Assembly: GCA_013214965.1 (NCBI GenBank)
Contig: JABSRU010000039.1
Span: forward strand, 1 to 38,409
Direction of reading: 5' to 3'
Length of the DNA stretch: 38,409 nt
From: Gammaproteobacteria bacterium
Lineage (GTDB): Bacteria; Pseudomonadota; Gammaproteobacteria; Enterobacterales; Psychrobiaceae
In this document: piece by piece, positions 1-38,409 of the stretch
Position numbering within the stretch: position 1 is the first letter of the stretch
Layout: every line of letters starts with the position of its first letter
Program-made: the position numbers and the translations under genes
The notes under the pieces: generated by a model
Seen by the model: only the letters and a program-made list of their open reading frames with translations
Databases searched by the model: none
What the model was told of the DNA's origin: nothing

Positions 1-251
1 GCACCCGTTTAAACCCTTTGGGTAACACGTGCTGTAATATCAGCAGCAAGAATTTCAAGGTGCGTAGGTTTCGGTATTTTGTGGTTTTAGTTTAGCTATA
101 TTGATATTTAAAGATAACGGGATAAGTACTTAAGGGCTAGCAGCCCGTGACCAATTTTTTGCAATGGACAACCCATTGCGTTGGCATTTTATGACGATGA
201 TAATCAGGGAAGTTCCGAAATAGCCTTCATTGAAGGGGAAAAGACGATAAA

Positions 252-389
252 TTCAGCCTAAAATCATCAATTGTGCGTTCTGCATGTACTAACTCACCAC
301 AAAGTCCTTTGTCACCGATCGTTCAGTTAGTGATTGAAAAGATGAACAATCTGAACTGTTGTCTTCATATGTTAAAAATTTAGGCTGAA
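252..389. repeat. Nested inverted repeats in a gene-free left edge
   Basis: Positions 1-458 contain no gene I can support. Within them, TTCAGCCTAAA (252-262) is repeated inverted as TTTAGGCTGAA (379-389). Inside that pair lie ACTAACT (288-294) with AGTTAGT (325-331), and the tight hairpin ACAAAG-tc-CTTTGT (299-312). Two further hairpins stand upstream: GGGCT/AGCCC at 134-146 and GCAATGG/CCATTGC at 161-179. The nesting could be a small non-coding repeat or the remains of a mobile element. An open stretch ending at about 251 (tail EGEKTINSA) may be the end of a decayed gene, but I do not recognise it. Confidence 0.35.
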
Positions 390-458
390 AACGGTTAATT
401 CTACAGCCTTATGTTGCAATATAAGTTTTCAGTGTACGGCACAAATTAAGGAAATTTA

Positions 459-1015
459 ATGAATTGTACAAGTTGTAATAATGGTTATTTAAAGCCTAGT
501 TTTATTGAAGGACAGTTTCGCGCTCATTCTTGCACATCATGTGGCGGAGACTGGATCCTAATTGAAGATTACGTTTTATGGAAAGATCGGAATCCAGAAT
601 ATAAATTTTCTGAGAATATTAGTTTCGAAGAATCCGAAATTGCGGATACAAAAAAGGCATTAATATGCCCATCTTCGGGAACTATTATGCAAAATTTCGA
701 ATATCATCTACAAATGAGCATAAGATAGACTATAGCTCAATAGTTGGAGGATTGTGGCTCGATAAAGGTGAATGGGATTTACTCAAAAACGAAGGTTTAG
801 CTGGTTGTCTAAATGCAGTGGTGACGCAGCATTGGCAAAATAAAATAAAACAAAATAGTGCCAAAGATAATATCTCGGAAATTTATCTAGCCAAATCTGG
901 CGAGGGGACCTATTCAAAGATTAAAGAATTGCGTGAATGGTTGGAAAATCATGAACAAAAATCGGACTTAAGAGCTTATATCTTAGCTGAAGACCCGTAT
1001 TCAGCAGAAAGATAG
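459..1015 (+). pseudogene. zf-TFIIB-type zinc-ribbon protein, broken by a frameshift
   Basis: Two overlapping reading frames together make one protein of about 185 aa. The first half begins with a zinc ribbon (MNCTSC, then CTSCGGDW) and runs to ICPSSGTIM; the second half continues FRISSTNEHKIDYS and GGLWLDKGEWDLL, which is the second half of the TFIIB-type zinc-ribbon family (two CxxC-type knuckles plus a W-L-D-x-G-E motif). The break is at 690-698, where ATG CAA AAT TTC leads to a stop at 726. Adding one A to the A-run (691-694) restores MQKFRIS in frame. A ribosome site (AAGGAA) precedes the ATG. Likely a single-base deletion, true or sequencing; programmed -1 slippage on A AAT TTC is a less likely alternative. 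The molecular function of the family is poorly defined. Confidence 0.7.
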
Positions 1016-1027
1016 AACAGCAACATA

Positions 1028-1395
1028 ATCGGGTAGCCGGAGATCTCTAACCTCCAGCCCAGCCCAACACCACCCTGAATCCGGATCTGTACAGGGCGGT
1101 TCATTTAGGATAATGAACCTCAATCCTTCCATCTCTTAAAGAAGCCAAACAAGCGGCTTTCAAGTAAGCATTACTTAGCGCTTGCTGTATTCACGATCAA
1201 TAACGTTCGGGATCCCTAATTGACGTTTACCACCATCAGGTTTATCGATCTCAACGCGTCTAACCGCACTGGGTTGATATCCTCCTTGCTCCAATTGTCT
1301 TTTGCATCGCCGCCAGCCGCCTTGCTCTGTCCATAAAGGGAACGGTCATTCCATCAATACCTGGTGCTCCTTTGTTGGCTTACAGTATATCCATT
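1028..1395 (-). mobile_element. Decayed group II intron (RT fragment plus domain V/VI)
   Basis: Read on the minus strand, 1382-1342 encodes KANKGAPGIDGMTV, the N-terminal signature of group II intron reverse transcriptases. It continues after a frameshift as FPLWTEQGGW, QLEQGGYQPSAVRRVEI and KPDGGKRQLGIPNVIDR. After a further one-base shift comes VIQQALS, which is fused directly to NAYLKAACLASLRDGRIEV, the end of the RT; the catalytic core between them is deleted. Beyond it, 1102-1067 folds as domain V (ACCGCCCTG pairing with CAGGGTGGT), followed by a domain-VI-like GGAGG/CCTCC hairpin and the 3' end CTACCCGAT near 1028. The 5' part of the ribozyme was not found. It is non-functional as a mobile element. 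The rest of 1396-1566 shows only AT-rich upstream sequence for the next gene. Confidence 0.8.
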
Positions 1396-1566
1396 TTTCT
1401 ATTCCCCTCACTGGTCGCTAACGTTAATAGTGAGGCAAGTTAATATTAACAACACCCTTCTAAATGTATCCCCTTCACATAAAAGTATTTAATTGTTAAT
1501 ATTTTTATTATAGTTAACTATATAGCCAGTTTATGGATAAGCTAAATTAATATTAGGGAGCATAAT

Positions 1567-2829
1567 ATGGGCACGGTAAAATCAGTTCAACGAGGGTTAT
1601 TTTTGGGGTTTATGATCTCAATACTGACGATGACCTCAACCAGTCATGGCGCAACCAGTCAAGGCGAAATAAAGCACTACAAGATAATTCTTGATGCCGA
1701 TTTCACCACGACCAAAGCGGCTGGTATAGCGATAAAACAGGGTATTAATACCGCTTTAAGCGAGAAAAACCATCAAATTTCCGGTTATCAATTTACCGTT
1801 GAAACTAAAGATCATCGTGGCAATTCACGCCGTAGTAAACAACATCTCAAGCAATATTTGGCAGACAGCCAAGCACTGGTTGTGTTTGGTGGTTTACACT
1901 CGCCGCCACTATTGGCTAATAAGAAATTCATCAATCAGCAACAAATTCTAACCTTAGTTCCTTGGGCTGCTGCGGGTCCAATTACCCGTTCTGCCCAAGC
2001 TGAAAACTGGATTTTTAGATTATCGATTGACGATTCTAACGCCGGCCATTTCATCGCTCAACAAGCAATAGCACAAGGATTTAAGCGCCCTTATCTACTA
2101 TTAGAAGACACTGGCTGGGGTAAATCAAATGAAAACACCATGACTAAGTCATTGGCTAAATTGGGGATTTCCCCTGTTGGGATTGGCTGGTTTAATTGGG
2201 GCATTAAAGAAAATCAAGCCCGTATCATGATCCGTTCGATCATCAATGAAAAAGCCGATGTAATATTTTTTGTTGGTAATTCTCCCGAAGGTAAAGTGTT
2301 TGCTAATGCGCTCCTCTCTCTCGATCATCACCTTGCGATTCGAAGTCACTGGGGCATCACCGGGGGCGACTTTGAAAAAGTGATCACCGCGACAAAACGA
2401 GAAAATCTAGATCTCCAGTTTATCCAAACTAAATTTTCTTATATTTCCACCCCGGCGACCCCATTTTCTCAACAAGTATTTAAACAAGCACAACAAATTG
2501 ATCCCAGCATTATCACGGTGCAAGATATCAAGGCACCCGCCGGGTTTATTCACGCCTATGATTTAACAAAAATATTAATAGCGGCGATTGAACAAGCTGG
2601 CTTAACTGGTGATATAAAGGTCGATAAACTCGCTATTCACCGTGCATTAGAACAGCTAACTCAACCAGTAAAAGGATTAATAAAAGAGTATCGCCAACCG
2701 TTTTCAGGCAATCCTAACGATCAAAACAGCCATGAAGCATTATCAGAACAAGACTATGGGATGGCCTCTTATGGCGATGCTAATCAAATAATTCTGCACC
2801 CCAATGCCGCGGTTAATCAGGAAAAATAA
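1567..2829 (+). CDS. Periplasmic ligand-binding protein (LivJ-like, type I fold)
   Basis: A 420-aa protein with a signal peptide (hydrophobic residues about 10-27, likely cut near SHGA) and the two-lobed fold of branched-chain amino-acid/amide binding proteins (Peripla_BP_6). Recognisable stretches are AGIAIKQGINTALSE, VVFGGLHSPPLLANK and YLLLEDTGWGKSNE, with the C-terminal hinge region AGFIHAYDLTKILIAAIEQAG. The start is fixed by AGGGAGC 8 nt upstream. There is no permease or ATPase gene nearby. Instead a histidine kinase follows after 3 nt, so the likely job is signal perception: ligand-loaded protein contacts the kinase's periplasmic domain. The ligand cannot be told from sequence. Orphan transport use is the alternative, which the missing ABC genes make less likely. 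Confidence 0.85.
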   Translation: MGTVKSVQRGLFLGFMISILTMTSTSHGATSQGEIKHYKIILDADFTTTKAAGIAIKQGINTALSEKNHQISGYQFTVETKDHRGNSRRSKQHLKQYLADSQALVVFGGLHSPPLLANKKFINQQQILTLVPWAAAGPITRSAQAENWIFRLSIDDSNAGHFIAQQAIAQGFKRPYLLLEDTGWGKSNENTMTKSLAKLGISPVGIGWFNWGIKENQARIMIRSIINEKADVIFFVGNSPEGKVFANALLSLDHHLAIRSHWGITGGDFEKVITATKRENLDLQFIQTKFSYISTPATPFSQQVFKQAQQIDPSIITVQDIKAPAGFIHAYDLTKILIAAIEQAGLTGDIKVDKLAIHRALEQLTQPVKGLIKEYRQPFSGNPNDQNSHEALSEQDYGMASYGDANQIILHPNAAVNQEK

Positions 2830-2832
2830 TCG

Positions 2833-4629
2833 ATGAAAAGAACCACAATTTCCTTTGCGTTAGCACGTTTTGTTTTTGTCAGTTATTTAGCGCTTGCTGT
2901 CGTAACAACGGTCATTGTGGTTAATCAGGTCATCAATTCAATTAGTGAGCAGCAAGAACAACTACTCGAACGTGAAATGGCGACCATTGCCAGTAATTAT
3001 CAGCAATTTTTAGCTAACCGCTTAATCATTCTAACCGAACAAAGCAATTATCCCATTGTCGTTCAAAGCCTGATGCAACCCGAAAATAATCAAGGGAAGA
3101 TCCAAGACTTAATGTCTGATTTTCGTTTTTTGGGTCAGCGTTATTCGCAAAGTTTGCTGGATTTTGAGGGGAGTTATATTCATGCCACGAGTTCAGCAGT
3201 AACATTTCATCATCATAATGCCCCCTGGTTAAGCCCGCTATTGAACGAAAAAGCATCAAGTTATATTGGTATTAAAGAAGTTGACCAGCAGTTTTTCTGG
3301 GTATTGGCTGTCGCGGTTCTTTATCATGATGGCGTAGAGGGTGTGCTAACCGCAACCATCCCGATCGACAGAATCCACCAGCTTGAACCATCACAACAGG
3401 CAGGATTAAGCATTGAGCTGTTAGAGGGTCCACATGTTATTGCACGCTTTGGTCAGCAACGCCAAGGTTTAGTACGCACTAATCCTTGGCCGGAACTTGG
3501 CCTAAGCCTAAGATTTACCTTTGATGATAGGGCCATTAATGAAGGCATTAATAATTTAGTCTTGCAGTTAAGTTTATTGATTATTTTGTCTACTTTTGTT
3601 GCGACTTTATTCGCTTATTTTTTTGGTTATCGCCAACTGGTTAAGCCTATTCTAGAACTATCACAAGCAACCGACAATTTAGAATATGGCAAGGAAGCTC
3701 AACAATTACAGTCCGATGTAAAAATAACAGAACTGGCTGATTTACTAGATAAATTCAATCACATGACCCTAAAAGTATTAAAAAGAGAACGGGCGCTGAA
3801 GCTAAGCTATGAACAATTGGCCCACACCAATGATGAATTAAAACACAGTGAGTCACAGCGGGTTCAATCTGAAAAAATGGCCAGCATTGGGGTGTTAGCT
3901 GCAGGGGTTGCCCATGAGATAAATAATCCCATTGGTTTTGTCAAAAGCAATGTCGAAATACTCAAAAACTATAGCGAAGACTTACAACGTTATCATCAGC
4001 AAATCCAGCAAGATGTTATTACCGAGCAGCAACAGCCATCATTAGCAAAATTAATCGTGCAATACGACATCGAATACATCAGCCAAGATATCGGGCCATT
4101 AATTGATAGCACCATGTCAGGGATTGAACGGGTGGCCGAAATTGTGCAAAGTCTCAAAACCTTTGCCCGTCAAGATAGCCCGGACAAAGTCCTTTCCGAC
4201 ATCAATGAAGGGCTAAAGGCAACTATCAATATGGCTAATAATGAAATAAAATATCACTGTGATTTGACCATCGATTTAGCTCCCCTACCCTTAATTATGG
4301 TCTATCCGGGCAAACTAAATCAGGTCTTTATGAATCTTATTATCAACGCATCTCAAGCAATTACCGATCACGGTGACATTACTATTCGCTCATTTATCGA
4401 TGAGGATTATGCAGTGGTCGAGATAACGGATACCGGTTCAGGAATTGAGCCGGATAAATTTTCGCAAATATTCACCCCTTTTTATACCTCAAAACCCATC
4501 GGTCAAGGCACGGGATTAGGGCTATCAATCAGCCATGGTATTATGGAGCAACATGGCGGTAAAATTGAAGTGACCTCAACGGTTGGCCTAGGCAGTTGTT
4601 TTTCAATTTTTATTCCTTTATCGCCCTAA
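2833..4629 (+). CDS. Sensor histidine kinase partnered with the binding protein
   Basis: A 598-aa inner-membrane kinase. TM1 is at about 10-30, a periplasmic sensor region of about 200 aa follows, TM2 is at about 243-263, and then comes a HAMP-like linker and coiled coil. The phosphoacceptor is His361 in GVAHEINNP (NtrB-like class). The ATPase domain has an N box (NQVFMNLIINASQAI), G1 (DTGSGIEPD), F (FTPFYTSK) and G2 (GQGTGLGLSI), all intact. There is no receiver or HPt domain, unlike the hybrid kinases SypF and RscS of Vibrio fischeri, so transfer to the next regulator should be direct. It sits 3 nt after the binding-protein gene and is probably co-transcribed with it. Role in EPS control is inferred from position. 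Confidence 0.9.
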   Translation: MKRTTISFALARFVFVSYLALAVVTTVIVVNQVINSISEQQEQLLEREMATIASNYQQFLANRLIILTEQSNYPIVVQSLMQPENNQGKIQDLMSDFRFLGQRYSQSLLDFEGSYIHATSSAVTFHHHNAPWLSPLLNEKASSYIGIKEVDQQFFWVLAVAVLYHDGVEGVLTATIPIDRIHQLEPSQQAGLSIELLEGPHVIARFGQQRQGLVRTNPWPELGLSLRFTFDDRAINEGINNLVLQLSLLIILSTFVATLFAYFFGYRQLVKPILELSQATDNLEYGKEAQQLQSDVKITELADLLDKFNHMTLKVLKRERALKLSYEQLAHTNDELKHSESQRVQSEKMASIGVLAAGVAHEINNPIGFVKSNVEILKNYSEDLQRYHQQIQQDVITEQQQPSLAKLIVQYDIEYISQDIGPLIDSTMSGIERVAEIVQSLKTFARQDSPDKVLSDINEGLKATINMANNEIKYHCDLTIDLAPLPLIMVYPGKLNQVFMNLIINASQAITDHGDITIRSFIDEDYAVVEITDTGSGIEPDKFSQIFTPFYTSKPIGQGTGLGLSISHGIMEQHGGKIEVTSTVGLGSCFSIFIPLSP

Positions 4630-4649
4630 AACCGTCGAACGCTACTGAT

Positions 4650-4677
4650 TTGACAAACACTGTTTACCATTTATAAT
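4650..4677 (+). promoter_or_regulatory. Sigma-70 promoter for the sigma-54 response regulator
   Basis: TTGACA (4650-4655) and TATAAT (4672-4677) are both perfect consensus hexamers with a 16-bp spacer, in the 79-bp gap between kinase and regulator. This predicts strong constitutive supply of the regulator, independent of the upstream kinase transcript. It lies 32 bp before the ATG, and a full AGGAGG ribosome site follows at about 4700. Confidence 0.75.
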
Positions 4678-4708
4678 TAATTAGATAAGCTAACAAACAG
4701 GAGGTTTT

Positions 4709-6148
4709 ATGCTTGATTCGGTACTAGATACATCGCAACTACCAGTGTTGTTATTAGTGGATGATGACAAGGATGTACTCGCCGCCCTCGAACGCACTTT
4801 GCATGGCATTCAAGCGACAATTATTAGTTACTCCTGCCCAACTGAAGCCCTGAAATACTGCAAATTTAATCAGCCACAAATTATTATATCCGACCAAAAA
4901 ATGCCTGAGCTTGAAGGGTGTGAACTCCTGAGTAAAATACAAGTATTATGGCCAGATTCACAGCGTATTATCCTTTCTGCTCATCAAGATTTTCAAAGTG
5001 TTTCAAGTGGTTTTAATTCCGGCGCGGTCGAGCGCTATATCTGTAAACCATGGGATAATAAAGAATTAAGATTTATTGTTAGCAAAGCGCTACAAAACAA
5101 CTCCTCACATCATGTACCTCAGCGTCAGCCTTTAACCGATGAGGCCATTAATTTTCACTCGATGATCGCAGCACACCCATCGATGAAAACTTTATTTGAT
5201 AATATTTGTCAGGCGGCAACGTCCAATGCACCGATATTTATCACCGGTGAAACGGGCACCGGAAAAGAACTTGTAGCCAAAGCCTGTCATGAAGAAAATT
5301 TTCATCAAAGCCAGCCATTTTTAGCGGTAAATTGTGCCAATTTCACTGAAAACCTCATGGAGTCTCAATTATTTGGCCATATCAAAGGAGCCTTTACTGG
5401 CGCAGTGTCAGCCCAAGAAGGCGTTTTTGCTGCGGCAAAACAAGGCACATTATTTTTAGATGAAATAACCTCCTTGTCCAAACCATTACAAGCCAAATTA
5501 TTAAGGGTTGTACAGGAGCGCGAGTTCACGCCGTTGGGTAGCACCAAAAGCCAAAAATTTCATGCCAAGCTTATTTCAGCGTCGTCAAACTCTATTCGCA
5601 ATGCCGTTCTCAGTGGTGAATTTCGTGAAGATTTATTTTATAGACTCAATATTATTACCTTTTCGCTACCCGCACTGCGGGACCGTGGCGCAGACAGATT
5701 ATTAATCGCCAAGCATTATTTAAAAAAATATGCACGGATTGAAAATAAAAATTTCCGTGGTTTTTCTAAAGGATGCCTACAAATTATAAATCAATACAAT
5801 TGGCCAGGTAATGTCCGGCAATTAGAGAACATTGTGCACGGGATTATTATTCTAAATAACGGCGATCAAATAAATTCACAGATGATCATTAGTGCTTTGT
5901 CTACCACCATTTCCCCAATCGATAATCAAGACATTATCAACACCATTGGCGAAAGTATACGCCAAGAAAATACGGCCGCCACACACCAAGTTATCCCGTT
6001 ATGGCAAACCGAAAAACAAGCCATTGAAAACGCTATCTCTTACTGTCAGGGTAATGTCCCCCAAGCTGCCGCCCTACTAGAAGTCAGTCCCTCAACGATT
6101 TACCGCAAGAAACAAGCATGGGATGAATCGTCATTATCTAACGATTGA
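4709..6148 (+). CDS. sypG: Sigma-54-dependent response regulator (NtrC/SypG type)
   Basis: A 479-aa enhancer-binding protein in three parts. The receiver domain (about 14-130) has acidic VDDDKD, phospho-acceptor Asp62 (IISDQKMP) and Lys in CKPWDN. The AAA+ domain has Walker A GETGTGKE, the sigma-54 contact loop GAFTGA at residues 227-232, Walker B GTLFLDEI, and the WPGNVRQLEN motif. The C-terminal Fis-type helix-turn-helix is QAAALLEVSPSTIYRKK. It should be phosphorylated by the upstream kinase, bind enhancers and open sigma-54 promoters. Such a promoter lies about 105 bp after its stop codon, in front of the first EPS gene. By domain plan and neighbourhood it matches SypG of Vibrio fischeri; exact orthology is inferred. 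It has its own consensus promoter and an AGGAGG ribosome site. Confidence 0.9.
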   Translation: MLDSVLDTSQLPVLLLVDDDKDVLAALERTLHGIQATIISYSCPTEALKYCKFNQPQIIISDQKMPELEGCELLSKIQVLWPDSQRIILSAHQDFQSVSSGFNSGAVERYICKPWDNKELRFIVSKALQNNSSHHVPQRQPLTDEAINFHSMIAAHPSMKTLFDNICQAATSNAPIFITGETGTGKELVAKACHEENFHQSQPFLAVNCANFTENLMESQLFGHIKGAFTGAVSAQEGVFAAAKQGTLFLDEITSLSKPLQAKLLRVVQEREFTPLGSTKSQKFHAKLISASSNSIRNAVLSGEFREDLFYRLNIITFSLPALRDRGADRLLIAKHYLKKYARIENKNFRGFSKGCLQIINQYNWPGNVRQLENIVHGIIILNNGDQINSQMIISALSTTISPIDNQDIINTIGESIRQENTAATHQVIPLWQTEKQAIENAISYCQGNVPQAAALLEVSPSTIYRKKQAWDESSLSND

Positions 6149-6166
6149 CCGAAAGTTAGATTAAAT

Positions 6167-6179
6167 TTGCAATTTGCAA
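6167..6179 (+). promoter_or_regulatory. Predicted enhancer (UAS) 1 for the sigma-54 regulator
   Basis: TTGCAATTTGCAA is a 13-bp near-perfect palindrome (TTGCAA-T-TTGCAA) centred at 6173, 94 bp before the -12 base of the promoter at 6253. It matches the sites at 12514 and 18162 at 12 of 13 positions when optimally oriented. Position and repetition make it the likely binding site of the regulator at 4709. Confidence 0.6.
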
Positions 6180-6252
6180 CGCTGATTAAAAAAACCATCT
6201 CACTCGCGCATCATTATAGATATAAAAAGCTGATATTTAACAACTTTATTTG

Positions 6253-6268
6253 TGGCACCTTGTTTGCA
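6253..6268 (+). promoter_or_regulatory. Sigma-54 promoter 1 (-24/-12) for the sypH-L-like block
   Basis: TGGCAC-CTTGT-TTGCA is a perfect match to the -24/-12 consensus, with GG-N10-GC spacing (GG 6254-6255, GC 6266-6267). Predicted transcription start is near 6279, giving a leader of about 27 nt before the first glycosyltransferase. It needs an activator such as the regulator encoded just upstream. Confidence 0.85.
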
Positions 6269-6305
6269 GCCCTAGTACTAACCACATAATAACCCTGAGT
6301 GATTG

Positions 6306-7379
6306 ATGATGACTAAAAAGAGACCAGTTTGGCTGTTATTGGATAGTCGTAGTTTCGGCGGGATAGAAACCCATGTTTTCCAATTAGCGAGCAGCTTACA
6401 CAAACATCATATCGCCGTTGAGGTGATCTTCATGACCGACTATGGCACTCACCCTCTGATGCCGTTATTTCACCGCAACAACATAAAATTTAGGGTATTG
6501 CGCCATGGCTTATGTTCTTTGATCTACGCGCTAAAACAAGAGCAACCCATTATTGTCCACACCCATGGCTATAAAACAGGGATTTATGCACGAATAGCGC
6601 ACTTCTTTACCAAAAGCACCATCGTAAGTACTTTTCATGCTGGTGAAAAATCCAGCGGTAAATTGGCGGTTTATGATTTAGTTGATCGCATGAGTGCATG
6701 CCTCTCACATGCACTCATTACGGTTAGTGCCGCGATAAATTCGCGACTTGATCATCAGGCGACGATTGTCGACAATTTTGTCGCTATCGAACCGCAAACT
6801 TTCCCCGGCGAACAAATTGCCTTCGTCGGTCGCCTTAGTTACGAAAAGGGGCCAGACACGTTCCTTAAGCTCGCCACTTACTTTAGCAATCAGCAATTTC
6901 ATTTCTACGGCGAAGGTCCAATGCAACAAAACCTAATGGCAGCAGCTGGCGATAATATTGTGTTCCATGGTCACCAAGCATCGATGGATCAGCAATGGCA
7001 GAATATTGGGTTGTTGGTCATGCCCTCTCGGCACGAAGGTTTACCATTGGCAGCCATTGAGGCGATGGCCCGTGGTATTCCTGTATGTAGCTTCAATGTC
7101 GGCGCCCTCAATCGGCTCATTGATCAGCACTGTGGCTGGTTAGCACCACCAGGAAATGTTAATGCCTTACGCTATGGCATTTGCCAATGGTTAAGTGGAT
7201 CCCTTAAGCATAATTTATTGATATCACGCAATGCCAGAAAAAAAATCATTGTAAAATTTAGCGATACGGTGGCTATCCCAATCATCATTAATTGCTATAA
7301 CCAAGCCTTGGCCAATAACCATTGTGGTCACCAGAAATTACATTCTCACTTAAAGGGATTATCCCATGACACAGACTAA
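6306..7379 (+). CDS. GT4 family glycosyltransferase (SypH-like position)
   Basis: A cytoplasmic or membrane-associated sugar transferase of about 357 aa with GT-B fold. The N-terminal acceptor lobe carries FGGIETHVFQLA. The donor lobe carries VGRLSYEKGPDTFL, FYGEGP and the E-x7-E-type signature SRHEGLPLAAIEAMA. It probably adds one sugar to the undecaprenyl-linked EPS repeat; donor and linkage are unknown. The reading frame opens with TTG-ATG-ATG; I chose the first ATG (6 nt after GAG), but 6309 is equally possible. It is the first gene behind sigma-54 promoter 1 and its 3' end overlaps the next gene by 14 nt, so the two are translationally coupled. Confidence 0.85.
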   Translation: MMTKKRPVWLLLDSRSFGGIETHVFQLASSLHKHHIAVEVIFMTDYGTHPLMPLFHRNNIKFRVLRHGLCSLIYALKQEQPIIVHTHGYKTGIYARIAHFFTKSTIVSTFHAGEKSSGKLAVYDLVDRMSACLSHALITVSAAINSRLDHQATIVDNFVAIEPQTFPGEQIAFVGRLSYEKGPDTFLKLATYFSNQQFHFYGEGPMQQNLMAAAGDNIVFHGHQASMDQQWQNIGLLVMPSRHEGLPLAAIEAMARGIPVCSFNVGALNRLIDQHCGWLAPPGNVNALRYGICQWLSGSLKHNLLISRNARKKIIVKFSDTVAIPIIINCYNQALANNHCGHQKLHSHLKGLSHDTD

Positions 7380-8604
7380 TCAAGGTACCCCAATCTTGTT
7401 TGTTCATTATGGCGAGGATTGGATTCGAGGCAGCGAGCGTTGTTTGTTAGATTTACTCTCACACCTTGACCGCACACGCTTTTCGCCCATGGTATGGTGC
7501 AACAGTATGCAGCTAGCATCGCAAATTAAAAAACTCGGTATTACTGTGATACAACAGCCATTCCCACTACTATTAGGTTGGCAAGCACCCGCTTACGATA
7601 TTTTCGCTTTCTTCGCCCTAGTCAGTAAAGGCATCACTCTGATTCAACACCATCAAATTAAGCTTATCCACAGTAATAGTGGCGCGCCCTGTCAGTGGCT
7701 AAACTTAGTCGCTAGAAAGACTAGAGTGCCACTGATTGCGCACCTGCATTGCCGTTATCCACTGCGCGATAGAATAAGCCTCGGTTTGCATCATGTCTCG
7801 CATCTCATCGCCGTCAGTCACCCAGTAGCCCAACAATATATCGATGATGGTTTCGATCAAAACCGCCTCGGTGTTATTGCTAATGGCATTGATCCCCAGC
7901 GACTAAAGATCAACCAAAACATTAAGATAAAGCAATTTCTTAAGCTCGATAAAAACGATTTTATCTTAATGTCGGCTGGTTCACTCATTGCACGAAAAGG
8001 CATGGATATATTAATCAATGCCTTAGTTTTAGTGCGCCAACATCATATTCCGGCCAAATTAATCATTGTGGGGGAAGGTCCCTGCCATGCGCAACTCAAA
8101 CAACAAATAAATGCATTAGGTGTGGGGCAGCACGTATTTTTGCTGGGTGAGCGCTCAGATCTATCGAGCTTATTACAAAGTGGCATTGACCTATTTATCT
8201 CTGGCGCGACCGAGGAAGTTTTCGGTTTGGTGTTAGCGGAAGCGGGATTACATAACATTCCGGTGATTGCCCCCGATGTTGGCGGCATATCAGAAGTGAT
8301 AAAACATCATCACAGTGGGTTATTGGTACCACCTCAAGCACCACAGCAAATTGCTCAAGCTATCGAGTTACTGTATTTACGCCCCGATTTACGCCGCCAA
8401 TTTGGCCATGCTGCCAAAGCACGAATAGAAAAACTATTTTTAATTAAAAAACATGTTACAGCAGTCGAATCACTATATTTCAAAATGCTTAGCAAACCTA
8501 TGCATGCGCTAACCTGGCATAGTCATTGGTCAATGCTTGCGGTAGCTACCAGCATTATTCATTTTGCATTAAAGCGCTTAATCACCCATAAGGAATCAAT
8601 ATGA
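7366..8604 (+). CDS. GT4 family glycosyltransferase (SypI-like position)
   Basis: A 412-aa GT-B glycosyltransferase. The N-terminus has WIRGSERCLLDLL (acceptor lobe). The C-terminal lobe has AGSLIARKGMDILI, IVGEGP, and TEEVFGLVLAEAG, which supplies the E-x7-E nucleotide-sugar contact, followed by VIAPDVGGISEVI. The last 40 residues include a hydrophobic stretch that may anchor it to the membrane. It begins inside the previous gene and ends with ATGA shared with the next, the arrangement of a tightly coupled operon. Role: one sugar transfer in repeat-unit assembly; sugar unknown. Confidence 0.88.
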   Translation: MTQTNQGTPILFVHYGEDWIRGSERCLLDLLSHLDRTRFSPMVWCNSMQLASQIKKLGITVIQQPFPLLLGWQAPAYDIFAFFALVSKGITLIQHHQIKLIHSNSGAPCQWLNLVARKTRVPLIAHLHCRYPLRDRISLGLHHVSHLIAVSHPVAQQYIDDGFDQNRLGVIANGIDPQRLKINQNIKIKQFLKLDKNDFILMSAGSLIARKGMDILINALVLVRQHHIPAKLIIVGEGPCHAQLKQQINALGVGQHVFLLGERSDLSSLLQSGIDLFISGATEEVFGLVLAEAGLHNIPVIAPDVGGISEVIKHHHSGLLVPPQAPQQIAQAIELLYLRPDLRRQFGHAAKARIEKLFLIKKHVTAVESLYFKMLSKPMHALTWHSHWSMLAVATSIIHFALKRLITHKESI

Positions 8605-9701
8605 AATCATATGACCATATTATCGTGATCGATGCCATAGCCTTCGCTGGCGGCTCTAAAGTCGCCACTAACGATCTGTTAATGACTTTTATAGAGCCAA
8701 CGCAAAAAATAACGGTCATTACCCGTGATAGAAACAGTTGGGATCAACGTTTTCAATTCATGCGTTTGTTCGAGCCCTCATGGCTAACAGCTCAAGAGCA
8801 AGGTATGTGCTATTTTTTACGTCACCTGCTCCTCACATTACACCTTATCGTGGCACGATTGCGTTATGGCAAGATTAACCTAGCAATTGGGGCGTCTAGC
8901 CCTGGGGTTGATTTATCCATTTATTTAAGTCAGAAGATTTTAGGCTTTAGGATCCTCCAGTTAATTCATGGCCCAGTACCCAGCTCTGGTACGGTGGCAC
9001 GATGTTTAATGCGAGCAACCTATACATTTTATCTCCAAAGCAGTTTAGATTCGATTAAACAATGCCTTAAAAAAAGTAACAATCAACAACAAACAGATAA
9101 ACTGCTCAATAGTGGTAAATTTCATCTGCTTAATATCGGCCTTGGTGAAAGTTCGTGGCCATCGCAATGTCAATATCATACCCCGCAAATTTTATGGGCG
9201 GCATCGCTACTAAAATGGAAAGGACTGGATTTTTTTATCGATGCGATGTCTTCAATTCCCCTAGCTCATCGACCCGCCGCCGATATTTGCTATATTCGCC
9301 CTTACAATACCCGACAGCCTATATCGCTTGCACCGGTGTTACTGCCCAAATTATATTGGCATCAGCAACCCAAAGATTTAGATCGGATCCGTGCCAATTG
9401 TAATATCTTTATTTCGACCAGCAACAATGAACCGTTCGGCTTGTCAATTCTTGAGGCGCTGGCGGCAGGCCATTGCGTGATTATTCCACAGGACAACGCC
9501 TATTGGGATCAAACATTACACCATGGCGTTAACTGTATAAAGTACCGAGCAAACAACCTCAACGACCTCACTAAACAAGTACTTATACTCGGTCAAAATC
9601 TCAAAAAAATAAAACAAATAGGTCAAAATGGACAACAGGTTAGCCGTCATTATCACGCCAAAGATATATACAAAACGGTTCGAGATATTGTCCTAATGTA
9701 A
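8601..9701 (+). CDS. GT4-like glycosyltransferase (SypJ-like position)
   Basis: A 366-aa protein with the GT-B plan but a more divergent sequence than its neighbours. The N-terminal FAGGSKVATNDLL replaces the usual GGxE loop. The donor lobe has WAASLLKWKGLDFFI and an E-x7-E motif in NNEPFGLSILEALAAG. It overlaps the preceding gene by 4 nt (ATGA). It is the third consecutive glycosyltransferase of the block and is expected to act on the undecaprenyl-linked intermediate at the inner face of the membrane. Substrate not predictable. Confidence 0.82.
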   Translation: MKSYDHIIVIDAIAFAGGSKVATNDLLMTFIEPTQKITVITRDRNSWDQRFQFMRLFEPSWLTAQEQGMCYFLRHLLLTLHLIVARLRYGKINLAIGASSPGVDLSIYLSQKILGFRILQLIHGPVPSSGTVARCLMRATYTFYLQSSLDSIKQCLKKSNNQQQTDKLLNSGKFHLLNIGLGESSWPSQCQYHTPQILWAASLLKWKGLDFFIDAMSSIPLAHRPAADICYIRPYNTRQPISLAPVLLPKLYWHQQPKDLDRIRANCNIFISTSNNEPFGLSILEALAAGHCVIIPQDNAYWDQTLHHGVNCIKYRANNLNDLTKQVLILGQNLKKIKQIGQNGQQVSRHYHAKDIYKTVRDIVLM

Positions 9702-9729
9702 TCACTGTTACTCGTACAGGAGATCGCAA

Positions 9730-11151
9730 ATGTTCACTCAATTAATCAGCAAGTTTCCAGTGGCCCTAAAACAATCGATGGTCTACGGATTGAGTATTGC
9801 ACTGATGAAAAGTATCTCACTAATTATGCTTCCGATCACCGCATACTATTTGCAGCCAATGCAATTTGGTCAGCTTGAATTATTATCCAGTATTGCCATT
9901 GTCTGTAGTGTGTTGGTCGGACTGGGGTTAGAAAACACCCTATTTCGGTTTGCTGGAACTCAAGAAGATCCCGAGGAAAATAGCCAAGGGGCAGCAGTTG
10001 TTTTAACACTAGCACTAATCGTCGGAGGCCTAGCTATGTGCGCTGGCTGGCTGATTGCACCTAAAATAATCGCCAATATTTCAGTCGAACTGTCGGTATT
10101 ACAACTTAGATTAATGTTAATTGTTGTGTCGCTCGAAGGCGCTATCGCAATTCCCTTAGCTTGGTTCAGAATGCAACAACGGGTGTTGACATTTTTTTTA
10201 GCGACAATCCTTAGAACGATTGCGCAAGCCATTATGATCGTCGTCTTTTTACATTTGGGGTTTGGGGTTTCTGGTGTCCTCGTCGCCAGTTTAATTGCCG
10301 CCGTACTACAGGCTGCTATCTTGAGTGCAATGATGATTAATGAAGTTGGTATTGTCTTTAAGCTCAATCAATTTAAGCAATTTTTAAGTTACAGTTTACC
10401 GATTGTCGGTAGTGGTTTTATTGCTTTTTCATTGGCAGGTTTTGATCGGTGGCTCCTGGCCGCCCAACACTCGTTAACCGATGTTGCTATTTATGGTGTC
10501 GCCGCAAAATTTGCACTGGCCACCGCTTTGTTAGTGCAACCTTTTGGCATGTGGTGGCTGCCAAAACGATTTTCCCTATTAAAAGAACCCGCCGGGGTCA
10601 TTAAAGTAGCTCACGGCATCATGATTGGTATTATCGTCGTGATGACTGTCGCCGTGATGGTGTCATTTATCGCGCCATTTTTAATCCATTCTCTGTTAGC
10701 GCCAGCGTACCATCCGGCGATCCAATATGTGTTATGGCTGGTATTAGCGATGGCGTTCAAGGAAATCGCCGAGCTAGTCAATATTGGCTGTTTTTATGGT
10801 CAATCGACATACCAACAACTGGCGATCAACCTTATTTGCGCGGCGATCGGTCTAACGATTATGTGGTTGGGCATCGAAAAGTGGGGAATTTGGGCCGTTG
10901 TTATCGCCCTCAATATTGCTTATGTGTCTAAGGCGTTATTATTTTATATTGCCAGCCAGCACAACCTACCATTACCTTATCATCAAACAAAAATACTCGG
11001 TATCATCATATGTGCAACTGCACTCATTACTCTTAGCCAATATATCCCAATGAGCTTTATCGGTTGGTCAGTCTCAATGTTAGCCTTAAGCGGAGTGTTT
11101 GTTACCACGCTCAAACATGATCTGTTATCGCTCAATCTTCGATTGGGTTAA
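9730..11151 (+). CDS. sypK: Polysaccharide repeat-unit flippase (Wzx, SypK-like)
   Basis: A 473-aa polytopic inner-membrane protein with about 12-14 hydrophobic segments, of the MOP/PST family. The N-terminus (KQSMVYGLSIALMKSISLIMLPITAYYL) is typical of Wzx proteins, as is FGQLELLSSIAIV. It should move undecaprenyl-linked repeat units across the membrane for polymerisation by the next gene's product. AGGAG stands 8 nt before the ATG. The stop codon TAA (11149-11151) is embedded in a perfect inverted repeat that also holds the start codon of the following gene. Confidence 0.85.
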   Translation: MFTQLISKFPVALKQSMVYGLSIALMKSISLIMLPITAYYLQPMQFGQLELLSSIAIVCSVLVGLGLENTLFRFAGTQEDPEENSQGAAVVLTLALIVGGLAMCAGWLIAPKIIANISVELSVLQLRLMLIVVSLEGAIAIPLAWFRMQQRVLTFFLATILRTIAQAIMIVVFLHLGFGVSGVLVASLIAAVLQAAILSAMMINEVGIVFKLNQFKQFLSYSLPIVGSGFIAFSLAGFDRWLLAAQHSLTDVAIYGVAAKFALATALLVQPFGMWWLPKRFSLLKEPAGVIKVAHGIMIGIIVVMTVAVMVSFIAPFLIHSLLAPAYHPAIQYVLWLVLAMAFKEIAELVNIGCFYGQSTYQQLAINLICAAIGLTIMWLGIEKWGIWAVVIALNIAYVSKALLFYIASQHNLPLPYHQTKILGIIICATALITLSQYIPMSFIGWSVSMLALSGVFVTTLKHDLLSLNLRLG

Positions 11152-11183
11152 CTGATGGTTCACGATAGCTCGAACCATCAGTT
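11150..11183 (+). promoter_or_regulatory. 12-bp hairpin over the polymerase start codon
   Basis: AACTGATGGTTC (11150-11161) and GAACCATCAGTT (11172-11183) form a perfect 12-bp stem with a 10-nt loop. The stem contains two bases of the upstream stop codon and the whole ATG (11155-11157) of the next gene. There is no T-run, so it is not a typical terminator. The likely effect is to hide the start codon unless ribosomes arriving from the flippase gene melt the stem, giving translational coupling and a low protein level. Confidence 0.6.
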
Positions 11184-12531
11184 TGATTTATGCTGCGCCC
11201 TAATTTATTGTGTGCTATTAAGTGCAGTTTGGTGGTTAATTCCGCACCCAATTTGGGGCCCCGCGCTGGCTATGCTTCCTATCGTGGTCATGTTAGTGAT
11301 TGCCCGGCCCTTTGAAATGGTTTTGCTGTTTGTGGTGTTCTCGTTCTTTAGAATTCATGAAGTGATCCCTGTGCTCTATCCTTTAAAAATACCGTTAATG
11401 CTATCACTAGCCGCTATCGCTAGCTTAATATGGCATATCACGATAAGCCATAAAATCACATTATGGTGGAATCGAGAATTAACCCTACTCACTTACTTTT
11501 TCGTGCTGGTATTTATCGGAGTCGCGATGGCGAGCAATCGCTCACTTGCGCTGACCTATTTTAATGATATTTTCTGTAAAATTGCGTTAATGACCTACGC
11601 TATTACCTGGATCACCCGCACCGAGCGAGATTTTTCACTCGCCTCAACCTTACTAACATCTTCCGGTACATTAGTTGGTATCGTCGCGTTACTCAACAAA
11701 GCCAATCATGTTGGTCTGGTCGAAGGTACCCGAGTCACTATTGGGCGAACCATGGGATCGGTGCTGGGCGATCCAAACGATTTGGCCTTGGTATTGATGT
11801 TTCCGGCGGCATTTTCATTAAGCTTAATCACCACCAATAATATCGCTACATGGCAACGCTGGCTTGGTTATGTGAGCCTACCCATCCTCTTTTTTGCGGT
11901 ACTGGCGACACAGAGTCGTGGTGGCTTGCTAGGCATAATGGCGGTTTTTGGGGTATTTATTTACCGAAAAATCAACAATAAACTGGCATTTATAGCCTTA
12001 GTACTAATAGCCTCAATATTACTTTACACCGTGGCTGGTATCTCTGAACGTTCCTCAGGTGGCGCCGCAGAACAAGGGCTTGACGCCTCAGCTCAGGGCC
12101 GTTTATTTGCTTGGCAAGCTGCATGGAGAATGGCTTTACATAATCCGATCACCGGCGTGGGTATCGATAACTACTATGCCAATTATTTTTTTTATAGCCA
12201 ACATTGGGATGGATTAAATCACGCAGTCCATAGCACTTGGTTTGGGGTCTTAGCTGAAACGGGTATCGTTGGCTTGATAGTTTTTATCACCCTAATCATT
12301 GCGCTGATACGGATGGCCTATCAAAGTATTGTGGTGCTCCAAACATTGGATAAGGTTCCGCCAACGATTATTGCAACCGCCCAGGCCGTATTTTCTGGAA
12401 TGATTGGAACGGTGGTCGCGGGTACCTTTTTAACCCAAGGATTCACCTGGCCAATTTATATATTAGCAGCATTAATCTTAGCGGTATCACGCTGGACTAC
12501 CCTAGCCAAACAGTTGCATTTTGCAAATTAA
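11155..12531 (+). CDS. sypL: O-antigen ligase/polymerase family protein (Wzy, SypL-like)
   Basis: A 458-aa polytopic membrane protein (about 11 segments). It carries the Wzy_C/O-antigen-ligase signature: large periplasmic loop with TQSRGGLLGIMAVF, and later NPITGVGIDNYY plus HAVHSTWFGVLAETG, the conserved H-x-x-x-x-x-x-L-x-E-x-G pattern. It most likely polymerises repeat units delivered by the flippase 3 nt upstream; ligase activity cannot be excluded because both share the fold. There is no good Shine-Dalgarno sequence, and the start codon lies inside a 12-bp hairpin, so translation probably depends on the upstream gene. Confidence 0.85.
   Translation: MVHDSSNHQFDLCCALIYCVLLSAVWWLIPHPIWGPALAMLPIVVMLVIARPFEMVLLFVVFSFFRIHEVIPVLYPLKIPLMLSLAAIASLIWHITISHKITLWWNRELTLLTYFFVLVFIGVAMASNRSLALTYFNDIFCKIALMTYAITWITRTERDFSLASTLLTSSGTLVGIVALLNKANHVGLVEGTRVTIGRTMGSVLGDPNDLALVLMFPAAFSLSLITTNNIATWQRWLGYVSLPILFFAVLATQSRGGLLGIMAVFGVFIYRKINNKLAFIALVLIASILLYTVAGISERSSGGAAEQGLDASAQGRLFAWQAAWRMALHNPITGVGIDNYYANYFFYSQHWDGLNHAVHSTWFGVLAETGIVGLIVFITLIIALIRMAYQSIVVLQTLDKVPPTIIATAQAVFSGMIGTVVAGTFLTQGFTWPIYILAALILAVSRWTTLAKQLHFAN
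12514..12526 (+). promoter_or_regulatory. Predicted enhancer (UAS) 2
   Basis: TTGCATTTTGCAA, 12 of 13 identical to the site at 6167, lies in the last codons of the polymerase gene. It is centred at 12520, 92 bp before the -12 base of sigma-54 promoter 2. A weaker second inverted repeat, TTCGC-N7-GCGAA, is centred 20 bp further on (about two helical turns). Confidence 0.6.
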
Positions 12532-12597
12532 TTCGCATTTTACGCGAAACAATCCATCGACAACAACTTAACCGAATGATATTTAAAGACATATCAT

Positions 12598-12613
12598 TGG
12601 CATCAATTCTGCT
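12598..12613 (+). promoter_or_regulatory. Sigma-54 promoter 2 (-24/-12) for the sypN-R-like block
   Basis: TGGCAT-CAATT-CTGCT has GG (12599-12600) and GC (12611-12612) exactly 10 bp apart, with two deviations from the consensus. It sits in the only sizeable gap inside the biosynthetic run (122 bp), 41 bp before the next ATG. An inverted repeat AATGATAT-N8-ATATCATT (12575-12598) ends at its -24 element and could bind a second regulator. Confidence 0.7.
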
Positions 12614-12653
12614 TTGGTAATGAGTATCAGAACCCCGACATAGGACCGATGAT

Positions 12654-13796
12654 ATGAACCAATTTATCAATCGCACAAACAACAGAGATCTCATCGTCTT
12701 TGCTGAAGATTGGGGCGGGCTGCCCAGTAGCACTCAACAACTGATTAGCCACTTAGCCAATCACCGTAAAATCATTTGGGTCAATTCAATTGGCTTACGC
12801 CAACCGAGTTGGAGCATCAAAGATCTTAAGCGTTTATCAACTAAAGTTATTGGCTGGCTAACCACAACTAAGATCCAAACCAAAGAAAACAGTATGTTTG
12901 TGGTGGTTAATCCCAAAACACTACCTGCTCCCAAAGGGGGATTTAGCCGATTTATTGCCGCAACACTATTAGCTCATCAACTAAGAGCACAAATCAAACG
13001 TCACCAATTAACTCGTCCTATTTTATGGATTTCATTACCCACGGCGGTCGATATTATCGGTCGGCTAAACGAATCGGCAATCGTTTATTATTGCTGTGAT
13101 GACTTTAGTGCGCTCGCCGGCGTGGATCACGAAACAGTCAATCAACGGGAACAACAACTAGCCGAACAAGCCGATCTCATATTGACCTCAAGTAAGGTGT
13201 TACGGGCTAAATTTAAAGGCAAAGTGGTGGTCACCGTAGAGCATGGCGTTGATTATCAATTATTCTCAACCCCAGTTCAACGTGCCGCAGATCTACCAGT
13301 AAACAAACCCATCGCTGGCTATTATGGCAGTATTTCCAGTTGGCTTGATCTTGAATTATTACAACAAACCATCAACCAATTACCACAATGGAATTTTGTG
13401 TTCATTGGCGAAATTAGCATTGATGTTAGCGTGTTGCGCCAATACCCTAATGTCTATTTTCTAGGTCCTAAGCCGCATCAACTACTGCCGCAGTATTGTC
13501 AGCATTGGCAAGCGTCTTTATTACCATTTCGTGATAATCGCCAAATTAGAGCATGTAATCCGTTTAAATTACGCGAATATTTAGCCGCAGCAAGACCAAT
13601 AATTAGTACAGAATTCCCAGCATTAGAGCCTTATGAATCATTGATTAATGTCGTGCATAACGCCGACCAAATGGTCGCTGCATTACGTAAAATAAAACCA
13701 GAACAACCGCTTGATTATCGTAAACAACGCGCAGTTGTAAATCAAACGTGGCAAGCCCGTGCGGCGCAAGTTAACAACCTACTGGAGCAGCTATGA
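12654..13796 (+). CDS. Glycosyltransferase family 1/4-like (SypN-like position)
   Basis: A 380-aa GT-B glycosyltransferase of the TuaH/GumK-like type. The N-terminus is IVFAEDWGGLPSSTQQL; mid-protein there is IVYYCCDDFSALAG; the donor lobe has GYYGSISSWLDLELL and a sugar-nucleotide region NPFKLREYLAAARPIIST. The classical E-x7-E is replaced by this N-P-x-K-L-x-E-Y motif, as in that subgroup. It is the first gene after sigma-54 promoter 2 and overlaps the Wzz-like gene by 4 nt (ATGA). Predicted to transfer one residue during repeat-unit assembly; sugar unknown. Confidence 0.8.
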   Translation: MNQFINRTNNRDLIVFAEDWGGLPSSTQQLISHLANHRKIIWVNSIGLRQPSWSIKDLKRLSTKVIGWLTTTKIQTKENSMFVVVNPKTLPAPKGGFSRFIAATLLAHQLRAQIKRHQLTRPILWISLPTAVDIIGRLNESAIVYYCCDDFSALAGVDHETVNQREQQLAEQADLILTSSKVLRAKFKGKVVVTVEHGVDYQLFSTPVQRAADLPVNKPIAGYYGSISSWLDLELLQQTINQLPQWNFVFIGEISIDVSVLRQYPNVYFLGPKPHQLLPQYCQHWQASLLPFRDNRQIRACNPFKLREYLAAARPIISTEFPALEPYESLINVVHNADQMVAALRKIKPEQPLDYRKQRAVVNQTWQARAAQVNNLLEQL

Positions 13797-15217
13797 ATGA
13801 CTTATCCTATCAACTGCTCTATATTTTAATTGCTGCGTGGCGTCGTCGTTATTTGCTGATAACACCGATCATTATTTTGCCCTTAATCGGGGCAATTATC
13901 GGGTTCACGACCGACAAGCAATATAAATCACACACCAGTATGCTAATTCAAGAAACCGCTAAAATGAACCCTTTTCTTGAAGATTTCGCCGTTTCTTCCA
14001 TGCTCAAAGAGCGTCTAGATTCCTTACAAACGCTGCTCCACTCTCGTCATATTCTCGGTGCAGTGGCGCGTGAACAACAGCTCATTAATGACACGACTAA
14101 GGACGATGCCTATGAAAAAATCATTGCCCACTTATCAGAATCGCTGGTGATGAGCATGGCTGGTAAAGATCTGATTCGTATTGATTACACTGCGTCATCT
14201 TCTGTTGGTATGGCAGCGATGTTGGAAACCGTCAGTCGATATTTTATCGAGCAATTATTAGCGCCCGAACGTTCTAGTATGAAAGATTCAGCGGTATTTC
14301 TAGAAAGATACCTAAAACAACGCCACCTTGAACTTGAAGAGGCAGAACAAGCATTGGCAAATTTTAAAGATACTCATGCTCGAAATCTGCCACAATTGCA
14401 TAGCGCAAATATCAGTCGAATTGCTAAATTAAAACTCGATTTGGCACAAAAAAAAGCGCAACGTTCAGGGGTTAAGAAAAGCCTCGGCGGCTTACACATT
14501 CAATTGTCAAAAACTAATCCGATCATCGGTAAAATTGAAGAGAAAATCATCCAACTGCGTGGCAGATTAGCGTTATTAAAAGCCCGTTATACCTCGAAAC
14601 ACTCCAAGGTTCAAACCACTATCAGGGAAATTAGCAGCTTAGAACGTGAACGCCAATTGCTACTGGATCAAAAAACTCAGGCGCTCAATGCTGAACAACT
14701 GTGGGACTTAGTCAGCTCGCTATCGGTGACCACAGGCAATACGGCACAACCACTTTTGATCACTCAACTTGAAAAATTACAAGAAGCTCGCTCAACATTG
14801 CTATTTTTGAGCGAAGAAATTAATTCCTTAACCACCATGATTGCCAATTTTGAACAAACGGCCGCAAGTTTCGGCGCCGATGAACAACAAATGATTAAAC
14901 TTGAACGTAACTTAAAGATCAAACAACAGTTGTATGAAAAACTATTCCATCGCTTTGAAATGGCAAAAATGACCCGAGCTTTAGGTCATTTTGAGCAAAA
15001 CAAGCGGATCAAAATAATTGATCGTCCATATACACCGGCTACTCCAAACAATTACCCACTATTTGCTTACATCCTATCAGGCCTCCTCGCTGGCACATTA
15101 CTCGGCGGTGGTTTAGTCACTCTGTTTTCACTGACGGATAACACAATTTTTAGGCGCGATCAGCTCGAACTATTATCATCGGTTCCCGTGATTAGTCGTA
15201 TTCCCCCCCTTAAATAA
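13793..15217 (+). CDS. sypO: Wzz/GumC-type chain-length determinant (SypO-like)
   Basis: A 474-aa polysaccharide co-polymerase of the inner membrane. The N-terminal TM is at about 20-40 (LLITPIIILPLIGAIIGF), followed by the Wzz domain, and then a long periplasmic coiled coil at about 180-400 (for example LERYLKQRHLELEEAEQALA). The proline-rich motif IDRPYTPATPNNYPL leads into the C-terminal TM (about 425-447). There is no cytoplasmic kinase domain; the kinase-like partner is encoded separately at 21567. It should set chain length and link the polymerase to the outer-membrane exporter. Confidence 0.9.
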   Translation: MNDLSYQLLYILIAAWRRRYLLITPIIILPLIGAIIGFTTDKQYKSHTSMLIQETAKMNPFLEDFAVSSMLKERLDSLQTLLHSRHILGAVAREQQLINDTTKDDAYEKIIAHLSESLVMSMAGKDLIRIDYTASSSVGMAAMLETVSRYFIEQLLAPERSSMKDSAVFLERYLKQRHLELEEAEQALANFKDTHARNLPQLHSANISRIAKLKLDLAQKKAQRSGVKKSLGGLHIQLSKTNPIIGKIEEKIIQLRGRLALLKARYTSKHSKVQTTIREISSLERERQLLLDQKTQALNAEQLWDLVSSLSVTTGNTAQPLLITQLEKLQEARSTLLFLSEEINSLTTMIANFEQTAASFGADEQQMIKLERNLKIKQQLYEKLFHRFEMAKMTRALGHFEQNKRIKIIDRPYTPATPNNYPLFAYILSGLLAGTLLGGGLVTLFSLTDNTIFRRDQLELLSSVPVISRIPPLK

Positions 15218-15229
15218 AGGAACACTCAT

Positions 15230-16309
15230 ATGTCACTGCATCACACAACAGTTGTCGCACAAGTTGTCCAACATTTAAGACCTGGCGGCATTGAAACCAT
15301 GGTGCTATCGTTACTCAAGCACCAACCTTTTAAGACGATTATCTTTAGTCTAGAAGGAACAAAAGAAGAGGCAATTCAGCGTTGGCCAGTGCTAGAGCAA
15401 GTCAGAGATCAAATCGTTTTTTTAAACAAGCCAAGCGGGTTATCTTGGTTAACGGTTTATCGACTGTGTTTATTATTCAAAAAATATCACGTTTGTGCCC
15501 TACACAGTCACCACATCGGCCCCTTAGTTTATGGCGGTATTGCTGCCAAATTCATTGGTATAACCAAACATGTCCATACCGAACATGATGCTTGGCATTT
15601 AATCAATATCAAGCACCGGATCCTCCAGAAATTTTTGCTACTACTAGTTAAGCCCACTGTCGTTGCTGACGCATTAGCAGTAGCGAATAAAATCAAATTT
15701 TATCTAAATCACCATGACGTTACCCTCATTTACAATGGAATCGATACCACCAAATTTATCCCCGGTAACCGCAATAGTGCCCGCCACCACTTAAAACTTC
15801 CGACTGGCGTGGTACTGATCGGTAACGCTGCTCGCTTAGAGGTAGTAAAAGGACAAGATGTCTTGATCAATGCGATTAGCCAGTTCTCATCCTCCATCCA
15901 TCTTGCGATTGCTGGCGATGGTAGTTGTGCTGATTTACTCAAAGCACAGGCGGTGAAATTAAACATTGAACATCAGATACATTTTCTTGGTCAACTGGAC
16001 GACATGACCAATTTTTATCAATCTCTCGATATTTTTTGTTTACCGTCACGACAAGAGGGACTGCCCTTATCACCAATGGAGGCACAAGCTTGTGGCATTC
16101 CAACGTTAGTGACTAATGTGGGTGGCAGTGCCGAGGCACTTTGCCAAACCACCGGTTTGTTGATCGAGCAGGATAATGTTGAGCAATTAGTGAATGCGAT
16201 CGAAACGATGATATCGCGCAGCACAACGGTTACTCCACGCCAATTTATCGCACAACATCGCAATATTCAAGGCATGGCTAACGCTTATGCCAAGCTAATT
16301 TCCCCGTAA
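15230..16309 (+). CDS. GT4 family glycosyltransferase (SypP-like position)
   Basis: A 359-aa GT-B enzyme. Acceptor lobe: HLRPGGIETMVLSLL. Linker: IYNGIDTTKF. Donor lobe: IGNAARLEVVKGQDVLI, IAGDGS, and the E-x7-E signature SRQEGLPLSPMEAQA followed by LVTNVGGSAEAL. The start has AAGGAAC 8 nt upstream. It lies 12 nt after the Wzz-like gene within the second transcription block. Acts on a lipid-linked EPS intermediate; donor sugar not predictable. Confidence 0.88.
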   Translation: MSLHHTTVVAQVVQHLRPGGIETMVLSLLKHQPFKTIIFSLEGTKEEAIQRWPVLEQVRDQIVFLNKPSGLSWLTVYRLCLLFKKYHVCALHSHHIGPLVYGGIAAKFIGITKHVHTEHDAWHLINIKHRILQKFLLLLVKPTVVADALAVANKIKFYLNHHDVTLIYNGIDTTKFIPGNRNSARHHLKLPTGVVLIGNAARLEVVKGQDVLINAISQFSSSIHLAIAGDGSCADLLKAQAVKLNIEHQIHFLGQLDDMTNFYQSLDIFCLPSRQEGLPLSPMEAQACGIPTLVTNVGGSAEALCQTTGLLIEQDNVEQLVNAIETMISRSTTVTPRQFIAQHRNIQGMANAYAKLISP

Positions 16310-16326
16310 ATTAAGGAGAAATAATC

Positions 16327-17487
16327 ATGTTAATCATCTTAATCATCTTAACTATTACCTGTATGTTACTTATTATCTACCATCATGTTGGCTACCCTTT
16401 GCTGCTCAAAAAATTAACCGAACATTCGTCAGTACAGAGCGCCCTACCAACGAAAAAACGCCATGCCTGTGCTTTAACGCCTGTTAGTATCACTCTCGTG
16501 ATCCCAGCCTATAACGAGCAACAATATATCGCCGAAAAAATACGTAACTTAGCGATACTCGATTATCCCCCAGAATTGTTAAAAGTGATTATTGCTTGTG
16601 ATGGTTGCCATGATAAAACCGCTCAAATAGCACGACAGACTATCACTGAATTTGGCTGTCAATCACTCAATATCGAGATAATCGAATTTGCTCATAACTG
16701 CGGTAAAGTAGCAATAATCAATACATTATTACCGCAACTGACGACCGACATTATCGCCATGAGTGATGTCTCCGCTCTGATTTCAATTGATGCATTAATT
16801 CAAGCCAATCTCGCATTTTGCGATCAACAGGTTGGTTTAGTCACTGGTCACTATTTACTGGCAAATCCGGGGTCTCGTGGCGAGCAAACCTATTGGCAAT
16901 ATCAAAGTGATATCAAACAACGTGAGGCTCAACTTAGTTCAATTATTGGCGCTCACGGTGCATTTTATTTGATTCGCCGTGAGCTATTTCTACCATTGGC
17001 TAGAAATACCATTAACGATGACTTTGTTATTGCCATGGCTGTCGTCGAACAAGGGTATCGCGCGATCTATGATCCAACTATCAACACCATTGAGTTAGAA
17101 CAAGCCACCAATAAATTAGAATTACGTCGCAGGCAACGTATTGCTGCCGGAAATCTTCAACAATTAATTCGGTTTAAAGGATTATTAATGCCAAAGTATC
17201 GCGGAGTCGCTTTCAGCTTTGCCTCAGGAAAAGCACTGCGAGTCTTTATGCCATTAGTACTCATTGGCGCTTGGCTAGGCAGCCTTTTATTATGCTATAC
17301 CAATCCGTTTTTTGCCCTAACGGCCCTATTACAAACGTTACTTTATTTGTCAGTTATTATTTATTGTTTACTAAAACCCAGTCATCCAAACCAAATTTGG
17401 CAAACCATTTATTATGTTGTCAGTGGTTATTACGCTAATTTGATCGGTTGTATTCGTTATGTTTTTCATAGCCAATGTCGTCAGTAA
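16327..17487 (+). CDS. sypQ: GT2 family membrane glycosyltransferase (SypQ-like)
   Basis: A 386-aa GT-A enzyme. A single N-terminal TM (about 2-18) precedes the catalytic domain with ITLVIPAYNEQQYI, the first acidic motif IIACDGCHD, the metal-binding-type region MSDVSALI, the acceptor motif NDDFVIAMAV and the RRRQRIAAGNLQQL element that stands in for QxxRW of processive GT2 enzymes. Two or three TMs close the protein (about 305-375). This plan resembles hyaluronan/PNAG-type synthases and SypQ. Whether it is processive or adds a single sugar is open. Ribosome site AAGGAGA lies upstream of the ATG. Confidence 0.85.
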   Translation: MLIILIILTITCMLLIIYHHVGYPLLLKKLTEHSSVQSALPTKKRHACALTPVSITLVIPAYNEQQYIAEKIRNLAILDYPPELLKVIIACDGCHDKTAQIARQTITEFGCQSLNIEIIEFAHNCGKVAIINTLLPQLTTDIIAMSDVSALISIDALIQANLAFCDQQVGLVTGHYLLANPGSRGEQTYWQYQSDIKQREAQLSSIIGAHGAFYLIRRELFLPLARNTINDDFVIAMAVVEQGYRAIYDPTINTIELEQATNKLELRRRQRIAAGNLQQLIRFKGLLMPKYRGVAFSFASGKALRVFMPLVLIGAWLGSLLLCYTNPFFALTALLQTLLYLSVIIYCLLKPSHPNQIWQTIYYVVSGYYANLIGCIRYVFHSQCRQ

Positions 17488-17510
17488 CACTAACAAAAGG
17501 GAACATTATT

Positions 17511-18149
17511 ATGCATGCTTATGCGATTAATCCATCGATTAAATTTTTCAAACGTCTGGTCGATATTATCTTGGCTAGTGCGATGTTACTCATGCTCTGG
17601 CCTCTGATGTTACTTGCGGCTATCGCGATAAAACTAAGTAGCTCTGGCCCCGTCTTTTTTGCTCAACAACGCATCGGATTGTCGACGCCGTTATACGTGG
17701 AATTTTTTATGATGTATAAATTTAGAACCATGATTAACCATGCCGAAAAAAATAGTGGCGCCATACTGGCAATTGTCAATGATGTTAGAATAACCCCGCT
17801 AGGTCATTTGTTAAGGAGAACCCGGTTTGACGAACTGCCACAATTATTCAATGTGTTGCGCGGTGATATGTCATTAATAGGGCCAAGACCTGAGCGGCCT
17901 GAATTTTACCAACGCCTAGAGGACCAAATTCCCTTTTTTGCAGAACGCACCTTTCTAATCCAACCAGGTATCACAGGACTCGCACAAGTAAACCAAGGAT
18001 ATGACACCTGTTTAAATGATATACGAACCAAGCTTAGTTACGATCATGGTTATGCTTTATCACTGTTTACACCCATTCAATGGATTAAAATGGATTCGCA
18101 TATCCTGATAAAAACCCTGGTGGTGGTGGTGACCGGTCGAGGTCTATAG
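17511..18149 (+). CDS. sypR: Initiating sugar phosphotransferase (WcaJ family, SypR-like)
   Basis: A 212-aa monotopic phosphoglycosyl transferase that starts the repeat unit by putting a sugar-1-phosphate on undecaprenyl phosphate. One hydrophobic N-terminal hairpin (about 18-41) leads to the conserved core: SSSGPVFFAQQRIG, YKFRTM, the catalytic Asp-Glu pair in RRTRFDELPQLFNVL, RGDMSLIGPRPERPEF, and PGITGLAQV. It is short because it lacks the N-terminal four-TM and CoA-binding-like domains of WcaJ. An upstream in-frame start at 17475 would overlap the previous gene, but AAGGGA is placed for the ATG at 17511. Last gene of the second block. Confidence 0.92.
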   Translation: MHAYAINPSIKFFKRLVDIILASAMLLMLWPLMLLAAIAIKLSSSGPVFFAQQRIGLSTPLYVEFFMMYKFRTMINHAEKNSGAILAIVNDVRITPLGHLLRRTRFDELPQLFNVLRGDMSLIGPRPERPEFYQRLEDQIPFFAERTFLIQPGITGLAQVNQGYDTCLNDIRTKLSYDHGYALSLFTPIQWIKMDSHILIKTLVVVVTGRGL

Positions 18150-18161
18150 TTTTATCTTGCA

Positions 18162-18174
18162 TTGCAAATTGAAA
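18162..18174 (-). promoter_or_regulatory. Predicted enhancer (UAS) 3
   Basis: On the minus strand the 13 bases read TTTCAATTTGCAA, 12 of 13 identical to the site at 6167. The centre (18168) is 102 bp before the -12 base of sigma-54 promoter 3, about one helical turn further than in the other two promoters and so on the same DNA face. An overlapping TTGCA-T-TGCAA lies at 18157-18167. Confidence 0.5.
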
Positions 18175-18180
18175 AAAATA

Positions 18181-18202
18181 GAGGGAGCATCTTAATTCCC
18201 TC
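18181..18202. other. Hairpin GAGGGA/TCCCTC between the sypR- and sypA-like genes
   Basis: A 6-bp stem (18181-18186 with 18197-18202) and a 10-nt loop, flanked by A-runs on the plus strand. Read on the minus strand it would end in a T-tract like an intrinsic terminator, but no minus-strand gene needs it. On the plus strand it may stop or protect the sypR transcript; it lies between UAS 3 and its promoter. Confidence 0.35.
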
Positions 18203-18255
18203 ATCAAAAAAAAACTAACATACTGATAAAACTATTTATTTAAAAATAAACCAGT

Positions 18256-18271
18256 TGGCTCAATATCTGCA
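18256..18271 (+). promoter_or_regulatory. Sigma-54 promoter 3 (-24/-12) for the sypA-D-like block
   Basis: TGGCTC-AATAT-CTGCA keeps GG (18257-18258) and GC (18269-18270) 10 bp apart, with two deviations from the consensus. Predicted start of transcription is near 18282, 28 nt before the STAS gene. It matches promoter 2 in having C at the first position of the -12 element. Confidence 0.7.
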
Positions 18272-18309
18272 ATTACCTTAATGTTCCTGTCACAATAAAG
18301 GTAATTGTT

Positions 18310-18660
18310 ATGATATTACAAACTCATCTAGCACAAAATCAACAGCTTGTTGTTACATTATCCGGCGACATGGATGCGGATGGCGTCAAAACAATCCAGA
18401 CAAAATTTACTTGCTTAGAGCAATCCCAAACGCCGCATATGGTATTGGACCTTCATCATGTTGACTTAATCGACTCTTCAGGTATCGGGGCCATTGTTTT
18501 TCTTTTCAAGCGGATGCGTAATCGTGGCTACTCATTGTCATTGATTGGGGTACACGGGCAACCTAAGTCCCTGATTAAAATGCTCAGGATCCATCATAAT
18601 ATGTCGGTCACTTGGTCAGCGGAGCCAGATCAAAACATTAACTCAATTTATAGGGCTTAA
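18310..18660 (+). CDS. sypA: STAS-domain protein, anti-sigma-factor-antagonist-like (SypA)
   Basis: A 116-aa single-domain STAS protein, the phospho-switch type of SpoIIAA and SypA. The core LDLHHVDLIDSSGIGAIVFL places Asp55-Ser56-Ser57 at the conserved phosphorylation loop; as I recall, Vibrio fischeri SypA is regulated by phosphorylation of Ser56. In that organism unphosphorylated SypA is needed for biofilm formation, and SypE (RsbW-like kinase plus PP2C phosphatase) controls it. No SypE-like gene lies in this window. It is directly behind sigma-54 promoter 3, and its stop codon overlaps the next ATG (TAATG). Confidence 0.88.
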   Translation: MILQTHLAQNQQLVVTLSGDMDADGVKTIQTKFTCLEQSQTPHMVLDLHHVDLIDSSGIGAIVFLFKRMRNRGYSLSLIGVHGQPKSLIKMLRIHHNMSVTWSAEPDQNINSIYRA

Positions 18661-19448
18661 TGATGAGAGAGCAACTAATTTTAGTCTGCGTGCTAATAAT
18701 ATTTTTAAATCAAGGCTGCGCAATGCTACCCAAATATAATCGACTACCAAGTAGCTCTGCCCCACGTTATGTGGTGGCAGTCGATCAACCGTTAGGTCAA
18801 GAGCATGGATTACACTTTGACTACACCTTACTGACCCAGCACTTGGATATTCTAGTGCTGGAGGGAGCTGAGCTGTGCTTTCCTGCCACGGTAGTCCAAG
18901 CTCAAACACGCGAGATTCGTATCGGCAATGAGCTTAAGGACGGATTACTCTTTGATGCCGCCAACGATATTATCATTCAACGGCGACTATTAGACCGTTT
19001 AGAGCACCAGCTAGAATATGTTAATCAGCATCAGGCTTGCACCCTAGCCAAAACGCCACCGTTAAGCTCTCCAGGGGCCCTTGGTCAAAAGATAGCAGCA
19101 TTACTTAATATTGATAATCAGTTTGCTGTCGACTCATTTTCATTAAACCCTAAATTTGTAGTTAAGCTTGGTCAAGCTGTAGCGCTAATTAGAACATTAA
19201 CTGATTATCGCTTGTTGATTACTGGACATGCTGATAACACAGGCACCAACCAACATAATCTAGCGCTATCTCGCCAGCGTGCCGAACAAGTCAGTCGCTA
19301 TATTCAAATAATGGGAATAAGTAAAGACCGTATTGATATCGCTGCACTGGGTAGTAATGACCCACTCATGGTCGGAAGTTTACGCGAAAACCGTCTGGTC
19401 AATCGACGCGTCACTATCGAATTAATTGAGCATGCACAGCCACAATAA
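18660..19448 (+). CDS. sypB: OmpA-like outer-membrane lipoprotein (SypB-like)
   Basis: A 262-aa lipoprotein: a hydrophobic signal ending in LNQGC gives lipidation at Cys20 (counting from the first ATG). After a region I do not recognise, the C-terminal OmpA/MotB peptidoglycan-binding domain spans about 150-255, with LLITGHADNTGTNQHNLALS, RAEQVSRYI and GSNDPLM, and NRLVNRRVTIEL at the end. It probably anchors the export apparatus to the cell wall. Starts on the previous stop (TAATG); a second ATG three bases on is possible. Second gene of the sypABCD-like block. Confidence 0.85.
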   Translation: MMREQLILVCVLIIFLNQGCAMLPKYNRLPSSSAPRYVVAVDQPLGQEHGLHFDYTLLTQHLDILVLEGAELCFPATVVQAQTREIRIGNELKDGLLFDAANDIIIQRRLLDRLEHQLEYVNQHQACTLAKTPPLSSPGALGQKIAALLNIDNQFAVDSFSLNPKFVVKLGQAVALIRTLTDYRLLITGHADNTGTNQHNLALSRQRAEQVSRYIQIMGISKDRIDIAALGSNDPLMVGSLRENRLVNRRVTIELIEHAQPQ

Positions 19449-19460
19449 GGAGCATTAGTC

Positions 19461-21554
19461 ATGGCAAAATATCTAATCATGTTGCTATTATGTACCTGTT
19501 CGTTACACGCAAAGCAAAATTATCATATTCAATTAGGCGACCAAATACACATCGCATTGCCTGGTGAAACAACTCTAAACAAAGATTTTACCGTCAGTAT
19601 TGATGGCACGATCAATTTGCCCGAAATCGGTATTATCACGATAATAGGTTATAGCGAAACAGAGCTGCAAAAAATATTACACCAATCATTAAGCCCTGTT
19701 TTTAGAGACATGAGTGGATTTTCGGTATTTGTGGCGAAAAAAAGACTGCTGATTCATGTCATGGGCTATGTAAAAAAACCCGGTAAAGTGTTTTTATCCG
19801 CCAGCGCCAATGTGCAAATGGCACTACAAGCGGCCGGAGGGCTACGCTCAGGCGCACAATTAGATAAATTGCAACTACGTAGCAGCAATAACACTAATAT
19901 TTTCAATTACAAAAAATATTTAGATAGTGGCGATAATAATATTCTGCCTCGTCTGAGCTCTCTAGACACGCTATTTGTACCTGCTTCACCGATGATCGGT
20001 AACATCGAAGTCGATTTTGATCCGACCAAGATGGCCGCTGGGGGTGACGCAAGCGACAAGTTCGCAATTAAGGTATTTGGTGAAGTCCACCAACAAGGCA
20101 CCTTTTCATTTAACCCCGGCACCAGTTTGATTGAATTTTTGATGAAAGCTGGTGGGGTAACACGTTATGCGGGCGTCGAACAAATACGCGTTATTACCAA
20201 TGGAGAGCCTGTCTTATTTAACCTTAAACACTACCTTGATAGTGGTGATGCTAGCTTATTGCCGCTCATCACTCCGGGGAGCACAATCTTTATTCCGCGC
20301 CAAGAAGAGCAGATTAAAACCGGAAGTAGTGTGGTCTATGTCATGGGCGAAGTTTTTAAGCCTGGAGCCTATGAAGGGAAAAAAGATATCACCTTTATGG
20401 ATATTCTCGCCAATGCGGGCGGACCAACACGATTTGCAGAATCGCGCCAAATAAAAATAATTAAGGCCGATGGCCAAGTCGAGTCTTTCGATCTCACCGC
20501 TTATACCCATGGCACAACGGATCGTTCGCTCCCAGCTATTGTGGCCGGTGACGCGATTTTTGTCCCCGAAAAAACCGATATCAATGAAAAGTCATGGCTT
20601 AAAATATCGCCAAAACGCGCGGTACGAGTGATTGGTGAAGTCGTTCGCCCGGGGCGTTATGAATGGGCCAATGAAATGTCATTGATTGACTTACTAGCCC
20701 ATGTCGGCGGACCAACATCGCGCGCTGACACCGCCAACATTGACGTTCTTACCCCCGATCTACATGGCAAAATCACGCATTATAATTTTGATCTAGATAG
20801 CTTCCTTAGTCAAGCATCCCGTGAATCTAAGCTACCAATCATTCGTGCCGGTGCGACGATTAGGGTTCATAGTTTACCCAATGATCCGCACGATAATAAG
20901 GCACAATGGGTCAGGCAATCTGCCGAAAAATCAATTTACGTTTTTGGTCAAGTGGGTGCACCCGGACGCTATATGTTTACCAACAAAATGAATTTTCTCG
21001 ATATTTTAGCGGCTGCTGATGGCCCGACCGACAAAGCAGACCTTCGTAACATCCGAATTAGTCATCGCCATACTGATCATGCTTCAGTTAGTCAACTCAA
21101 CCTCGCACTGTATTTTGAAACTGGCGATGAACACCTATTACCCGAGATTAGAACGGGAGACACAATCTATCTGCCAGAGCGCAATAGAGAATGGCTTGAT
21201 AAACCAAAAGAGATGACCGTTCGTGTATTAGGGGCAGTCAATAAACCGGGACGCTATAGTTATAGCGACAACATGACTATTTTAGATCTATTGGCCCAAG
21301 CAGGAGGCACTAGTGCCACGGCATACATCGAAAAAATAACCGTGATTAACCTTTCTTGCTGCCGCAGTCAGGCACAGGTGTTTGACCTAGCACTTTTCAG
21401 CCAAACCGCCGATTTTTCAGCATTACCAGTGATCAGGGTTGGCGATACGGTTTATGTACCAGACCAACGACAAAGCACTTTATCCAAAGCTAGAGCAAGC
21501 TTACGTGATGTCTTTGAACTGGTCTCTCTAGCGTCATTACTTGGTTTATTATAA
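19461..21554 (+). CDS. sypC: Polysaccharide export protein, Wza-like with six SLBB repeats (SypC-like)
   Basis: A 697-aa exporter, about twice the usual Wza length. A signal peptide (about 1-17, likely cut after LHA) has no convincing lipobox. The Poly_export domain follows (YHIQLGDQIHIALPGE, FTVSIDGTINLPEIGII). Then come six SLBB-type units, each with a V-x-G-x-V-x-x-P-G core: MGYVKKPGK, FGEVHQQGT, MGEVFKPGA, IGEVVRPGR, FGQVGAPGR and LGAVNKPGR, each followed by an (A/D)GG-like turn. The C-terminus (RDVFELVSLASLLGLL) could be the outer-membrane helix. It should form the periplasm-spanning EPS channel; the extra SLBB units may lengthen it. Confidence 0.9.
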   Translation: MAKYLIMLLLCTCSLHAKQNYHIQLGDQIHIALPGETTLNKDFTVSIDGTINLPEIGIITIIGYSETELQKILHQSLSPVFRDMSGFSVFVAKKRLLIHVMGYVKKPGKVFLSASANVQMALQAAGGLRSGAQLDKLQLRSSNNTNIFNYKKYLDSGDNNILPRLSSLDTLFVPASPMIGNIEVDFDPTKMAAGGDASDKFAIKVFGEVHQQGTFSFNPGTSLIEFLMKAGGVTRYAGVEQIRVITNGEPVLFNLKHYLDSGDASLLPLITPGSTIFIPRQEEQIKTGSSVVYVMGEVFKPGAYEGKKDITFMDILANAGGPTRFAESRQIKIIKADGQVESFDLTAYTHGTTDRSLPAIVAGDAIFVPEKTDINEKSWLKISPKRAVRVIGEVVRPGRYEWANEMSLIDLLAHVGGPTSRADTANIDVLTPDLHGKITHYNFDLDSFLSQASRESKLPIIRAGATIRVHSLPNDPHDNKAQWVRQSAEKSIYVFGQVGAPGRYMFTNKMNFLDILAAADGPTDKADLRNIRISHRHTDHASVSQLNLALYFETGDEHLLPEIRTGDTIYLPERNREWLDKPKEMTVRVLGAVNKPGRYSYSDNMTILDLLAQAGGTSATAYIEKITVINLSCCRSQAQVFDLALFSQTADFSALPVIRVGDTVYVPDQRQSTLSKARASLRDVFELVSLASLLGLL

Positions 21555-21566
21555 AGGAGCATTGTG

Positions 21567-22280
21567 ATGATCCACATTCCAGAGTCTTATCTTGAACTTG
21601 AATATATTTATAGCGCCACACTCGCCCGAGACATAAAATCACTAGCTATCGTCTCAACCACTCCAGGAGAAGGCGTCAGTTCGCTGCTCCTCAGTTTGGC
21701 AAAACGCAATGCCTTCGCAGGTAGAAAAACCTTAGTGGTTGATTTTAACATCTACAACCCAGAGTTAAGTGCATTAACCAAACCGAGTGTCAACAGTAAT
21801 TCATCCCGAGGCTTACCGTTACCAGCAGTATTGCCACAAGCTAATGGTAATACCAATATTGCCATTATATCGGTTCCAATTGAACGTAAACTAGTCCTTG
21901 GATTACGAGAGCCAGGCGTCCTCCAAAACCACATTACACAATGGCTCGACACTTATGACAATGTGCTCATTGATACTTCTCCAATGAGCCTAACGAACCG
22001 AGCTAACCTACCGCCGGAATATATATCAAGCGCCTGTGATGGCACCATATTAACCGTACTCGCTGGCAGAACAACCAACACAGCGGTAGTTAATACCCTA
22101 AACAAACTGAACAAAGCACAAGCATTACTCATTGGTATCGTGATAAATGATCAATTCAATCCCAGCCTCAAAAACGAATTACTCAGAGAGATCGAGCGCT
22201 TTGATGGCATTTTACCAACCCTAGCTAAAAAACTTTGCCATTGGATAAAAAGACGAAAAATATTAGCTTTAGAAGTATAA
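21567..22280 (+). CDS. sypD: BY-kinase/CpsD-like P-loop protein with altered Walker A (SypD-like)
   Basis: A 237-aa protein with the fold of bacterial tyrosine kinases that partner Wzz proteins. Walker A reads TPGEGVSS (residues 32-39): the essential Lys of GxGK(S/T) is Val37. Walker A' (LVVDFN) and Walker B (VLIDTSPM) remain. The C-terminus (KKLCHWIKRRKILALEV) lacks the usual tyrosine cluster. It may therefore be a non-catalytic adaptor for the Wzz-like protein. ATG 21567 was chosen over GTG 21564 because AAGGAG is 7 nt before it. Last gene of the sypABCD-like block; its stop codon touches an inverted repeat. Confidence 0.8.
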   Translation: MIHIPESYLELEYIYSATLARDIKSLAIVSTTPGEGVSSLLLSLAKRNAFAGRKTLVVDFNIYNPELSALTKPSVNSNSSRGLPLPAVLPQANGNTNIAIISVPIERKLVLGLREPGVLQNHITQWLDTYDNVLIDTSPMSLTNRANLPPEYISSACDGTILTVLAGRTTNTAVVNTLNKLNKAQALLIGIVINDQFNPSLKNELLREIERFDGILPTLAKKLCHWIKRRKILALEV

Positions 22281-22360
22281 TACCAATCTGATCAAAATTA
22301 ACGTACACGGCGTTGCTTTATCTACGTACAACAAAATCACAAACTTAATAAGATTGGTAT
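22280..22360. repeat. 81-bp inverted-repeat element (MITE-like)
   Basis: ATACCAATCT (22280-22289) and AGATTGGTAT (22351-22360) are perfect 10-bp inverted ends of an 81-bp non-coding stretch. Its left end shares a base with the stop codon of the preceding gene. Short elements with ATACCAAT ends are common in Shewanella and Pseudoalteromonas-like genomes, from memory. The right arm is followed by AAGTTTTTG, so it may also help end transcription of the sypABCD-like transcript. Confidence 0.55.
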
Positions 22361-22419
22361 AAGTTTTTGTAATATCAAAAAATAATGTAGAATCAGCTCT
22401 ATACTATAAGGATATTACA

Positions 22420-23697
22420 ATGACGAAACCGGAACTGTTGATTTTAGATGATGATATCGATGTCTTAAACGCATTAGCACGGGTGTTACGCCATCATTTT
22501 ACTCTCCATTTATTTTCAAACCCGCTCGAGGCACTAACCCTATTACGCCATAATTTTATCCCGCTTATTTTGTCTGATATGCGTATGCCAATCATGGATG
22601 GCGCCGAATTTTTAGCCCAAGCGGCCGAGATCACTCCCGGTGCTAAACGCTTCATTTTAACCGGTCATAGCGATATTAATAGGATGTTAGATGCGGTTAA
22701 TGAAGGAAAAATAACCCACTACTTTACCAAGCCATGGGACAACGATGAACTGATCGACGTACTGCAACAATCCTTTACGGTCTTAATCGAAGAACTACGA
22801 ACTAAAAGTTTACTTAAACAACATCAACAACAAAATTCACAATTATCATTGCTTAATATGTCGATGGAGTTAACTCTCTCAAAAAATAAAAAGAAGCTGT
22901 CGATGCTTTCTGGTAAAGAAGCAAAAAGTTTTTCCCGGTTGCGCAAAACATTTCAAGTATTTATTGATATTTATGCCAATGCCATCGCCCTCCACACCCA
23001 AGAACATACTGGTCATAGTCACCGTGTTGCTAGCCATGCACGATTACTCGCTCATCAACTAGGCTGTGACAAACTAATGATTTTCCAAATTTATGTCGCG
23101 GGATTACTTTATGAGGCAGGAAAGCTGACATTACCGCAATCACTATTGACGACCCCCTACGATCAACTAACCCAACTAGAACTTGCACAGTTTGAGCAAT
23201 TTCTTCAGCACAGTAAAACGCAGCTAGCGCCGTTGGAGGAAATGATGTACGTGGCAAATATTATTGAACATATCAGTGAACAAGTGAATGGTTTAGGCCG
23301 CCCAGAGCATTTAAGCGGCGACAATATCCCACTTGGCTCACGAATTTTAGCAATTGTCACTGAGTTTGATAACTTAATCATTGGACGTAGTACCAAAAAA
23401 CCCCTGACGGTTCAAGCAGCGATCACTCGACTGCAACTTTTAGCTAATGAACATTTTGATCTGGCAATACTAAAACAATACATCACGTTACTTGAGCAGA
23501 GACCTCAAGCCGATGAAGGAGATATTGAATATCCGATCGACATTACCAAATTAGTACCGAAAATGATTTTAACCCAAGATATACACCACAATGGTGGACG
23601 AATTCCAGTACTCACTAAAGGCATGGTTATTGAACAACATCATATCGAACGCTTGCTTAATATGAGTGATGATATCTCAATGATTTTTATTGGTTAA
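22420..23697 (+). CDS. Response regulator with degenerate HD-GYP domain
   Basis: A 425-aa protein. The receiver (1-125) is intact: LDDDID, phospho-acceptor Asp53 (LSDMRMPIMDG), ILTGHSD and FTKPWDND. After a coiled linker, residues about 180-370 align with HD-GYP c-di-GMP phosphodiesterases, but key positions differ: the HD of LLHDIGK is YE (LLYEAGK), HHHE is HISE, and GYP is GRP (NGLGRPEHL). Metal binding and hydrolysis are therefore doubtful; it may sense c-di-GMP or bind partners. It stands where SypE sits in Vibrio but has no kinase or PP2C domain. Ribosome site AAGGAT. Gene order suggests a link to EPS output. Confidence 0.8.
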   Translation: MTKPELLILDDDIDVLNALARVLRHHFTLHLFSNPLEALTLLRHNFIPLILSDMRMPIMDGAEFLAQAAEITPGAKRFILTGHSDINRMLDAVNEGKITHYFTKPWDNDELIDVLQQSFTVLIEELRTKSLLKQHQQQNSQLSLLNMSMELTLSKNKKKLSMLSGKEAKSFSRLRKTFQVFIDIYANAIALHTQEHTGHSHRVASHARLLAHQLGCDKLMIFQIYVAGLLYEAGKLTLPQSLLTTPYDQLTQLELAQFEQFLQHSKTQLAPLEEMMYVANIIEHISEQVNGLGRPEHLSGDNIPLGSRILAIVTEFDNLIIGRSTKKPLTVQAAITRLQLLANEHFDLAILKQYITLLEQRPQADEGDIEYPIDITKLVPKMILTQDIHHNGGRIPVLTKGMVIEQHHIERLLNMSDDISMIFIG

Positions 23698-23704
23698 CAA
23701 ATCA

Positions 23705-23728
23705 AAAAGTCTCCCAAAGGAGACTTTT
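23705..23728. terminator. Bidirectional intrinsic terminator
   Basis: AAAAGTCTCC-caaa-GGAGACTTTT: a perfect 10-bp stem with a 4-nt loop and A/T tracts on both sides, between two converging genes. It ends the regulator transcript on the plus strand and the subtilase transcript on the minus strand. Confidence 0.9.
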
Positions 23729-23746
23729 ACTTAAGACTCACAACGA

Positions 23747-26680
23747 TTAGTCAATATCAACAATAGTCGATTGTCGGCCCACTTGATTAGATTGGAAAGT
23801 CCATAGCATCCGCCCTTCAATACTCGAAGTAATACGCACTCGTGCTTTCTCTTTCGCATCTAAGGTAAAATTAGGAGTATCGACGGTGATCTCTTGTGTT
23901 AAGTCGATTGAACCACTAATGGTATCTGACTCGCCTGTTTTTCGATTCACCATGGTCAATTCATAATCAAAGCTACTATCATTTGGGGCTAAGAATCCAA
24001 TGTTCGGATATTCAGAACCAAAAGCATTAACATCTCGAATCCACACCCCTGATGCCGCGCGATCATTATAATCATAATCAGCATCAGTTAAGGTCCAAAT
24101 ACCGTTAGGAGTTGAGCTAGGCTGCTTTTGACTGGTCACTGTGCCTGTTGTTTGCCCTCGATTACCGTAATCGTGTAAAAACAACACATGATCGACACTA
24201 CCATCTTCGTCGTTATCAATCCTTAAAATGGCACGATAAGCACTTAATGAGCCCCACTCTCCTTTAGTCGTTAAGGCAAATTCAACCGCAGGCGCACCAA
24301 ATAATGCCGTGTTTCGCCAGCCTAAACTGTCAATGGTCGCGGCAGAATCCCTGTCTGTATCGCTTTGTCCCGCTAAGGTAAAGCCTTTTGCATAACCCTT
24401 GGTTTTAGCGCGATTCTTAAATTTAAGCTTGCCACGGCGACTACTATAGAGTGAAATTTTTGATGCTGGATCAACAATAGCCATATAACCAACGCGTAAC
24501 GTATCACCACCCAGTTCATTTAAGACAATCCAACCATCTACTTCCGATTGACTATTATTTTCACTATCAAACGGCGCATTTTTTGGCTTCATTACTAGCC
24601 TTAAATAAACGGCCTTTTCACTCCAAGGCCTAACGTGAATAGTTTTAATTATTGCCGAAACTTCAACACCTGCCATGGTTTGATTAGGTTGATGTGAAAC
24701 CGTATACGTTCGAGCTAAGCCAGAAAGATTTTTAATCATTACTTTCTTAATTAAGCTATCGCGAGACGTTGGGTTCACTCGCCCAAAGGACACTCCACCG
24801 GGATAAGCATAACTAGATAACGTTGCAGCAACATCAGCTTGCACCCGACCTACACCCTGTAATGATAATGGATAAGGTTGTGATGAACCGGCAATACCAT
24901 CGATATAGGCGGGTGTTGACGAATTCTGCATCATCGCTTTTAAGCCAACCGTCGGTACATTGGGCCATTTTTGTTTTAGCAATGCAGCAACACCGGCGAC
25001 ATGAGGTGCTGCCATTGACGTCCCGCTGAAGTTAGCAGACCTGCTCCCCGTTCCTGCCGCAGTAGAAATAATACTCTGCCCTGGGGCTGCTAAATCAGGC
25101 TTAAATATATTGCCATCGCCTGGACCACGAGAAGTAAAACCAGATAATGTATCATCAAAATTCGGATCGGTATTTGTTCTGGTGGCACTGTTGACTACCA
25201 CAGAAGTTGCTTGGGTGTGGATTAATGCGTTATTTAAAGCCGCGCCATCGGTATGACTAACCATTACCCCTGAAATTGTTTCGGCTGCGGTTAACCCTCC
25301 CATCACTAGTGGATTTTGTCTTGAGTCACTCGTTCCATCATTATATACAATAATACCCGATGCGCCCGCCGCTTGAGCATTGGCGTATTTATCTTTAAAA
25401 CCACACGCACCACGGATCACCAGTGCCACCTCACCGTTAAAATCATCGGCATTGGTAAAAGCTGAACAACCATTGTGCGGCGCAGCAGCGACTAGCGCAC
25501 CATCAATTGAATATCCTTGAGCAAATTTATTAAAATGAGCCCCTTCCACCGCGACAATATCACCATTCACACTCGCGTCGTCAGAGCTAACATTAGCACC
25601 TTGAGTCGTGCCACCAGCAATCGAACTGGCGACCGAAATAGCGCCTGGAGCAATGGAAGGGCTGCCGACAATATATGGGATGTTTCCTGAATTACCCGCA
25701 GAAATCACCACAACGACCCCAGCAGCGGCCGCGTCATCGGCGGCATTAGCCCCCGCACTACCAGCCATACCAAACGATGATCCTAAACTTAAATTCATGA
25801 CATCGACATGATCTTCGGTGTCACCATCTTGATTGGGATCAGTCCCTCGCATTATCGCAAGGTGAGACAAGCCTGTTGATCCAGCAACATCACCAAATAC
25901 TTTATAGGCATATAAATGAGCACCTGGAGCGACGCCTTGTCCAATGCTACCTTCCACACCTACTCCAGCACTTGAGCCTGCAACATGAGAACCATGGCCA
26001 CGGCGATCAATCGGATCGCCATCAGGCATTGGATTAGCGGCATCAGGTCCAGCAAAGTCCCAGCCATCAACAACTTTAGCGGTTGGGAAACTACCCGGTT
26101 CAATAATATTAGGATCATCAGCTTCATATTCAGAGACATCACCAGCGCCGGCTAGGTTTTGATGATAATAATCAATCCCGGTATCAATAATAGCGACCGT
26201 GATCGGGTCGCCATTATTATTGCCATTACCACCTAAGGTTTTCCATGCTTGGGGTGAACCAATCCAAGGAACACTATTGATATGATTTAGCTGATGTTGA
26301 ATCACTGGCATCACGCGTTTAACCTCGGGCAATGCCTTAATCGCCTCTAAATCATGAGACTGAATAATGGCTTGAATACCTCGTTTGTTAGATTTATTTT
26401 TAAGGGTTTTAATATTAAAGGCACTTAATTGATGCTTGAGCGCTTGTAGTGCTGCACTGTGGTCATTGCCTGTTTTAGCTTTTTTTAAATGACGTAACAT
26501 CGGTGCTTGCTGAGGTTGTACCAACTCAATATACACTTCCATCGATTGCGAAAGTGATTGCGTTAATTGGGCCCCGTTAAAGTTTTCAGTAAAAGGTAGT
26601 GTCCGCGATTGTGCTGCCGCAGTACTGTTACCACATATCATCATTAGACTTGCTGAAATCAGCGTTAATGGAATTTTCAT
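23747..26680 (-). CDS. Secreted subtilisin-like serine protease (S8) with PA insert
   Basis: A 977-aa secreted protease. Signal peptide MKIPLTLISASLMMICG, then an inhibitor-I9-like propeptide (about 45-130). The S8 domain has the full triad: Asp166 (AIIDTGID), His229 (GHGSHVAG) and Ser555 (GTSMAAPHVAG), with oxyanion Asn330 (ISAGNSG). A protease-associated domain (about 385-495, RGACGFKDKYANAQAAGASG) is inserted before the Ser, as in Vpr/C5a-peptidase-like subtilases. The C-terminal 350 aa look like Fn3/beta-sandwich modules. The frame opens 24 nt earlier, but AAGAGA is placed for the ATG at 26680. Single gene, probably for extracellular peptide supply. Confidence 0.9.
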   Translation of the reverse strand: MKIPLTLISASLMMICGNSTAAAQSRTLPFTENFNGAQLTQSLSQSMEVYIELVQPQQAPMLRHLKKAKTGNDHSAALQALKHQLSAFNIKTLKNKSNKRGIQAIIQSHDLEAIKALPEVKRVMPVIQHQLNHINSVPWIGSPQAWKTLGGNGNNNGDPITVAIIDTGIDYYHQNLAGAGDVSEYEADDPNIIEPGSFPTAKVVDGWDFAGPDAANPMPDGDPIDRRGHGSHVAGSSAGVGVEGSIGQGVAPGAHLYAYKVFGDVAGSTGLSHLAIMRGTDPNQDGDTEDHVDVMNLSLGSSFGMAGSAGANAADDAAAAGVVVVISAGNSGNIPYIVGSPSIAPGAISVASSIAGGTTQGANVSSDDASVNGDIVAVEGAHFNKFAQGYSIDGALVAAAPHNGCSAFTNADDFNGEVALVIRGACGFKDKYANAQAAGASGIIVYNDGTSDSRQNPLVMGGLTAAETISGVMVSHTDGAALNNALIHTQATSVVVNSATRTNTDPNFDDTLSGFTSRGPGDGNIFKPDLAAPGQSIISTAAGTGSRSANFSGTSMAAPHVAGVAALLKQKWPNVPTVGLKAMMQNSSTPAYIDGIAGSSQPYPLSLQGVGRVQADVAATLSSYAYPGGVSFGRVNPTSRDSLIKKVMIKNLSGLARTYTVSHQPNQTMAGVEVSAIIKTIHVRPWSEKAVYLRLVMKPKNAPFDSENNSQSEVDGWIVLNELGGDTLRVGYMAIVDPASKISLYSSRRGKLKFKNRAKTKGYAKGFTLAGQSDTDRDSAATIDSLGWRNTALFGAPAVEFALTTKGEWGSLSAYRAILRIDNDEDGSVDHVLFLHDYGNRGQTTGTVTSQKQPSSTPNGIWTLTDADYDYNDRAASGVWIRDVNAFGSEYPNIGFLAPNDSSFDYELTMVNRKTGESDTISGSIDLTQEITVDTPNFTLDAKEKARVRITSSIEGRMLWTFQSNQVGRQSTIVDID

Positions 26681-26719
26681 AGATATTCTCTTATTTATTA
26701 ACATTATTATAAATAAAAA

Positions 26720-26755
26720 TTACTCAACTTAAATGTACTGAGTAAAACCGAGTAA
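26720..26755. promoter_or_regulatory. Repeated TTACTC/GAGTAA boxes upstream of the protease
   Basis: TTACTCA (26720-26726) and TGAGTAA (26739-26745) form a perfect inverted repeat with a 12-nt gap, and CGAGTAA follows at 26749-26755. They lie 40-75 bp before the protease start, where a regulator would bind. No regulator is recognised. Confidence 0.4.
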
Positions 26756-26851
26756 TACTTAATAGTCGGCAACTTGATTGCCTAAAACTAGGATAGTCGA
26801 AAATCTATAATTTTTGTCTAAAAAAGAAATATTCTCATTCAAAGAGATACC

Positions 26852-27080
26852 AGGCTACATGTCTACGGCAAGAGCGTTTTAAATTTAATACTCAGAACGC
26901 AGGAGATATCGGTACATGTGGAGCAAACCTTATTTTTCAAGGATGAAAAATCGAACCTAGAGCCGCAGCGAAACCTTGTGTCTTTGATACAAGGAAGTTC
27001 GCGAAGCAGTGGTGTACTTACGGCGTGTTTGCGTAATATGTGTCGATATCTAGATTATAATGCGCTAGCCGTGGCTACAT
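26852..27080. repeat. Structured non-coding element, likely dispersed repeat
   Basis: The gap between the protease and the next gene is not simple intergenic sequence. ACATGT-(2)-ACGGC near the left edge recurs inverted at the right edge (GCCGT-(4)-ACATGT, ending in the stop codon of the neighbouring gene). Inside are two hairpins: ATTTTTCA-agga-TGAAAAAT (26932-26951), and GCGAA-a-CCTTGT with ACAAGG-aag-TTCGC (about 26968-27002). It is more GC-rich than the AT-rich gap on its left. It looks like a mobile or dispersed repeat; a 71-codon frame across it (26918-27133) is not convincing as a gene. Confidence 0.4.
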
Positions 27081-27443
27081 GTCCCATTCAAAAATATCTA
27101 AAGCAGCACGGGCTTGTAATAGTGTGCAGTTAGTGAGTGAAACCAATTGATTAATAGTAATGGCGGGGTTTAGTTTTACTAAATTAAGAATTTCAGACTC
27201 AGTCAGTTGGTGATGTTGTTTCGAGAGAACTTTAATTAACCACAACCAACTCGGCTGCTCGGCAATTTCAATATCACTGATGATTTGTTGAATTTGGTTC
27301 GAATCAGCCTGCAAAATCCAATTTCTTGAGCGACCTTTGCGTATTAAAATAGCGCCAGACTCCCGAATTTTTGCTTTTAATAAATAGGAATTAAGCGTTT
27401 TTCGTTGAAAGGACAGCAAATTAATTTGTACTTGTTCAGCCAA
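27075..27443 (-). CDS. Small RSRNW-motif protein (RRF_GI-like family)
   Basis: A 122-aa protein of 13-14 kDa. It resembles a small gammaproteobacterial family often labelled 'ribosome recycling factor family' (Pfam RRF_GI); the label comes from memory and says little about function. Visible features are the central IRKGRSRNW motif, a WLWLIKVL helix, and a C-terminal helix-turn-helix-like part (ITINQLVSLTNCTLLQARAAL). It has no similarity to true RRF that I can see. The frame starts with TTG and has only a weak ribosome site. The stop codon falls in the edge repeat of the neighbouring element. Confidence 0.6.
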   Translation of the reverse strand: MAEQVQINLLSFQRKTLNSYLLKAKIRESGAILIRKGRSRNWILQADSNQIQQIISDIEIAEQPSWLWLIKVLSKQHHQLTESEILNLVKLNPAITINQLVSLTNCTLLQARAALDIFEWDM

Positions 27444-27476
27444 TTGCTTGCTCAGATAATAGAATTAACCCTTATC

Positions 27477-27510
27477 ATAACACTGCCATCGAAGATGGTG
27501 GCAGTGTTAT
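27477..27510. terminator. Strong hairpin after prpE (terminator-like, no U-tract)
   Basis: ATAACACTGCCA (27477-27488) pairs perfectly with TGGCAGTGTTAT (27499-27510) around a 10-nt loop, 17 nt after the prpE stop on the minus strand. No T-run follows on either strand, so it may stabilise the 3' end or attenuate read-through into the RSRNW-family gene rather than terminate fully. Confidence 0.5.
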
Positions 27511-27526
27511 TCTCGGTGGTGATAAC

Positions 27527-29428
27527 TTATTGCGCGTAGCCCATTTGTTGTAATGATTGTTCGATTGATTCCAGCACCGACGCATCTTCAATTGTTGCTG
27601 GCACTGTATACTCACTACTGTTAGCAATATTTTTCATCGTTGCCCGCAGTATTTTTCCCGAGCGGGTTTTAGGCAACCTATCCACCACGGCAATGAGTTT
27701 AAATGCAGCAACCGGACCGACATCTTCTCGCACTTGCTTAATCAGTGCCTTTTCAATATCAACGTGGCTTAAATCGCAATCACTGGTTAACACCACCAGC
27801 CCTAATGGCAACTCACCTTTGAGTTCATCATGAACACCTATTACCGCCACTTCAGCAACACTTGGGTGATTACTGAGTGCTTCCTCTAATCGTCCGGTCG
27901 ACAATCGATGACCAGCAACATTAATAACATCGTCAATGCGATTCATGATCCACAAATAATTGTCTTGATCGATATAACCAGCATCACCCGTCAAATAATA
28001 ACCTTCAACTTGACTTAAATAAGCATCGTAATAACGACCATTATTTTGCCACAAGGTCGGTAAAGTACCCGGCGGTAACGGTAGTTTAATCACAATCATT
28101 CCTGATTCACCAGCCGCTACTTTCGCGCCACTAGCGTCAACAACCTCAACGTTATACCCAGGAACAGGTCGCGACGGTGATCCCGCTTTAATCGGTGCAG
28201 GACAGCTACCAAGTAAATTGGCAGCAATTGACCAACCAGTTTCAGTTTGCCACCAATGATCAACCACTGGCACTTTCAGCTTATCTTGCGCCCATATCAG
28301 TGTCGCGGGATCACAGCGCTCGCCCGCCAAATAAAGGGCATTAAGACAACTTAAATCATATTTATCAATTAATTTTCCTTCAGGATCTGCGGCCCGAATC
28401 GCCCGAAAAGCGGTGGGCGCAGTAAATAAACTCTTGACCTGATATTCTTCAATCACTCGCCAAAAAATGCCAGCATCTGGCGTGCCAATCGGTTTGCCTT
28501 CAAATAAAACCGTGGTGCTACGATTAATCAACGGGCCGTAACAAATATAAGAATGGCCAACTACCCAACCCACATCGCTGGCAGCCCAAAACACTTCACC
28601 AGGTTTTACATTGTAAATATGCTTCATAGTCCAGGCTAGTGCAACCGCATGCCCACCATTATCGCGCACCACGCCTTTAGGTTGGCCCGTGGTGCCTGAT
28701 GTATATAAAATATAAAGTGGATCGGTTGCTAAGACCTCAACACAAGGATGATATTCACTGCTGTCAGAGACTTGTTGCCAATCAAAATCTCGACCATCCG
28801 TCATCTGCGCCACCAATTGTTCACGCTGAAAAATAATAGTATGGCTCGGTTTATGACTAGCGATATCAATAGCATCATCGAGTAACGGTTTATAAGCTAC
28901 TGTTCTGTTAGGTTCAATACCACAGGAAGCAGATAACACCACTTTAGGTTTAGCATCATCAATCCGGGTCGCCAATTCATTAGCTGCAAAACCACCAAAC
29001 ACCACAGAATGAATCGCACCAAGGCGCGCACAAGCTAACATCCCGACTAACGTTTGCGGGATCATTGGCATATAAATCACCACCCGATCACCTTTAGTGA
29101 CGCCACAACTCGCTAACGCCCCTGCCATTTTTGACACTTGATGCAGCAATTCACTAAAGCTAATTTTTTGCTTCGAATCGGTTACCGGCGAATCATAGAT
29201 AATCGCGGTTTGCTCACCATAACCTTGTTCAACATGACGATCGACCGCGTTATAACACGTATTTAGTGTGGCACCGGTAAACCAACGATAAAAAGGAATA
29301 TTGCTATCGTCTAACACTTTATCCCAAGGCTTACTCCAGCTAATTGCTTGAGCAGCATCGGCCCAAAATTCTTGTGGTTTATGAATCGATGTATCATATA
29401 GCTCTTGATAAGACGGATCTTGATCCAC
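27527..29428 (-). CDS. prpE: Propionyl-CoA synthetase-type acyl-CoA ligase
   Basis: A 633-aa ATP-dependent acyl-CoA synthetase of the acetyl/propionyl-CoA synthetase family; it makes short-chain acyl-CoA from the acid, ATP and CoA in the cytoplasm. Key motifs: P-loop YTSGTTGQPKGVVRDNGG (the RDNGG form is typical of PrpE rather than Acs), WWQTETGW, YYLTGDAGY, and the C-terminal acetylatable lysine in LPKTRSGKILRATM. The start is GTG behind GGAGAG. It is divergent from liuR, and a copy of the putative LiuR operator lies 52 bp before its start, suggesting co-control with branched-chain acid breakdown. Substrate (propionate, isobutyrate or similar) needs assay. Confidence 0.85.
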   Translation of the reverse strand: MDQDPSYQELYDTSIHKPQEFWADAAQAISWSKPWDKVLDDSNIPFYRWFTGATLNTCYNAVDRHVEQGYGEQTAIIYDSPVTDSKQKISFSELLHQVSKMAGALASCGVTKGDRVVIYMPMIPQTLVGMLACARLGAIHSVVFGGFAANELATRIDDAKPKVVLSASCGIEPNRTVAYKPLLDDAIDIASHKPSHTIIFQREQLVAQMTDGRDFDWQQVSDSSEYHPCVEVLATDPLYILYTSGTTGQPKGVVRDNGGHAVALAWTMKHIYNVKPGEVFWAASDVGWVVGHSYICYGPLINRSTTVLFEGKPIGTPDAGIFWRVIEEYQVKSLFTAPTAFRAIRAADPEGKLIDKYDLSCLNALYLAGERCDPATLIWAQDKLKVPVVDHWWQTETGWSIAANLLGSCPAPIKAGSPSRPVPGYNVEVVDASGAKVAAGESGMIVIKLPLPPGTLPTLWQNNGRYYDAYLSQVEGYYLTGDAGYIDQDNYLWIMNRIDDVINVAGHRLSTGRLEEALSNHPSVAEVAVIGVHDELKGELPLGLVVLTSDCDLSHVDIEKALIKQVREDVGPVAAFKLIAVVDRLPKTRSGKILRATMKNIANSSEYTVPATIEDASVLESIEQSLQQMGYAQ

Positions 29429-29479
29429 GACCGCTCTCCTTACTTTTAATTATAGTTATATACCTATTTTTTATATAAC

Positions 29480-29495
29480 TTACACGTTAAGGTAA
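29480..29495 (-). promoter_or_regulatory. Putative LiuR operator upstream of prpE
   Basis: On the minus strand TTACCTTAACGTGTAA, with TTAC/GTAA arms. It shares 12 consecutive bases with the site before liuR. It lies 52 bp before the prpE GTG. Confidence 0.6.
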
Positions 29496-29645
29496 TGCTA
29501 AATAATTAGACCTTAGCGGCTTAGACTTATTGCTAACACCTATCCCCCCTAAGTTATTCCTTTAATAATCACCTTTTAGCTTTAGTCTACCTATTCGAAC
29601 AGGTAAACTATCATCTATATATTGAACAACCGCACCAGTAAAAAC

Positions 29646-29679
29646 TTTACCTTAACGTAAACTTCATGTACGGTATAAT
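29646..29679 (+). promoter_or_regulatory. Putative liuR promoter and LiuR operator
   Basis: TTTACCTTAACGTAAA (29646-29661) has TTTAC/GTAAA arms, as expected for a MerR-family dimer. A good -10, TATAAT, is at 29674-29679; TTAACG (29652-29657) could be the -35 with a 16-bp spacer, so the operator would cover the -35 region. This predicts autoregulation. The remainder of the 271-bp divergent gap shows no gene. Confidence 0.65.
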
Positions 29680-29699
29680 AAATTTCAGGACTATGAATA

Positions 29700-30089
29700 A
29701 TGATAGAAAGCCAAAAAACATATTCAATAAGTGATTTAGCAAAGGAATTTGAAGTCACGACACGAAGCATTCGCTTTTATGAAGACCAAAGTCTGATTAA
29801 ACCGAGTCGTCGTGGCCAAACCCGTATTTATAGCCCACAAGATCGGGTAAGACTGAAATTAATTTTACGTGGTAAGCGTTTGGGATTTTCACTGGCTGAA
29901 ACCCGTCGTTTATTCGATTTATATGATGCTGATCGTTCTAGTGTCCAACAACTGCATACCATGCTGAGCTTAATCGACGAAAAGAAAGAGCATTTACAAC
30001 AGCAAATGGAAGATATTACTGTAGTGTTAATGGAGCTAAGTTCAGTGGAGACTCGTTGTCAAAGCGAGTTAAAAGACCTCATAAAATAG
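29700..30089 (+). CDS. liuR: MerR-family regulator of leucine/isovalerate catabolism
   Basis: A 129-aa DNA-binding regulator. The MerR helix-turn-helix and wing are at the N-terminus ([26 protein letters not shown], then [14 protein letters not shown]). A dimerisation coiled coil ([20 protein letters not shown]) follows. There is no cysteine metal-site pattern at the C-terminus, so it is not a metal or redox sensor of this family. It heads the liu operon, the standard place for LiuR, and three copies of TTACCTTAACG in the neighbourhood are its likely targets. The inducer is expected to be a pathway CoA ester. Confidence 0.9.
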
Positions 30090-30117
30090 CAAAAGAGCAG
30101 CGAGGTTGTTCTTTTGC
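30089..30117 (+). other. Hairpin between liuR and liuA
   Basis: GCAAAAGAGCA pairs with TGTTCTTTTGC (one G-T) around a 7-nt loop, starting at the last base of the liuR stop codon. No clear U-tract follows. It may reduce read-through or shape the 5' end of the liuA message, and it argues against any liuA start upstream of 30118. Confidence 0.55.
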
Positions 30118-30118
30118 G

Positions 30119-30129
30119 TTACCTTAACG
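30119..30129 (+). promoter_or_regulatory. Third TTACCTTAACG copy, before liuA
   Basis: Identical over 11 bases to the two operators in the divergent region but without the right arm. It overlaps the liuA ribosome site (ACGGAG). A bound LiuR here would act as a roadblock or mark a second promoter for liuABCDE. Confidence 0.5.
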
Positions 30130-30138
30130 GAGAATGAC

Positions 30139-31308
30139 ATGCAATCTACCTTTAGCTCATTAAATTTTGGCCTCGGCGAAACTATTGATATGTTACGCGA
30201 TACAGTAAACGCGTTTTCCCGAGACGAAATTGCTCCCCGCGCCGAACAAATAGATAAAGACAATGAATTTCCAGCGGATTTATGGCGCAAATTTGGTGAT
30301 ATGGGCCTGTTAGGTATCACTGTACCCGAAGAACTTGGTGGCGTTGGGATGGGTTATTTAGCTCATGTTGTCGCGATGCAGGAAATTAGCCGTGCCTCTG
30401 CTTCTGTTGGCTTAAGTTACGGTGCTCATTCAAATCTTTGTGTTAATCAAATTAACCGAAACGGTAATCAAACCCAAAAAGAAAAATATCTGCCTAAATT
30501 AATTAGCGGTGAGCATGTCGGCGCCTTAGCCATGAGTGAACCTAATGCCGGTTCCGATGTTGTGTCAATGAAACTAAGCGCCCGTTTAGACGGCGACAAG
30601 TATATTCTTAATGGCACCAAAATGTGGATCACCAATGGTCCCGATGCCGAGACCTATGTCGTTTATGCGAAAACAGATATCGACAAAGGCCCTCACGGTA
30701 TCACCGCTTTTATCATTGAACGTGGTTATAAAGGTTTCACTCAAGCGCAAAAGCTCGACAAGTTAGGGATGCGTGGTTCTAACACCTGTGAATTAGTATT
30801 CCAAGACTGTGAAGTACCCGTCGAAAATATTTTAGGCGAGCTTAATAAAGGCGTCAGAGTGTTAATGAGTGGGCTCGATTACGAACGCTTAGTGTTAGCT
30901 GGTGGCCCGCTAGGCATCATGGATGCTTGTATGGACTTAGTGGTTCCCTACATTCACGACCGTGTCCAATTTGGTCAATCAATCGGTGAGTTCCAGCTTA
31001 TTCAAGGTAAAATTGCCGATATGTACACCCAAATGAACGCAGCAAAAGCCTATGTTTATGCGGTAGCAAAATCCTGTGATCGTGGCGAAGCGACTCGTAA
31101 AGACAGCGCAGCCGTTATTTTATATAGTGCCGAGCTAGCCACAAAAATGGCACTAGATGCTATTCAATTATTAGGCGGCAACGGCTATATCAACGAATTT
31201 CCAGCCGGTCGCCTATTGCGTGACGCTAAGCTCTATGAAATTGGCGCAGGCACCTCAGAAATTCGCCGGATGTTAATTGGCCGCGAATTGTTCAACGAGT
31301 CTAAATAA
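30139..31308 (+). CDS. liuA: Isovaleryl-CoA dehydrogenase
   Basis: A 389-aa FAD enzyme that oxidises isovaleryl-CoA to 3-methylcrotonyl-CoA, passing electrons to ETF. Acyl-CoA dehydrogenase signatures: [19 protein letters not shown], the catalytic Glu249 in [14 protein letters not shown] (the position used by isovaleryl-CoA dehydrogenases), and the C-terminal [17 protein letters not shown] and [19 protein letters not shown]. The frame opens further upstream (30106), inside a hairpin; the ATG at 30139 behind GGAG gives the family's normal N-terminus. First enzyme of the liu operon. Confidence 0.93.
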
Positions 31309-31329
31309 CCTTTCTTATCTATTTTATTG

Positions 31330-31351
31330 GCTGAAACAGCAATGTTTCAGC
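31330..31351 (+). other. Intercistronic hairpin between liuA and liuB
   Basis: GCTGAAAC-agcaat-GTTTCAGC, a perfect 8-bp stem in the 62-nt gap, with no U-tract. Probably a message-stability or differential-expression element. Confidence 0.5.
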
Positions 31352-31370
31352 GATTATCAGGAGCTTGCTC

Positions 31371-32978
31371 GTGACCATTATCTCATCGAAAATTAACACT
31401 CGCAGTCAAGAATTCAGCGCTAAATCAGAGGCGATGCAAGCCTTAGTGACAGAGTTAAATAAGAATCTTGCCACCTTAAAACAAGGCGGCGGTGAAGTAT
31501 CGCAACAACGTCATTTGTCCCGAGGGAAAATGCTAGCACGGGATCGAATCAACGCCCTACTCGATAACGGCAGTCCGTTTTTAGAATTAAGTCAATTTGC
31601 CGCATGGCAATGCTACGACGACTTTGTACCTTGTGCTGGTGTAATTGTGGGGATTGGCCGAGTCAGTGGCATCGAATGTATGATTGTGGCTAATGACGCT
31701 ACCGTAAAAGGCGGAACTTATTACCCGCTAACGGTCAAAAAGCATCTACGTGCCCAAGACATTGCTGAGCGGTGTCATTTACCTTGTATTTATTTGGTCG
31801 ACTCTGGCGGTGCTTTTTTACCGCGCCAAGATGAGGTCTTTCCTGATCGTGACCATTTTGGTCGAATTTTCTTTAATCAAGCCAATATGTCTGCTAAAGG
31901 TATTCCACAAATAGCCTCAGTGATGGGGCTTTGTACTGCTGGCGGTGCTTACATGCCAGCGATGGCTGATGAGTCGATTATCGTTAAAGAGCAAGGGACT
32001 ATTTTTCTGGCGGGACCACCGTTAGTTAAAGCAGCGACCGGTGAAGTCGTGAGTGCCGAAGATTTAGGCGGCGCCGACGTTCACTGTAAAGTATCGGGCG
32101 TGGCAGATCATTACGCCCAAAACGATCAGCATGCGCTACAAATCATTCGTTCATCAATCAGCCGTCTTAATCACGTTAAAAAGCCCAACATTAGTGTGTT
32201 ACCTACCGTTGAGCCCTTGTTCGATGCCAAAGAAATATATGGCATTGTCGGCACCGATTTGAAAAAGCCTTTTGATGTTAAAGAAGTGATAGCTCGAGTG
32301 GTTGATGGTTCAGATTTTGATGAGTTTAAACAATATTATGGCTCAACCTTAGTTTGTGGTTTTGCTCGTATTCATGGTTATCCGGTCGGCATTGTTGCTA
32401 ACAACGGGATTTTATTTTCTGAATCAGCGCAAAAAGGCACCCACTTTATTGAGCTCTGTTGTAAACGTAAAATTCCCTTGGTGTTTCTGCAAAATATCAC
32501 CGGCTTTATGGTCGGCCAAAAATACGAAGCAGAAGGTATTGCTAAGCATGGCGCAAAAATGGTGACCGCGGTGTCTTGTGCCAAAGTACCAAAATTCACC
32601 GTCTTAATCGGCGGCAGTTATGGTGCCGGTAACTACGGAATGTGTGGTCGTGCTTATGATCCAACCATGATGTGGATGTGGCCCAACGCTCGTATATCAG
32701 TGATGGGCGGCGAACAAGCGGCTGGGGTGTTAGCGCAAGTGCGTCAAGATGGCCTTGCCCGTAAAGGACAAAGTATGAGCGTTGAGGAAGAAGTAGCCTT
32801 TAAAGCCCCGATTATTGAACAATATGAAAAACAAGGTAATCCTTACTATGCCAGTGCCCGTTTATGGGACGATGGTATTATCGATCCGGCGCAAACCCGC
32901 CAAGTATTAGGATTAGCCATTTCTGCCGCATTAAATGCCCCGATTGAGGATACTCAATTCGGGATCTTTAGAATGTAG
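31371..32978 (+). CDS. liuB: Methylcrotonyl-CoA carboxylase, carboxyltransferase subunit
   Basis: A 535-aa carboxyltransferase (beta) subunit that moves CO2 from biotin to 3-methylcrotonyl-CoA, giving 3-methylglutaconyl-CoA. Motifs: [99 protein letters not shown] and [20 protein letters not shown]. The frame can begin with TTG at 31365, but that is too near AGGAG; GTG at 31371 is correctly spaced. Works with the biotin subunit at 33798. Confidence 0.93.
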
Positions 32979-32986
32979 GAGTGATG

Positions 32987-33793
32987 ATGACTAATTCCCT
33001 AACACCTAACTTAGCAACCTATGTCGCAACAAGTATTGATCAACGGGGCATCGCGACCGTGACCATGGATCGCCGCGAGGTCCATAATGCTTTTGACGAT
33101 GTAATGATCAAACAACTGATTACTACTTTTGCCCAATTAAAAGCCGATGATAATGTCCACGCTGTGATTCTTCGCGCCAACGGCAAAAACTTTTCTGCTG
33201 GCGCCGATCTTAATTGGATGCGGGCGATGGCTGACAAGGATTATCAGGAAAATCTTGATGATGCATCGATTCTCGCGCAATTAATGGCTGACATTAACTT
33301 TTTTCCGAAGCCAACCATTGCCCTAGTGCAAGGTGCAGCCTTCGGTGGTGCCGTTGGCCTAATCGCCTGTTGTGATATCGCGCTAGCAACACCACGAGCG
33401 AGTTTTTGTTTAAGCGAAGTTAAAATTGGCTTAATTCCTGCTGTCATTAGTCCCTATGTGGTGGCAGCGATTGGCGAGCGCCAATCGCGTCGTTACTTTT
33501 TAACTGCTGAGCGTTTTAAAGCGGATGCCGCCTTAACGTTTGGGCTCATTCACGAGATTAGTGATGATCTCGATGCGGTCGCCGCCCCCATTATTGATGC
33601 ACTATTGGCGAACAGCCCAGCGGCCATGAGCGCCGCTAAAGAGCTGATTAATTTCGTTAGCTTTGCTGCCATCGACTCATCACTGATCTCTGGTACCGCC
33701 GAGCGCATTGCCGCAATACGCGTTTCAGATGAAGGCCAAGAAGGTCTCAGTGCATTTTTAGACAAGCGTCGTCCCTCTTGGATTAAGGAATAA
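32987..33793 (+). CDS. liuC: 3-Methylglutaconyl-CoA hydratase (crotonase family)
   Basis: A 268-aa crotonase-fold enzyme that hydrates 3-methylglutaconyl-CoA to HMG-CoA. The oxyanion-hole segments are NFSAGADLNWMRAM and GAAFGGAVGLIACCDIALA; the active-site region is FCLSEVKIGLIPAVISPYVV (acidic residue in SEVK), typical of the methylglutaconyl-CoA group. The frame opens GTG-ATG-ATG right at AGGAG; I chose the second ATG for spacing, and 32984 is possible. It lies between the two carboxylase subunits, the usual liu order. Confidence 0.9.
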   Translation: MTNSLTPNLATYVATSIDQRGIATVTMDRREVHNAFDDVMIKQLITTFAQLKADDNVHAVILRANGKNFSAGADLNWMRAMADKDYQENLDDASILAQLMADINFFPKPTIALVQGAAFGGAVGLIACCDIALATPRASFCLSEVKIGLIPAVISPYVVAAIGERQSRRYFLTAERFKADAALTFGLIHEISDDLDAVAAPIIDALLANSPAAMSAAKELINFVSFAAIDSSLISGTAERIAAIRVSDEGQEGLSAFLDKRRPSWIKE

Positions 33794-33797
33794 AGTT

Positions 33798-35801
33798 ATG
33801 TTTGACAAAATTCTCATTGCTAACCGTGGCGAAATCGCTTGTCGGATCATTGAAACCGCTCAAAAAATGGGTATTCGCTGTGTCGCGTTATATTCTGATG
33901 CAGATAAGAATGCCCGCCATGTCGCGATGGCCGATGAAGCCTTTCACATTGGACCATCACCGGCCAAAGATTCTTATTTACGAATGGATAAAATATTAGC
34001 CGCCGCTAAAGCATCAGGTGCCCAAGCGATTCACCCTGGCTATGGTTTCATGTCTGAAAATGTCGAATTTGCCCAAGCCTGTCAAGATCAGGGCGTGGTA
34101 TTTATTGGCCCTCCAGTGGGCGCTATTGATGCCATGGGCTCAAAAAGTGCCGCTAAAGTCATTATGGCCGACGCTGGTGTGCCATTAGTACCCGGCTATC
34201 ATGGTGATAATCAAGATCCAGCATTTTTAAAACAACAGTCAAGCGACATTGGTTACCCGCAACTCCTTAAAGCAGCCTATGGTGGCGGTGGTAAAGGGAT
34301 GCGAGTGGTCTGGAATTTAGATGAATTTGACACCGCGCTCAAAGCAACGAAGCGAGAAGCGATGGCAGGGTTTGGCAACGACAAAATGTTGATTGAACGT
34401 TATTTGACTAAACCTCGTCATGTCGAAATTCAAGTGTTTGCAGATAGCCACGGCAATTGTATTTACTTATCAGAGCGTGATTGTTCGATTCAGCGCCGTC
34501 ATCAAAAAGTGATTGAAGAAGCCCCAGCACCGAATATGCCAGCAGCGTTAAAAGTTGCGATGGGCGAAGCGGCCGTCGCGGCGGCCAAAGCAATTGACTA
34601 TGAGGGCGCTGGCACGGTTGAATTTTTATATGATGAAGACGGCTCGTTCTATTTCATGGAAATGAACACCCGTTTACAGGTTGAACATCCTGTAACTGAG
34701 ATGATCACCGGGCAAGATTTAGTGGCTTGGCAACTTAAGGTCGCCAATGGTGAAGTGCTGCCATTAACGCAAGAGCAAGTCACCGTTAACGGTCATTCGC
34801 TGGAAGTGCGTATTTATGCCGAAGATCCTGACAATGAGTTTTTACCCGCCACTGGCCAGCTCGATTATTTACGCCAGCCGCAACCCTCACGTCATGTCCG
34901 TGTCGATACCGGCGTTCGTCAAGATGATGAAGTCAGTAGTTTTTACGATCCGATGATCGCTAAATTAATTGTCTGGGATGAAACGCGTGAACTGGCCATT
35001 GCTCGAATGCTACGGGCATTAGACGATTACCGAATTAGTGGTTTAAAAACTAACCTTGGATTTTTAACCAATTTAGTTGCCGCACAACCCTTTAAGGATG
35101 CCGAGCTCGATACTGGTTTTATCGAAAAGCACCATGACTTGCTCTTTAGTCCAGCCAACGATACCTGTCATCGTGCTCTAGCCTTAGCTAGCTTGGCCAT
35201 ATTGCTCAAGCGACAAAAACAAGCGGTAGCGACCACCAGCCAAACCAATGATCCTTTTTCACCTTGGGCTGGCACTGATGGCTGGCGTTTAAATGAGCAA
35301 TCAAGCCATCAATTAGCGCTCGTCGATCTGCAAGACGTTACTCACCACATTGATGTTAAGCAATCAGGTGGCTGTTATCACTTTAATTTCGATGGCGTTG
35401 CGCTAATCGTGAATGGCCAGCTTAATGATGATCAATTGTCCGCGACCATTAACGGTCACAAAATCAACTTACTATTGGATCAAGACAGCCAAAATATCAC
35501 GCTGTTTATCAAACAAGACATTCATCGTTTTGCGATTCAAGGCCACGACTCACACTCTTTCGAAAGTGATGAGACCGAGTCAAAATTAACCGCACCAATG
35601 AACGGTACTATCGTCACGGTTGAATGTCGTAACGGTCAAGAGGTTAAAGCTGGCGATCCGTTAATGATTATGGAAGCGATGAAAATGGAATATACCATCA
35701 CAGCGCCTTATGATGGCACGGTCACTGAAATATTTTATCAGAGCGGCGACATGGTCAAAGATGGGGAATTACTGGTTGAACTAACAGCGCAGGAGTCGTG
35801 A
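33798..35801 (+). CDS. liuD: Methylcrotonyl-CoA carboxylase, biotin-containing subunit
   Basis: A 667-aa alpha subunit. The biotin carboxylase domain (1-450) has ILIANRGEIACRI, the ATP-grasp glycine loop AAYGGGGKGMRVV, the catalytic-site stretch VEIQVFADSHGNCIYLSERDCS, and MEMNTRLQVEHPVTE. A BT-like linker follows. The biotinyl domain ends the protein, with biotin attached to Lys629 in MEAMKMEY. It carboxylates its own biotin using ATP and bicarbonate, for transfer by the subunit at 31371. The stop codon touches the ATG of the next gene. Confidence 0.94.
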   Translation: MFDKILIANRGEIACRIIETAQKMGIRCVALYSDADKNARHVAMADEAFHIGPSPAKDSYLRMDKILAAAKASGAQAIHPGYGFMSENVEFAQACQDQGVVFIGPPVGAIDAMGSKSAAKVIMADAGVPLVPGYHGDNQDPAFLKQQSSDIGYPQLLKAAYGGGGKGMRVVWNLDEFDTALKATKREAMAGFGNDKMLIERYLTKPRHVEIQVFADSHGNCIYLSERDCSIQRRHQKVIEEAPAPNMPAALKVAMGEAAVAAAKAIDYEGAGTVEFLYDEDGSFYFMEMNTRLQVEHPVTEMITGQDLVAWQLKVANGEVLPLTQEQVTVNGHSLEVRIYAEDPDNEFLPATGQLDYLRQPQPSRHVRVDTGVRQDDEVSSFYDPMIAKLIVWDETRELAIARMLRALDDYRISGLKTNLGFLTNLVAAQPFKDAELDTGFIEKHHDLLFSPANDTCHRALALASLAILLKRQKQAVATTSQTNDPFSPWAGTDGWRLNEQSSHQLALVDLQDVTHHIDVKQSGGCYHFNFDGVALIVNGQLNDDQLSATINGHKINLLLDQDSQNITLFIKQDIHRFAIQGHDSHSFESDETESKLTAPMNGTIVTVECRNGQEVKAGDPLMIMEAMKMEYTITAPYDGTVTEIFYQSGDMVKDGELLVELTAQES

Positions 35802-36701
35802 ATGAATTTACCTAAATTCGTTAAAATTGTTGAAGTGGGCGCCCGTGATGGTCTCCAAAACGAGCAACGCGTGAGCCTTGAAGACAAAATAGCCTTAGTT
35901 AACGCTTTGAGTAAAACAGGACTTAAAGTGATTGAAACTGGCAGTTTTGTTTCACCTAAATGGGTGCCACAAATGAGTGACAGCAGTGAGCTGTTCGCTA
36001 AAATTGAACGTGCCGATGGCATTACCTATTCGGCATTAACCCCCAACTTAAAAGGGTTAGAAGCGGCGATTGCCGCAGGCGCCGATGAAGTGGCAGTATT
36101 TGGTGCCGCCTCTGAAGCCTTTAGTCAAAAGAATATTAATTGCAGTGTCGAAGAGTCATTAATCCGATTCGAACCCTTAATGGATCGTGCGCTTGAGGCT
36201 GGTTTACGAGTCCGTGGTTATGTTTCTTGTGTGGTCGGTTGCCCTTACGAGGGTGACATTGCGCCGCAAAAAGTAGCCCAGGTAGCCCAAAGGCTTTATC
36301 TAATGGGCTGTTATGAAATCAGCCTTGGCGATACCGTGGGGGTTGGCACGCCATTGGCTGTCACGGCGATGCTTGAAGAAGTCATAAAAGTAGTACCTGT
36401 TGATAAAATAGCGGTACACTTTCATGATACCTATGGTCAAGCTTTAGCCAACATTTATTGCGCACTACAACTTGGGATTAGCGTGGTCGATAGCGCCGTT
36501 GCAGGTTTAGGCGGTTGTCCCTATGCTAAAGGCGCATCGGGTAATGTTGCGACCGAAGAGCTGGTTTATATGCTCAACGGCTTAGGGATTATCAGCGGGG
36601 TCGACCTTAACTTATTAGCTAAAGCAGGCTGGCAGATCAGCGCTGCTCTAGGCAAAGTACCAAATTCAAAAGTGTCATTGGCACTCAAATCGCAACAATA
36701 A
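35802..36701 (+). CDS. liuE: Hydroxymethylglutaryl-CoA lyase
   Basis: A 299-aa TIM-barrel lyase that splits HMG-CoA into acetyl-CoA and acetoacetate. Motifs: [12 protein letters not shown] at the N-terminus, [17 protein letters not shown], metal ligands in [13 protein letters not shown], and the catalytic-cysteine signature [18 protein letters not shown]. Ends with the family's usual length. The gene starts directly after the liuD stop (TGA-ATG). It produces the substrate of the CoA-transferase encoded next. Confidence 0.94.
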
Positions 36702-36718
36702 ATGTTAAGGAGAAGACA

Positions 36719-37420
36719 GTGGCAGGTTTAAATAAAGTAGTTAATAGCTACGAAGAAGCACTAGCAGGTCTGACCGATGACATGACCTTAATGGTCGGTG
36801 GCTTCGGTTTATGTGGTATTCCAGAAAATCTTATTACGACCATGCGCGACATGGGCGTGAAAGGCTTAACCTGTATTTCCAATAATGCCGGCGTTGACGA
36901 TTTTGGTTTAGGCTTATTATTGCAACAAAAACAAATCAAAAAGATTTATGCCTCTTATGTGGGTGAGAATGCACTATTTGAACAACAAATGCTGTCGGGC
37001 GAATTAGAAGTCATTTTAACCCCACAAGGTACCTTGGCCGAAAAAATTCGTGCCGGTGGCGCTGGTATTCCTGCCTTTTTTACCGCTACAGGCTATGGCA
37101 CGCCAGTCGCAGAAGGTAAAGAAACTCGTGAAATCGACGGCCGTCATTACGTGCTAGAATCTGCATTAACCGCTGATTTTGCATTAATAAAAGCATGGAA
37201 AGCCGATACCATGGGCAATTTAGTGTATCGCAACACTGCGATGAATTTTAATCCAATGATGGCAACCGCCGGTAAAATCACCGTGGTAGAAGTCGAAGAG
37301 ATTGTCGCCGCTGGCGAACTCGACCCTCATCACATTCATACCCCTGGTATTTATGTGAATCGAGTGATCAAGGGTACTTTTGAAAAGCGCATTGAGCAAC
37401 GTACAGTGAAGGCGGGATAA
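36719..37420 (+). CDS. atoD: 3-Oxoacid CoA-transferase, subunit A
   Basis: A 233-aa alpha subunit of a family I CoA-transferase. It carries the glycine loop [29 protein letters not shown], and [19 protein letters not shown]. With subunit B it moves CoA from a donor (succinyl-CoA or acetyl-CoA) to acetoacetate, turning the product of the HMG-CoA lyase into acetoacetyl-CoA. The start is GTG with AAGGAG 9 nt upstream. Succinyl-CoA versus acetyl-CoA preference (ScoA versus AtoD naming) cannot be settled from sequence. Confidence 0.9.
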
Positions 37421-37423
37421 GAC

Positions 37424-38083
37424 ATGGCATTATCAAGAGAACAAATTGCACAACGCATTGCACAAGAGCTGCAAGATGGTTACTACGTTAACCTAGGTAT
37501 TGGTATTCCAACCCTAGTGGCTAATTATATTCCTGACGATATCGAAGTGATGTTGCAATCGGAAAATGGCTTACTGGGCATGGGGCAATTCCCGACCGAA
37601 GAAAATGTCGACGCCGATTTAATTAACGCCGGTAAGCAAACCGTCACTATGGCAACGGGCGCTTCGTTATTTTCATCGGCCGAAAGCTTTGCGATGATCC
37701 GCGGCGGTCATGTTGACTTAACCGTGCTTGGTGCATTTGAAGTCGATGTTAGTGGTAATATCGCATCATGGATGATCCCAGGTAAATTAATTAAAGGGAT
37801 GGGCGGCGCAATGGACCTGGTGGCTGGTGCCGAAAACATCGTGGTGACGATGATGCATGCGGACAAAAAAGGCAATTCTAAGCTGCTTTCCAGCTGTACT
37901 TTGCCATTAACGGGTTGTCAGTGTATCAAGAAGGTCGTTACCGACTTAGCGGTACTTGAAATCAAAGATGGGGCATTTCACTTACTTGAACGTGCCCCCG
38001 ATGTTAGCGTCGCGGAAATTATCGAAAAAACTGCCGGTAAACTTATCGTGCCCGACGACGTGCCCGTGATGAAACTTAACTAG
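37424..38083 (+). CDS. atoA: 3-Oxoacid CoA-transferase, subunit B
   Basis: A 219-aa beta subunit. It contains the catalytic glutamate in LQSENGLLGMG, which forms the glutamyl-CoA intermediate, plus VNLGIGIPTLVANY at the N-terminus, RGGHVDLTVLGAFEVD, and the SCTLPLTGCQCIKKVVTDLAV stretch near the C-terminus. It follows subunit A by 3 nt and is the last gene of the liu operon, with a terminator directly downstream. Named for its partner; ScoB is the alternative name. Confidence 0.9.
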   Translation: MALSREQIAQRIAQELQDGYYVNLGIGIPTLVANYIPDDIEVMLQSENGLLGMGQFPTEENVDADLINAGKQTVTMATGASLFSSAESFAMIRGGHVDLTVLGAFEVDVSGNIASWMIPGKLIKGMGGAMDLVAGAENIVVTMMHADKKGNSKLLSSCTLPLTGCQCIKKVVTDLAVLEIKDGAFHLLERAPDVSVAEIIEKTAGKLIVPDDVPVMKLN

Positions 38084-38094
38084 TGAGCACAATG

Positions 38095-38118
38095 AAGCCC
38101 AGCCTGATGCTGGGTTTT
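38095..38118 (+). terminator. Intrinsic terminator of the liu operon
   Basis: CCCAGC-ctgat-GCTGGG (38098-38114), extended by A/T pairs and followed by TTTT, starts 12 nt after the last stop codon. Confidence 0.85.
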
Positions 38119-38169
38119 AAATTTGCCTATCAAAAACACAAAAAATCATGTGTATTTTTCAGCCATCAC

Positions 38170-38350
38170 TTGATTTATTTTTTATATTCTATATAGTACC
38201 CGCCAGCAAATAAAGAAAGCCTTTTGTTTACATTCTCCATTTCGTTGTTTTATTAATAATGCCTCGCTCTGTAGTTTTTAAGTTCCAGTCTGTTTTTACG
38301 CTATTCAGCCTATTTAAGGCAATTTTATATTTAAATTACAGGATATTATT
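38170..38350 (+). promoter_or_regulatory. Promoter and long leader of a cold-shock gene
   Basis: TTGATT (38170-38175) and TATAGT (38192-38197) with a 16-bp spacer give a plausible promoter about 150 nt before the ATG. The resulting long, T-rich leader, containing a small GCC/GGC hairpin near 38310, fits cspA-type genes, whose leaders control stability and translation in the cold. I do not see a clear copy of the E. coli cold box. Confidence 0.5.
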
Positions 38351-38409
38351 ATGTCAAATAAAGTACAAGGAACCGTTAAGTGGTTCAACGAATCTAAAGG
38401 TTTTGGTTT
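38351..38409 (+). CDS. Cold-shock protein (CspA family), 5' part only
   Basis: The first 19 codons and part of the next: MSNKVQGTVKWFNESKGFG, followed by the first two bases of a Phe codon. This is the start of a cold-shock domain: the K-W-F-N segment and the beginning of the RNP1 motif (K-G-F-G-F). Such proteins of about 70 aa bind single-stranded RNA and melt structure. The ATG has AGGA 9 nt before it. Cut off by the window edge, so the full length and paralogue identity are unknown. Confidence 0.9.
   Translation, partial: MSNKVQGTVKWFNESKGFG

Follow-up and report, generated by a model that had tools for sequence, protein, structure and literature searches.

In the window, the whole stretch of 38,409 nucleotides analysed here, a periplasmic binding protein, a membrane histidine kinase and a sigma-54 activator precede a polysaccharide (EPS) locus. 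This arrangement is probably the result of a LuxP-LuxQ-LuxO-like circuit, without a relay protein in the locus, having taken control of a syp-type locus. The sequence itself shows the genes and their pairing, the promoters and enhancers, the phylogeny and the co-occurrence, whereas docking, phosphotransfer, regulation, the ligand and the sign of the response are inferred. In this reading, the LivJ-fold protein would bind a small molecule in the periplasm, and its liganded (or empty) form would dock on the dCache-like domain of the kinase and set the balance between kinase and phosphatase activity. The kinase would then hand the phosphate directly to Asp62 of the activator, and it probably phosphorylates a response regulator with a degenerate HD-GYP domain as well. 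Bound to enhancers of the TTGCAATTTGCAA type some 85-95 nt ahead of them, the phosphorylated activator would turn on three sigma-54 promoters and with them the whole syp-ordered locus. Historically, this would be a regulatory takeover in which the EPS genes were kept and the activator was recruited from a system related to the H-NOX network.

The predicted receptor of the circuit is a secreted type I periplasmic binding protein with a LivJ fold (1567-2829, + strand). Its LivJ-type membership is based on the Pfam profile Peripla_BP_6 (8.8e-23, 81.9 bits against a cut-off of 31.7) and on the fold, as the AlphaFold model (pLDDT 92) retrieves LivJ-type binders with Foldseek (E 4e-19), benzoate-type binders ranking at the top and leucine binders next. 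In a weak alignment with 4n0q, Trp262, which is invariant across the 44 rows aligned, takes the acidic position that grips the amino group of the ligand in LivJ and that we take to be Glu226, so that the receptor departs from LivJ at this position. An amino acid as ligand is therefore disfavoured, by this one weakly aligned residue only. An aromatic acid was also considered because of the benzoate-type hits and the reported effect of pABA on syp biofilms of V. fischeri (PMC8546588), yet no link was found and this ligand is not claimed.

The kinase (2833-4629, + strand) follows after a gap of 3 nt in the same frame (stop codon TAA, tcg, ATG). It has a dCache-like periplasmic sensor, no receiver domain, and Pfam matches to HATPase_c (5e-24) and HisKA (3e-8), while the match to dCache_1 is weak (1.4e-5) and under its cut-off. 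Hydrophobic segments lie near residues 5-31 and 242-266, and the kinase histidine is His361. With Foldseek, the sensor model matches KinD, DctB, CqsR and LuxQ, the structure of LuxQ in its complex with LuxP (2hj9) being found at rank 21.

The association of both proteins is conserved. Co-conservation of the binding protein with the kinase had been set beforehand as a test, and it was borne out: the kinase is the next same-strand gene after the binding protein in 77 of 80 related loci, and the binding protein is adjacent in all 11 of the 394 genomes of the order in which the kinase sensor was found (E<=1e-20). The pairing spans records of several phyla, and the receptor family comprises 391 relatives in one scan. 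Over 75 pairs (7 from the window and its genus, 68 others), the intergenic gaps range from -56 to +74 nt, with one of 301; this set leaves out L037, L038 and L047, which lie on the same contigs as genus mates, L034, which duplicates L033, and also L124 and overlapping fetches. Pairs adjoin polysaccharide genes in several lineages, where EPS genes were counted over the 80 loci with an analysis-specific threshold of at least three EPS hits including one core gene. In the trees, the activators next to pairs belong to three separate clades, one beside other polysaccharide genes.

The history of the pair was followed in a tree of 39 of the 75 pairs, those with the strongest sensor match. Pair and activator have differing histories in the trees, and the receptor pair was probably exchanged between close relatives or sister species. 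Distances of receptor and sensor are correlated (Spearman 0.76; at most 0.38 in 500 permutations), but co-evolution beyond shared descent was rejected, as the partial correlation controlling for the kinase core is 0.31 only. Over the 39 pairs, the receptor is 51-67% identical to that of the window and the kinase sensor 27-56%. For this reason it is conceivable, albeit doubtful, that the receptor is a LuxP-like orphan for one conserved extracellular signal, read in several phyla by many bacteria of marine and sediment habitats, and that the cassette feeds into any output that governs the sessile state, be it one of three activator clades, HD-GYP-type regulators or longer kinases.

The activator (4709-6148, + strand) has a REC-AAA+-Fis HTH architecture with Pfam matches to Response_reg, Sigma54_activat (5e-61) and HTH_8, and it belongs to the superfamily of LuxO, SypG and H-NOX-linked activators. 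GAFTGA at residue 227, the Walker-type motif and Asp62 of the REC domain are intact. Although LuxO is its best NCBIfam match, the score of 384 bits is below the cut-off of 800, and the trees place the protein outside the LuxO clade in a clade of its own (support 100/98). This clade is sister to activators beside H-NOX nitric-oxide sensors, with which it forms a joint clade of 23 rows (100/100); the H-NOX neighbours were confirmed by PF07700 in two of five loci and assigned by resemblance in the other three, and a second activator tree was built without four long-branch rows. No H-NOX gene was found among the 20 proteins scanned in the window. The earlier note on this DNA had implied that the regulator is equivalent to SypG, but a SypG-type identity was rejected by the trees. 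The activator scores 276-324 bits to SypG-type proteins against at least 581 within its own clade, where the label SypG-type denotes a place beside SypC in Vibrio and others and V. fischeri SypG itself stands outside the comparison. The assumed Shewanella setting was likewise unsupported, the sampled family consisting of one genus only with 9 genomes.

The EPS genes lie on the + strand in three units. Unit 1 (6303-12531) encodes three glycosyltransferases, a Wzx flippase and a Wzy polymerase; unit 2 (12654-18149) a glycosyltransferase, a Wzz-like protein, two glycosyltransferases and an initiating sugar transferase; and unit 3 (18310-22280) a STAS protein (sypA), an OmpA protein (sypB), an SLBB exporter (sypC) and a tyrosine-kinase-like protein (sypD). 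Content and order correspond to the syp gene order, H-I-J-K-L-N-O-P-Q-R and A-B-C-D, with M absent, and relatives occur in L126 and L144. Regulators like SypE, SypF or SypG were not found in the locus. Its far end carries the degenerate HD-GYP regulator (22420-23697, + strand), in which the HD and HHE/GYP residues, compared with the consensus, are replaced (LYEAGK, EHISEQ within EHISEQVNG), so that it does not qualify as a catalytic HD-GYP phosphodiesterase. It is probably a second output of the circuit, and a relative adjoins the activator in G005, G010, G011, G012, G014, G015, G016, G018, G252 and L020. Like the activator, this regulator is akin to proteins encoded next to H-NOX nitric-oxide sensors.

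A perfect sigma-54 -24/-12 promoter, TGGCACCTTGTTTGCA (6253-6268, + strand), precedes the sypH-like gene and begins 105 nt past the last base of the activator. No other perfect TGGCAC-N5-TTGCW occurs in the window (0.08 per window expected from 100 shuffles), and the promoter recurs in G004 (L017) and, carrying one mismatch, in G005 (L015). The earlier note had described this promoter about 105 bp after a GAFTGA regulator, together with a LivJ-like protein and a kinase 3 nt later, and all of these were recovered in place by open reading frames, Pfam and motif search. The enhancer TTGCAATTTGCAA (6167-6179, + strand), 86 nt upstream, perfectly matches the published LuxO UAS, TTGCAWWWTGCAA (PMC10162802). 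A second perfect match, TTGCATTTTGCAA (12514-12526, + strand), is located within the 3' end of wzy, 84 nt upstream of the sigma-54-like promoter 2, TGGCATCAATTCTGCT (12598-12613, + strand). A third, enhancer-like site with one mismatch (18162-18174, + strand) lies 94 nt upstream of the sigma-54-like promoter 3, TGGCTCAATATCTGCA (18256-18271, + strand), before the sypA-like gene; its counterparts are found in L017 (95 nt) and L141 (94 nt), with a poor one in L016 (3 mismatches). Each of promoters 2 and 3 departs from the -24/-12 consensus at two positions. An enhancer 84-94 nt ahead thus accompanies each of the three promoters, and this pairing recurs in relatives.

The enhancer word was derived from the window, L015, L016 and L017, all four of which belong to the 15 module stretches (13 genomes, including G003, where the activator was not found). 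TTGCAWWWTGCAA without mismatch together with a sigma-54 site was found in 9 of these 15 stretches, in 3 of 15 other syp stretches (two of them, L130 and L131, without a SypG-type activator), in 5 of 6 H-NOX-type stretches (a set without L116, a short contig) and in 3 of 45 other pair loci. Among the 11 module stretches that played no part in word discovery, 6 contain the combination without mismatch and 10 with one mismatch allowed. At up to two mismatches, 13 of the 15 module stretches score versus 10 of the 15 other syp stretches. The word itself shows no enrichment in the window (at up to two mismatches, 6 matches versus 4.58 expected), so that the case for the enhancers depends on their position and recurrence; the promoter scans used analysis-specific sigma-54 weights and thresholds. 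The predicted sites support a promoter architecture directed from the activator towards the EPS genes and indicate three EPS promoters, not the single one previously described.

A perfect sigma-70 promoter, TTGACA-16-TATAAT (4650-4677, + strand; 0.05 per window by chance in shuffles), precedes the activator and is probably its separate promoter, which weakens the idea of one operon from the binding protein through the EPS genes. The earlier note had missed this promoter, the two further pairs of enhancer and sigma-54 site, and the degenerate HD-GYP regulator.

The activator (at least 60% identical) was detected in 6 of 394 sampled genomes, all six of which also contain the pair and a homologue of SypC, the syp export gene. 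The association of pair and activator has a Fisher value of 9e-11, uncorrected for kinship. Among the 16 pair-bearing genomes reached through loci, nine have the activator, each in a single copy at the threshold; in the other seven it was not found at E<=1e-110, and the pair therefore also has other outputs. Five of the nine (G009, G018, G015, G014, G011) hold pair, EPS genes and activator on one contig. The pair adjoins the activator in three (G019, G016, G010), with no EPS gene within the fetched stretch, and G012 has the pair on one contig and the activator with the EPS genes on another. The pair is also on a contig other than that of activator and EPS genes in G002, and two Psychromonas genomes have pair and activator on a contig separate from the EPS genes. 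G010 and G191 represent one genome that was reached by both routes, so that the two samples are not independent in this respect. In the SypC regions examined, 22 of 70 SypC genomes, a SypG-type activator lies beside SypC in none of the 6 genomes with the activator described here versus 13 of the 16 without it (Fisher 0.001). The incomplete genome G003 has syp genes, and neither pair nor activator was found in it. The notion of a dedicated input to the EPS locus is therefore retained in part: the conserved pair, its recurrence by polysaccharide genes and the activator-to-EPS promoter architecture agree with it, but not an input of exclusively three genes, as the activator has its own promoter and the HD-GYP regulator is often part of the set.

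An unlikely alternative is that the main output of the pair is the degenerate HD-GYP regulator, acting through a c-di-GMP network or protein contact as reported for HnoD, while the EPS adjacency is mostly positional and the activator is phosphorylated by another kinase. Such an output would fit the separate sigma-70 promoter, the unlinked pairs of G002 and Psychromonas, and the matches to the HD-GYP regulator in 24 of the 80 loci, 13 of them above 100 bits and the weaker ones perhaps covering the receiver part only. However, no further kinase was found in the locus among the genes scanned with Pfam, and the activator occurs with the pair in all six sampled genomes and next to it in three contig-limited ones. 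It is less probable still that the activator is a repressor whose unphosphorylated form holds the EPS promoters down until the receptor signal relieves them. For HnoC of the H-NOX network, a repressor function relieved by phosphorylation has been reported (PMC8738867), and the activator clade is sister to the H-NOX-linked activators, but the intact GAFTGA, Walker-type motif and REC Asp and the placing of the enhancers at an activating distance from -24/-12 promoters argue for activation.

The binding protein might also be an ordinary nutrient receptor for a distant ABC permease whose gene merely precedes the kinase, as the LivJ fold and the transport receptors among its nearest solved relatives would allow. 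No ABC permease was found beside the receptor, in agreement with the earlier note, and a pattern search of low sensitivity detected no ABC ATPases within about 3.5 kb of 75 pairs. PF02653 (BPD_transp_2) permeases are absent at E<=1e-10 from 4 of 16 pair-bearing genomes (G009, G014, G015, G018). The other 12 have such permeases, but none on the receptor contig except in G005, about 78 kb away; the contig number of G012 was not matched in this search, and its permease would be at least 80 kb from the receptor if the contig were shared. The kinase pairing in several phyla with gaps near zero also speaks against this explanation, and the permease search turned an already improbable explanation into a very improbable one.

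If the LuxP-LuxQ-LuxO-like circuit is correct, a syp-type biofilm locus gains a defined candidate for an outside receptor; in the best-studied relative, where most inputs have yet to be defined, the signals of RscS and SypF are described as little known (PMC12369376). The locus would also exemplify an exchange of regulators within a conserved polysaccharide locus, with EPS genes kept, an activator related to the H-NOX network, and a pair swapped between sister species. In addition, an orphan receptor family is named whose ligand question is testable, with the three candidate promoters as a readout.

The proposed circuit resembles the LuxP-LuxQ-LuxU-LuxO system for autoinducer-2 in Vibrio in its periplasmic type I binder, dCache-type membrane kinase and LuxO-superfamily sigma-54 activator. 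However, LuxP is of the ribose-binding type, whereas the window receptor belongs to Peripla_BP_6; the window kinase has no receiver, no LuxU-type gene was noted in the locus, and the activator, outside the LuxO clade, would target EPS genes instead of Qrr RNAs. The enhancer word TTGCAWWWTGCAA is common to both circuits (PMC10162802). The H-NOX/HnoK/HnoC/HnoD network shares a sister activator clade, an HD-GYP-type regulator beside the activator, a related kinase core and the enhancer word, with S. oneidensis HnoC and HnoD outside this comparison, but differs from the window in input, here a periplasmic protein with a membrane kinase, and in output, here a syp EPS. With V. fischeri syp and V. 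parahaemolyticus scv, the locus shares the EPS gene order, and a sigma-54 activator heads the H unit, but this activator is of another clade, and the receptor-kinase pair and the degenerate HD-GYP regulator replace SypE and SypF. The scv locus is reported to be controlled by ScvE (PMC8941931). Among open-licence PMC papers, related systems but not the same circuit were found, which does not imply its absence in print. In GltB-GtrS-GltR and CuaD, a solute-binding protein is required by or linked to a two-component system; unlike the window circuit, these control sugar uptake, and the available excerpts mention neither a sigma-54 activator nor an EPS output. An input consisting of a binding protein and a kinase is thus of an already known kind, as represented by LuxPQ, GltB-GtrS-GltR and CuaD.

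The receptor, kinase and activator genes (1567-2829, 2833-4629 and 4709-6148) and the sigma-54 site were all found where an earlier note had placed them. The perfect promoter that it described after the activator is TGGCACCTTGTTTGCA at 6253, which is the window's only perfect match to TGGCAC-N5-TTGCW (0.08 expected per window from 100 dinucleotide shuffles). The receptor gene stops with TAA, and the kinase starts after 3 bases with the frame unchanged. A domain scan showed that the kinase lacks a receiver domain, and the activator carries REC Asp62, GAFTGA at 227 and a Fis-type HTH. Since the gap between kinase and activator holds the window's only perfect TTGACA-16-TATAAT (0.05 in shuffles), the activator is probably transcribed on its own as well. 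According to their domains, the EPS genes run H-I-J-K-L, then N-O-P-Q-R, then A-B-C-D, in the syp nomenclature and order. At the far end of the locus is a response regulator with an HD-GYP domain in which the catalytic residues are missing. Directly beyond it lies a large subtilase with a PA domain (23747-26704, minus strand), and the region after the EPS locus (27527-38083) encodes acetyl-CoA synthetase-like, acyl-CoA dehydrogenase, carboxyltransferase, biotin carboxylase and CoA-transferase genes, a set resembling a leucine/isovalerate breakdown cluster. At 459-1015, a small zinc-ribbon ORF (TFIIB type) overlaps a second ORF in another frame and is perhaps a frameshifted gene; long ORFs are absent from there up to the receptor.

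The receptor search was based on a profile from eight binding proteins of the genus, and the best 80 of 391 relatives in named genomes were retained. The profile of the kinase sensor half matched the next same-strand gene in 77 of these 80 loci, the exceptions being L050, L051 and L083, the last with no receptor ORF above threshold. Among 75 pairs, seven of them from the window and its genus, the receptor-kinase gap ranged from -56 to +74 nt, save one of 301. Among 394 genomes sampled evenly across the order, the sensor half (E<=1e-20) occurred in 11, each time adjoining the receptor, while six further genomes had a receptor at E<=1e-60 and no sensor half at E<=1e-20. One genus genome, G006, also has a receptor relative alone, without a kinase (L018). 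Records titled Planctomycetota, Nitrospirales and similar are mostly metagenome bins, the assignment of which may be wrong. Judged from these sequences, the receptor-kinase pair is real and conserved, and the proposed co-conservation of both proteins holds. The receptor model has a LivJ-type fold (pLDDT 92), and among its top-matching solved structures are proteins that bind 3-hydroxybenzoate, leucine and 4-hydroxybenzoate. The kinase sensor model (pLDDT 84, pTM 0.64) resembles dCache-type sensors, including KinD, DctB, CqsR and LuxQ.

The suggested lack of an ABC permease by the receptor was followed up in 16 pair-bearing genomes. LivH/M-type permeases (PF02653, E<=1e-10) were absent from four (G009, G014, G015, G018), and the remainder had none on the receptor's contig, except for G005, with one about 78 kb away, and G012, which is unsettled because its contig numbers were not matched, although any permease on a shared contig would be at least 80 kb distant. 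A pattern search detected no ABC ATPases within about 3.5 kb of the 75 pairs, but its sensitivity is low because only 4 of the 75 loci gave any signal overall.

The genomic context of the pair varies. In G004 and G005 the EPS genes are as in the window (about 59-86% identical), with an activator 67-78% identical; there, the pair and the sypH-like gene point away from each other, and the activator and the sypH-like gene point towards each other. In four further genus genomes the pair is not beside syp genes: G002 carries syp genes and activator on another contig, and in G006, G001 and G007 the pair adjoins a flippase, a glycosyltransferase and a different activator (assigned by Pfam in G006 and by resemblance in G001 and G007, the G007 activator being cut at the contig end). 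Beyond the genus, three or more EPS-type neighbours were counted in 15 of the best 80 loci; 13 are from Colwellia, two of them identical. An activator ortholog was found in 9 of 16 genomes followed, in single copy at the threshold used. With contigs matched by their length, one contig holds the pair, EPS genes and activator, with the EPS genes between the other two, in G009, G014, G015, G018 and G011. In G016, G010 and G019 the activator adjoins the pair and the EPS genes are not in the stretch fetched; in G012 pair and activator lie on separate contigs.

In trees, the pair of the window clusters with those of G006, G001 and G007 and with L020 (100/100), whereas the window's activator groups with those of G004 and G005 (100/100). 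The pair and the activator-EPS block thus have separate histories among sister species, consistent with the pair having been replaced as a unit. G004 has an extra pair copy nearer to the window's pair than its EPS-linked one (L019, 11317-13741, with an HD-GYP-type regulator nearby); its stops and frameshifts may reflect either decay or assembly error.

Activators at least 60% identical to the window's occurred in 6 of the 394 genomes, all six also with the pair and the exporter SypC. Seven more genomes had relatives at 47-49% identity, neighboured by a related kinase (7/7), an HD-GYP-type response regulator (5/7) and an H-NOX-kind protein (5/7; Pfam HNOB, run on two, confirmed both). SypC was present in 70 of the 394 genomes, and its region was examined in 22. 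A SypG-type activator, so labelled by its place beside SypC and not from comparison with V. fischeri SypG, was found in 13 of the 16 genomes without a window-type activator and in none of the six with one, although G004 is less sure because its locus is split over contigs. G069, G025 and G003 had neither type by SypC. A SypG-type identity of the window's activator was rejected: the 15 activators of the pair/activator module form one clade (100/99; 100/98 in a second tree), separate from the SypG-type and LuxO rows and sister to the H-NOX-type activators (joint clade 100/100). Pairs also adjoin SypG/LuxO-clade activators in 42_54_T18, its near copy L086 and two Pseudoalteromonas, and third-clade activators in G006, G001, Colwellia 12G3, Oleiphilus and others. 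L079 (9950-21200) and L086 show a receptor, a longer kinase (902 aa) and a SypG/LuxO-clade activator; in L079 these are followed by sypH-like genes, which makes this another case, separate from the first, in which the receptor pair became joined to syp-type genes.

An enhancer word of TTGCAATTTGCAA type lies 86-95 nt upstream of the sigma-54 sites before the sypH- and sypA-like genes in the window and G004. In G005 it lies 86 nt upstream before sypH, and the sypA site is poor, with three mismatches at 106 nt. A third word in the window precedes a sigma-54 site ahead of the sypN-like gene at a spacing of 84 nt. The word matches the LuxO enhancer TTGCAWWWTGCAA, perfectly at two window sites and with one mismatch at the sypA site; this enhancer is overlapped in V. 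fischeri by the SypG enhancer TTCTCANNNTGMDWN (both from PMC10162802). With our own word (at most one mismatch, spacing 55-115 nt), word and sigma-54 site were paired in 12/15 module stretches (21 in 304 kb; the 15 come from 13 genomes, among them G003, in which no window-type activator was found), 3/15 other syp stretches (3 in 300 kb), 6/6 H-NOX-type stretches (7 in 118 kb) and 5/45 other pair loci (6 in 773 kb). Forty permuted words gave a mean of 0.025 and a maximum of 1, compared to 9 real pairs, in six loci of which four had been used to find the word. The published word without mismatch was paired in 9/15, 3/15, 5/6 and 3/45, respectively, and in 6 of the 11 module stretches that were no source of our word. 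At two mismatches the contrast shrinks (13/15 module versus 10/15 other syp stretches), which counts against the promoter case, as does the lack of enrichment of the word by itself in the window. Since the HTH helix is alike among the activators compared, the word fits the activator superfamily and alone does not tell which member binds. The same word and sigma-54 site occur where H-NOX, kinase and sigma-54 activator (L118, 6318-16741; L119, 5807-17838), or a GAF-domain kinase and sigma-54 activator with no H-NOX seen (L115, 2605-15594), adjoin seemingly other polysaccharide genes; these are possibly EPS loci under nitric-oxide or other control.

Overall, the pair very likely feeds a sigma-54 switch that controls a syp-type locus. 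The links from receptor to kinase and from activator to EPS genes are well supported by the sequence comparisons, and that from kinase to activator is the weakest step. A syp-like locus of V. parahaemolyticus is controlled by ScvE, and scv loci are given for 28 genera, including two Shewanella strains; a binding protein was not noticed in the part of that description examined (PMC8941931). V. fischeri already links nitric-oxide signalling with syp control, since its NO/HnoX-controlled kinase HahK feeds into SypG (PMC12369376). The S. oneidensis kinases HnoK and HnoS (signal unknown) have HnoC, HnoD (a degenerate HD-GYP protein) and HnoB as their targets (PMC6335343). Pair and activator would work like LuxP-LuxQ-LuxO; the activator belongs neither to the LuxO clade nor to the SypG-type one, and the outputs of the pair are kin of the H-NOX network.
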